DNA from: a virus
Direction: 5' to 3' (one strand)
IMG/VR virus record: IMGVR_UViG_3300032282_006987
Location: 1 to 41,492 of that record
DNA: 41,492 nucleotides
Under the pieces are notes generated by a model. The model was not told the origin of the DNA. It was given only the letters and a program-made list of their open reading frames with translations, and did not search any database. Positions 1-41,492 of this stretch are shown in pieces (the first letter of the stretch is position 1; each line of letters starts with the position of its first letter). A program made the position numbers and the translations under genes.

Positions 1-1065
1 ATGCAAGACACTACAAAAAAGAAATTCACATCAATATTCTCTCAGATAAAATCTGAACATGCTTCATTGCCTGTAAACACAAAGAAAGAAAAGAATAGTG
101 ATATTTTAGTAGTTGATGGAACCAACAATTTTATTCGTTGTTGGACCGTAGTGCCGACATTGAGTGACAATGGAGAACATGTTGGTGGCGTGTCTGGGTT
201 TTTGAGTAGTTTGGGTTATGCTATCAAACTGTTGCGTCCAACCAGAGTCATTGTTGTATTTGACGGCAAAGGTGGCAGCGAACGTCGTAGAAAGTTATAT
301 CCACAATATAAAGATGGTAGAAAGGTCATGAAACGACTCAATCGTGCATATGAAGATATGAGCGACGGAAATACTGAACAAAAATCAGTTGTAGAACAAA
401 TGGGCAAACTTGTATCATTTCTTCAAGAACTGCCTGTGAGTATTGTATCAATTGATTATATTGAAGCAGATGACACAATTGGATATATTGCCACACAGAT
501 GTATAAAGATAGCAGAATCACTATCATGAGTGCTGACAAAGATTTTCTACAACTGGTAAATGACCGTGTTCAAATCTGGAGTCCAGTCAAGAAAAAGATT
601 TATGGAGTACAGGATATAATCAACGAATATGGTATTCATCCCAGCAACTTTATCTATTATAGAATACTAGAAGGAGATGCGTCTGATAATATTGATGGTG
701 TAAGCGGCATTGGACTAAAAACTGCCATCAAAAGATTTCCAATGCTTGTTGAATCAACCGAAACTTCGGTAGAAAAGATTTTACTTCGTTCCAAAGATTG
801 TATCAACGAGTCTAAAGTATATGCCAACGTTATTGAAAATTCAGAAATTGTGCAACGTAACTATATGCTCATGCAACTGAAAGATCCAAATTTTGCGCCA
901 TCATTGCAAATGAAGATTGACGAATCTGTACAACGCATATATGATTTCAACAAGTTTCATTTCATTCAGAAACTAACCACATATGGTATGCATACAAGTA
1001 TACCAAATTTTCATGTGTGGTTGCAAGAAGTGTTCTACCCACTATCGGTGTTGGCTACTTCTTAA
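1..1065 (+). CDS. 5'-3' exonuclease / RNase H-like (FEN family) nuclease
   Basis: This 354-residue protein looks like the T4 RNase H type of flap nuclease, which removes RNA primers and 5' flaps during lagging-strand synthesis. The acidic metal-binding motifs of the family appear in order: VVDG near residue 38, VVFDGKGG near 85 followed by a basic RRRKLYPQYK stretch, IEADD near 152, SADKDF near 177, and GDASDNIDGVSGIG near 226, which is the helix-hairpin-helix DNA-binding element. It is somewhat longer than T4 RNase H (about 305 residues), with an extra N-terminal tail. The start lies at the first base of the window, so an upstream start cannot be excluded. The helicase gene follows after 66 bases, which fits a replication block. 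The family call is firm; the exact role is inferred from T4. Confidence 0.88.
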   Translation: MQDTTKKKFTSIFSQIKSEHASLPVNTKKEKNSDILVVDGTNNFIRCWTVVPTLSDNGEHVGGVSGFLSSLGYAIKLLRPTRVIVVFDGKGGSERRRKLYPQYKDGRKVMKRLNRAYEDMSDGNTEQKSVVEQMGKLVSFLQELPVSIVSIDYIEADDTIGYIATQMYKDSRITIMSADKDFLQLVNDRVQIWSPVKKKIYGVQDIINEYGIHPSNFIYYRILEGDASDNIDGVSGIGLKTAIKRFPMLVESTETSVEKILLRSKDCINESKVYANVIENSEIVQRNYMLMQLKDPNFAPSLQMKIDESVQRIYDFNKFHFIQKLTTYGMHTSIPNFHVWLQEVFYPLSVLATS

Positions 1066-1099
1066 ATTTACATTTCACTTAACAATTGACTAAATAACA

Positions 1100-1117
1100 A
1101 ATACGAAATATCGTATT
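1100..1117 (+). promoter_or_regulatory. Perfect 7-bp dyad upstream of helicase gene
   Basis: AATACGA (1100-1106) and TCGTATT (1111-1117) form a perfect inverted repeat around a four-base loop, ending 14 bases before the helicase start. It could be an operator or an mRNA hairpin. There is no T-run directly after it, so it is not an obvious terminator. Function is unknown. Confidence 0.3.
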
Positions 1118-1131
1118 AACAAATAACTATT

Positions 1132-2529
1132 ATGGCACCAGTAATCATCGACAATCTACACAAATTCGGCTTGGAATTCCAAGTAAAAATCGTCGCCAGT
1201 ATTTTGACTGACAAAGTATTTCTCGAAAGAATCTGCGACATCATTGATGTGGATGCTTTTGAGAATGAAGCACATCAATGGATTTTGAAAGAAATCATTC
1301 AATATCATATTCAGTATAAAGACTTGCCAACACCGCAAGTATTCAAAGTTCGTATTGACACGATTGAGAATGATGCATTCAAGTCTTCTGTGGTGCAACA
1401 ACTGACACAGGTTTACATGAAGATCAGTGAAAAGGATTTGCAGTTCGTGCGCGAACAATTCCTTGAATTCTGTAAGAATCAAAAGTTGAAGAGTGCAATC
1501 ATTGAATCTGTTGATCATCTAAAGACTGGTGAATATGACAAAATCAAAGGATTGGTTGACAAGGCAATGAAGGCTGGTATGGAACGCAATCTTGGACACA
1601 ACTATCACAAGGAAGTTGCTGGTCGTATGAGTGAAATGTGCCGCAAGACCATTTCCACTGGTTGGGAAGTTGTTGATAGTCTCATGGATGGCGGTCTTGG
1701 GCCAGGTGAACTTGGTATCATTGTGGCACCTGCTGGTATTGGTAAATCATGGCTGTTGTGTAGCCTTGGTGCCAGAGCAATGAAATCGGGAAAGAATATT
1801 GCTCACTTCACACTGGAACTAAATGAAAACTATGTTGGTCTTCGTTATGATTGTTGCTTTACTGGCATTGATTTTCAAGAAATCAAACATCGTCAATCTG
1901 ACGTTGAAGAAAAAATTAAAGGCATCAAAGGAAAACTTTATGTTAAGTATTTTCCACTCAAGACTGTTAGTGCTCAATCATTGAAGTTTCATATTGAACG
2001 CATACAGGCATTGGAAGGAATTCATATTGATGAAATGGTGGTTGATTATGCCGACATTTTGCGTCCACTTGAAAAAGAAACCAACAGCAACAGTTATAGT
2101 GAGGCCGGTGGCATCTATGAAGAATTGCGACAGGCTGCTGGTGAGTTGCAGATTCCTGTTTGGACTGCTTCACAAACCAATCGCAGTGGTGGTCAAGAAG
2201 ATGTTGTTCAAGCCCATAACATTGCTGATTCATATCGTAAGATCATGACTGCCGACTTTGTATTGAGCGTTGCTCGTAATACAACAGACAAAGCCAACAA
2301 CACTGCTCGCTGCCATGTTATCAAAAACCGATTTGGACCAGACGGTATTACTTTGTATGCCAACATGAACACCAGTACTGGTCAAATTGATTTGTATGAT
2401 GCCAAATCCAAAGAATCTATGGCAATTCAAGCGACAATGCAAGGTGATGACAATAGTGTGAAGACCATGTTGAAAAATAAATGGAATAGCGGTCGTGAAA
2501 AGCAAAATGGTGAAAACACCAATTTGTGA
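1132..2529 (+). CDS. Replicative DNA helicase, DnaB/gp41-like
   Basis: This 465-residue protein matches the DnaB-type hexameric helicases, such as T4 gp41, that unwind DNA at the fork. The N-terminal 160 residues are helical, as in the primase-interacting domain. The RecA-like core starts near residue 175 with GWEVVDSLMDGGLGPGELG. Walker A is APAGIGKS (199-206), followed by the family's FTLELNENY segment. Walker B is MVVDYADIL near 302, and WTASQTNRSG near 345 is the usual sensor region. The C-terminal tail is polar and probably flexible. It sits between the flap nuclease and ribonucleotide reductase. No primase gene is visible here, so the primase must be elsewhere or supplied differently. 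Assignment is by motif order and length. Confidence 0.93.
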   Translation: MAPVIIDNLHKFGLEFQVKIVASILTDKVFLERICDIIDVDAFENEAHQWILKEIIQYHIQYKDLPTPQVFKVRIDTIENDAFKSSVVQQLTQVYMKISEKDLQFVREQFLEFCKNQKLKSAIIESVDHLKTGEYDKIKGLVDKAMKAGMERNLGHNYHKEVAGRMSEMCRKTISTGWEVVDSLMDGGLGPGELGIIVAPAGIGKSWLLCSLGARAMKSGKNIAHFTLELNENYVGLRYDCCFTGIDFQEIKHRQSDVEEKIKGIKGKLYVKYFPLKTVSAQSLKFHIERIQALEGIHIDEMVVDYADILRPLEKETNSNSYSEAGGIYEELRQAAGELQIPVWTASQTNRSGGQEDVVQAHNIADSYRKIMTADFVLSVARNTTDKANNTARCHVIKNRFGPDGITLYANMNTSTGQIDLYDAKSKESMAIQATMQGDDNSVKTMLKNKWNSGREKQNGENTNL

Positions 2530-2616
2530 TAAAATTTTCTAAACTTTTTTTTCCAAATTTATTTTTTATAAAGTGTATTTATTCACCACACAACAAGCAA
2601 CCAAATAGGAACTTTT

Positions 2617-3591
2617 ATGACCATTTTTGATGAACAAATTGCACGCAAACCAAATCGCTATCCTTGGGCACAAGAATATATAGACGCGATGTGGGCAGGA
2701 CACTGGACTCCAAACGAGTTCACTTTTACATCTGACCTACAACAATACAAGACCGAGATGACTGTTCAAGAACAACTCATCATCAAGAATGCTTTGAGTG
2801 CAATTGGACAAATAGAAATATCAGTAAAAAAGTTTTGGGCCAAACTTGGTGATGTATTGCCACATCCTGCTATGAGTGATTTGGGTATTACTATGGCAAA
2901 CATTGAAGTTATTCATAACAATGCATATGAAAAACTTCTGGATGTGCTACAATTGCAAGATATATTTGAAGAAAATCTAAAGTTGGATATTATCCAAGGC
3001 AGAATCAAGTATTTGCGCAAGTATCTGGACAAGAACTATACAGACAATCGCAAGCAGTATATATATTCTCTCACTCTTTTTACATTGTATGTAGAGAACG
3101 TGTCTCTATTTAGTCAGTTTTATATCATCAATTGGTTCAATCGTTACAAGGGATTGCTCAAAGACACTGCTCAACAAGTCGCATATACCGCAAAAGAAGA
3201 AACTCTACACGCTCTTGCTGGAGTCAAGATCGTAAATACAATTCGCCAAGAACTACCAGAGTTGTTTGATGCTGAACTTGAAGAACGCATTTTGCATGAA
3301 GCCCAAGAGTCATATAACGCCGAAGCCAAGATAATTGATTGGATGATTGGAGACTATAAAGATGAAAAAATCAGTGCAGATATTCTCAAAGGATATGTAC
3401 AAAAGAGACTGGATGATTCACTAGAAATGATTGGATTCAAGAAGATTTTTAACGTGTCTCAAGAAATTATTGATTTGACTATGTGGATGGATGAAGATGT
3501 AATGGGCAACACTATGACTGATTTCTTTCACAAGCGTCCTGTAGAGTATGCCAAGAAGACGCAGTCTATCACATTTGACGATTTATTTTAA
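2617..3591 (+). CDS. nrdB: Ribonucleotide reductase, class I small subunit (NrdB)
   Basis: This 324-residue protein is the radical-generating beta subunit of class I ribonucleotide reductase, which makes dNTP precursors with NrdA. The dimetal ligands can be lined up: E67 (place of the first Asp/Glu), E97-x-x-H100, E160 and E195-x-x-H198. Y104, four residues after H100, sits where the tyrosyl radical forms in class Ia enzymes (EVIHNNAY). This supports a tyrosyl-radical enzyme rather than a radical-lacking variant. A ribosome-binding AGGA lies at 2607-2610, seven bases before the ATG. nrdA follows after five bases, so the two are almost certainly co-translated. The order nrdB-nrdA is reversed from the Escherichia coli chromosome. 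Confidence 0.95.
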   Translation: MTIFDEQIARKPNRYPWAQEYIDAMWAGHWTPNEFTFTSDLQQYKTEMTVQEQLIIKNALSAIGQIEISVKKFWAKLGDVLPHPAMSDLGITMANIEVIHNNAYEKLLDVLQLQDIFEENLKLDIIQGRIKYLRKYLDKNYTDNRKQYIYSLTLFTLYVENVSLFSQFYIINWFNRYKGLLKDTAQQVAYTAKEETLHALAGVKIVNTIRQELPELFDAELEERILHEAQESYNAEAKIIDWMIGDYKDEKISADILKGYVQKRLDDSLEMIGFKKIFNVSQEIIDLTMWMDEDVMGNTMTDFFHKRPVEYAKKTQSITFDDLF

Positions 3592-3596
3592 TATAT

Positions 3597-5246
3597 ATGA
3601 GCAAAGACATTTACTGGTTAAACAAGGATTCTGTCACATTTCTTGAAAGAGGATATCTTCCCAAGGGCCAAACTGCCGAGGAAAGAATTCACGAAATTGC
3701 AAAGGCGGCAGAAAAGATTCTAAAGAAAAAAGGATTTGCTGACAAATTTGAGTCTTATATGCACAAGGGGTGGTATAGCTTATCATCCCCAGTGTGGGCA
3801 AATTTTGGCAATGGGCGAGGATTGTCTATTTCATGCAATGGTTCATATGTGTCCGACACAATGAACTCTATTCTAGAAAAGACTGCTGAAGTGGGTATGC
3901 TCACAAAGTATGGTGCTGGAACTTCTGGATATTTCGGAGAACTGCGAGCCAGAGGTACACCAATCAGCGTCGGTGGGTCCAGTTCTGGTCCTGTTCATTT
4001 CATGGAAATGTTTGACAGCGTGACCAGAGTTGTTTCACAATCAAATGTGCGCAGAGGTTCATTTGCTGCATATCTACCAATTGATCACCCAGATATCATG
4101 GAATTTCTTGGCATTCGTGAAGAAGGTCATGCTATTCAAGACTTGAGCATTGGTGTTTGTGTCAGCAACAAGTTCATGAAAAAGATGATTGATGGAGACA
4201 AAGACGCTCGATCAATCTGGGCAAAAGTGCTCAAGAAGCGTTTTGAATCTGGTTATCCATATATCTTTTTCAGCGACAATGTAAATGATGGTGCTCCTCA
4301 AGTGTACAAAGATAAAAAGATGAAGATTTATGCTTCTAATCTTTGTAGCGAAATTTGCTTGAGTTCGTCAGCAGATGAAACATTTGTTTGCAATTTATCA
4401 TCCATGAATTTGCTTCATTATGATGATTGGAAAACAACTGATGCTGTTGAAACATTGACATATTTCCTTGATGCTGTGATGGAAGATTATATCAATGCAA
4501 CTGAAAATATTCCGTTTCTCAAGGCTGCTCATAACTTTGCTAAGAATCAAAGAGCACTTGGTATTGGTGTATTGGGTTGGCATTCATATCTGCAAAGCAA
4601 GATGATTGCGTTTGAAAGTTTGGAAGCCAAACTACTCAATACTCAAATTCATCGCGTGATTCGCGATAAGAGTTTTGCTGCAAGCAAAGAAATGGCAAAG
4701 GAATATGGCGAACCGTCGCTTCTAAAGGGATATGGCATGCGAAATGTCACCACAATGGCAATCGCACCAACCACAAGCAGTTCATTTATTCTTGGTCAAG
4801 TATCTCCTTCTGTTGAACCGCTCAACAGCAATTATTATACAAAAGATTTGGCTAAAGGTAAGTTCACTTATCGCAATCCATATCTTGAAAATGTATTGGA
4901 AAAGCATAGCAAGAACACTCAAGAAGTATGGAAGAGTATTCTGCACAAGGGAGGTTCTGTACAACACCTTGAATTTTTGAGTGATCATGAAAAAGAAGTG
5001 TTCAAAACATTTGGTGAAATAAGTCAGAAGGAAATTATAATTCAGGCTGCTGCTCGTCAAAAGTTTATTGATCAGGGGCAAAGTATAAACTTGCAGATAC
5101 ATCCCAAGACTTCGGTCAAAGATGTTAATCAACTGATTATATTCGCTTGGGAACAGGGTGTAAAGTGCCTGTATTATCAGCGTGGCACAAACCCAGCCCA
5201 AGAACTTGGACGAAGTATCCTTGATTGTAAGAGTTGTGAGGCTTAA
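3597..5246 (+). CDS. nrdA: Ribonucleotide reductase, class I large subunit (NrdA), compact
   Basis: This 549-residue catalytic alpha subunit reduces ribonucleotides at the expense of a cysteine pair. Catalytic residues are in place: C80 and C265 for the redox pair, N248-L-C250-S-E252 for the active-site Asn, radical Cys and Glu, the Y526-Y527 radical-transfer pair in CLYYQRGT, and a CKSC tail (C544, C547) for thioredoxin or glutaredoxin exchange. The protein is about 200 residues shorter than the E. coli enzyme. It starts close to the catalytic barrel, so the N-terminal ATP-cone that gives dATP feedback control is absent. A strong terminator follows its stop. The product call is secure; loss of allosteric inhibition is an inference from length. 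Confidence 0.94.
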   Translation: MSKDIYWLNKDSVTFLERGYLPKGQTAEERIHEIAKAAEKILKKKGFADKFESYMHKGWYSLSSPVWANFGNGRGLSISCNGSYVSDTMNSILEKTAEVGMLTKYGAGTSGYFGELRARGTPISVGGSSSGPVHFMEMFDSVTRVVSQSNVRRGSFAAYLPIDHPDIMEFLGIREEGHAIQDLSIGVCVSNKFMKKMIDGDKDARSIWAKVLKKRFESGYPYIFFSDNVNDGAPQVYKDKKMKIYASNLCSEICLSSSADETFVCNLSSMNLLHYDDWKTTDAVETLTYFLDAVMEDYINATENIPFLKAAHNFAKNQRALGIGVLGWHSYLQSKMIAFESLEAKLLNTQIHRVIRDKSFAASKEMAKEYGEPSLLKGYGMRNVTTMAIAPTTSSSFILGQVSPSVEPLNSNYYTKDLAKGKFTYRNPYLENVLEKHSKNTQEVWKSILHKGGSVQHLEFLSDHEKEVFKTFGEISQKEIIIQAAARQKFIDQGQSINLQIHPKTSVKDVNQLIIFAWEQGVKCLYYQRGTNPAQELGRSILDCKSCEA

Positions 5247-5264
5247 ATATTATAAAAACAACAC

Positions 5265-5292
5265 AAACCGCCATGTTATTGGCGGTTTTTTT
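5265..5292 (+). terminator. Intrinsic terminator after nrdA
   Basis: AACCGCC (5266-5272) pairs with GGCGGTT (5281-5287) across an eight-base loop and runs into a T-tract. It closes the replication and nucleotide block 1-5246. Confidence 0.9.
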
Positions 5293-5332
5293 GTGCACCT
5301 AACTATTTATATACTAAACGCATATATACACT

Positions 5333-6046
5333 ATGAACAACAGAGATCTTATCAAAAAAGCCATTAAAAAATTAGTATTACAAGAAATTGCCAACAATCA
5401 ATTTGGTGTACAAGTACACGTAGATAATGCCGACAAAAAAGGTTCTGATGCCTTGGGCAAAGCAATGGGTAAAAATAATGCTGGCAGCATCATTGGAACT
5501 GGCAAAACTGCTGGAAGTGATGACAATCAAAAGGTCGAGTTGAGCAAGAACGCAGAAGACAACTATGATGTTGTATCAGTTACCAATGAGTCAGAACGCA
5601 AGATTGCTCGTGGCGTTTCACTTGAAGCTGCTATGGAACTTGTAAAGAAACATGCCGGTGATTCTGAAAAGACATATGTTCAAAAAGCATATGACAAAAG
5701 TCTAAAAGGATTTGGAAAGAAACCAGCCAAGGTTGATGAGAAAAAAGAAAATGATACCATGGATGATGCTGATGAAGAATTGCAGATTGATATTGCAGAT
5801 GACAATACTGAAAAAGCAGATGTTAAAGCAGACAAAGAAACTGCGCCAATCAATAAAGATGTATCTGCTGCAATGGGTGGAGAAATGGTAGATAAGATTG
5901 AAAAGATTATTGATCGTGTGTTGAAACTCAAAGCCAAGGCTGATGCTACAACTGCACATCTCAAGACAGATAAAGATATGGAAAGTCCAGACAAGCTGAC
6001 CACAAAACTAAAAGATACTCCTGCTCTCAAAGAAAAAAAGAAGTGA
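5333..6046 (+). CDS. Charged Lys/Asp-rich phage protein, possible head scaffold type
   Basis: I do not recognise a defined family in this 237-residue protein. It starts with an amphipathic helix (LIKKAIKKLVLQEI), resembling the N-termini of small T4-like structural and prohead-core proteins. It continues with a low-complexity, highly charged middle (rich in D, K, E and A, residues about 125-180) and ends in a lysine tail. There is no signal peptide or membrane segment. The next gene also starts with a similar LxxLIxEAI helix, and the two are separated by only a few bases, so they are probably made together. A scaffold or core role is a guess from composition and context only. Confidence 0.6.
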   Translation: MNNRDLIKKAIKKLVLQEIANNQFGVQVHVDNADKKGSDALGKAMGKNNAGSIIGTGKTAGSDDNQKVELSKNAEDNYDVVSVTNESERKIARGVSLEAAMELVKKHAGDSEKTYVQKAYDKSLKGFGKKPAKVDEKKENDTMDDADEELQIDIADDNTEKADVKADKETAPINKDVSAAMGGEMVDKIEKIIDRVLKLKAKADATTAHLKTDKDMESPDKLTTKLKDTPALKEKKK

Positions 6047-6051
6047 TATCT

Positions 6052-6570
6052 ATGAAAAAATCTGAGCTAAAACAATTGATTATTGAAGCCATAGAAGAAG
6101 TTTCCAAGATGGAAAATCCATGTTGGAAAGGCTATAAAGCATATGGCACAAAGAACAAGGGTGGTAAAGAAGTTCCAAACTGTGTGCCTGTAAATGAAGA
6201 AGAATATATTGAAGAAATATATGAATCAACCAAATGGGATATGATTCCAGAAGGTGATGAACATACATGTGAAGGTGATGAATTTTATGAAATGTATGGT
6301 GATATGAATGCTGATGCTACATTAGAAGAAGCAGAATATCGTGGTCGCAAAGTAAAACTTGGTAAGCCAATGCGTGGCGATGTAAAAAAGTTTAAAGTGT
6401 TTGTTAAGAACCCAAAGACAGGCAATGTAAAGAAAGTCAATTTTGGTGATCCAAACATGCGTATCAAAAAGAGCAATCCAAAACGTCGTAAGAGTTTCAG
6501 AGCAAGACATCATTGCGAAAATCCAGGTCCAAGAACAAAAGCAAGATATTGGAGCTGTAGAAAATGGTGA
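6052..6570 (+). CDS. T4-like phage structural-type protein with PCWKGY and C-terminal basic domain
   Basis: This protein starts best at the ATG at 6052 (172 residues); a GTG nine bases upstream overlaps the previous gene's stop and is less likely. It begins with the helix MKKSELKQLIIEAIEEV and then has the motif PCWKGYKAYGTKNKGGKEVPNC (residues about 23-44), which I associate with head/core proteins of marine T4-like phages. From about residue 98 there is a basic domain (GRKVKLGKPMRGDVKKF ... RARHHCENPGPRTKARYW). Its Cys and His pattern could bind metal, and this block is also common in environmental phages as a domain of unknown function. A terminator follows directly. A structural role is inferred; the biochemical function is unknown. 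Confidence 0.7.
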   Translation: MKKSELKQLIIEAIEEVSKMENPCWKGYKAYGTKNKGGKEVPNCVPVNEEEYIEEIYESTKWDMIPEGDEHTCEGDEFYEMYGDMNADATLEEAEYRGRKVKLGKPMRGDVKKFKVFVKNPKTGNVKKVNFGDPNMRIKKSNPKRRKSFRARHHCENPGPRTKARYWSCRKW

Positions 6571-6589
6571 TATATTCACACTATCAAAT

Positions 6590-6617
6590 CCCCACTATAT
6601 AAAAAGTGGGGTTTTTT
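6590..6617 (+). terminator. Intrinsic terminator after the 6052-6570 gene
   Basis: CCCCACT (6590-6596) pairs with AGTGGGG (6605-6611), followed by six T. It lies immediately upstream of the promoter for the next block. Confidence 0.92.
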
Positions 6618-6629
6618 ATGATATGGTAC

Positions 6630-6657
6630 TTGACTTTCTATAAAAAGAAGGCATAGT
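6630..6657 (+). promoter_or_regulatory. Promoter of the recurrent TTGACT-N16-CATAGT type
   Basis: TTGACT (6630-6635) and CATAGT (6652-6657) are 16 bases apart, placed just after a terminator and just before the AAA+ gene. A start site six or seven bases downstream would fall at or beside the in-frame ATG at 6665, giving an mRNA with essentially no leader. Confidence 0.65.
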
Positions 6658-6658
6658 T

Positions 6659-7624
6659 ATGCACATGAGTAAAACAAAGAAATATTCATCCAACGAAGTC
6701 AAAGACATCATTGATACTTGCTATTCGCTCAAGCCAGAACATCTGTTTATGGGAGAACTGAAATGGAAGTATCTTGTACGCAGTGCTTTGCGTGGCAAAA
6801 ATATTCTGTTGCTTGGACCTGCTGGACAAGGAAAAACACTTGCAGTACAATGTTTGGTTGATGCACTCAAGCGTCGTGAAAACTATTTTTATCTCAATAT
6901 GGGTGCTACTCAAGACCCGCGTGCTACACTCATTGGCAATACACATTTCAACAAAGAAACAGGCACATTGTTTGATGAATCTCCTTTTGTAAAAGCACTT
7001 CGTACTCCAAACAGCATCATTCATCTTGACGAACTATCTCGTGCTCACCCCGATGCTTGGAATATTTTGTTGACGCCACTGGACTATATCCAGCGTTATC
7101 TTCGTCTTGACGAAAAACTTGGCAGCGAGATTGTGAAAGTTGCCGATGGTGTGTCATTTATTGCTACGGCAAATATTGGCAATGATTATACTGCTACACG
7201 AGTCATGGACAAAGCTTTGACTGACCGTTTCACGGTCAAGATTGAAGTTGATATTCTTTCTTCAGAAGAAGAACTGAAGTTGGTGGAAGTAGTTTGTCCT
7301 GACGCTGACATGAAACTCATGGACAAAATCGCACAAATTGCTGCTACAACTCGCGAGTTTACAAAGCAAGGAAAGTTGAGTCGCTTTGTTTCTACTCGTT
7401 CTGTGGTAGAAATGGCTGAACTCACTGTGGATGGATTTGGTTTGGTAGAGTTGGCTGAAATGGTCATTTACCCAGACTATCCAGACGATGGTGGTTTGGA
7501 CAGTGAACGCACAATGGTCAAACAAGTTGTACAAAAACATGTTCCGGTAAAAGCCGACCCATTGAACAAAGTGTTCAATTCAAACAACAATAACAAAGAC
7601 GATAGTAATCTTCCTCCGTTCTAA
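6659..7624 (+). CDS. MoxR/CobS-type AAA+ ATPase
   Basis: This 321-residue protein is an AAA+ ATPase of the MoxR/CbbQ/CobS branch, enzymes that remodel partner complexes with a VWA-domain protein. Walker A is GPAGQGKT (53-60). Walker B is IIHLDELSRAHPD near residue 117, with the extended acidic-plus-Ser/Arg pattern of the group. A sensor segment ATANIGNDYTATRVMDKAL precedes the arginine-finger DRF. T4-like cyanophages carry a related gene usually called cobS. An in-frame ATG at 6665 may be the true start, because the promoter at 6630-6657 would leave almost no leader before it. The stop overlaps the next start by one base (TAATG), so it is coupled to the VWA protein. Confidence 0.88.
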   Translation: MHMSKTKKYSSNEVKDIIDTCYSLKPEHLFMGELKWKYLVRSALRGKNILLLGPAGQGKTLAVQCLVDALKRRENYFYLNMGATQDPRATLIGNTHFNKETGTLFDESPFVKALRTPNSIIHLDELSRAHPDAWNILLTPLDYIQRYLRLDEKLGSEIVKVADGVSFIATANIGNDYTATRVMDKALTDRFTVKIEVDILSSEEELKLVEVVCPDADMKLMDKIAQIAATTREFTKQGKLSRFVSTRSVVEMAELTVDGFGLVELAEMVIYPDYPDDGGLDSERTMVKQVVQKHVPVKADPLNKVFNSNNNNKDDSNLPPF

Positions 7625-9633
7625 TGAAAACTAAAGTTTTGGCAGATCATTCCAAGTTTTGGCTTGGCGAGGATTTCAATGCTCAAAAGTTTGACGCCGG
7701 TTCTACAATGGCGTTGCTCAAACTGTCGGCGTATCGCCGTGCTATTGGAAACTTCGTGTATATTCTTACCGGAAAGAACATTCCGGTTCGTTTTGCCGAG
7801 AATTCAACATCCATGACCGATGGTAAAGTTATTTACATTGGTGGTGAACTGACCAAGGGTGAATTTGACCCCACGGTTGGATTGTCGTTGCACGAAGCCA
7901 TGCACATTGTCAAAAGCGATTTTGATTTGATCAAGACCATGTGGGGAAAAATTCCTCGCAGTTTGATCGCAGCCGGTAAAGGAAAGTTTGACCAAAACTA
8001 TATTGGTGGTCTGGCAAAATATATTCTCAATGTGGTTGAGGATAGATATATTGATGCGTGGGCCTATGAGAGCGCGCCGGGCTATCGTGGATATTATCAA
8101 GCATTGTATGACCGATATTTCAATTTGCCCGAAATTGGTGAAGCATTGAAGTCTGATGCTTATCGCAATGCCACGGTCAAAAATTATAAATTTCGTCTGA
8201 CCAATATTACAAACGTCAACACCGATCTGGACGCTCTACCTGAATTGCGCAAGATTAGCGAACTATTGGATTTGAGCAATATTCTGCGTGCTGAACTGGC
8301 GAATCCAAAGGATCGCTTGGAATTGGCATATCAAATCACCGAGGTTATTATCAAAAGTGTTATAGAAGAAAAAGACAAACCAAAGCAGCAGGACGAGCAA
8401 GACGCCCAATCTGGGGATGGCAAATCTTCTGATGATAAAACAGAACAGTCCAATTCGACCGACGATGCCGATGATGTATTGGGCGGTGCGCCTTCGTCTG
8501 CCAATCCTATCCAAACCGACTCTGATGAAAGCGAAGATGAAAATCCATCCAAAGATTTAACCGAAGCGCAGAAGAAGAAGGTTGATAAAATCGTTGAGAA
8601 ACAAGAACAAATTGTTTCTCGCGAAGTTCAACAATCTCCTTTTGATAAGGACACTATCAAGAAACTTCAAATCCTTGAACAAAGTTCGGTTGATATTGTA
8701 CAAGTTGGTGACGAAACTGTACCAAGGGTTGATTGTGTTTTTGTAAAAAATATGACCCGCGAACTTATGATGACCGAGGAATTTCCTTACACCAGTAAGT
8801 TTTCCCGTGAAACCGGCAATCCCGTCTCATCCCGAGGAGTGCAGCAGGGAATTATTCTCGGAACTATGCTTGGTCGCAAATTGCAAATTCGCAGTGAAGT
8901 AAAAACCACAAAATTTACTCGCCTACAAAAAGGAAAGATTGATAAGCGTTTGTTGGCATCTATTGGATTTCAAGGAGAAAATTTGTTTTACCAAACTACC
9001 ACAGACAAATATAAAAATGCTCATTTGCATGTAACTGTGGATGCTTCTTCTTCAATGGAAACAAAGTGGGAAAAAACAATGACCACGCTGGTCGCCATTG
9101 CCAAAGCCGTTAGCATGATCAACAATGTAACTTTGAGTATTTCATTTCGCAGCGGAGTTCATATGGACCGAAATAGATGGGGTGGAAATGAAACTCCGTA
9201 CATTGTGATGGCATATGACTCGCGCAAAGACAAGTTCAGCAAGATTGTTCAACTATTTCCATTGTTGTTTCCACATGGCTCAACACCAGAAGGCTTGGCA
9301 TTTCAAGCAATCATCAAGCACGTTCCGGCTTCTACATATGAAATGGATAGTTATTTTGTAAATCTGTCTGACGGAGAACCTGCATTTGGCATTGGTTATC
9401 ATGGAAAAGTCGCCGCAGAACACACAAAGAAGCAAATCAATAAAATTCGTGAAATTGGAGTGTCTGTTTTGAGTTACTTCGTTGAATGTAATAATGTAAA
9501 CAACAACCGTTCTGACAAAAATTCCAACTTGTTTCGCACCATGTATGGCAAAGATGCGCAATTCGTTGATGTTCAGAACGTTGTGCAGATTGCTCATACA
9601 TTGAATAAAATGTTCCTTTCTAAAGAAAGTTGA
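7624..9633 (+). CDS. HExxH metallopeptidase-like plus VWA-domain protein, partner of the AAA+ ATPase
   Basis: This 669-residue protein has an HExxH motif (H90-E-A-M-H94) in a helix of its N-terminal part, with VVEDRYID about 50 residues on that could supply the third zinc ligand. Next comes a long acidic, Ser/Asp-rich linker (about residues 250-320), as seen in CobT-type proteins. The C-terminal part is a von Willebrand factor A domain with a MIDAS motif DASSS near residue 475 and a later LSDGEP strand-loop. Coupling to the upstream AAA+ gene makes this a MoxR-VWA style pair (CobS/CobT, NorQ/NorD, CbbQ/CbbO). The target is unknown: cobaltochelatase activity is not supported, since no cobalamin genes are nearby. 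A regulated protease or a protein-remodelling role is inferred. Confidence 0.82.
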   Translation: MKTKVLADHSKFWLGEDFNAQKFDAGSTMALLKLSAYRRAIGNFVYILTGKNIPVRFAENSTSMTDGKVIYIGGELTKGEFDPTVGLSLHEAMHIVKSDFDLIKTMWGKIPRSLIAAGKGKFDQNYIGGLAKYILNVVEDRYIDAWAYESAPGYRGYYQALYDRYFNLPEIGEALKSDAYRNATVKNYKFRLTNITNVNTDLDALPELRKISELLDLSNILRAELANPKDRLELAYQITEVIIKSVIEEKDKPKQQDEQDAQSGDGKSSDDKTEQSNSTDDADDVLGGAPSSANPIQTDSDESEDENPSKDLTEAQKKKVDKIVEKQEQIVSREVQQSPFDKDTIKKLQILEQSSVDIVQVGDETVPRVDCVFVKNMTRELMMTEEFPYTSKFSRETGNPVSSRGVQQGIILGTMLGRKLQIRSEVKTTKFTRLQKGKIDKRLLASIGFQGENLFYQTTTDKYKNAHLHVTVDASSSMETKWEKTMTTLVAIAKAVSMINNVTLSISFRSGVHMDRNRWGGNETPYIVMAYDSRKDKFSKIVQLFPLLFPHGSTPEGLAFQAIIKHVPASTYEMDSYFVNLSDGEPAFGIGYHGKVAAEHTKKQINKIREIGVSVLSYFVECNNVNNNRSDKNSNLFRTMYGKDAQFVDVQNVVQIAHTLNKMFLSKES

Positions 9634-9652
9634 TACTTTTTATCAAAACGTC

Positions 9653-9680
9653 TTGACTTTATATATTATGTGTTCATACT
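9653..9680 (+). promoter_or_regulatory. Promoter TTGACT-N16-CATACT before rIIA
   Basis: TTGACT (9653-9658) and CATACT (9675-9680) are 16 bases apart. The segment TGTTCATA around the -10 is identical, at the same distance from the -35, to the promoter at 28353-28380. The leader to rIIA is about 20 bases. Confidence 0.7.
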
Positions 9681-9704
9681 GGTCACATAGTAATAAAACA
9701 ACCC

Positions 9705-11894
9705 ATGATTATCACACAAGAAGTATCCTCTCCGGTCATCAGCAACATTCTTGCTGCTCCGACTCGTTTCAAGATCAAGGCGTCTGCCAAGGCATTTAAG
9801 ATTCTGTCTGGTTTCTATAGCGAACCCATTCTTGCTATTCCGCGTGAACTTGGAGCCAATGCGTGGGACAGTCATGTCAAGGCCAAGAATGCAGACAAGA
9901 TGTTTGAGGTTCATGCTCCCAACACATTGGAACCGTGGTTTAGTGTTCGCGACTTTGGCACTGGTCTGACACCAGAAGCCATCGACACTATTTATACCAC
10001 ATATTTTGAGTCTACCAAGACATCTGATAATGATAGTGATGGCTGCATGGGGCTTGGCAGCAAGACTCCTTTCAATTATACCGAAAATTTCAATGTGACT
10101 TCTTGGTATGCTGGTAAGAAGCATATTTATAATTGTTTTATTGATGAACAGGGTTCTCCCAACATCATGCATGTTGCTACTGAAAATTCCACTGAGCACA
10201 ATGGTCTGGAAGTCAAGTTTGGTGTGAAGATTTCCGACATTGGTATGTGGGTTGACAAGATCACTCGTGCATATGAGCCGTTTCGTTATCGTCCGGTCAT
10301 CAAGGGCGCGAAGATTGAATACAAGCCGCGAGAATATATTTACACTGGCAAGCGTTGGTCTATGCGAAAGAACGACGGTGGTTATTATAACCGTGGTTGC
10401 AATGCGTTCATGGGCAACTACTGCTATCCTATCAATAGCAATGCTCTTCGCAATGCAATTTATAAGAATAATAACGATAATGCTTATAAGTTGGAACAGG
10501 CGTTGAACTATGGCAACTTTGACTTTTTCTTTGATATTGGAGAACTGGAAGTTGCGCCGAACAAAGAACAACTGCAATATGAAGATAACAATGCTACCAC
10601 ATTGGCTATTATTTCTGCGTTGGAAATTGCAATTTCTGAACTCAAGGCGATGGTTGACAAGAGCATCGAAACTCCCAAGAGTCGTTGGGAAGCCATGTAT
10701 CTTTACAACAAGTATAATGGCTACAACAGTCAATATAATCATGTTCGTAATATTATTGGTGACATCAAGATCAACTTTAACGGAACAAGTGTGAGCATTG
10801 GCAACGAAAGCGTAAATGGTGCGCACAAAGCCGCTGGCACGCTTGATCCAAACAATAATATTTCTTCAACCTTTGTGGTTTATATGCTTGATACAACCAA
10901 CGGTCGCTTCAAGCGAACTGGTAATTATCATCCATATTCCGACAGTCGTGATGTGCAGATTCTTTATACCAATCAATCTTCTATCAAGAGTGCTCGTCTG
11001 CGATATCACTTGCGTACAAAGTATGCCACTGGAACATTTCCTACTTGTTTTATCATCACTGATATTTCCAAGAACAATGAGAATTTCTTTAAGCACATGA
11101 AGTATTTTGGGTGGGACAATAATCATGTCACCGATATTGATGCTCTGCCCAAGCCTCCCAAGGTTGCTCGTCAAAAGAAGACCGCTGGCACCGATGAAAT
11201 TTTTTACGCGAGCATCAGTGAGTTTACCCAGCCCACACAGAAGCATTACAGTGGTCCGTATGTACATTGGAGCAAAAAAGCCGCTACATTTGATTCTACC
11301 GGAACATATTATTATGTTGACTTCTTTTATTCCGACCCTGTTTGGAACAATGGTAAAAACGTGGATGTTTTTATGACCGAAGCCGTAAAGTTGTTTGTAG
11401 ACAACAAGATCAATGGTTCAGAAACCACCATTTATGGCATCAATGTAAAAAATAAAAACCTGTTGAAAATCGGCAAATGGATCAATATCTTTGATGCTGT
11501 AAAGAAAGTTGTGTTGGGCAACAAAGCCCAGCATGAACAAGAAATTTATCGTGCTCAACAGAGAGAATCTTTTGAAGCTCTTGGTTCTATTTACCAGAAA
11601 CTGACTCGTTATCCACAGATTGTGACCAATATCACAAGCAATGATACTCGCAATATGTTTCAGACTTTTATTAAGACTTACAATGAACTGAACAAAGATT
11701 GTGCCAATAACATTGGATTTCTATCTTTGTTTGATATCAAGGCAAAAAAGCATGTTGATTTAGACATCATTCCCGCTACATTTAAAAAAATTCTAACTAC
11801 CAAGTATCTTGGTGTATTTGATATTGGTGATCATTATCATATGGCTCCAGAGCCGTTTTATAAAATCATCAACTTTATTGACGAAAAGTCCTAA
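9705..11894 (+). CDS. rIIA: rIIA-like GHKL ATPase
   Basis: This 729-residue protein resembles T4 rIIA, which with rIIB protects infected cells against lambda Rex exclusion and associates with the membrane. The N-terminal ATPase fold of the GHKL superfamily (Hsp90, MutL, gyrase B) is visible: IPRELGANAWDSH near residue 46 is the N-box, DFGTGLTP near 85 the G1 box, and GLGSKTPF near 112 the G2 box. The large C-terminal part has no motif I can name. Length is close to T4 rIIA (725 residues). It has its own promoter at 9653-9680 and is followed by rIIB, as in T4. An antisense frame of 386 codons inside it is a shadow. Confidence 0.88.
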   Translation: MIITQEVSSPVISNILAAPTRFKIKASAKAFKILSGFYSEPILAIPRELGANAWDSHVKAKNADKMFEVHAPNTLEPWFSVRDFGTGLTPEAIDTIYTTYFESTKTSDNDSDGCMGLGSKTPFNYTENFNVTSWYAGKKHIYNCFIDEQGSPNIMHVATENSTEHNGLEVKFGVKISDIGMWVDKITRAYEPFRYRPVIKGAKIEYKPREYIYTGKRWSMRKNDGGYYNRGCNAFMGNYCYPINSNALRNAIYKNNNDNAYKLEQALNYGNFDFFFDIGELEVAPNKEQLQYEDNNATTLAIISALEIAISELKAMVDKSIETPKSRWEAMYLYNKYNGYNSQYNHVRNIIGDIKINFNGTSVSIGNESVNGAHKAAGTLDPNNNISSTFVVYMLDTTNGRFKRTGNYHPYSDSRDVQILYTNQSSIKSARLRYHLRTKYATGTFPTCFIITDISKNNENFFKHMKYFGWDNNHVTDIDALPKPPKVARQKKTAGTDEIFYASISEFTQPTQKHYSGPYVHWSKKAATFDSTGTYYYVDFFYSDPVWNNGKNVDVFMTEAVKLFVDNKINGSETTIYGINVKNKNLLKIGKWINIFDAVKKVVLGNKAQHEQEIYRAQQRESFEALGSIYQKLTRYPQIVTNITSNDTRNMFQTFIKTYNELNKDCANNIGFLSLFDIKAKKHVDLDIIPATFKKILTTKYLGVFDIGDHYHMAPEPFYKIINFIDEKS

Positions 11895-11900
11895 AATATA

Positions 11901-11927
11901 TTGACATTAATCAATAATCCACATAAT
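11901..11927 (+). promoter_or_regulatory. Putative promoter before rIIB
   Basis: TTGACA (11901-11906) is followed after 15 bases by CATAAT (11922-11927), with about 30 bases of leader to rIIB. The -35 is consensus; the spacing is slightly short. Confidence 0.55.
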
Positions 11928-11963
11928 ATAGCAGCATTGAATAGATTAACTAATTAAAAACTT

Positions 11964-13217
11964 ATGAGTAATACACAAAACAGCATCCCGTATGTTATCA
12001 AGACAAATGGTTCCGTCACACTCTATCTCAAAAACGAGTGTTTGACCGTGGCAACTGACCACCCAAATTATAATAAGATTATTGAAAGTATCAAAGCAGG
12101 AGACTTCAGCAAGATTGAAAACCTCGTGAATGTTGCCAAGGCTGTGTCTCAATACACTGGCAATCGTGTCAAGATTGAAAATGGTCAAATTTTTTATGGT
12201 GGCTTTGCTGTTCATAATACTCTAACTGACCGCATCATCAAGATGATGAGTGAAGGTTTCAAGTTTGATCATATGGTCAAGTTCCTTGAAAACCTTATGC
12301 AGAATACTTCTGCTCGTGCCGTGAGTGAGACTTATTGGTTCCTTGAGAACTATGGTCTGCCTATCACCGAGGACGGTTGCTTCTTGGCTTATAAAGCCGT
12401 TCGCAATGACTATACTGATATTTATTCTGGCAAGTTCTCCAATAGTGTTGGTGCCGTTGTTTCTATGCCTCGTAATATGGTTGATGACAATTATGGGATT
12501 GATTGTAGCAAGGGTTTGCACGTTGGTGCGCTTGATTATGTCGTTGGCTATGGTCACTTCGTCAAGGGACAAGTTCGCTCTGAGAACGGAAACCGTCTAT
12601 TGATCGTCAAGGTCAATCCCAAGGATGTTGTGAGCGTTCCACAATACGAGGGTCATACAAAGATGCGCGTGTGCGAATATACCGTTGCGTCTGAAATCCT
12701 TGATGTAGTAAAGGAACTGGACAAGGTTATTTATACAAGCAATGCTGAAGCCCTGAACGCTGATTATTGGGATGGTTGTAACGACGATTGTGATGAATCG
12801 GATGACGGCGATGAGCCAAGTTCCGATACTGGTTGCGGCAACGATTGCACTTGTCAGAGCAATTCTACGACAGTTGATACAACCTCACCTTGGAATGCAG
12901 AAGCATATCGTGAAGGTTATAAAATTGGTGCATCCGATATGGACGTTGGATACAAATATGGAGTCAATCGTGACTACAGCCGCGAGAATTCCTATCGCAA
13001 GGGATATAATGATGGTTACAACGAGCGTATAAACCAAGCTGATGCCGATGTTCCTTCGGAAGAAGATGTTGAACATGCTCAATATCTCGCTGGCTATGAG
13101 CAGGGAGAATCCGATGCTGGTTCTGGCTATGATTTTGGTACAAATCTAATCAATGACGCCAGTATTGAATTCGAAGACGGCTACTCTGATGGATTCAATG
13201 ACAACTCCAAAAGCTAA
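11964..13217 (+). CDS. rIIB: rIIB-like protein with duplicated Gly-Tyr C-terminal repeat
   Basis: Residues 1-255 resemble the T4-type rIIB proteins, including the segment FLAYKAVRNDYTDIYSGKF (about 140-158) and SKGLHVGALDY (182-192). At 417 residues it is longer than T4 rIIB (about 312). The extension starts with an acidic, Cys-rich linker (C272, C276, C291, C295, C297), which could bind a metal or form disulfides. After it come two 41-residue copies, 314-354 and 373-413, that align without gaps and carry GYxxG or GYxxGF motifs at matching places. The repeat is probably a surface or oligomerisation element; its function is unknown. It follows rIIA after 69 bases, and there is a TTGACA promoter in the gap. 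Confidence 0.85.
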   Translation: MSNTQNSIPYVIKTNGSVTLYLKNECLTVATDHPNYNKIIESIKAGDFSKIENLVNVAKAVSQYTGNRVKIENGQIFYGGFAVHNTLTDRIIKMMSEGFKFDHMVKFLENLMQNTSARAVSETYWFLENYGLPITEDGCFLAYKAVRNDYTDIYSGKFSNSVGAVVSMPRNMVDDNYGIDCSKGLHVGALDYVVGYGHFVKGQVRSENGNRLLIVKVNPKDVVSVPQYEGHTKMRVCEYTVASEILDVVKELDKVIYTSNAEALNADYWDGCNDDCDESDDGDEPSSDTGCGNDCTCQSNSTTVDTTSPWNAEAYREGYKIGASDMDVGYKYGVNRDYSRENSYRKGYNDGYNERINQADADVPSEEDVEHAQYLAGYEQGESDAGSGYDFGTNLINDASIEFEDGYSDGFNDNSKS

Positions 13218-13269
13218 AATTTGCTAGAATAAAATATAATAATCAACAACAACTAAATAATAAAATATT

Positions 13270-13662
13270 ATGTCAAATAAAACAAATAAGACAAGTAAGA
13301 AAAACTCGTTCGTCATTGAATGGCCCACAAGCCACTTTACAATTGATGACATTCAAGGCAAGTATCCAGATGTAGTCAATATCACCCTTCGTTTCCGAGT
13401 GAAGAAGGCTGTTGAAAACAAGGATGTTATGGTAATTGGTAAAATCAAGCCCGCCATTGGTCGTCCGAAGCTTGTATTCTCTCGTGCAAATCCCAGCAAG
13501 GAATTGCTTGAAGCCGCCAAAGCCGCTGGAGTTATTTCTGCTACCGAGACATTGGCAACAGTTTCGGTTGCCGAGGTGAAGACCGATAAGAAGAACAAAG
13601 CCGTGGTTCCTGCCACCGCAACTGCTGCTGCCACTAGCACTGTTGCTACACCTGCAAGTTGA
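13270..13662 (+). CDS. Small basic protein of unknown function
   Basis: I do not recognise this 130-residue protein. It has a Lys/Ser/Thr-rich N-terminus, a compact middle part (about 15-95) with the basic stretches RFRVKKAVENKD and GRPKLVFSR, and a low-complexity Ala/Thr tail (about 112-130). There is no signal peptide or transmembrane segment. The basic middle could bind nucleic acid, but no motif proves it. It lies directly after rIIB and is closed by a strong terminator, so it ends that transcription unit. Confidence 0.65.
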   Translation: MSNKTNKTSKKNSFVIEWPTSHFTIDDIQGKYPDVVNITLRFRVKKAVENKDVMVIGKIKPAIGRPKLVFSRANPSKELLEAAKAAGVISATETLATVSVAEVKTDKKNKAVVPATATAAATSTVATPAS

Positions 13663-13692
13663 TATAGAACTAATTATAGTTCAAGTCAATAG

Positions 13693-13724
13693 ACCGCCGA
13701 AGCCTAAAAACTTCGGCGGTTTTC
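13693..13724 (+). terminator. Intrinsic terminator after the 13270-13662 gene
   Basis: A perfect 10-bp stem, ACCGCCGAAG (13693-13702) with CTTCGGCGGT (13711-13720), runs into T-rich sequence. Confidence 0.95.
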
Positions 13725-13735
13725 TATTTATATAT

Positions 13736-14080
13736 ATGAAAAAGAAGCCGTTACATCTAAAAGAAATATATCCAAAGGAAAATATATTTTATTGGTATGA
13801 CTTGGGAGAATCAATGTATGCTTTATATGATAGTGACATGGGTGAACCAATTTCATATGGCAGTCTAAATTTGGTTGTGGGCACAATAAGAGCCATAAAT
13901 GAAGAAGTAGCAACAGGAAAGCGAAACAGATGTATGCTATGGTATTTTAAGCGTGATGCTATGCAGGGATGGAAAAAACACACTCCACCTGTTTTATTCA
14001 ATTGGAATCCAGAAACAACAGACAAAAAGGTGGTAACAGATAAAAAGAAAGCTGAAAATATAGATAAAAAAACTGTATAG
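13736..14080 (+). CDS. Small protein of unknown function
   Basis: The ATG at 13736 is chosen because any upstream start would run through the terminator at 13693-13724. The 114-residue product has no family I know. It is rich in aromatic residues (IFYWYDLGES, LWYFKRDAMQGWKK) and ends in a Lys/Thr-rich polar tail. There is no signal peptide. It is followed after 19 bases by a small membrane protein gene. Confidence 0.6.
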   Translation: MKKKPLHLKEIYPKENIFYWYDLGESMYALYDSDMGEPISYGSLNLVVGTIRAINEEVATGKRNRCMLWYFKRDAMQGWKKHTPPVLFNWNPETTDKKVVTDKKKAENIDKKTV

Positions 14081-14099
14081 TGAAATAAATGTTTGACCA

Positions 14100-14327
14100 A
14101 TGGTTATATTGATGTATAGTGTTGTTCATATGGTTACAGAGATACTTGATATGATACGAGCGTGGGATGTTTGGGTACAATTCTTTTTTGTCATCATTGT
14201 TGCTACACTGGGAACAGGCATTGGCATGGCTGCAATTGGATTGATTGGTGAATTTGTAAACAACACATTGCCAATATTGATTCGCGGGTATCCAAAAAAA
14301 GAAGATGAGGACGATGAGAAAAAATGA
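14100..14327 (+). CDS. Small single-span membrane protein
   Basis: This 75-residue protein has a strongly hydrophobic segment (FFFVIIVATLGTGIGMAAIGLI, about residues 28-49) with a GxGxG-like small-residue pattern, followed by a short charged tail ending in EDEDDEKK. ATG codons at 14112 and 14130 are alternative starts. Its stop overlaps the start of the glycosyltransferase gene (ATGA at 14324-14327), so it is translated with the sugar cassette. Function is unknown; a membrane anchor or a small phage inner-membrane protein is possible. Confidence 0.6.
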   Translation: MVILMYSVVHMVTEILDMIRAWDVWVQFFFVIIVATLGTGIGMAAIGLIGEFVNNTLPILIRGYPKKEDEDDEKK

Positions 14328-16009
14328 TTACGCGAAACGATGTTACATTTGTAATACCAATATTCAACTTACAACAGGATAGAATAAACAACTTAAAGTT
14401 TATTCTGCCATATGTTCTATCCACTGGTTGTAAGGTATTATTGGTTGAACAAACGGCAAATAATCAATCAAACTTGACCGACACTATAGATGAAATAGTA
14501 ACTCTTGAATTTGTTGATAAGTTCAAACACTCGCTTTATATACACGAAAGCAATTTGATACACAAGACGGGTATAATAAATTGGGCAGTGAATAACTTCG
14601 TAGACACAAAGTATGTTTGGGTAAACGACGTAGATTTCTATATGAAATATAGTGATGCGTTTTATACCCAGTGGGATACATCGTTCATTCAACCATACGA
14701 TACGGCAAAAAAGCTAACAAAGAATGAAAGTGAAATCCTGATGCGAGGAGAGCGACTTGATGTATCTTATGTCGAGTTTGACGCCGAATATATTTCTTTG
14801 TATGGTGCGTTGTCTTTTATATTTGAACGAAATGCATTTATTGCGTCTGGTGGAATGGATGAAAATCTTTTTGGTTGGGCACAAGAAGATGTTGAGTTCA
14901 CCAACAGACTGAAAGCATCTGGAGCAGAAATACAAACATTGGAATTGAAGGGTGTTCATTTGTGGCACCCAACAAAATTGAATGAAGTCGCAAAAAATAC
15001 GACCGAAATAAAACCATTGGAATGCACCATATTTGTACAGCCAGCAGGTAAGGCTTCAAAAAGGTCGGACTTGGCAATCATAACATGCTATTTTAATTGG
15101 TGTGGTTTTGCAACTCCATCCAGAAATTTTCACCGATTTCTGCGAGAAATGAAAAAGAGCGATCTTCCTGTGTTTGGAGTAGAATTGTCACTCACAGACA
15201 AGTTTGAAACAACCGGAATGCGTGGATGGTCACAACTCAAAGTCAAGAAAGAGAATGTGTGTTTTCAAAAAGAAGCATGCCTAAATCTGGTTGAAAAGAA
15301 AGTTCCGGTACAATATACAAAAATTGCTTGGATTGATTGTGATTTGATGTTTTTGAATGACAATTGGTATTACCAAGCATCTAAAAAATTGGATAAGCAC
15401 AAGCTAATACAACTATATACTCACGGATACAACACAGACAAGTATGGAAGAACGGTGTTGGAATTTCCTGGCATTATGTATATGCGTGATAAAGTTCCAC
15501 ACAGCGAGTGGGTAAAACATTCTGGTTATCCCGGTGGTGCATGGGCAGCAAGAAGAGATTTGTGGAAACATGGAGGGCTGTATCCATATGCCGTTATGGG
15601 AGGAGGAGACACGGTGTTTATATATTCAATGTATGATCACAGTTTTGAAAAGAGTGCGTATGAAAACATCGGAATAAAAAAGAACTCAGAGTTAAGCGTA
15701 TATACGAATTGGAAGAAGTCGGCTGTTTCTTATATTCAAAAGGACATTTCTTATATAGAAAACAAGTTTTTGCACGAATGGCACGGAGACAAGAAAAATC
15801 GTAACTATGTGGATAGACATACGGTTCTAAAGAACATTGAAATAAAGAAACAAGTTCGCCTCGACGAGCGAGGTATAATAGAATTTTACAATATTACCGA
15901 CACCACCATTCATGATGAAATTTACAATTATTTTCTAGGAAGAGATGAAGACGGGTTCTTGGACGATTTAGCAGACATTGGTAACAAAAAATACAATCAG
16001 ATTGCATGA
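14324..16009 (+). CDS. Two-domain GT-A fold glycosyltransferase
   Basis: This 561-residue protein appears to hold two glycosyltransferase domains in a row. Residues 1-235 look like family 2-type enzymes: TFVIPIFNLQ at the N-terminus, WVNDVDFY near 102 as the DxD-type metal site, then GMDENLFGWAQEDVEF near 180, the acceptor-side motif found in N-terminal galactosyltransferase-like proteins. Residues 245-470 are a second module with AIITCYFNWCGF, WIDCDLMF near 342 as another DxD-like motif, and GGAWAARRDLW followed by MGGGDTVF. It starts the coupled cassette of sugar and methyl-transfer genes. The sugar and acceptor are unknown. Candidates are phage virion proteins, DNA or host surface glycan. 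Confidence 0.8.
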   Translation: MITRNDVTFVIPIFNLQQDRINNLKFILPYVLSTGCKVLLVEQTANNQSNLTDTIDEIVTLEFVDKFKHSLYIHESNLIHKTGIINWAVNNFVDTKYVWVNDVDFYMKYSDAFYTQWDTSFIQPYDTAKKLTKNESEILMRGERLDVSYVEFDAEYISLYGALSFIFERNAFIASGGMDENLFGWAQEDVEFTNRLKASGAEIQTLELKGVHLWHPTKLNEVAKNTTEIKPLECTIFVQPAGKASKRSDLAIITCYFNWCGFATPSRNFHRFLREMKKSDLPVFGVELSLTDKFETTGMRGWSQLKVKKENVCFQKEACLNLVEKKVPVQYTKIAWIDCDLMFLNDNWYYQASKKLDKHKLIQLYTHGYNTDKYGRTVLEFPGIMYMRDKVPHSEWVKHSGYPGGAWAARRDLWKHGGLYPYAVMGGGDTVFIYSMYDHSFEKSAYENIGIKKNSELSVYTNWKKSAVSYIQKDISYIENKFLHEWHGDKKNRNYVDRHTVLKNIEIKKQVRLDERGIIEFYNITDTTIHDEIYNYFLGRDEDGFLDDLADIGNKKYNQIA

Positions 16010-16698
16010 AACACAAAACTTTGGTAGTTGGTTATGGTGAAATTGGATTGGCACTTGAAAAAGTGCTCGGCAAGGTTTATGATGTTCATGTAGTAGACAT
16101 AAAATTGACACCAAAAATAAAGTACGCCCATGTTATGCATATATGCTTTCCGTACAGCAAAAAGTTTGTGCGAGAAGTAAAGAAGTACCAAAAATGGTAT
16201 AAGCCAAGATACACGATTATTCATTCCACGGTTCCCGTTGGAACAGCAAATAAATGTGGAGCATTTTATTCTCCGGTGAGAGGCATACACCCACATTTGG
16301 AAGAAAGCCTAAAAACTTTTGTGAAATACTTAGCACCAAGAAACAAATGGCTCAGTAAGTATTTCACCGATGTTGGTATACCAACCGAAGAGGTTGACAG
16401 ACCAGAAACACTAGAAGTTATGAAGTTGTATTGCACAACATTGTATGGTCTAAATATCATCGCTGAAAAAGAGATACGGAAATACTGCCAGAAGCATGAT
16501 TTGGATTTTGATGTGGTATATACCAAGTGCAATCAAACATACAACGAAGGCTACAAGAAATTAGGATTTCCTCAATATAGTAAATATATTCTTGAGCATC
16601 ACGACGGTAAGATAGGTGGACATTGTATTATACCAAACTGCGAATTGCTGAAAACCAATATCGCCAAGTTTATTTTGGAGCAAAACAAAAAATATTGA
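16006..16698 (+). CDS. Short UDP-sugar dehydrogenase-like NAD-binding protein
   Basis: This 230-residue protein has an N-terminal Rossmann glycine motif (VVGYGEIG, residues 7-14) and STVPVGT near 68, a hallmark of UDP-glucose and UDP-N-acetylmannosamine 6-dehydrogenases. Near its C-terminus GGHCIIPN resembles the catalytic-cysteine segment of the UDP-ManNAc dehydrogenase branch. The family is normally about 390-440 residues, so this is a much reduced form lacking the second Rossmann domain. It may be a specialised mini-enzyme or only a nucleotide-sugar binder. It overlaps the preceding glycosyltransferase by four bases, and the next gene starts seven bases after it. Confidence 0.62.
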   Translation: MKHKTLVVGYGEIGLALEKVLGKVYDVHVVDIKLTPKIKYAHVMHICFPYSKKFVREVKKYQKWYKPRYTIIHSTVPVGTANKCGAFYSPVRGIHPHLEESLKTFVKYLAPRNKWLSKYFTDVGIPTEEVDRPETLEVMKLYCTTLYGLNIIAEKEIRKYCQKHDLDFDVVYTKCNQTYNEGYKKLGFPQYSKYILEHHDGKIGGHCIIPNCELLKTNIAKFILEQNKKY

Positions 16699-16704
16699 TA
16701 TTGT

Positions 16705-17313
16705 ATGAGCTATTTTAAAATGAGTTGGATTGATGAATACATCAAATCTAAAAAAGACAAAGTATTTTTTGACGTTGGAAGTTATAATGGAAACGATGGA
16801 ATGAGGTTTAAAACAGCATATCCAGAATCCAGAGTTGTTTCTATCGAAGCTGATGAAATGCTGTTCAACAAAATGAAAGACAATAAAAAACTTGTCGGTA
16901 TAGAAGTTATTCATGCAGCGGCGTGTGATATGGACGGACACGTTCAGTTTTATTCTCCGGTTGGGTTTAGAAGAGGAATTGGATCAATAAACAAGCCAAC
17001 AATTCACATGAATAAAATTCATGGAGCCGAATTTCGGGACTCTGTGGCGGTTGATGGAATAAGAATTGATACAATATGCAGTAAATTGGGAATCTCCGAC
17101 ATTTCTGTATTGCACATGGACATTCAAACAGGAGAATATCTTGCCCTATGTGGATTGGGAAAAATGAGACCGGATATTATTTTTGTGGAAGATGGTGGAC
17201 ACAGACTGTATGAGAATGCCAAGAATACATCACCGCTGTTAGTTGAAATGGGATATAAAAATATTCCAATAACAGAGATTACACTTGGGGACAAACTTTG
17301 GATAAAAATATGA
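16705..17313 (+). CDS. FkbM-type SAM-dependent methyltransferase
   Basis: This 202-residue protein carries the class I methyltransferase SAM motif FFDVGSYNGNDG (about residues 21-32) and the strand-two acidic SIEADE. Near 133 is HMDIQTGEYLAL, the FkbM-family equivalent of the motif MDIEGxE. FkbM enzymes methylate hydroxyls of sugars and polyketides. Its stop overlaps the start of the fucosyltransferase-like gene by four bases, so a sugar methylation role in this cassette is likely. The substrate is unknown. Confidence 0.82.
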   Translation: MSYFKMSWIDEYIKSKKDKVFFDVGSYNGNDGMRFKTAYPESRVVSIEADEMLFNKMKDNKKLVGIEVIHAAACDMDGHVQFYSPVGFRRGIGSINKPTIHMNKIHGAEFRDSVAVDGIRIDTICSKLGISDISVLHMDIQTGEYLALCGLGKMRPDIIFVEDGGHRLYENAKNTSPLLVEMGYKNIPITEITLGDKLWIKI

Positions 17314-19166
17314 GCACTCCGCTGAAAATCCATGTATCGGAACGAGCGAATTTAAACATGTCCATGTTTAACCAAAAATATGGAGTGAAATTGGTGAAAC
17401 AACCAACAGAAGCAGACTTCATCATTTCTCAATCAACCATAAAGTATCCAGACTTGATGCACAAAACGGTGTATATTGCAGCCGAACCTCCTCGCACAAA
17501 ACACAGACAATGGTGTTATAACAATTTCGACAACATGATGTTGGTCGTGGTCTATAATCCAGACCCAACAAAGCCAAATCAAATTTCATTTCAACCAAAT
17601 GATGAAGCTCAATGGTATCCTACCAGAGCCGATCCATATCCATATACGACGAGAACAGATACTAAGATGACTACTCGTGGAGTGTTTTTTGCCGGTGTAA
17701 TAAGTGAAACTGAACCATTGAGAGGATCTAAGCTGCCGGATAACGCAAAAAGCATCACTCATTTGCGCAAAACGATGGGGGAATATTTTCTAAAACATCA
17801 TGAAGGAAGCGTTGCAATGGGAATTGGTTGGAAGAGCCAATCGGATAAAGTTTCTGATTGGAGAGCGGAAAAGTGGAAGTTGATAAAAAATCCAAACATA
17901 GATTTTGTACTGGCACTTGAAAACACAATACAATCAAACTATTTGTCGGAGAAGTTGTGGGATGGAATTGCTTGTGACAAAGTTACATTGTATTTGGGCG
18001 ATCCGAGAATAGAACATCACATTCCTACGAACTGTTTTATAGATTTGCGAGACTACTACAATTCAGAAATTGACGAAATTGATATGGAATCTGTAAGTCA
18101 TAGACTAAAAACAATATCACAAGCTGAGTACAATATTATTATTGCTAATGCAAGAAAGATCAGAAAAATTGCAAGTGGAAAATATCAAGAATATTCTATT
18201 CTGATGACGGCGAGAATTTTTGACATTCTGAAAAGGAAAAAAGCCGAGATCGAAAGCACTTCAAAGATCACGGATGAATACTTGCGGGGAGTAAGAGACT
18301 GTAAGAGAATATATTCTATCATGAGTCCGGTGTTGTTTGACATATCACCGGAAGTAAACAGATTGGTCGTGAAATGCTTAAAGGGAGACGGAGAATTTTA
18401 TAGCTTGCTTGGACAGCAAGTTCAACATTTGATACGCATTCAAAATGCAAGTCATCCGCTTGATCAACTTGATATAAAAATTGACGGTTCTTCCACGTGG
18501 TCCTTTTACAAGGATGATGTTTCTGCCGATTTGTACGAATTACTGTTTTGTCCAGATTATTCTGTGAAAGTGGAGTTTCCATATACCGGCCAAGGAGTGA
18601 ATAGCAAAGGTTTGGTGTTCAAGCACGTAAAATTGAACCCACTCAATTTGATGCTGAATCGGTATTTTTCCATGTCCGATGTTCAAAAGAGGCACTATGA
18701 TTACATCATAAGCAAATATAGCATTGATGTGAACAATACAATAGGCGTGTGCTACACGGGAACAGATAAGTTCAAAGAAGTTATTTTGGCGGAACCAACA
18801 AAATACACAGAAGTTGTTCAGAAAATACTCAACGCCAATCCAAACATGAAAGTGCTTATCCAAACCGACTGGACTCAAGTAAAACAATTGTTTATTTCGA
18901 TGTTCAAAGAACGATGCTTTTTCATTTCGGAAATTCCAACCACGGAAACAGATGGTGAAATTCATAAAATATTACCAACTGAATGCAGATTGGAGTTTGT
19001 CAAGACACTCGATGTATCAGTGAGAATATTGTCGCGGTGTAAGTATATAGTAAATTGCAGCAGTGATGTTGCGTGGACCATAGCAGGATACAGAGGAAAT
19101 TCGCATGGAATGTGGCAATTTGATTATGAAGGAACTTTGTTTGAACCAGACAATTGCAATATATGA
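17310..19166 (+). CDS. GT10 fucosyltransferase-like protein with second GT23-like domain
   Basis: The start at 17310 (618 residues) gives an ATGA overlap with the methyltransferase. A TTG four codons upstream is less likely. Residues 110-250 resemble alpha-1,3-fucosyltransferases of family GT10: VFFAGVIS, then FVLALENT with SEKLWDG and a following LYLGDP and FIDLRDY. That is the donor-binding signature of the family. The C-terminal third (about residues 450-618) has IGVCYTGTDKF near 478, reminiscent of the VHVRRTDK donor loop of alpha-1,6-/O-fucosyltransferases (GT23/GT65), and a later CKYIVNCSSDVAW. This would be a fusion of two fucosyltransferase-like modules, an arrangement I do not know. 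The GT10 part is moderately firm, the second part tentative. Confidence 0.72.
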   Translation: MSTPLKIHVSERANLNMSMFNQKYGVKLVKQPTEADFIISQSTIKYPDLMHKTVYIAAEPPRTKHRQWCYNNFDNMMLVVVYNPDPTKPNQISFQPNDEAQWYPTRADPYPYTTRTDTKMTTRGVFFAGVISETEPLRGSKLPDNAKSITHLRKTMGEYFLKHHEGSVAMGIGWKSQSDKVSDWRAEKWKLIKNPNIDFVLALENTIQSNYLSEKLWDGIACDKVTLYLGDPRIEHHIPTNCFIDLRDYYNSEIDEIDMESVSHRLKTISQAEYNIIIANARKIRKIASGKYQEYSILMTARIFDILKRKKAEIESTSKITDEYLRGVRDCKRIYSIMSPVLFDISPEVNRLVVKCLKGDGEFYSLLGQQVQHLIRIQNASHPLDQLDIKIDGSSTWSFYKDDVSADLYELLFCPDYSVKVEFPYTGQGVNSKGLVFKHVKLNPLNLMLNRYFSMSDVQKRHYDYIISKYSIDVNNTIGVCYTGTDKFKEVILAEPTKYTEVVQKILNANPNMKVLIQTDWTQVKQLFISMFKERCFFISEIPTTETDGEIHKILPTECRLEFVKTLDVSVRILSRCKYIVNCSSDVAWTIAGYRGNSHGMWQFDYEGTLFEPDNCNI

Positions 19167-19876
19167 AAACTACCAATTACTTAGCAAAATTCAAGAAAAA
19201 CAATACATCTCAATGTGGAGAGGATGGTGTTATTGAAGAGATACTGCGTATGTTGAACATAAACGGTGGAGCGGTTATTGATATTGGAGCATCTGATGGA
19301 AAGTGGTATAGTAATACGTTTTCATTGTTGCAAAGAGGATTTGATGTTTATGCAATAGAGGCGAGCAACAATGCAAAAAAGATGATCGTTTTACAAAAAG
19401 AATATCCCAATCTTCATCCGATACAAGCAAGAGTGTGTGTTGACAAAAATTCTCCAAACCATATCAACAACATACTAAACACGTTGCAGGTTCCAATGGA
19501 AGTTGAGTTTATGAGTTTAGATATCGATTCCATCGACCCGTGGGTGTTGCAAGACATAAACAGAAGTCCGAAGTTTTTTGTGGCCGAAATTGAGCCTCGA
19601 TATTATCCATTGGATGATATATGGCACAATATAGATGGAAATCGAATAACAAATCCTCCACAAAACTTGACTGGATTTGGGCCAATGTACAAAGTGGCAA
19701 AAGCCAAAGGATATACTTTGGTCGGTCAAACTTCACAAAACTTGTTCTTCTTACGAAATGACCTTATCGAAAAACTGAATTGTCCAGAAATAACTTCTGT
19801 ACACGAGTTGGCTAATTTCGATCCAAGTTACTTGAAAAAAGAAGACAAGAAACACTGGGCAGAATATACACCATAA
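19163..19876 (+). CDS. Second FkbM-like methyltransferase
   Basis: The start at 19163 (237 residues) is chosen for its ATGA overlap with the preceding stop. The protein has the SAM motif VIDIGASDGKWYSNT near residue 38 and an acidic YAIEAS strand. Near 117 is the FkbM-like MSLDIDSIDPWVL. A similar SQCGEDGVIEEIL lead-in is common in FkbM-family proteins of surface-sugar clusters. It differs clearly from the FkbM protein at 16705, so the two are not recent copies. The role is inferred as sugar O-methylation within the cassette. Confidence 0.78.
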   Translation: MKTTNYLAKFKKNNTSQCGEDGVIEEILRMLNINGGAVIDIGASDGKWYSNTFSLLQRGFDVYAIEASNNAKKMIVLQKEYPNLHPIQARVCVDKNSPNHINNILNTLQVPMEVEFMSLDIDSIDPWVLQDINRSPKFFVAEIEPRYYPLDDIWHNIDGNRITNPPQNLTGFGPMYKVAKAKGYTLVGQTSQNLFFLRNDLIEKLNCPEITSVHELANFDPSYLKKEDKKHWAEYTP

Positions 19877-19887
19877 AAAACAACTAT

Positions 19888-20922
19888 ATGATCTGGAAAC
19901 AAAACAAAAATCGAATAACAGTAACATCAGAAGAAGGAATCTTCTATTTCAACATGCCGGAATACTTCAAGCTGAATGAAGTACACCCAGACTTGTTTAG
20001 ATTGGCCGAATTGGTATTGTTCAATCCTTGGTATAAGGACTTGAAGCAACATAAATTTACCAGAACAAAAGGAAAAAAGATTGGACTGGCTTTCAGTGGA
20101 GGTGCCGATTCAATGGCCGCTCAATGTTTGCTGCCAAAAGATGACACAATATTGTTTTATCACAAACGAGTTGGTAATCTTGGAACACTTGCAACTCAAG
20201 ATAATCCGTTGTATGTGTTTGATATAAACAAACTAGATGTAAACATATTTGAATCTAATCACGAACAAATTCGTACACATCATGGAAAGAATATAGGATT
20301 TAGTACGGATTTGGCGTTGGCGGCGGCGGGTATATTGATGGCAGACTATTGGAATCTTGGTTATATTGCAACAGGAACAATGCTTGAGTCCACGTTCTTG
20401 TATAGAGGCTATAAATATAGAGATTTTTCTCAAGTAGAATTTTGGAGATTCTGGTTCAATACTTTTCAGCGAGCTGGGCTAGAATTGTTTTGGCCGGTCA
20501 TGCCATGTTCAGAATTTTTGACTCAGAAAATTTTGACAGCAAATGGTAGAACTTCTATTTCGTGTCTACGAGGTAGACAAGAACCCTGCGGTAAGTGTTA
20601 TAAATGCTTTCGTAAATTATCAATTGCCGGAATACAACCCGAACTTCATCCAGAAAGCTCTAAAGTTCTGAATGGAAGACCGTTGAAACAAGCCGCCAGC
20701 CTTATTTACGCAATGAACAAATACAACTTGAATATACCACCGCTTGCGGAATATAAGGGTATGAACCTGAGTTGGCTAGAAAACTATTATAAACCTGCCA
20801 TAGATATGATTCCGGTTGAATACAGAGACTATCTAACAGCCGAATTGGACAAGTACACAACTCCAATAACGGGAAATGAAATTGAAAAATTCAATATAGA
20901 AGGTGTACCTGTGGTAAAATAA
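19888..20922 (+). CDS. QueC-like PP-loop ATPase with four-cysteine zinc motif
   Basis: This 344-residue protein belongs to the PP-loop (adenine nucleotide alpha-hydrolase) enzymes, which adenylate a carboxyl or base before amidation or thiolation. The loop is FSGGADSMA near residue 70. Near 229 the sequence SCLRGRQEPCGKCYKC places four cysteines like the zinc site of QueC, the 7-cyano-7-deazaguanine synthase. It is longer than QueC (about 230 residues), with an extra N-terminal segment and C-terminal tail. No queD, queE or folE partner is visible here, so deazaguanine DNA modification is not shown. It could instead modify a sugar in the preceding cassette, as PP-loop proteins do in some O-antigen clusters. 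Confidence 0.72.
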   Translation: MIWKQNKNRITVTSEEGIFYFNMPEYFKLNEVHPDLFRLAELVLFNPWYKDLKQHKFTRTKGKKIGLAFSGGADSMAAQCLLPKDDTILFYHKRVGNLGTLATQDNPLYVFDINKLDVNIFESNHEQIRTHHGKNIGFSTDLALAAAGILMADYWNLGYIATGTMLESTFLYRGYKYRDFSQVEFWRFWFNTFQRAGLELFWPVMPCSEFLTQKILTANGRTSISCLRGRQEPCGKCYKCFRKLSIAGIQPELHPESSKVLNGRPLKQAASLIYAMNKYNLNIPPLAEYKGMNLSWLENYYKPAIDMIPVEYRDYLTAELDKYTTPITGNEIEKFNIEGVPVVK

Positions 20923-20947
20923 CCGATGCTGTTGACTAATTATATAC

Positions 20948-21256
20948 ATGAGCATTATAGTATACAGCAATCCAGTCACAGACGGAAATCCAAATGGAGC
21001 CATTGATGCTCCAAAAGGAGCTCAATTTTATAAAACTGGTAGTTTTTATAAAATAAACTATTCCGGTTCGTTGGCGTCTGGATGGCAAAATGTAAATTTC
21101 GTTCCGTTCAATGTATCTGGGTATTATCTCACGGATGAAGATGTAAAACTTCTAAATCCAGACACAGGTTCATTTTTGTATGTGAAAACAACTGCAATGG
21201 GCAGCAAAACTGGATGGAATCTTTTGAGTAAAAAATCTCCGTTTGTGTCAAAATAA
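20948..21256 (+). CDS. Small protein of unknown function
   Basis: This 102-residue protein has no family I recognise. It is Gly/Ser/Tyr/Asn-rich without membrane segments (NPNGAIDAPKGAQFYKTGSF, then NVSGYYLTDEDVKLLNPDTG), a composition seen in phage fibre or virion decoration domains. It lies alone between the sugar cassette and the kinase gene. A structural role is only a guess. Confidence 0.55.
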   Translation: MSIIVYSNPVTDGNPNGAIDAPKGAQFYKTGSFYKINYSGSLASGWQNVNFVPFNVSGYYLTDEDVKLLNPDTGSFLYVKTTAMGSKTGWNLLSKKSPFVSK

Positions 21257-21274
21257 CCATTGACACAATATAAT
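21243..21274 (+). promoter_or_regulatory. Weak putative promoter before kinase gene
   Basis: CAATATAAT (21266-21274) matches the -10 region seen before the DNA polymerase and clamp genes. The -35 at the same distance is only TTGTGT (21243-21248). A TTGACA at 21260-21265 is too close to act with it. Confidence 0.35.
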
Positions 21275-21295
21275 GGTTGTGTGAATATTTGTGAT

Positions 21296-21742
21296 ATGAA
21301 ACCTATATTGGCAGTCATGGTTGGTATTTCTGGAAGTGGTAAGAGCACATATGCAAATGGCTTGAAAACATCATTCAAAGCAGAGTTGGTGGAAACTGAT
21401 GCTATTCGCATGGAACTGACGGGTAATGCCGAAGACCAAAGTCAAAATGGACATGTGTTTGCTGTGGCTAAAAAGCGTGTAAATGATTATTTATCACAAG
21501 GTAAGAATACTATCATTGATGCCACTAGTCTTAATATCAAAGAACGCAAAGATTGGATTGATATTGGCAAAGCCAACAATGCTGAAGTAAGAGCATATTT
21601 TATTGATACTCCTGTAAGTATCTGCAAACAACAGAATAACAAACGTGAACGCAAAGTGCCAGATTGGGTTATTGATAAACAAGCCAACAAGTTGTTTGGA
21701 CCAACTCGTGCAGAAGGTTTTGACAGCGTTACCACGATTTGA
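21296..21742 (+). CDS. Polynucleotide kinase-like P-loop protein
   Basis: The ATG at 21296 (148 residues) is preferred to a TTG 36 bases upstream that falls in promoter-like sequence. The protein resembles the 5'-kinase domain of T4 Pnkp and related AAA_33 P-loop kinases. It has Walker A GISGSGKST near residue 10, ETDAIRMELTG, then TIIDATSLNIKERKDWI and a lid region with RERKVPDWVI. There is no C-terminal 3'-phosphatase domain (DxDxT), so it is kinase only. In T4, Pnkp prepares the broken ends of tRNAs cut by host anticodon nucleases. An RNA ligase and a tRNA array in the same window make that role likely here. Confidence 0.82.
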   Translation: MKPILAVMVGISGSGKSTYANGLKTSFKAELVETDAIRMELTGNAEDQSQNGHVFAVAKKRVNDYLSQGKNTIIDATSLNIKERKDWIDIGKANNAEVRAYFIDTPVSICKQQNNKRERKVPDWVIDKQANKLFGPTRAEGFDSVTTI

Positions 21743-21745
21743 TTA

Positions 21746-21777
21746 TTGACAATCTTTGCTAGTTCTGGCAATATAAT
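21746..21777 (+). promoter_or_regulatory. Putative promoter abutting the DNA polymerase start
   Basis: TTGACA (21746-21751) is followed by CAATATAAT (21769-21777). Reading CAATAT as the -10 gives 17-base spacing and a start at about 21781, one base from the polymerase ATG. The same arrangement occurs at 24298-24329. Confidence 0.55.
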
Positions 21778-21781
21778 TGGT

Positions 21782-24292
21782 ATGTATCAATCTATATACT
21801 TTTGTAGAAAAACCAACATGGTTCATCTGTTTGATGACATTCATGGTTATACATCGTTCAAAGATGAACCATATGCTTATAGGAAGTCTAGGAATGGAAA
21901 ATATAAATCAATTTTCGGTGATAGTCTTGAAAGAATTACAAAATTTAATTTTCGCGATCCTACTTTATTTTCTTCTGATATACCAGTAGATACCAGAGTT
22001 CTTATTGATGCATATGGAGATAGTGATGAAGTTAGTATAAATCATCGTAGAGCATATATTGATATCGAAGTTGATTCGGTCGGCGGCTATCCAAACATCG
22101 AAGATCCAATCAAAGAAGTAACTGCTATTGCTTTACTTGATGAAGTTAAAGACACATATTATTGTTTTATATTGGACAAAGATGGTGTGGTACAAAATGA
22201 AAATAAAGACAACACCATCATTTTGCCATATCTAAATGAAGAAGATTTGCTTGTTGCATTCTTAAAAAAGTGGGATGAAGTTAAGCCAACTATTGTAAGT
22301 GGCTGGAACATTGATGGATTTGACTTTCCATATCTTCATGCTCGTTTGGTTAGAGTGTTGGGTGAAGAAGTAGCAAATGCGTTGAGTCCAATCAATATTT
22401 GTTATTTCAATAAATACAAAAACAAGATGACCATTGCTGGTGTTAATGCACTAGATTATCTTGTATTATATAAGAAATATAGCGGCAAGAATTTAACCAA
22501 CTATCGACTAGATACAGTTGCTAAAGAAGAACTAAAAATTGGTAAGATTGAATATGAAGGTTCGTTGAACGACCTTATGAAGAGTGATATAAAGAAGTTC
22601 ATTGAATATAATCTTCATGATATTATTCTGGTCAAGAAAATGAATGACCAACTTCAATTCATTGAGTTGGCAATGAGCATCTGTCATGTTTGTCATGTGG
22701 GCTATGAAGAGTTTGGTATGTCTTCCAAGTTTCTTGAAGGTGCTTTGCTCACATATCTGCGCCGTAAGAAATTAATTGCGCCAAACAAAAAATTGAAATT
22801 GGACGTTGTGGATAGAGATGATGATTTGGCTGACGATGTTGGATTTGAGGGTGCATATGTAAAAGATCCTGTGCCTGGCCGCTATGATTGGGTGTGTTCG
22901 GCTGACATCAACTCTCTGTATCCATCTGTGATCATGAGTCTCAACATCAGTCCAGAAACCAAAGTGGGCATAATCAAAGATTGGGATAGTGAAAAGTTGG
23001 TCAAAAAGTCCGCTGATAAAATCGCATTTGATAATGAAGTTTATACCTATGAAGATTTTGGTAAAATCATTGTAGATAATAATCTGTCAGTTAGTGCCAA
23101 TGGAATTGTATATGACCAAAGTAAACTTGGTTGTATTCCAGACATTCTCAAGACATGGTTTGCCGAGCGTGTAGAATATAAAACCAAGATGAAAGATGCC
23201 AGCACGCGCAAAGACAAAGAACAATATGTTTTTTGGAAGCGTCGTCAACATGTACAAAAGATTTTGCTCAACTCGTTGTATGGTGTGCTGGGGTTGAGTA
23301 TATTTCGTTTTTACGACTTGGACAATGCTGCTGCGGTGACATTGACTGGTCAAGAAATCATCAAGACCAGTGCCAAGTATGTGAATGGTAAGTTCAACAA
23401 GCGTTGCAGCACCAAAGATAAAGATTATGTTATTTACATCGACACCGACTCATTGTATTTGGACATAAAGTCCTTGGCCGATCATGAAAAGATTGAAGAT
23501 GTAAAACCATTTGCAATCAAGACGATTGGAACCGTGTCAGATGAACTTAACGATTTCTATAAAGTTATGATGGTGCGTATGTTCAACAGCACCGACAATC
23601 GCATCAAAATCGCAGCTGATGTTGTAGCACAATCTGCTTTTTGGGTTGTGAAAAAGCGTTATGCTATGCGTAAGGTATATAACATGGAAGAAAGCAAAGA
23701 CGTGGATGAAATTGAAATCAAAGGTCTTGATGTGGTGCGTTCATCATATCCAAAGAAGTTTCGTGATTTCATGAAAGGTATTTTGACAGATATTCTACAA
23801 GGTACTCCAAACAAAATAGTCAATGCCAAGATTGTATCTTTCAAAGATACAATGAAAGATTTTGAACTGGAAGACATTGCCAAGAACACATCGGTCAAGT
23901 TTATATCTAATACAGAAGCCAAAATAAACTTTGATCCAAAACATCGCGAACCATTTAACTTTGAAGGCGGATCAACTGCTCAATGTAAAGCAGCATTGGC
24001 ATATAATGATATGCTACGCAAATATGAACTAAATGATACAGAACCTATTTTACATGGTGGTAAAATTAAGTGGGTATATCTCAAAGAAAATCCATTTGGT
24101 TTGAGTGGCATAGCATTCAAGGACGATGGTAAAGATCCCGAAGTTATTATGGATTTTATTCATAAATACATTCATCGCACCAAGATTTGGGATGCTGAAC
24201 TTGAAGGCAAACTAACAGATTTTTACACTGCCATGAGATGGGATATGTATAGTGAAAATAATGCAACGATTGAACAGTTTTTTAGTTTCTAA
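21782..24292 (+). CDS. Family B DNA polymerase, T4 gp43-like
   Basis: The ATG at 21782 is chosen (836 residues). An upstream TTG is itself the promoter's -35. All family B signatures are present. The exonuclease motifs are YIDIEVDSVGG (ExoI), WNIDGFDFPYL (ExoII) and YNLHDIILVKKM (ExoIII). The polymerase motifs are ADINSLYPSVI (A), KILLNSLYGVLG (B) and YIDTDSLYLD (C). Length and order match T4 gp43 (898 residues), slightly shortened. The C-terminus EQFFSF looks like a clamp-binding peptide, as in T4 gp43. The clamp and the clamp loader follow directly. It is the replicative polymerase with proofreading. Confidence 0.97.
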   Translation: MYQSIYFCRKTNMVHLFDDIHGYTSFKDEPYAYRKSRNGKYKSIFGDSLERITKFNFRDPTLFSSDIPVDTRVLIDAYGDSDEVSINHRRAYIDIEVDSVGGYPNIEDPIKEVTAIALLDEVKDTYYCFILDKDGVVQNENKDNTIILPYLNEEDLLVAFLKKWDEVKPTIVSGWNIDGFDFPYLHARLVRVLGEEVANALSPINICYFNKYKNKMTIAGVNALDYLVLYKKYSGKNLTNYRLDTVAKEELKIGKIEYEGSLNDLMKSDIKKFIEYNLHDIILVKKMNDQLQFIELAMSICHVCHVGYEEFGMSSKFLEGALLTYLRRKKLIAPNKKLKLDVVDRDDDLADDVGFEGAYVKDPVPGRYDWVCSADINSLYPSVIMSLNISPETKVGIIKDWDSEKLVKKSADKIAFDNEVYTYEDFGKIIVDNNLSVSANGIVYDQSKLGCIPDILKTWFAERVEYKTKMKDASTRKDKEQYVFWKRRQHVQKILLNSLYGVLGLSIFRFYDLDNAAAVTLTGQEIIKTSAKYVNGKFNKRCSTKDKDYVIYIDTDSLYLDIKSLADHEKIEDVKPFAIKTIGTVSDELNDFYKVMMVRMFNSTDNRIKIAADVVAQSAFWVVKKRYAMRKVYNMEESKDVDEIEIKGLDVVRSSYPKKFRDFMKGILTDILQGTPNKIVNAKIVSFKDTMKDFELEDIAKNTSVKFISNTEAKINFDPKHREPFNFEGGSTAQCKAALAYNDMLRKYELNDTEPILHGGKIKWVYLKENPFGLSGIAFKDDGKDPEVIMDFIHKYIHRTKIWDAELEGKLTDFYTAMRWDMYSENNATIEQFFSF

Positions 24293-24297
24293 TACTA

Positions 24298-24329
24298 TTG
24301 ACAAATACCAAATAAACAGACAATATAAT
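24298..24329 (+). promoter_or_regulatory. Putative promoter before the sliding clamp
   Basis: TTGACA (24298-24303) and CAATATAAT (24321-24329) have the same spacing as the sites before the polymerase gene. The clamp ATG is at 24338, so the leader would be only a few bases. Confidence 0.55.
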
Positions 24330-24337
24330 AACATACA

Positions 24338-25066
24338 ATGAATAAATCAAATCTAATTAAATTTATCGAGCTTTATAATCTTAACGGAACAGTTGAGCGC
24401 GTAAAGCTTGAAGCAGATGGCAAGAACATCAAAACCAATATTGTTACAGAAGATAAAACATTGGCGGGCAATATATCATTCAATGGCATTGCTTTGGAAA
24501 AAGGTGAGTATGGTATTCATGATACTGCTCAATTCAAGAAGATGTTGAGTATCTTGGATGAAGAAGTAGAAATGTCAGTGAATAAAGTAGATGATCGTGC
24601 AGTAAGTTTGACTGTTGCTGACAAAAACACAGAGTCATTGATTATTCTGGCCAACATGTCGGTTATTCCCAAGACACCCACAGTGGCAAATCTTGGCACA
24701 TTTGATTTGGAGATTGAACTGGATGATGCTTTTATTGATCGTTTCATCAAAGCCAAGAATGCTTTGCCAGAAGTTAATACATTTACATTGGGTCTAAACA
24801 AGAAAGGTGACAAAGTTGAGTTGATTGTGGGAGACAGCGACAACAACACCAATCGTATCAAACTGGAAGTAAAGCCGGTGGTAGGTAAAGACAAGCCAGC
24901 CAAAGAAATCAGTTTCAATGCCAATTATTTCAAGGAAATCTTGAGCAGAAACCGTGATGTAACTGGTGTAATATATAAGATAAACACAGCGGGCATTAGT
25001 CATATAAACTTCAAGACACCGGAATATGAAGCCAACTATTATCTGCTCAAGACCGCAAAAGCCTAA
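24338..25066 (+). CDS. Sliding clamp, T4 gp45-like
   Basis: This 242-residue protein is the DNA polymerase processivity clamp by position and size (T4 gp45 is 228 residues). It has the alternating strand and helix pattern of a PCNA-fold protein in two similar halves: FIELYNLNGTVERVKLEADG near the start and FDLEIELDDAFIDRFIKAKNAL near residue 122. There is no sharp catalytic motif to check, so the call leans on the neighbours: polymerase upstream and clamp loader 12 bases downstream. Confidence 0.85.
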   Translation: MNKSNLIKFIELYNLNGTVERVKLEADGKNIKTNIVTEDKTLAGNISFNGIALEKGEYGIHDTAQFKKMLSILDEEVEMSVNKVDDRAVSLTVADKNTESLIILANMSVIPKTPTVANLGTFDLEIELDDAFIDRFIKAKNALPEVNTFTLGLNKKGDKVELIVGDSDNNTNRIKLEVKPVVGKDKPAKEISFNANYFKEILSRNRDVTGVIYKINTAGISHINFKTPEYEANYYLLKTAKA

Positions 25067-25078
25067 AAATAAACAATC

Positions 25079-26032
25079 ATGAACTTTCTAACTGAAGAAC
25101 CTTCCGAACCAACTGTCAATAATCACACTATTTGGGCAGAACGATACAGGCCCAATAAACTGGAAGATTATGTTGGAAATGATACACTGAAAGCCAAGGT
25201 AAAACAATATATTGAAACCAATGATATTCCTCATTTGCTGTTATATGGTAGTGCGGGCACTGGCAAGACGACTCTTGCCAAACTTATTACAAATTCCATA
25301 AAGTGTGATATGCTTTATATCAATGCGTCGGATGAAAACGGCATTGATACTATTCGTGTCAAGATCAAGAACTTTGCTTGTAATATTGGATTTAATCCAC
25401 TCAAGGTTATTATATTGGATGAAGCAGATTATTTCACTCCCGCTGCTCAAGCTGGATTGAGAAATACAATGGAAACATTCAGTGAGCATACACGGTTCAT
25501 TTTGACTTGTAACTATCATGAACGCATCATTGAACCTATTCAATCGCGTTGTCAATCATTTGCTATTTATCCGCCGACCAAGAAAGATGTTGCCGCCAAT
25601 CTTGTAAATATTCTCAAGAAAGAAAATGTAAAGATGGACAAAGATGGTGTGATATTGCTTGTGAATACACACTATCCAGACATTCGTGCTATTATAAATA
25701 CTGCACAACGCAATGTAGTTGATGGAGTATTGACATTGGCACGCGAAGATGTATTGGAAGGTGATATAAAAGCCAAGATAGTTGAAATGCTAAAAAATGA
25801 TGACAAGAAACAGGCATTTGCAGATATTCGCCAACTAATAGCCGACAACAGCATAAAGAATTTTGCTGATTTTTATACTATTCTGTTTGAGAAGGTAGAA
25901 GAATATGCACCCAACAATGTGGCAGATGTTATAATTATTATAGCAGACGGTCAGTTTCAAGATGCTTCTGTGGTAGATAAAGAAATATGCTTTATGAGTA
26001 CCATCATCAAACTGCTGCGAGCAACTAAATAA
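25079..26032 (+). CDS. Clamp loader ATPase, T4 gp44/RFC-like
   Basis: This 317-residue AAA+ protein opens and loads the sliding clamp. Early is IWAERYRPNKLEDYVGN, the RFC-family box II. Walker A is YGSAGTGKTTLAK near residue 57. Walker B is VIILDEADYF near 111. The SRC motif with its arginine finger (IQSRCQSF) is near 156. Length matches T4 gp44 (319). The small gp62-type subunit is not obvious among the neighbours; the 2H-like protein that follows is not a match. Confidence 0.95.
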   Translation: MNFLTEEPSEPTVNNHTIWAERYRPNKLEDYVGNDTLKAKVKQYIETNDIPHLLLYGSAGTGKTTLAKLITNSIKCDMLYINASDENGIDTIRVKIKNFACNIGFNPLKVIILDEADYFTPAAQAGLRNTMETFSEHTRFILTCNYHERIIEPIQSRCQSFAIYPPTKKDVAANLVNILKKENVKMDKDGVILLVNTHYPDIRAIINTAQRNVVDGVLTLAREDVLEGDIKAKIVEMLKNDDKKQAFADIRQLIADNSIKNFADFYTILFEKVEEYAPNNVADVIIIIADGQFQDASVVDKEICFMSTIIKLLRATK

Positions 26033-26039
26033 TAAACAT

Positions 26040-26441
26040 ATGTATTCCGCAATATTACTGGACGAAAAATCTCAACTTGCTCTATCGTCGTGGGCAGATA
26101 AAAATATCAAGATCAATGGTGTTAGATTGCCGATTGTTGTTCGTGATAGTGGTTGGAATATGATTTGTCATCATATGACAATAAAGTTTGGCGGCACACC
26201 TGAGTTTGCAAAACAATATCTTGGCACAGAGCAAAAACTTGAAGTTACTCATTATGGTGTGAGTGATAAGGCAGTGGCTGTGCGTGTGGTGGGTTTTCAT
26301 AGTGAAAACAAGATTCCGCATATTACTGTAGCAGTGAATGCTAAAGGAGGCGGCAAACCAGTTGATAGCAACAAAATCACTGAATGGTTTGCAGTTGAAA
26401 AAGGTCCAACACTAAAAGGTGAAGTAAAAGAACTACAATGA
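26040..26441 (+). CDS. 2H-phosphoesterase-like protein
   Basis: This 133-residue protein carries two H-x-T motifs about 50 residues apart: H45-M-T47 in HHMTIKFGG and H94-I-T96 in PHITVAVN. That spacing and the hydrophobic setting resemble 2H phosphoesterases, including the cyclic phosphodiesterase domain of tRNA ligases, which opens the 2',3'-cyclic phosphate left by anticodon nucleases. It is small for the family. The kinase at 21296 lacks a 3'-phosphatase, and the RNA ligase at 28390 needs healed ends, so an end-healing role would fill the gap. The assignment is from two short motifs and context. Confidence 0.6.
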   Translation: MYSAILLDEKSQLALSSWADKNIKINGVRLPIVVRDSGWNMICHHMTIKFGGTPEFAKQYLGTEQKLEVTHYGVSDKAVAVRVVGFHSENKIPHITVAVNAKGGGKPVDSNKITEWFAVEKGPTLKGEVKELQ

Positions 26442-26656
26442 AAATCAACGACGCTGTGTTTTACACAGACAACACAACTGTTCGACTTGAAGTTGGTGAT
26501 AAAAGATATTATCTCACCAACGACAAAAAGGTATATAACATGCATCCAATCAATGTTATGGCGGATGAAATCAAGGGAGATGAACTGAAAGAAATCAAAT
26601 CTGCCGCAAAAGAAGGTGGATATAAAAACGATGAGGAAGTAAAGAAATGGTTGTAA
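26438..26656 (+). CDS. Small protein of unknown function
   Basis: This 72-residue protein overlaps the preceding gene by four bases (ATGA). It has a short beta-rich start (VRLEVGDKRYYLTNDKKVY) and an amphipathic helical end. No family is recognised. A bidirectional terminator follows immediately. Confidence 0.6.
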   Translation: MKINDAVFYTDNTTVRLEVGDKRYYLTNDKKVYNMHPINVMADEIKGDELKEIKSAAKEGGYKNDEEVKKWL

Positions 26657-26684
26657 AAAAACCCACCTTTTGGTGGGTTTTTTT
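26655..26684. terminator. Bidirectional terminator between convergent genes
   Basis: AACCCACC (26660-26667) pairs with GGTGGGTT (26672-26679) around TTTT. It has a T-run on its 3' side and an A-run on its 5' side, so it can end transcription from both directions, between the 26438 gene and the - strand gene. Confidence 0.92.
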
Positions 26685-26685
26685 A

Positions 26686-28308
26686 TTAAACAGTTGGACC
26701 AGATTCAGGGGTTGGATTATATGATAAAATCCACTTCAATGATTGTGACAATGTTGATTTTCTGTCGGTTCCTTGAACAGTGTGTACTGGTTTTTTCTTT
26801 GATACACTCAAGTCATATATATCTGTAGATGTGTCGTTGATCATAGCAATCTTCATTTTGGTATAATCAACCTTGGATTTATTTTTTGCTGGTTTCTTTA
26901 TTTTTGGTGGCAAGAAATATACCTTTTCATACTTGTCTGCGTTTTCAATGGTGTCCACAACAGTTTGTGGGTCTTTGAACTTGAATCTGGGACCAGAAGA
27001 CAGAATTTTGATAGTGTTCATCACCGAGTTTGTATCTGGATTTATACTCATGATATTTTTTGCTGCGTCTTGAGCATATGCCATAACATCTTCAAACTTA
27101 GCAAACTTGGCGGCTGGTTCGTGATAACGAATACGAATATTGACCCAAGCCAATGCTTGTAGTTGATATGATGTTAGTCCAACCTTTTGTGCTTCTTCGT
27201 GCAGAATCTTGACCAAGTTTTGACGTACCACATCATCTCCAAACAGTTTCATCACAACGCTATTCACAATACCTTCTTGTTTCTTTTTGAGTTGAGAGAT
27301 CTTTTTAGCAAGAGCAGCTTCTTCTGGAGAAAGTTTTGGTTTCTTTGGTTTGCCAGTGGCTTCATCTATTCCTCCATCATCTTCGGAACTCAAATATTGA
27401 ATCCATTCGGATACGTCTTCTTCTACCATTCTTTGCAGTGGCTTGTCAAAAAATACTCTGATCATCCAACGGTCCACGGTTGCTGGATCAATTTGACCTT
27501 CCCATTTTTTGCCGGGAAATACAAGATTCAAAAAGAAAGAGTTTATCTTTGTTCCACCGATTTTTAGCACGCCGCTTTGCAAATCTTTGTATAGTTGGTC
27601 TTTGTTGATTTTTGTACGATTGGCAAGATAGTATTTCACAAACAGATTGAAGTTTGGAATCTTTGCATTGGCAACGGTGATTTCACTAAAAACATCATCT
27701 TGACCTTTGCGAGCACCTTGTGCGACTTTACCACCCTTATAGTCTTTCTTTGGAACCAACAGATCAGCATAGTTTGATCCTTTGTTTTGGAAAGTCTTGA
27801 GATATTCTAAACTCTTTGCGTCCATGTTATTTTTTACATTGGCTGATAGCTGGCTCAACATAGCAATGCCTTCTGGCGTTTTTGAATCTTCGGTCACTGC
27901 TTTGTATAACTTGGCAGCTTCTAATATATTTTGGTCCAATGCAGTGTTGGCTGAACAATATGCACATGCTGCCAGAAACAAGCAAGCATCTGTTTCTCCC
28001 ATATTTTGGAAAATTAATTTGTTGAAGTTGTCATACCAATATGCATATGTGTCCAACTTTTGTTTCAGTTCTGGAGGCGCTTTGAGATAGTCGTCCACTT
28101 CTTTTTTCAAATTACCCATTTCCAATTTAATGGGAATCTCAACTTCCACCGATTTATTATCAACATTGAAACTGAGTTTAACTGGAAATGTGTCTTTTGA
28201 CTTGAAACTCGGTGATACAAGTTGATTATAAAAATCGGGTCCAGTCATGGCTTCAAGCAATTGGGCAATTTCAAAGTCATCCAGTTCAAGCATTTCGTTT
28301 AGATTCAT
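26686..28308 (-). CDS. Large protein of unknown function, the only minus-strand gene
   Basis: This 540-residue protein is the one clear coding region on the - strand. I do not recognise it. It starts MNLNEMLELDDFEIAQLLEAM, has no signal peptide or membrane segment, and is rich in Lys, Asp and hydrophobic helix-forming stretches. Residues about 105-135 (DACLFLAACAYCSANTALDQ) form a Cys- and Ala-rich helix pair. Residues about 315-345 form a charged coiled-coil-like segment (EEAALAKKISQLKKKQEG). The middle has KWEGQIDPATVDRWMIRVFF. Codon use looks like its neighbours. It is convergent with the 26438 gene and divergent from the RNA ligase, so it probably has its own promoter in 28309-28389. A virion or DNA-metabolism role cannot be decided. 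Confidence 0.75.
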   Translation of the reverse strand: MNLNEMLELDDFEIAQLLEAMTGPDFYNQLVSPSFKSKDTFPVKLSFNVDNKSVEVEIPIKLEMGNLKKEVDDYLKAPPELKQKLDTYAYWYDNFNKLIFQNMGETDACLFLAACAYCSANTALDQNILEAAKLYKAVTEDSKTPEGIAMLSQLSANVKNNMDAKSLEYLKTFQNKGSNYADLLVPKKDYKGGKVAQGARKGQDDVFSEITVANAKIPNFNLFVKYYLANRTKINKDQLYKDLQSGVLKIGGTKINSFFLNLVFPGKKWEGQIDPATVDRWMIRVFFDKPLQRMVEEDVSEWIQYLSSEDDGGIDEATGKPKKPKLSPEEAALAKKISQLKKKQEGIVNSVVMKLFGDDVVRQNLVKILHEEAQKVGLTSYQLQALAWVNIRIRYHEPAAKFAKFEDVMAYAQDAAKNIMSINPDTNSVMNTIKILSSGPRFKFKDPQTVVDTIENADKYEKVYFLPPKIKKPAKNKSKVDYTKMKIAMINDTSTDIYDLSVSKKKPVHTVQGTDRKSTLSQSLKWILSYNPTPESGPTV

Positions 28309-28352
28309 AAGTTTGTGTATAATAAATATATATCAAGATCCATAAAAAGTCC

Positions 28353-28380
28353 TTGACTTGTTGCTATTTTTGTTCATAGT
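28353..28380 (+). promoter_or_regulatory. Promoter TTGACT-N16-CATAGT before RNA ligase
   Basis: TTGACT (28353-28358) and CATAGT (28375-28380) are 16 bases apart, with TGTTCATA identical in place to the rIIA promoter. The ligase ATG at 28390 is nine bases after the -10, so the mRNA would be leaderless or nearly so. Confidence 0.72.
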
Positions 28381-28389
28381 ATAGTCATT

Positions 28390-29415
28390 ATGAGTGAACG
28401 TAAATTAGCCTCAATTCAAGTTATCAAAGAAATTCTGCCCATCGAAGGTGCAGACAAGATTGTTTGTGTAAAAATCCTTGGGTGGCAATGTGTGGCATTG
28501 AAGACGGAATTCAAAGTTAATGACCTTTGCGTATTTTTTGAAATTGACTCTGTTCTACCAATTGCCCAATGGAATGATCACTTGCGTAAAGAACCAAACA
28601 AACCATTGCGTATAAAAACTATACGACTTCGTGGACAATTGAGCCAAGGACTTGCATTGCCTCTTTCTATTATTCCAGCTGGAGAATATGAAGTGGGTCA
28701 AGACATAACCGCTTTGGTTGGTGTTGAAAAATACGAGCCTATTGTTCCTGCCCATCTATCTGGTATGGTCAAAGGCAACTTTCCTGCTTTCTTGCACAAG
28801 ACAGACGAAGTTCGTTTGCAATCTGAACCAAGGGTACTTGATGAAGCTATATCCAAAGGTCTTGTGCTCGTTGGCACACTCAAAATGGACGGTACAAGCT
28901 TTACTTCATACCGACGCGATGATGAGTTTGGTGTTTGTTCTCGCAACCTTGACTTAAAGGAAACAGAAGGTAATGCTCATTGGAGAATGGCACGCAAGTT
29001 GAAACTTGAAGAAATTCTTCGCAGCGAACCTCGTAATCTTTCTATTCAAGGAGAAATTTGCGGCCCATCTATTCAAGCAAATCGTCTTGGTTTATCGGAA
29101 TCTAAATTGTATCTTTTCAATCTATTTGATATAGACGCAGGGAAATATCTTTCTCATACCGAACTGTCTGCTTTTGCAGAAAAGCATATGTTGAATATGG
29201 TTCCAACTGTATATCGTCTTGATTTTGGCGGCGTTGTTGGTCCAAGAGATGTTAATCATTTACTCGATATTGCCAACAATCTAAACTATGACAATGGTAC
29301 ACCCGCCGAAGGCATTGTTTGGCGTTCTGCGTGTGAAACTTACAGCGATGTTCTCAAAGGTAGAATGAGTTTCAAGACCATCAGCAATCGTTTTCTTGAA
29401 AAATATAAAGAATGA
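28390..29415 (+). CDS. RNA ligase with N-terminal OB-like domain (DraRnl/Rnl5-like)
   Basis: This 341-residue protein is a nucleotidyltransferase-superfamily RNA ligase. The active-site lysine lies in KMDGTS (motif I, near residue 165). Motif III-like sequence is FGVCSRNLDL. IQGEICGPSIQANRLG and EGIVWRS match motifs IIIa and IV. SFKTISNRFL matches motif V. The first 140 residues form a separate domain of the kind found before the ligase core in the Deinococcus Rnl5 group, rather than the C-terminal domain of T4 Rnl1 or Rnl2. With the kinase and 2H-like protein it would reseal cut tRNAs. It stands alone after its own promoter. Confidence 0.88.
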   Translation: MSERKLASIQVIKEILPIEGADKIVCVKILGWQCVALKTEFKVNDLCVFFEIDSVLPIAQWNDHLRKEPNKPLRIKTIRLRGQLSQGLALPLSIIPAGEYEVGQDITALVGVEKYEPIVPAHLSGMVKGNFPAFLHKTDEVRLQSEPRVLDEAISKGLVLVGTLKMDGTSFTSYRRDDEFGVCSRNLDLKETEGNAHWRMARKLKLEEILRSEPRNLSIQGEICGPSIQANRLGLSESKLYLFNLFDIDAGKYLSHTELSAFAEKHMLNMVPTVYRLDFGGVVGPRDVNHLLDIANNLNYDNGTPAEGIVWRSACETYSDVLKGRMSFKTISNRFLEKYKE

Positions 29416-29457
29416 TCGTCGGATAATATACAAGGCTGTATATACATATATAAAAAG

Positions 29458-29486
29458 TTTTTTACGATTTGAGTTGTATATATAAT
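29458..29486 (+). promoter_or_regulatory. Possible promoter for the curli-like cassette
   Basis: TATAAT (29481-29486) lies 12 bases before the CsgF start, in very AT-rich sequence with only a run of T at the -35 place. It is weak, and it lacks the TTGAC[AT] element of the other promoters in the window. Confidence 0.3.
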
Positions 29487-29497
29487 ATGTATTTGCG

Positions 29498-29956
29498 ATG
29501 AAACTCGCAACATATATTATATTATTATTGGCACCATTCTGTCATGTTTATGGCAGTGACATGGTGCACAGTTTTAAGAGTTCTTCGTTCAACGGAGTCA
29601 ACTTCTCTGCCACAGCAATGACGATTGAGAACTTGGGACGCACAAGAAAACAGGCAGTAAAAGACCAAGCCAAAGCATCGGCTGAACAAGCCGCAGCACA
29701 AGCCCAGAATACCCCTTTAAACTCGTTTATAAACAATTTGCAGGCCAGAATATACTCACAGTTGGCCTCGCAGGTTACGGACAAGATATTCAATTCTTCC
29801 GGCGAAACGTTTGGTATAATTAATCTTCAAGGTGGTGCAACTGTTACTTGGCAGCGTAATGGTGATTTTGCAACACTTTATATAGTAGATCCGTCAAGCG
29901 GAAGCACAACTCAAATAACCGTTCCAGTCGGTTCCTTGACGCCACCAACCGGATGA
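29498..29956 (+). CDS. CsgF-like curli assembly protein
   Basis: This 152-residue secreted protein has a signal peptide (hydrophobic 3-16, cleavage near VYGS-D). After it, MVHSFKSSSFNG resembles the start of mature CsgF, which inserts into the CsgG channel and couples nucleation to secretion. The distal part (TPLNSFINNLQARIYSQL, then the beta segment NGDFATLYIVDPSSGSTTQI) also follows CsgF. An Ala/Gln-rich stretch (about 50-70) replaces the family's NSAQAQ region. It overlaps the csgG-like gene by four bases. The assignment is good at the level of domain order; sequence identity looks low. Confidence 0.8.
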   Translation: MKLATYIILLLAPFCHVYGSDMVHSFKSSSFNGVNFSATAMTIENLGRTRKQAVKDQAKASAEQAAAQAQNTPLNSFINNLQARIYSQLASQVTDKIFNSSGETFGIINLQGGATVTWQRNGDFATLYIVDPSSGSTTQITVPVGSLTPPTG

Positions 29957-30750
29957 CGAAGCATGTTTTACTTATTTTAATATTGTTATTAAGTGGATGC
30001 GGTTCTTTCCCCCAAAAGCCAAGAATCATTGATGCGCCCAAAACCCAATTTTCTCCAATGGAGAAAGAATTGAATGATCTACCAGAACTGGAAGGTCAAA
30101 AGATAACTATTGGGGTATATGGATTTGCGGATAAAACCGGCGCAAGAAAGACAGCAGACAATTATGCATCATTTTCTGCTGCTGTAACACAAGGAGCAGA
30201 AAGTTGGCTCATTGATGCTTTGCGCCAAGCGGGACACGGAGCGTGGTTTCAAGTATTGGAACGTGCAAGTTTGGATAATGTAATCAAAGAACGACAACTC
30301 ATTTCACAAACCAGAGAAACATTTCAAGGCAGAAACTCCGAGAAACTAACTCCAATGCTTTTTGCCGGAATATTGGCAGAAGGTGGAATTATTGGATATG
30401 ATAGTAATATTCTGACGGGAGGTGCGGGAGCAAGTATATTGGGTATATCAACCAACGCTCAATATCGCAAAGATGTAGTTACAGTTTCGTTGAGATTTGT
30501 GAGCGTACAAACGGGCGAGATACTTTTGAGCACAGCCGTAACAAAAACAATTTCCAGTGTAGCAATATCCGGCAACTTATTCAAATTTTATGAACATGGC
30601 ACATTGCCAGTAGAATCTGAATTGGGGTTAACCGCCAATGAACCAAATACCATTGCAGTTAGAAGTGCAATAGAAAAGGCAGTCATAGATATAATCAATG
30701 AAGGTGAAAGAATGAAACTCTGGAAATACAAACCCAACAAAACACAATGA
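29953..30750 (+). CDS. CsgG-like outer-membrane curli secretion channel
   Basis: This 265-residue lipoprotein has a lipobox LLSGC with acylated C16. Its body follows the CsgG family: KITIGVYGFADKTGARK near residue 50, SFSAAVTQGAESWLIDAL, FQVLERASLDNVIKERQL, then GGIIGYDSNILTGGAGA and the strand pair YRKDVVTVSLRFVSVQTGEIL. CsgG forms a nonameric pore that exports unfolded curlin subunits. Length is close to E. coli CsgG (277). It is translationally coupled on both sides (ATGA overlaps). CsgE, CsgC and the regulator CsgD are not visible. The family call is firm. Confidence 0.92.
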   Translation: MTKHVLLILILLLSGCGSFPQKPRIIDAPKTQFSPMEKELNDLPELEGQKITIGVYGFADKTGARKTADNYASFSAAVTQGAESWLIDALRQAGHGAWFQVLERASLDNVIKERQLISQTRETFQGRNSEKLTPMLFAGILAEGGIIGYDSNILTGGAGASILGISTNAQYRKDVVTVSLRFVSVQTGEILLSTAVTKTISSVAISGNLFKFYEHGTLPVESELGLTANEPNTIAVRSAIEKAVIDIINEGERMKLWKYKPNKTQ

Positions 30751-31559
30751 ACAAACTAATAACAACCCTAATGGTTATGTGTTTTACTCTGATCGCGTTT
30801 GGTCAGAATCAAATATATGTCAATCAAGTCACTACTGCTGGTAGCATGACTTTTGTCCAAGTTGGGAGTCTCAATAAAATTGGAACTTCGGCTGGGGCAC
30901 CATCAGACATCACAGGTGATAGCATCATCTTTGAAAATCGCCAAATCGGCAATAACAACAACACGCTATTCTCCATTACTGGTGCCAATAATCTAAAATT
31001 TTTGTCAGCATATACCGGAGATAACAACGACCAAAGATATTACTTTGATGGAGCAACCAATAATATGAACTTCTCTTTTACTGGAAACAGTAATAAGTTT
31101 CTATTCAATAAAGATACCACGGTTGATCATACGTCGGATACTGACACTTCAAAAGCAACCTTATCGTTTTCAGATTTGAAGTTTAATGTAACGGGTAATT
31201 CCAATATACTGAAGTTTGCGGTTGATGGTGGAAAATATAATTATTTGGATTATACTATCATTGGCAATTCCAACACGATCAAATCGACTCAAATTGGTAT
31301 GGTTGGTGGTGCAATTGCTGCAAAGGATGGACACGAACAAACTGTTTCTATTACCGGAAGCAGCAACGATGTAACCATCTATCAAGCCGGTTTAGAAAAG
31401 CAAACATTCAACTACACACTGCTTGGCAGCACCAATACCGTTCGTATTGTGCAAACAACACTCGGATATGCTCCACTCATGACATTGAATCAAAATGGCT
31501 CCAATGGGCCAGCAGGAACAGCAAGCACAACTGCTACAATATCACCACCATCTCTGTAA
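30747..31559 (+). CDS. Curlin-like repeat fibre protein
   Basis: This 270-residue protein has a signal peptide (hydrophobic 4-18, cleavage near AFGQ). It then carries short repeats built on G-[NSD]-x-N turns at about residues 68, 79, 91, 102, 113, 150, 173, 204 and 227, each followed by alternating polar and hydrophobic strands with Gln or Thr, as in curlin amyloid repeats. It lies directly after the CsgG-like channel with an ATGA overlap, so it is the best candidate for the exported subunit. It may be a major fibre protein or a nucleator like CsgB. The repeat spacing is looser than in CsgA (about 22 residues). Confidence 0.72.
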   Translation: MNKLITTLMVMCFTLIAFGQNQIYVNQVTTAGSMTFVQVGSLNKIGTSAGAPSDITGDSIIFENRQIGNNNNTLFSITGANNLKFLSAYTGDNNDQRYYFDGATNNMNFSFTGNSNKFLFNKDTTVDHTSDTDTSKATLSFSDLKFNVTGNSNILKFAVDGGKYNYLDYTIIGNSNTIKSTQIGMVGGAIAAKDGHEQTVSITGSSNDVTIYQAGLEKQTFNYTLLGSTNTVRIVQTTLGYAPLMTLNQNGSNGPAGTASTTATISPPSL

Positions 31560-31561
31560 TA

Positions 31562-32665
31562 ATGAGATCAAGTGTTATAGCGGCAATGATTGGAGTTCTA
31601 TGCTCCAGTCTATTTGGCGCAGCCGGTAAAATAACCGAGGTGACTGGCCCTACGCAAGTTAGTAGGGCCAGCACCAAATTGGAGGGTAAAATTGATGTGG
31701 GCATTGAAATGGACGACACCATTGAAACCCTAAAAGGTAGAGCAGGCATAACATTTGAAGATGGCACAATAGTGCAATGCACAGAGTTCAGTAAACTAAT
31801 TATAGATACATTTGTGTATGATCCAGCAAGTGGCAAAGGCAAGATTGGACTAAAAGCATCGTTGGGTACTGTGAGATATGCATCCGGATTGATTGCCAAG
31901 AATAATAAAGAAGAAGTGAAGGTAAAAACTCCCACAGCATCTATATCTGTGCGTGGCACGGACTTTTCGATGACGGTAGACGAACTTGGCAGAAGTCTTG
32001 TTATTCTGCTACCATCCAGACCAGAACTTGGCCCACCGGTGGTTGGGCAAATAACTGTCAGCAATGGTCTGGGAACGGTTGTATTGACCAAGGCATATCA
32101 AGCAACATTTGTAGCATCATCAACTGTTGCACCGTCTGCACCAGTCTTGCTAAATCTTGACGATGAAAGTCATGTCAACAATATGTTGCTCATAGACACT
32201 CCAAAGAGTGTAAAGGAAGCGGCAAAGGAAGCTAAGAAAGCGTCTGCACAAGTATCCAAGTCCGATGATGAAGGGTCGAACAAAAAGAAACCAGAGAGCA
32301 AGACATCTATTCCACAGGCGGCAGAAACAACTACCGCAACAGCACAGCAACAAGAGCAACCAACACCAACAGAAACGAAACTGGATATCAACGCACTAAA
32401 GCCGGAAACAAATAAAACTGTTATGGAAGCAATATCCAAGAAGGTGGAATCTCCAACCGTATCTATACCAACAACTACAACAAATAATGGCTTTACTACG
32501 GACGGAACTCGTGCTATCTTATATGTATCCAATGGTAACAATGTTGTATGGTATACTCTCAAATATGACACCAATGCCAATATCAACATAACAACCAAAG
32601 ATGGCTCCACAGATTATCCTCTTAATTTCGGCGGAAAACTGAAGATCAATATCATACAAAAATGA
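31562..32665 (+). CDS. FecR-domain secreted protein
   Basis: This 367-residue protein has a signal peptide (1-20, cleavage near LFGAAG) and a FecR-type beta domain (about 22-190). The domain includes GRAGITFEDGTIVQ, the tandem turn SLGTVRYASG and TPTASISVRGTDFSM, the usual family signature. A long Lys/Glu/Thr/Gln-rich disordered linker follows (about 205-310), then a small C-terminal beta domain. Bacterial FecR-domain proteins of this type are often found beside CHASE2 adenylate cyclases, which is the case here: the next gene overlaps by four bases. It is probably periplasmic or surface-exposed and may sense or bind the exported fibre. Confidence 0.85.
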   Translation: MRSSVIAAMIGVLCSSLFGAAGKITEVTGPTQVSRASTKLEGKIDVGIEMDDTIETLKGRAGITFEDGTIVQCTEFSKLIIDTFVYDPASGKGKIGLKASLGTVRYASGLIAKNNKEEVKVKTPTASISVRGTDFSMTVDELGRSLVILLPSRPELGPPVVGQITVSNGLGTVVLTKAYQATFVASSTVAPSAPVLLNLDDESHVNNMLLIDTPKSVKEAAKEAKKASAQVSKSDDEGSNKKKPESKTSIPQAAETTTATAQQQEQPTPTETKLDINALKPETNKTVMEAISKKVESPTVSIPTTTTNNGFTTDGTRAILYVSNGNNVVWYTLKYDTNANINITTKDGSTDYPLNFGGKLKINIIQK

Positions 32666-34722
32666 AGTCGCACATACTAAAAATATTTGGAGTTGGGTTA
32701 GTAATACTGGTAGGGTTGATTGCCTTGAGAATATACGACCCATATCCGATAGAAGTATTGCGTTTAAAAGGATTGGATTATTATCAACGCACACAAGACA
32801 AAGTTAAAAGCGAAAATATCATCATTGTTGAAATTGATGAAAATAGTTTGGAAGAAAAGGGACAATGGCCTTGGCCGAGAAATGAATTGGCAGCTGGTAT
32901 CAAGAAAGCATTTGAAAATGAAGCAGCCACTGTAGTATTACCAATTATATTTGCAGAAAAAGATAGAATGGGTGGAGATGCAGCATTTGTGGAAATATTG
33001 GGAAAAGTACCAGTAATCACCGCACAATCTGCGGCGGTAAAAGGCAAAGGCGTGCCAGTGCCAAGAGGTATGGCAACGATTGGTGGAAGTGCAGATGGAT
33101 GGTTATATGATTATCCCAATGCAATTGGACCAGTAAAAGAAATAGGCGAATCATCTGCTGGCGTGGGAATGTTATTGACCGCACCTGAACTTGACGGCGT
33201 GGTACGAAGATTGCCATTGGTGGTACAAGTAAAAAAAGAAAAATATCCAACCATGCCATTGGAAATATTACGTGTGTTTGGAGGCGAACCAAGCTATCAA
33301 GCAAAAATAAATGAAGCAGGAGTTCAAGCCATAAGAGTAAAAGGCTCTACTCCAATCAACACAGATGCGAATGGCAGAGTATGGGTGAACTTCAAGTACA
33401 AGTTCGATAACATGTCCTACACAGACAAGGACTGGAGTCGATTGAAAGGAAAGATTGCGGTAATGGCACTTACAGCAGAAGGACTGGCCAACACAGTGGC
33501 AACTCCTGTAGGAACAGCATATGGACACGAAGTCAGCATGCAGACGCTGCAAATGTTGGTTGATGGAAACAGATTAGAAAGAAAAGCAGAGTTTGATTTA
33601 TATGAACTGGCGGTTGGAGTATTGCTTGGATTAATTCTTATAACAGTGGCCGCATATCTTGGCTATGTTTATAATGGAATATTGGTAAAGGCATCTGTGG
33701 CTGGGTGTATGTTTGTTGGATTTTATTTGTTCAAGAAGCATGGTTATTTGATTGATTATACTTGGCCGATTATGGCTGCATTTTTGCCGTGGGTTGGTGC
33801 CATCTTTATGAGATTTGTTATGGAGTTCAAGTTGAAGATGCAAATCAAGAAGCAGTTTGGAACATATCTTTCTCCAGCACTGGTTGAAAAACTACAAAAA
33901 AATCCAGGTTTGCTCAAACTTGGTGGCGATGAAAGAGAATTGAGCATCATGTTCACAGACGTTCGTGGATTTACATCTATTTCAGAGCATTATGGCAAGA
34001 ATGTACAAGGTCTGACCATGATCATGAACAGATACATGACTGCCATGACCGAAGCCATTCTGAAAAATGATGGTACTCTAGATAAATATATAGGTGATGC
34101 TCAGATGGCATTTTGGAATGCACCATTGGATGACCCACATCACGCAAAAAATGCCACAAAAACAGCAATGCAGATGCTAAAAAGACTAGATGAATTCAAT
34201 GCCGAAATAGCAGCCGAAGGTGTGCCAGCATTTGGTATGGGATTGGGTATAAATACAGGTCAAGTGGTGGTAGGAAATATGGGTTCTAGCCAACGATTTG
34301 ATTATACTTGCCTTGGCGACCATGTAAATCTTGCTTCTAGATTAGAAGGTCAAAGCAAACCATATGGTGTGCGTATTGTGATTGGCCCAAGAACGTTTGA
34401 GCACATCAGAAATGATTATCAATGCTTTGAGATGGATTGTATCGCCGTCAAAGGTAAAAAAGATGGCACGCGAATTTATACAGTACTTGAAAATAACTTG
34501 AGTGAAAGCCAGTATAATATAGTTGTATCTGGTCATTTTGCTTTTCTAAATGATTATAGAATGCAAAGATGGGATGGTGCAATATCTCATGCCAACGAAC
34601 TCATGACGCAGAATAAAGAAATGAAAAAGTATTATGAAATGATGGTCGAAAGAATAATGGAACTTCGTACCAGCAATCTTGACTCAAGTTGGGATGGTGT
34701 TTTTAGAGCAAATTCTAAATAA
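32662..34722 (+). CDS. CHASE2-domain membrane adenylate cyclase (class III)
   Basis: This 686-residue protein has an N-terminal membrane anchor (about 5-22) and an extracytoplasmic CHASE2 sensor domain (about 25-310, with IIIVEIDENSLEEKGQWPWPR and GVVRRLPL). Transmembrane helices fall in the region 316-395, and a class III cyclase catalytic domain starts near 425. Metal-binding Asp residues are in FTDVRGF (431-437) and YIGDAQMAFWNAP. The transition-state Asn/Arg region is DHVNLASRLEG near 552. The product is predicted to be cAMP, but cGMP cannot be ruled out by eye. It overlaps the FecR gene by four bases. A nucleotide cyclase in a phage is very unusual. It could raise cAMP in the infected host. 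Confidence 0.92.
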   Translation: MKSHILKIFGVGLVILVGLIALRIYDPYPIEVLRLKGLDYYQRTQDKVKSENIIIVEIDENSLEEKGQWPWPRNELAAGIKKAFENEAATVVLPIIFAEKDRMGGDAAFVEILGKVPVITAQSAAVKGKGVPVPRGMATIGGSADGWLYDYPNAIGPVKEIGESSAGVGMLLTAPELDGVVRRLPLVVQVKKEKYPTMPLEILRVFGGEPSYQAKINEAGVQAIRVKGSTPINTDANGRVWVNFKYKFDNMSYTDKDWSRLKGKIAVMALTAEGLANTVATPVGTAYGHEVSMQTLQMLVDGNRLERKAEFDLYELAVGVLLGLILITVAAYLGYVYNGILVKASVAGCMFVGFYLFKKHGYLIDYTWPIMAAFLPWVGAIFMRFVMEFKLKMQIKKQFGTYLSPALVEKLQKNPGLLKLGGDERELSIMFTDVRGFTSISEHYGKNVQGLTMIMNRYMTAMTEAILKNDGTLDKYIGDAQMAFWNAPLDDPHHAKNATKTAMQMLKRLDEFNAEIAAEGVPAFGMGLGINTGQVVVGNMGSSQRFDYTCLGDHVNLASRLEGQSKPYGVRIVIGPRTFEHIRNDYQCFEMDCIAVKGKKDGTRIYTVLENNLSESQYNIVVSGHFAFLNDYRMQRWDGAISHANELMTQNKEMKKYYEMMVERIMELRTSNLDSSWDGVFRANSK

Positions 34723-34742
34723 ACTTTTTATAAAACATAATT

Positions 34743-35210
34743 ATGAAATATATGAAAACAAAACTACTATTAGCAATACTTCCGTTGGCACTGACTTCGT
34801 GTGCCAACTCTCAAGGTGATGTATTTGGACGCAAAGCAGATGCTGGTGCCATCATTGGCGGCATGGCTGGCACCGTGATTGGTGCTTATAACGGAAATCC
34901 TCTCAAGGGCGCATTGATTGGTGCTGGCGTTGGGTTGGGTGCTGGAGCCATTGCAGATGCCAACGATGCTCGTCAAGCAATACCTTCTCCGTCAATTCCA
35001 CAACCCACACCACCTCCGCAAGTTGTGATACGAGAAGAAATACCAATGGTTGTTATGGAAACTCCAATAATCATCGAAGAAAGAGTTTGGGCTGGAAATG
35101 ATCTGTGGATAATTTCATATCATGGTATTCGTGGAGCAAATGGACGTGTTAGATATGTAAACCATGTTCCATTTCATCGTCGTTTTATTCGTGGACCACA
35201 CGGAAGATAA
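34743..35210 (+). CDS. Glycine-zipper lipoprotein
   Basis: This 155-residue protein has a lipoprotein signal (LPLALTSC; lipidated Cys near residue 20). A glycine-zipper segment (AGAIIGGMAGTVIGAY ... LIGAGVGLGAGAIA, about 34-76) can insert in or across a membrane. A Pro-rich linker and a basic C-terminal beta region follow. Such proteins sit in the outer membrane of diderm bacteria. A second ATG three codons in (MKTKLLL) is a possible start. It is the last gene of the curli/FecR/cyclase cassette and is followed by a terminator. Confidence 0.78.
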   Translation: MKYMKTKLLLAILPLALTSCANSQGDVFGRKADAGAIIGGMAGTVIGAYNGNPLKGALIGAGVGLGAGAIADANDARQAIPSPSIPQPTPPPQVVIREEIPMVVMETPIIIEERVWAGNDLWIISYHGIRGANGRVRYVNHVPFHRRFIRGPHGR

Positions 35211-35214
35211 TATA

Positions 35215-35266
35215 AAAAGTCAAATATATCACTTTTTTCGAAAAATCTATTTGACTTTTCATTTTT
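35215..35266 (+). terminator. Terminator-like hairpin that contains a promoter -35
   Basis: AAAAGTCAAATA (35215-35226) and TATTTGACTTTT (35248-35259) form a perfect 12-bp stem, and T-rich sequence follows. The 3' arm includes TTGACT, the -35 of the next promoter. Confidence 0.7.
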
Positions 35267-35279
35267 TCTGCATCATAGT
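35251..35279 (+). promoter_or_regulatory. Promoter TTGACT-N17-CATAGT
   Basis: TTGACT (35251-35256) and CATAGT (35274-35279) are 17 bases apart. It would drive a short transcript of about 200 bases ending at the terminator at 35454-35483. Confidence 0.7.
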
Positions 35280-35300
35280 TCTATTTATTCAATAACAAAC

Positions 35301-35414
35301 ATGAACTCGTATTCACACAAATCGCTAAATCTGACCTCCAAGTGGAGCTTGCGCTTTATTGCACAACCTACACGTGGAGCCAATGAAGGCGATACAATGG
35401 AGGGTGTGGCATAA
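35301..35414 (+). CDS. Possible 37-codon small ORF on a short transcript
   Basis: An ATG at 35301 opens 37 codons (MNSYSHKSLNLTSKW... ending EGVA). It lies alone between a good promoter and a good terminator. There is no clear ribosome-binding site, and the same stretch can fold (for example CTCCA and TGGAG at 35336-35347). The product could equally be a small RNA. No homology is recognised. Confidence 0.35.
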   Translation: MNSYSHKSLNLTSKWSLRFIAQPTRGANEGDTMEGVA

Positions 35415-35453
35415 TAGGAGTAAAAGTTTAACAACTTTACAAAACCTAAAAAG

Positions 35454-35483
35454 CCCACCCTCCAAAAGAGAGTGGGTTTTTTG
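35454..35483 (+). terminator. Intrinsic terminator of the short transcript
   Basis: CCCACCCTC and GAGAGTGGG form a stem with one mismatch, followed by TTTTTTG. Confidence 0.8.
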
Positions 35484-35517
35484 TTTTAGGGTTTCTGAAA
35501 AAAGGTTAGAAAAAAGA

Positions 35518-35545
35518 TTGACAAATAATAAAAAGTAAGTAGAGT
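35518..35545 (+). promoter_or_regulatory. Promoter TTGACA-N16-TAGAGT before the holin leader
   Basis: TTGACA (35518-35523) and TAGAGT (35540-35545). The spacer resembles that of the promoter at 40130-40157 (both contain AATAAAAA at the same place), so the two form a sub-type. Confidence 0.65.
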
Positions 35546-35551
35546 AAGCAG

Positions 35552-35900
35552 TATAAAGTTTAGGTTCTTTTCACAATACAAATTTTTAGGTTAGGTTAGA
35601 TGGGTAAAAGCGCACCTGTAAGCGTGTTAAAATAGCCACCGGCTCGTTTAGAGACCGTTCTGTGGGAATCAATATCATTATGTAGGATAGGACAGGTTAG
35701 ATGAAAACATAATGTGAGGCCGAAGTATATAATGTTATTTATAAAGTTGAAGAAAGAGACAATAAGACACACGTTTAGTGTGTTGAGTTTCTTTCTTCAT
35801 ATGTTTTGCGTGTATACAACCTCCTCGTGGTGCAGAACGGGACAAAATATTTTTTATTTTGTGCGAATAGTATACGAAAAGAGTTTTTATAGATATTTAT
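35552..35900 (+). ncRNA. Long structured leader or ncRNA upstream of the holin
   Basis: No convincing gene lies in 35415-35916. The stretch after the promoter folds repeatedly: AGCC/GGCT around 35632-35642, CATTATG (35676-35682) with CATAATG (35708-35714), a 9-bp stem 35748-35756 with 35791-35799 enclosing ACACAC/GTGTGT (35767-35783), and ACAAAATA/TATTTTGT (35842-35862). GTATAC occurs twice and can pair (35812, 35870). The word GGTTAG recurs at 35504-35510, 35587-35600 and 35694-35700. It may be a regulatory leader for lysis or a separate RNA. A 63-codon frame at 35714-35905 is not credible. Confidence 0.45.
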
Positions 35901-35916
35901 TGTGAACCAATAATAT

Positions 35917-36234
35917 ATGGCAGACGAAAAAGACTTATTCAAAGAATTTTTAACTGGTGGATGGATAGTAGCTGCCGTCGGTGCATTGGGAATGCTGGCA
36001 CGCAATCTTTTAGATGGTGTTGAAAGAAGTCACAAAGAACATGCCAAAAGAATATTGGCAGCAGCAATATGTTCTACCATTGCTTGGTTTATTCTTGAAC
36101 AAGTTGAAGTTAGTAGCTTGACAAAAGCAATCAGTTATGGTGTGGTAGGTGTAGTTAGTCCTGAAATTTTACAAGGTGTTACGACTTTGGCAAAAAGATT
36201 TGCCAAAAAGCCGCAAGATCTTATAAAGAAATAA
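35917..36234 (+). CDS. Holin-like membrane protein
   Basis: This 105-residue protein has two or three hydrophobic segments: GGWIVAAVGALGMLARNLL (about 14-32), ILAAAICSTIAWFILEQV (about 47-64) and a weaker ISYGVVGVVSPEILQGV (about 71-87). Charged ends and a Lys-rich tail flank them. This matches small class holins of the LydA/holin superfamily III kind, which form the lesions that time lysis. It is preceded by the long structured leader and followed four bases later by the first tRNA. No endolysin is next to it. Confidence 0.75.
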   Translation: MADEKDLFKEFLTGGWIVAAVGALGMLARNLLDGVERSHKEHAKRILAAAICSTIAWFILEQVEVSSLTKAISYGVVGVVSPEILQGVTTLAKRFAKKPQDLIKK

Positions 36235-36238
36235 TTTT

Positions 36239-36314
36239 GCGGTAGTATCTCAGTTGGTAGAGAGCGAGTTTTCCAAACTTGATGTCGCAGGTTCGATCCC
36301 TGTCTACCGCTCCA
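36239..36314 (+). tRNA. tRNA-Gly(UCC)
   Basis: Full cloverleaf: acceptor GCGGTAG/CTACCGC, anticodon loop TTTCCAA, canonical T-loop TTCGATC, CCA encoded. Two blocks (36243-36263, 36284-36305) are identical to tRNA-Ala at the far end of the array. Confidence 0.95.
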
Positions 36315-36317
36315 TTT

Positions 36318-36382
36318 TGTACTAGGTTTGGTATCCAACCAAACCGAAGATTCATGACAAAAAGCATGAACGGTGTACACCA
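36318..36382 (+). ncRNA. tRNA-like fold without T-arm, ending in CCA
   Basis: TGTAC (36318-36322) can pair with GTACA (36375-36379), which is followed by CCA. Inside are perfect hairpins GGTTTGG/CCAAACC (36325-36345) and TTCATG/CATGAA (36351-36370). There is no T-arm. The rest of the gap (36383-36440) holds CGCCA/TGGCG and TTGAG/CTCAA hairpins. Confidence 0.3.
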
Positions 36383-36440
36383 ATTTGCAAACGCCACGTC
36401 ATTGGCGAAATTGAGGTTGACTCAAATGACAATTTTAAAT

Positions 36441-36526
36441 GGCTCATTATACCGCTAAGGACGCGGTTCGCACTGTAAATGCGATGCCTTCGGGCTGGGT
36501 TGGTTCAATACCGACATGAGCCACCA
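36441..36526 (+). tRNA. tRNA-Tyr(GUA)
   Basis: Class II cloverleaf with acceptor GGCTCAT/ATGAGCC, anticodon loop CTGTAAA and a long variable arm, as expected for bacterial tRNA-Tyr. CCA is encoded. Confidence 0.95.
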
Positions 36527-36538
36527 TTTTTAGAATAC

Positions 36539-36626
36539 GGAAAATTGGCAGAGTGGTCTAATGCAGGACTTTGCTAAAGTCCCGATCCGAAAGGGTCCAT
36601 AGGTTCGAATCCTATATTTTCCGCCA
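36539..36626 (+). tRNA. tRNA-Ser(GCU)
   Basis: Class II: acceptor GGAAAAT/ATTTTCC, anticodon stem-loop GGACT-TTGCTAA-AGTCC, long variable arm, discriminator G, CCA encoded. Confidence 0.95.
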
Positions 36627-36637
36627 AATTTATATAT

Positions 36638-36712
36638 GCCGAATAAACATAAATGGTAATGTGCTAGTCTTGTAAACTAGATAAGCGGGTTCGATTCCCG
36701 CATTTGGCTCCA
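36638..36712 (+). tRNA. tRNA-Thr(UGU)
   Basis: Acceptor GCCGAAT/ATTTGGC with one G-U, anticodon arm CTAGT-CTTGTAA-ACTAG, T-arm GCGGG-TTCGATT-CCCGC, CCA encoded. Confidence 0.93.
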
Positions 36713-36714
36713 CT

Positions 36715-36789
36715 TTGTAGGTCGCAATATTCTGAATTATAATTCAGCGAAGACATTCCAATTATTGCGTCAGTGGAATTCGCCTATAA
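36715..36789 (+). ncRNA. Inter-tRNA unit 1, closed by a 7-bp helix
   Basis: TTGTAGG (36715-36721) pairs with CCTATAA (36783-36789), one G-U, closing a 75-base unit. Inside are a second helix CGCAATA (36723-36729) with TATTGCG (36763-36769) and the 16-base palindrome 36732-36747. It starts three bases after a tRNA CCA. It has no CCA and no anticodon arm. Confidence 0.45.
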
Positions 36790-36797
36790 CAATTTAT

Positions 36798-36883
36798 GCC
36801 ATCTCGCCGGAACGGTGACGGGTCTACCTGCAAAGTAGAAGCACACGAAAGTGTAGAGTGTTCAATTCACTCAGATGGCTCCA
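36798..36883 (+). tRNA. tRNA-Cys(GCA) with class II long variable arm
   Basis: Acceptor GCCATCT/AGATGGC, D-stem CCG/CGG, anticodon arm TCTAC-CTGCAAA-GTAGA, T-arm GAGTG-TTCAATT-CACTC, discriminator T as usual for Cys, CCA encoded. The variable region is 16 bases with an ACAC-GAAA-GTGT hairpin. That is a class II feature not expected in tRNA-Cys. Confidence 0.88.
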
Positions 36884-36889
36884 ATTTAT

Positions 36890-36965
36890 GCAGTAGTAGT
36901 TCAATGGTAGAATGCTTCGTTGCCAACGAAGAGGTCTGCGGGTTCGAGTCCCGCCTACTGCACCA
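36890..36965 (+). tRNA. tRNA-Gly(GCC)
   Basis: Acceptor GCAGTAG/CTACTGC, anticodon arm CTTCG-TTGCCAA-CGAAG, T-arm GCGGG-TTCGAGT-CCCGC, CCA encoded. Confidence 0.96.
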
Positions 36966-36967
36966 AT

Positions 36968-37089
36968 TTTGATAGTGTATGTGTTTTCGTCTCTAAAATC
37001 TTACGGCACATGGAAGACGTGTAACGGGTTCAAAGTCCGACCACTCTGCATTGAGCAGAGTGAGTAAGCCAACCATATACATTATCAAA
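36968..37089 (+). ncRNA. Inter-tRNA unit 2, closed by a 16-bp helix
   Basis: Bases 36968-36983 pair with 37074-37089 over 16 continuous bp including two G-U pairs. Inside are CACTCTGC/GCAGAGTG (37042-37062), CGTCT/AGACG, and a T-arm-like CGGG-TTCAAAG-TCCG. The unit starts three bases after the previous CCA and ends seven before tRNA-Phe. The G-U pairs favour an RNA fold over a DNA site. Confidence 0.6.
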
Positions 37090-37096
37090 TATTTTT

Positions 37097-37170
37097 GGAC
37101 GATTGGTGAAAAAGTATCACTGCTGACTGAAGATCAGTAATTCCGGTTGCAAGATCCGGGTCGTCCACCA
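37097..37170 (+). tRNA. tRNA-Phe(GAA) with altered T-loop and D-loop
   Basis: Acceptor GGACGAT/GTCGTCC, anticodon loop CTGAAGA, CCA encoded. The T-loop reads TGCAAGA with a T-T mismatch at its base instead of the usual TTC start, and the D-loop (AAAAAGTAT) lacks the GG pair, so the normal elbow contacts are missing. Confidence 0.85.
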
Positions 37171-37172
37171 TT

Positions 37173-37285
37173 TTGTATTTATAAGTTGCGGTTTTACCCT
37201 TCTCAACATTGCTATTGCATAGGAGAGTAGAAAAAATATAATACTAACCGGTGTTTCCCTCGAGTCGGTTCAATGGTAAATACAA
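37173..37285 (+). ncRNA. Inter-tRNA unit 3, closed by a 9-bp helix
   Basis: TTGTATTTA (37173-37181) and TAAATACAA (37277-37285) are perfect complements closing 113 bases. Inside, AACCG/CGGTT and TTCTC/GAGAG hairpins are visible. No tRNA cloverleaf and no CCA. Confidence 0.45.
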
Positions 37286-37296
37286 TTCATTTTTAT

Positions 37297-37371
37297 TGCG
37301 ATATAGTGTCAAGGTAGCACAGCCCGACTGTTAATCGGGAAGTAATGGTTCAAGTCCATTTTTCGCAGCCA
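37297..37371 (+). tRNA. tRNA-Asn(GUU), first copy
   Basis: Acceptor TGCGATA/TTTCGCA with one mismatch, anticodon arm CCCGA-CTGTTAA-TCGGG, T-arm AATGG-TTCAAGT-CCATT, discriminator G, CCA encoded. Confidence 0.92.
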
Positions 37372-37377
37372 TTTTAT

Positions 37378-37453
37378 TGTCCCATAGCTCAGTTGGCAGA
37401 GCAAGAAACTGTTAATTTCAAGGTCGCACGTTCGAGCCGTGCTGGGACAGCCA
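37378..37453 (+). tRNA. tRNA-Asn(GUU), second copy
   Basis: Acceptor TGTCCCA/TGGGACA, D-stem GCTC/GAGC, anticodon loop CTGTTAA with an A-A mismatch at the base of its stem, T-arm GCACG-TTCGAGC-CGTGC, CCA encoded. It differs widely from the first Asn copy, so it is not a recent duplicate. Confidence 0.9.
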
Positions 37454-37461
37454 ATTTATAT

Positions 37462-37540
37462 GGAAGTCAAGCTACAGTGGACGGGCATTCGACTCTTAAT
37501 CGAACTATTCGTGTGGGTTCAACTCCCACGGCTTCCACCA
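37462..37540 (+). tRNA. tRNA-Lys(CUU)
   Basis: Acceptor GGAAGTC/GGCTTCC, anticodon arm TTCGA-CTCTTAA-TCGAA, T-arm GTGGG-TTCAACT-CCCAC, CCA encoded. D-arm and T-arm closely match tRNA-Lys(UUU) at 37634, a likely duplication. Confidence 0.93.
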
Positions 37541-37545
37541 ATTTT

Positions 37546-37622
37546 AAGCAAGAAGAGGCTGTTAAAGTCAGCATGGACATTACAAGATGCTAAATGGTGA
37601 TAAGAGAATTCACATCTTGCTT
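37546..37622 (+). ncRNA. Inter-tRNA unit 4, closed by an 8-bp helix
   Basis: AAGCAAGA (37546-37553) pairs with TCTTGCTT (37615-37622); a T-G pair extends it outward. The 77-base length is tRNA-like. Inside are GTGA/TCAC at the T-arm position and either GCTG/CAGC or AGCAT/ATGCT. No CCA and no TTC T-loop. Confidence 0.45.
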
Positions 37623-37633
37623 GAAAAATTTAT

Positions 37634-37712
37634 GGAACTAAAGCCACAGTGGACGGGCAGCGGTCTTTTAAACCGTTAATTCGTGTGGGTTCAACTCCCA
37701 CTGGTTCCACCA
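37634..37712 (+). tRNA. tRNA-Lys(UUU)
   Basis: Acceptor GGAACTA/TGGTTCC, anticodon loop CTTTTAA on GCGGT/ACCGT, T-arm GTGGG-TTCAACT-CCCAC, CCA encoded. Confidence 0.94.
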
Positions 37713-37718
37713 ATTTAT

Positions 37719-37801
37719 AGCAGAGACAAGCCAAGGGACGCTAACTGCGCTCATAACGCAGCCGAAAGGTATGATGTGTTCGATTCACATCTCTGCTTCC
37801 A
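37719..37801 (+). tRNA. tRNA with CAU anticodon (Met or Ile2), unusual variable region
   Basis: Acceptor AGCAGAG/CTCTGCT, anticodon arm CTGCG-CTCATAA-CGCAG, T-arm ATGTG-TTCGATT-CACAT, CCA encoded. The variable region is 12 bases with a CC-GAAA-GG mini-hairpin, and the discriminator is T. Both are atypical for tRNA-Met and tRNA-Ile2. Confidence 0.85.
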
Positions 37802-37808
37802 TTTTTAT

Positions 37809-37884
37809 CAGTGTGTGGTGCCAAAGGTTGGCGATTCCGCTTGGAACGGAAATTATGTTGGTTCGAGTCCAATCACACTGACCA
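37809..37884 (+). tRNA. tRNA-Pro(UGG)
   Basis: Acceptor CAGTGTG/CACACTG with the C1-G72 pair typical of tRNA-Pro, anticodon arm TTCCG-CTTGGAA-CGGAA, discriminator A, CCA encoded. Confidence 0.95.
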
Positions 37885-37894
37885 TTTTAACATA

Positions 37895-37940
37895 ACACAG
37901 TAGTATTCTTGATTTATATCAATGACAATAATGGCTGTGT
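37895..37940 (+). ncRNA. Inter-tRNA unit 5, short
   Basis: ACACAG (37895-37900) pairs with CTGTGT (37935-37940), closing 46 bases with a TTGAT/ATCAA hairpin. It also contains 37903-37912, a perfect 10-base complement of 37961-37970 in the following tRNA-like gene. Confidence 0.35.
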
Positions 37941-37949
37941 GAAATTTAT

Positions 37950-38026
37950 CGCGACGAAGGTCAAGAATACGAGCCACCGTCTATGGTGACGGGCATTAGG
38001 TGGTGAAAGTCCATCCGCTGCGACCA
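37950..38026 (+). tRNA. Odd tRNA with a six-base anticodon loop, identity uncertain
   Basis: A 77-base cloverleaf with CCA: acceptor CGCGACG/CGCTGCG (one A-C mismatch), D-stem GGT/GCC, anticodon stem CCGTC/GACGG around a six-base loop TATGGT, T-stem GGTGG/CCATC with loop TGAAAGT. A normal anticodon cannot be read; His or Pro would be guesses. It may be a pseudogene or a non-translational tRNA-like RNA. Confidence 0.55.
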
Positions 38027-38027
38027 A

Positions 38028-38117
38028 TTTGGTGTGATACGGGAACGCAGTTATTCCGGTCACTATGAAACTGCGCGGGGTAACTTAGGCCCGAGAGTCA
38101 AGGTGCGACACATCAAA
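38028..38117 (+). ncRNA. Inter-tRNA unit 6, closed by a 9-bp helix
   Basis: TTTGGTGTG (38028-38036) pairs with CACATCAAA (38109-38117), one G-U. It starts two bases after a CCA. Inside is a perfect CGCAGTT/AACTGCG hairpin (38046-38075) and GGG/CCC pairing. 90 bases, no CCA. Confidence 0.5.
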
Positions 38118-38123
38118 AATTTT

Positions 38124-38197
38124 GGGGATATAGTATAAGGGTATTACACTGCGCTGTCTACGCAGATATCGGATTTCGATTATCCGTATCCTCGCCA
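38124..38197 (+). tRNA. tRNA-Asp(GUC)
   Basis: Acceptor GGGGATA/TATCCTC, anticodon arm CTGCG-CTGTCTA-CGCAG, T-arm CGGAT-TTCGATT-ATCCG, discriminator G, CCA encoded. Confidence 0.95.
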
Positions 38198-38236
38198 CTT
38201 TGAGTCGCAATATGGCAACATATATGCCGATTTTAT

Positions 38237-38312
38237 GGGAATATAGTGAAATTGGATATCACGACGCTTTGCGGAAGCGTTATTCTAGGTTCGAATCCTA
38301 GTATTCCCACCA
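38237..38312 (+). tRNA. tRNA-Arg(GCG)
   Basis: Acceptor GGGAATA/TATTCCC, anticodon arm ACGCT-TTGCGGA-AGCGT, T-loop TTCGAAT, CCA encoded. G34 in place of the usual A34 (inosine) is noteworthy. The 39-base gap before it repeats the word GTCGCAATAT found in unit 1. Confidence 0.92.
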
Positions 38313-38318
38313 TTTTAT

Positions 38319-38395
38319 GGAGACGCTGGCAAAGTAGAGCCGACCTCGCTTCGAACGAGTTATAACTATAGGTTAGAGTCCTATCGTCTCCACCA
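38319..38395 (+). tRNA. tRNA-Arg(UCG) with altered T-loop
   Basis: Acceptor GGAGACG/CGTCTCC, D-stem GGC/GCC with loop AAAGTAGA lacking GG, anticodon loop CTTCGAA on CTCG/CGAG, T-arm ATAGG-TTAGAGT-CCTAT lacking C56, CCA encoded. Confidence 0.88.
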
Positions 38396-38396
38396 T

Positions 38397-38600
38397 TTGA
38401 ATAGCAGCTCGGAGTGTAGAAGATTGTTTCCATCTTCGGTACGAGCATGGGGTTAAACCATCGGCGGAAAAATAAGCAACGAAAAGCCTATGGGTTCATA
38501 ACAATAGGTTTATTGGGAAACATTAAACTTGTTGGAATCTATGCGCAACTAGGAAACTCGCTATAGTGTAGCTATATAAAGCAAAGCTACATCTATTCAA
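38397..38600 (+). ncRNA. Inter-tRNA unit 7, 204 bases, closed by an 8-bp helix
   Basis: TTGAATAG (38397-38404) pairs with CTATTCAA (38593-38600). Inside are GAAGAT/ATCTTC within GCTCG/CGAGC, ATGG/CCAT, CCTAT/ATAGG and GTAGCT/AGCTAC hairpins. No cloverleaf and no reading frame of note. Likely a structured RNA of unknown kind. Confidence 0.45.
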
Positions 38601-38605
38601 TTAAT

Positions 38606-38702
38606 TTTTGGATATGTTGCGGAACGTCTAGACAATTAACGCAAAGCCAGTCAAAGAGAATTAACATTCTTGATTGTAAGTTCAAATCTTACCTATCCAA
38701 AA
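38606..38702 (+). ncRNA. Inter-tRNA unit 8, tRNA-like with T-arm but no CCA
   Basis: TTTTGGATA (38606-38614) pairs with TATCCAAAA (38694-38702) over 9 bp. One base before the 3' arm lies a perfect, canonical T-arm GTAAG-TTCAAAT-CTTAC (38676-38692). The middle has TTGCG/CGCAA and GAGAAT-TAAC-ATTCTT hairpins but no seven-base anticodon loop. Confidence 0.5.
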
Positions 38703-38714
38703 TTTTTATTTTAC

Positions 38715-38802
38715 AGAGAGTTAAGGGCACTGCTATTGAAATATTGCAATAGGTTCCGTAGGCAATACCTCCAAAGTATCCACGCATGGCTAAACACTCT
38801 CT
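38715..38802 (+). ncRNA. Inter-tRNA unit 9, closed by a 7-bp helix
   Basis: AGAGAGT (38715-38721) pairs with ACTCTCT (38796-38802). It encloses CTATTG/CAATAG. 88 bases, no CCA. Confidence 0.42.
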
Positions 38803-38811
38803 ACTATTTAT

Positions 38812-38885
38812 GGCCCAGTCTGTTAAGGGTAGGCAATTGCGCTTTCAACGCGAAAATCGGAGTTCGACTCTCCGCTGGGCTACCA
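38812..38885 (+). tRNA. tRNA-Glu(UUC)
   Basis: Acceptor GGCCCAG/CTGGGCT, anticodon loop CTTTCAA, T-arm CGGAG-TTCGACT-CTCCG, CCA encoded. Confidence 0.94.
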
Positions 38886-38886
38886 A

Positions 38887-39012
38887 TTTGTCATCATTGA
38901 GGGCATATCTATGAAGTAATAGTGGTGTAGTGGAAGCACAGGGGCTGAAATCTTGCGCATAGGTTCGATTCCTATCAAAGAAAAATAGTTTTGAGCGACC
39001 TGAAATGACAAA
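38887..39012 (+). ncRNA. Inter-tRNA unit 10, contains tRNA-like D- and T-arms
   Basis: TTTGTCAT (38887-38894) pairs with ATGACAAA (39005-39012). Inside, GTGT-AGTGGAA-GCAC resembles a D-arm and ATAGG-TTCGATT-CCTAT (38959-38975) is a canonical T-arm, but the sequence around them does not form an acceptor stem and no CCA follows. A possible decayed tRNA inside a longer RNA. Confidence 0.5.
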
Positions 39013-39014
39013 AT

Positions 39015-39290
39015 TTTTTGTTGAGGAGGTTGGCCTAGAGGCAGCAATCCTATAATGAGTAGAGTCCGTACTCCAAGCTAGTAAAAGTGCAGCGATGAAT
39101 TCTCGAATTCTGCATTATCCATTACCAACTATAATGGTTTTGCTCGGAGGCAATTCAGACGATTGAACCGATAAGAACTAAGGAATTGACCTTAGCTCGG
39201 TGCCGATAATGTAAGCGCAAATATAGTTGTTATATATTTGGCCGCGAAACGGTGTTAGCTCTTTTGGCGTAATAGCACACTCTTCAAAAA
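39015..39290 (+). ncRNA. Inter-tRNA unit 11, large structured region
   Basis: 276 bases without a gene. TTTTTG (39015-39020) can close with CAAAAA (39285-39290). Inside: GAGT/ACTC, paired GAATTC words with GCAG/CTGC (about 39089-39114), ACCGA/TCGGT enclosing CTAAGG/CCTTAG, CAAATATA/TATATTTG and CCG/CGG. Size and site recall large RNAs found in phage tRNA arrays (GOLLD, ROOL), but I cannot match either. Confidence 0.45.
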
Positions 39291-39299
39291 TATTTAAAT

Positions 39300-39378
39300 G
39301 GCGATATCGTCTATGTTTGGAAAGGACACCTTATTCTCAATAAGAAAAGCTCGGTTCGACTCCCGAGTATCGCCACCA
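39300..39378 (+). tRNA. tRNA-Glu(CUC)
   Basis: Acceptor GGCGATA/TATCGCC, D-stem GTC/GAC with a 13-base loop, anticodon loop TTCTCAA closed by CTTA/TAAG, T-stem CTCGG/CCGAG with an eight-base loop TTCGACTC, CCA encoded. The anticodon reading is centred on the stem and should be checked. Confidence 0.82.
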
Positions 39379-39386
39379 TTTTATTA

Positions 39387-39414
39387 TTGACATATAATGA
39401 TATATATTTAATGT
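39387..39414 (+). promoter_or_regulatory. Weak putative promoter inside the tRNA array
   Basis: TTGACA (39387-39392) then TAATGT (39409-39414) after 16 bases, before tRNA-Gln. The -10 is a poor match. Confidence 0.35.
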
Positions 39415-39425
39415 AATCACATTAT

Positions 39426-39500
39426 TGTCCCTTGGTGTAATTGGCAACACAGCTGACTTTGACTCAGCTATTTCTGGTTCAAATCCAGAAGGGACAGCCA
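39426..39500 (+). tRNA. tRNA-Gln(UUG)
   Basis: Acceptor TGTCCCT/AGGGACA, anticodon arm GCTGA-CTTTGAC-TCAGC, T-arm TCTGG-TTCAAAT-CCAGA, discriminator G, CCA encoded. Confidence 0.95.
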
Positions 39501-39506
39501 ACTTTT

Positions 39507-39698
39507 TAGCGTCGGTGTGGAAGGACACACAGTAGATTCGTTTCGTCTGGCACAGGAAAGTTGATTGTGTTGCATTCACTATATACAAGTACTGCGAACA
39601 ATGAGATATATAACGGCTATTAGCGAAACTAGATCGTATCTAATAGAGAATGCTGTATCACGCATAAAGCCAGAGTTGGTATCAAGTCCAACACGCTA
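39507..39698 (+). ncRNA. Inter-tRNA unit 12, 192-base RNA with tRNA-like ends
   Basis: TAGCGT (39507-39512) pairs with ACGCTA (39693-39698). The 3' strand is stacked directly on a T-arm-like GTTGG/CCAAC (39675-39692, eight-base loop), and the 5' side carries GTGTG-GAAGGA-CACAC (39515-39530). CTATTAG/CTAATAG (39617-39646) folds in the middle. The layout recalls a tRNA or tmRNA with a long insert, but no CCA follows and no tag frame is evident. Confidence 0.45.
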
Positions 39699-39707
39699 TT
39701 TATTCTT

Positions 39708-39887
39708 ATGGTTGTAATACGCAGAGCAGTTGATAAAAATAAATCATATACTGTTATATTCCTAAAAGGTGAAGAACCTAAATGGATAATTACCAGTGAT
39801 TATGAACATGCTCGTATTTTACAGATATACAAGCAAGATAGAAAATATAAAGGTATAATAAACGATTTTAATGATTTTGATTTATAA
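39708..39887 (+). CDS. 59-residue protein inside the tRNA array
   Basis: ATG at 39708 opens 59 codons ending at TAA 39885-39887, ten bases after unit 12 and three before tRNA-Ile. The product begins MVVIRRAVDKNKSYTVIFL and has a beta-beta-alpha look (KGEEPKWIITSDYEHARIL), basic at the start and acidic at the end. No family is recognised. Frame and composition look like a real small phage gene. Confidence 0.55.
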   Translation: MVVIRRAVDKNKSYTVIFLKGEEPKWIITSDYEHARILQIYKQDRKYKGIINDFNDFDL

Positions 39888-39890
39888 TAT

Positions 39891-39965
39891 GGTGTGGTAG
39901 AACAATGGTAGTTTAGCATCTTGATAAGGTGAAGGTTGTGGGTTCGACTCCCACCCGCACCACCA
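39891..39965 (+). tRNA. tRNA-Ile(GAU)
   Basis: Acceptor GGTGTGG/CCGCACC with one T-G, anticodon loop TTGATAA, T-arm GTGGG-TTCGACT-CCCAC, CCA encoded. Confidence 0.92.
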
Positions 39966-40129
39966 TCTAGCCCGAATCATCCATCTCTTATGTAAAAATA
40001 ATGACGGACTCAATCTGAAACTACAGATGATGCTATATGACGATATAGCTAGGGCAATCTTTTATATGCGACTTTTAATTACGGCGAATCTGCCGTAATT
40101 AAACAAAATAAAAAAAGAATCAATAACAC
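39966..40129 (+). ncRNA. Structured gap between tRNA-Ile and the last promoter
   Basis: No gene. GCCC (39969-39972) can pair with GGGC (40052-40055) around ATCATC/GATGAT and a perfect GCTATAT-GACG-ATATAGC hairpin (40032-40049). A perfect 12-bp hairpin follows at 40074-40103, but A-rich rather than T-rich sequence comes after it, so it is not a classical terminator for + transcription. Confidence 0.4.
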
Positions 40130-40157
40130 TTGACATTTAATAAAAATAGTGTAGAGT
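40130..40157 (+). promoter_or_regulatory. Promoter TTGACA-N16-TAGAGT before tRNA-Ala
   Basis: TTGACA (40130-40135) and TAGAGT (40152-40157), the same sub-type as 35518-35545. It would serve tRNA-Ala, tRNA-Val and perhaps the Nudix gene. Confidence 0.65.
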
Positions 40158-40178
40158 TTAGATAGTTAAATATTTTAT

Positions 40179-40254
40179 GGGCTAGTATCTCAGTTGGTAG
40201 AGAAGCTGCTTTGCAAGCAGAAGGTCGCAGGTTCGATCCCTGTCTGGTCCACCA
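40179..40254 (+). tRNA. tRNA-Ala(UGC)
   Basis: Acceptor GGGCTAG/CTGGTCC with two G-U pairs, anticodon loop TTTGCAA, CCA encoded. D-arm and T-arm blocks (40183-40203, 40224-40245) are identical to tRNA-Gly(UCC) at 36239. Confidence 0.94.
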
Positions 40255-40260
40255 TTTTAC

Positions 40261-40336
40261 ACCGAGTTAGCACAGTGGCTAATGCACTTCGTTTACATCG
40301 AAGCTATCAGGGGTTCGAGTCCCTTACTCGGTACCA
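40261..40336 (+). tRNA. tRNA-Val(UAC)
   Basis: Acceptor ACCGAGT/ACTCGGT, anticodon arm CTTCG-TTTACAT-CGAAG, T-loop TTCGAGT, CCA encoded. It is the last tRNA in the window. Confidence 0.94.
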
Positions 40337-40364
40337 TTTCAATTGTTCTATATATTTATAGTAT

Positions 40365-40757
40365 ATGATTAAATTAAAAGATTTATTGCCAGAATCACCA
40401 TTTGCAGTGTTTGTTTTAGCCAAAGCAAGTGATGGATATGCAGCCACAACTCGTGCAGCAGACCGCAATGAACAAGGAAAAATTGGATTGCCGGGTGGAA
40501 AAGTTGATATTGGTGAAAATCCAGTTGAAGCAGCAACTAGAGAATCTAATGAAGAAGGATGGCAAGTTGATATAACAAATACAACACCCATTCATAAACA
40601 ATTGGTTGATGGAAAAATGGTATATTGGTATGCCGGAGAAAATGCAGTAAAGTTAAATAATTTTAAAGAAAAAGGTAGAATATCACCAATAGTTGCAACT
40701 ATTGAACAAATTTTATCTTCTGGTTACGGAAATGAAAATCTAAAACACTTAGTATAA
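40365..40757 (+). CDS. Nudix hydrolase
   Basis: This 130-residue protein carries a complete Nudix box, starting GKVDIGE near residue 45 and ending RESNEEGW near 65 (G-x5-E-x7-R-E-S-x-E-E-G-W). It hydrolyses a nucleoside diphosphate linked to another group. The preceding KIGLPGG is the family's lead-in strand. Phage Nudix proteins can clean dNTP pools, remove NAD or ADP-ribose derivatives, or decap RNA. Nothing here tells which. It starts 28 bases after tRNA-Val and probably shares the promoter at 40130. Confidence 0.9.
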   Translation: MIKLKDLLPESPFAVFVLAKASDGYAATTRAADRNEQGKIGLPGGKVDIGENPVEAATRESNEEGWQVDITNTTPIHKQLVDGKMVYWYAGENAVKLNNFKEKGRISPIVATIEQILSSGYGNENLKHLV

Positions 40758-40851
40758 CAAGTGCTTGAAACTTGTTCGTTCATATGTTTTCGTAAAAGTA
40801 TATCAACAGAAGCAGTGTATTGGTTCAATCGTTAGTTCTTTTGCGTAAAAA

Positions 40852-40964
40852 GACAAATTTTTGCACAATTGAGGGTAGCCCCTTGAGTGGTGACGTATAC
40901 TCGAAACACGTCAAAATTTTTGTCGGTTGAAAAATAGTTCAAATATTTTGTTCGGAATTTGAAC
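40852..40964 (+). other. Structured gap upstream of HNH gene
   Basis: GACAAA (40852-40857) pairs with TTTGTC (40919-40924) around GGG/CCC and TGACGT/ACGTCA (40891-40913). GTTCAAAT (40937-40944) and ATTTGAAC (40957-40964) form an 8-bp inverted repeat before the HNH start. Possible regulatory RNA or operator; no gene in 40758-40985. Confidence 0.3.
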
Positions 40965-40985
40965 CTGCCATATACTTATTGATAT

Positions 40986-41492
40986 ATGACAATACTCCAA
41001 CAAGAAATATTACGACTTCGCAACGAAGGAAAAACATACACAGAAATTCAAAAAATTTTGAATTGCTCAAAAGGAACAATTGCATATAATTGCTCGAAGG
41101 GGCAGAAGCAGAAAACCAAAAACAGAAATGCAAGACATTCTACACGGCGCGGGGCTCTGTATAAGAAAATACAAGGATTTTGCTATAATTATGGTAAAAA
41201 CAGCCCAAACAGAAAAAATTATCCATTGCTGAAACAGGCAGATGTAGAAAAAAAGATAGGAAAAAGTCCAATCTGTTATTTGACAGGAGAGCCGATTGAT
41301 TTACAAGATATGCCCAAATATTCTTTGGATCACATCGTTCCTTTATCAAAGGGTGGACAGTCTACATTGGAAAATATGGGATTGGCGCTGAAAAAAGCCA
41401 ACCAAGCAAAATCAGACTTGACAAAAGAAGAATTCTTCGCATTATGTGTAAAAGTTCTACAACATAATAGTTATAGAGTAGAGAAAATTTAG
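40986..41492 (+). CDS. Free-standing HNH endonuclease with N-terminal helix-turn-helix
   Basis: This 168-residue protein ends at the window edge with its stop present. Residues 8-35 look like a resolvase-type helix-turn-helix (RLRNEGKTYTEIQKILNCSKGTI). The HNH core is in the C-terminal half: CYLTGEPID, then YSLDHIVPLSKGG with the catalytic His, and NMGLALKKANQAKSDLT with the second half of the motif, as in phage homing endonucleases. A basic Lys/Asn-rich linker (about 38-75) joins them and may bind DNA. It probably inserted at the edge of the tRNA array as a selfish element. Confidence 0.88.
   Translation: MTILQQEILRLRNEGKTYTEIQKILNCSKGTIAYNCSKGQKQKTKNRNARHSTRRGALYKKIQGFCYNYGKNSPNRKNYPLLKQADVEKKIGKSPICYLTGEPIDLQDMPKYSLDHIVPLSKGGQSTLENMGLALKKANQAKSDLTKEEFFALCVKVLQHNSYRVEKI

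Follow-up and report, generated by a model that had tools for sequence, protein, structure and literature searches.

Does a T4-like phage carry a curli-type export line of its own, placed under a second messenger that it also makes? The question is posed by six consecutive forward-strand genes in the window, by which we mean the whole 41,492-nt stretch of viral DNA analysed here (IMG/VR record IMGVR_UViG_3300032282_006987). An earlier note on this DNA knew of no phage with a FecR and CHASE2-cyclase pair, nor of one with a curli exporter. That claim of novelty does not hold: protein searches of phage records found the cassette in Pelagibacter phage HTVC008M (KC465899) and Methylophilales phage Melnitz (MZ577097), and all or part of it is described in four papers. 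The window cassette is real, intact and of a kind already described; it adds another member, this time from a different lineage of T4-like phages. On balance we think it probable that it encodes a type VIII (curli) export line carried by the phage and governed by a second messenger of the phage's own.

Genes of the cassette and their phage setting

The cassette contains, in order, a csgF-like gene (29498..29956, +) for a 152 aa protein with a signal-like N-terminus (PF10614 CsgF, 5.1e-12; phrog_35372, 1.1e-28); a csgG-like outer-membrane pore gene (29953..30750, +; 265 aa, lipobox LSGC; PF03783 CsgG, 1.4e-48); a gene for a curlin-repeat, putative fibre protein (30747..31559, +; 270 aa) with a signal-like N-terminus and eleven GxxN motifs; a gene for an exported FecR-domain protein (31562..32665, +; 367 aa; PF04773 FecR, 3.6e-9; phrog_37870, 4.8e-66); a CHASE2-class III adenylyl cyclase gene (32662..34722, +; 686 aa; CHASE2 6.1e-38, Guanylate_cyc 4.7e-21); and a glycine-zipper lipoprotein gene (34743..35210, +; 155 aa, lipobox LTSC) whose Pfam match is marginal (PF13441 Gly-zipper_YMGG, 7.5e-7; 29.2 bits against a cut-off of 28.9). 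Hydropathy and motif reading give signal-like or lipobox N-termini for CsgF, CsgG, the curlin, FecR and the lipoprotein. Four-nucleotide overlaps (ATGA) join csgF to csgG, csgG to the curlin gene, and fecR to the cyclase gene with no gene between; fecR starts three bases past the last base of the curlin stop, and the lipoprotein gene 20 nt past that of the cyclase. All six genes, with their coordinates, overlaps and the fecR spacing, lie as the earlier note placed them. Its gene identities are borne out by profiles for CsgF, CsgG, FecR and the CHASE2-class III cyclase, and for the curlin via a family profile; it had named failure of the CsgG and cyclase profiles as grounds for doubt, and both matched. 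Chance or mis-annotation is ruled out by these profile matches together with the synteny described below.

T4-like phage genes occur throughout the window (DnaB-type helicase, ribonucleotide reductase, rIIA, rIIB, family B polymerase, clamp loader, RNA ligase), together with 21 tRNA genes, and the phage origin assigned to the region stands. The GC fraction is about 0.39-0.42 in the cassette and 0.35-0.43 in the rest of the window. The gene upstream of the cassette is the RNA ligase; the first gene past it, separate from the cassette, encodes a holin-like protein (35917..36234, +; 105 aa, two TM-like segments by hydropathy) that matches phrog_6384 holin at 4.3e-5, its Pfam holin matches being sub-threshold. 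A chimeric join at about 29450 or 35250, which the earlier note had held out as fatal to its reading, is ruled out by independent contigs that continue across both points. Single alignments span 29450 in L056 (window 26788-30747, 85%) and L055 (26656-30759, 82%), and 35250 in L055 (34426-36317, 82%) and L082 (35222-36319, 83%).

The cassette is spread over distant T4-like phages. The window polymerase is 97-98% identical to those of G004 (297 kb) and G040, is 32-34% identical to those of HTVC008M, Melnitz, G002, G003 and G006, and gave no match in comparison with G001 and G005. The G004 terminase is nearest to those of Microcystis phage Mel-JY01 (52%) and Flavobacterium phage immuto (51%). In the window, G004, G038, G001, G002 and G005, as in the Flavobacterium phage, Shine-Dalgarno sites occur at about the background level or less often, and they are clear in Melnitz, HTVC008M and Mel-JY01, while the bases upstream of genes are A-rich with maxima at -11, -13 and -7. 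In Bacteroidota the Shine-Dalgarno sequence is typically absent and A is enriched at -14 to -11 (PMC6847099, PMC3155529); because the window shares both traits, its host is likely a member of that phylum. A scan of the window for the Bacteroidota-type promoter (TTTG...TAnnTTTG) gave no signal, with 4 matches against 3.0 expected.

Gene order, selection and the curli-type proteins

Conserved synteny in viral genomes, which the earlier note had proposed looking for, is found at every locus compared. The IMG/VR scan gave at least 598 confirmed cyclase relatives, of which the best 80 were kept, and 58 CsgG relatives; 94 fetched loci hold both csgF and the cyclase gene (79 distinct records by hand count, after dropping 15 that share a contig), and these were chosen by similarity, so their fraction is not that of a random sample. 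The order CsgF-CsgG-curlin-FecR-(curlin2)-cyclase is constant in all 94, a curlin-repeat protein is present in each, and median gene spacings run from -4 to +1 nt. A second curlin gene, between FecR and cyclase, occurs in 9 of the 94 loci and is absent in the window. A glycine-zipper gene lies directly past the cyclase in 10, and the lipoprotein is probably accessory because it is limited to the window's closer relatives. Ratios of dN/dS of about 0.06-0.18 for csgF, csgG, fecR and the cyclase gene indicate purifying selection, the curlin being the fastest-changing of the five core genes.

The nearest cellular cyclases are nearly all alphaproteobacterial and the ultimate source of the enzyme is probably cellular, which would suit a functionless host-derived relic or a recent passenger. 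Against this, a tree with 39 representatives of each places the viral cyclases together, away from their nearest bacterial counterparts (SH-aLRT 99); order and active site are conserved across divergent phages, and dN/dS is low. The conservation seen already contradicts such a reading, which we regard as extremely improbable.

Membership of type VIII secretion is indicated by several lines of comparison. The CsgG pore lipoprotein, with its lipobox, and CsgF are present by profile, and window CsgG aligns with solved E. coli CsgG over nearly its full length (1.4e-44). The curlin-like protein by itself has zero Pfam matches, so that the curlin-repeat substrate is recognised via its family profile and not from the single sequence: a profile built from 18 homologous phage proteins picks up 8c50, a curlin-repeat protein of solved structure, at 2.1e-15, and Curlin_rpt (PF07012; best 7e-8) is matched by 7 of those 18. 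Its predicted structure is nearly all-strand (mean pLDDT 76.5); a fold search with this model returned nothing significant. A Pfam scan found no CsgD, CsgE or CsgC in the cassette of this window, itself a fragment, and the three are likewise absent from published phage cassettes (PMC9599517). That no CsgE-like gate is found among the cassette genes counts against reading them as an export line.

For Melnitz, CsgG and CsgF have been proposed to form a lysis pore (PMC9004378). The two would then be reused as a gated, pinholin-like pore and the other genes would merely time its opening, an account that draws on published structural reasoning for a narrowed phage pore (PMC9004378) and to which the holin-like gene after the window cassette lends something, in that the region could be lysis-related. 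The published argument was built on missing csgA and csgB, yet every one of the 94 loci has a curlin-repeat protein, matching a solved curlin, and in the window the holin-like gene is a separate one. CsgG is an outer-membrane pore, and alone it would leave the inner membrane closed. We consider a lysis pore unlikely.

FecR, the cyclase and a candidate cAMP-binding protein

By hydropathy, FecR has a single hydrophobic segment, signal-like and N-terminal (residues 4-22), with the FecR domain after it; a cytoplasmic N-terminal anti-sigma part ahead of the segment is lacking, and no Sigma70_r4_2 match over cut-off, as for a FecI-type sigma partner, was found in 11 cassette phage records. A FecIR iron system is rejected on both grounds. 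The same two observations weigh against a pore for nutrient or siderophore uptake with FecR as an iron-linked regulator, which follows a published suggestion that an ungated CsgG pore could let small molecules in (PMC7029224, PMC9599517). Uptake would moreover leave the conserved curlin unnecessary, and the closest bacterial contexts involve adhesins and RTX proteins instead of iron transport; we consider it very improbable.

Those bacterial contexts confirm that FecR and CHASE2-cyclase are a bacterial neighbour pair, as the earlier note had stated: of the 80 nearest bacterial loci with a cyclase, 23 have FecR directly upstream (same strand, at most 500 nt from the cyclase). Neither CsgG nor CsgF nor curlin was found in the fetched flanks of the 80, and none of these loci is a cellular donor of the assembled cassette. 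The finding that no sampled bacterial locus combines FecR/CHASE2 with curli counts against the export reading. Of four FecR proteins scanned from such pairs, three form the N-terminal end of a large protein of the lectin, cadherin or RTX type. At one marine alphaproteobacterial locus (L161) the cyclase neighbours are a cNMP-binding/HlyD fusion, two small cNMP-binding proteins and, for type I secretion, two ABC exporters, a second HlyD and a FecR-RTX protein; L185, L194, L197 and L200 have cNMP-binding neighbours of the same kind, making five marine loci in all. Because the bacterial neighbours are exported adhesins, type I secretion and cNMP-binding genes, the gene neighbourhood suggests that the FecR/CHASE2-cyclase pair is a control unit for export of surface proteins or adhesins, not for iron regulation, and phages appear to join this unit to curli export.

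Hydropathy gives the cyclase four TM-like segments around CHASE2, one of them N-terminal and three central. All class III adenylyl cyclase residues are present in the window (two metal-binding Asp, the adenine Lys, Asn and Arg): none of D433, K475, D479 and R560 varies among 113 full-length viral cyclases, and N556 is kept in 112. The active site is intact, and the enzyme is predicted to make cAMP. An insertion inside the G004 cyclase gene matched no intron family in Rfam. Perhaps the cyclase alone matters, with phage cAMP rewiring host transcription via a CRP-type regulator and the curli genes as passengers or outputs. An intact, conserved enzyme and the lack of an own cNMP-binding protein in most cassette phages are consistent with this, but retention of the curli genes in 94 of 94 loci under purifying selection is not what it leads one to expect, and we likewise rate it as unlikely.

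No cNMP-binding gene was identified in the window, which ends 6.8 kb past the cyclase. In 8 of 50 related records we find a protein of about 218 aa, which we call CNB-TM, with a cNMP-binding domain, in which the phosphate-cassette residues are the usual ones, and a hydrophobic C-terminal part. Its model matches the cNMP-binding domains of CRP, PKA and HCN proteins, the C-terminal part being of low confidence. A CRP-type transcription factor as cAMP receptor was rejected, since the cNMP matches come without a DNA-binding domain match and with that hydrophobic C-terminus; a second weak cNMP match in G038, to a different small cupin-like protein, was set aside. In the window's close relatives CNB-TM lies in the tRNA array about 13 kb (G004) or 15 kb (G038) downstream of the cyclase, and in five contigs (L235, L238, L239, L240, L241) it is divergent from and adjoins csgF. 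A scan gave 22 CNB-TM contigs, 11 of which carry cassette genes; most of the others stop short of the expected cassette position, with L236 an exception (no cassette gene within about 8 kb) and L234 borderline. Relatives were absent from 50,697 phage records, Melnitz and HTVC008M gave no cNMP-binding match, and CNB-TM is apparently a cyclic-nucleotide-binding protein undescribed so far. Searches of cassette phages mostly found no cNMP-binding protein, which counts against an export line under cAMP control.

PADLOC PycC models match the cyclase domain (5.3e-28) and its PycTIR models the cNMP-binding part of CNB-TM, and some window relatives resemble Pycsar in having, besides a class III cyclase, a separate membrane-type protein with a cNMP-binding domain. 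In a defence of that sort against competing phages, the cyclase signal would lead CNB-TM, through its hydrophobic C-terminal part, to damage the membrane on superinfection. The PADLOC matches, however, fall on generic domains; the window cyclase has the adenylyl-type Lys475 instead of the residue sets that mark cytidylate and uridylate cyclases in published work (PMC11224242); CHASE2 sensor, FecR and curli genes set the cassette apart; and CNB-TM is absent from most cassette phages. Membership of Pycsar was rejected, and a Pycsar-like function seems to us distinctly unlikely. Tentatively, and as a possibility we do not rate as high as even, the phages with CNB-TM, which would be jumbo and other T4-like phages of Bacteroidota, may encode a closed cAMP circuit, in which a FecR-cued CHASE2 cyclase makes cAMP and CNB-TM passes the signal to curli export or the membrane.

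In the export line that we favour, CsgG would be the outer-membrane pore with CsgF sitting on it, and the curlin-repeat protein the exported amyloid-type substrate. FecR, exported to the periplasm, would act as extracytoplasmic partner of the CHASE2 sensor, which would set the activity of the inner-membrane adenylyl cyclase; cAMP may then adjust export or the membrane during infection, leaving the infected cell coated or aggregated. Clustering of new hosts or blocking of competitors would be the presumed benefit. Expression of the related pelagiphage module in metatranscriptomes counts for this reading (PMC9599517), and the lack of clumping in Melnitz-infected cultures counts against it (PMC9004378).

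Relation to known systems

Descriptions of the cassette date from 2020-2022 (PMC7029224, PMC9004378, PMC9599517). CsgF and CsgG were reported in pelagimyophages, with 'sibling capture' proposed (PMC7029224), and podoviruses and myoviruses were described as carrying the complete module, FecR and adenylate cyclase included (PMC9599517). The roles the earlier note offered (surface change, superinfection block, matrix, host cAMP) agree with published hypotheses. The module is known from phages of SAR11 and OM43, bacteria that do not lend themselves to easy manipulation; many contigs of the Bacteroidota-like T4 lineage that carry it could give access to tractable hosts, e.g. Flavobacterium. The conserved, apparently active cyclase and its candidate cAMP-binding partner make phage-controlled surface secretion a testable proposal.

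HTVC008M and Melnitz carry CsgF, CsgG, curlin, FecR and CHASE2 cyclase in the window's order on one strand (CsgG 48-49% and cyclase 42% identical), but on a different backbone; the window lacks Shine-Dalgarno sites and has the glycine-zipper lipoprotein after its cyclase. Published phage cassettes frequently, though not universally, have the second curlin gene that the window lacks, and podovirus cassettes have a histidine kinase upstream where the window has RNA ligase. The environmental genome TARA_ERS488589_N000003, likened here by description only, is likewise T4-like with csg genes and was assigned to marine Bacteroidetes, FecR and cyclase being unmentioned (PMC7198788). With the E. coli csg system the window cassette has CsgG, CsgF and curlin repeats in common, but no CsgD, CsgE or CsgC was found in it, and FecR and the CHASE2 cyclase occur instead. 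Bacterial FecR/CHASE2 loci share the fecR gene directly upstream of a cyclase 31-38% identical to that of the window, but what is exported there is a cadherin, lectin or RTX protein rather than curli.

Curlin divergence and a cyclic-nucleotide-binding protein of cassette phages

Among the five core cassette genes, curlin (30747-31559 in the window, with its homologues) evolves fastest, with dN of approximately 0.45 versus 0.06-0.23 for the remaining four, as expected if its product is surface-exposed. Outside the window, some cassette phages carry a gene for a ~218 residue protein we call CNB-TM, in which a cyclic-nucleotide-binding domain is followed by a hydrophobic C-terminal part. Our scan placed it on 22 viral contigs, and a search of the 50,697 phage records returned no relative. 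The gene either adjoins csgF or lies within a tRNA array; examples include contigs L212 (1225-1863, minus strand), L217 (1396-2049, plus strand), and L235 and L238-L241, where it is divergent from csgF.

Cyclase genes in a viral relative and a bacterial locus

The cyclase gene of G004, a 297 kb near relative of the window, is interrupted (10001-12868 of locus L055): a 267 residue reading frame, resembling a homing endonuclease by eye, breaks it near residue 591, and divergence is also unusually high in the initial part of the catalytic domain. An Rfam search of the insertion found no intron family. A marine alphaproteobacterial locus (L161, 6075-22334) combines a CHASE2 cyclase, a FecR-RTX protein and ABC exporters with a cNMP-binding/HlyD fusion and two small cNMP-binding proteins, and is possibly a type I secretion system under cAMP control.

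Other window genes and translation starts

The 21-gene tRNA array (36239-40336) has numerous short stretches interspersed between its genes; relative G038 has more tRNA genes. Polynucleotide-kinase-like (21260-21742), tRNA-ligase-CPD-like (26040-26441; a weak match, below cut-off) and RNA ligase (28390-29415) genes may constitute an RNA repair set near this array. Glycosyltransferase (GT7C, GT10-like), methyltransferase and DUF6395 genes (14324-20922) are possibly a further surface-modifying block. A gene encoding a 540 residue protein (26686-28308), with uniformly weak, below-cut-off family matches, is on the minus strand and surrounded by genes on the plus strand. The sequence upstream of 29 gene starts in the window is A-rich and depleted in Shine-Dalgarno motifs, features shared with Bacteroidota phages.
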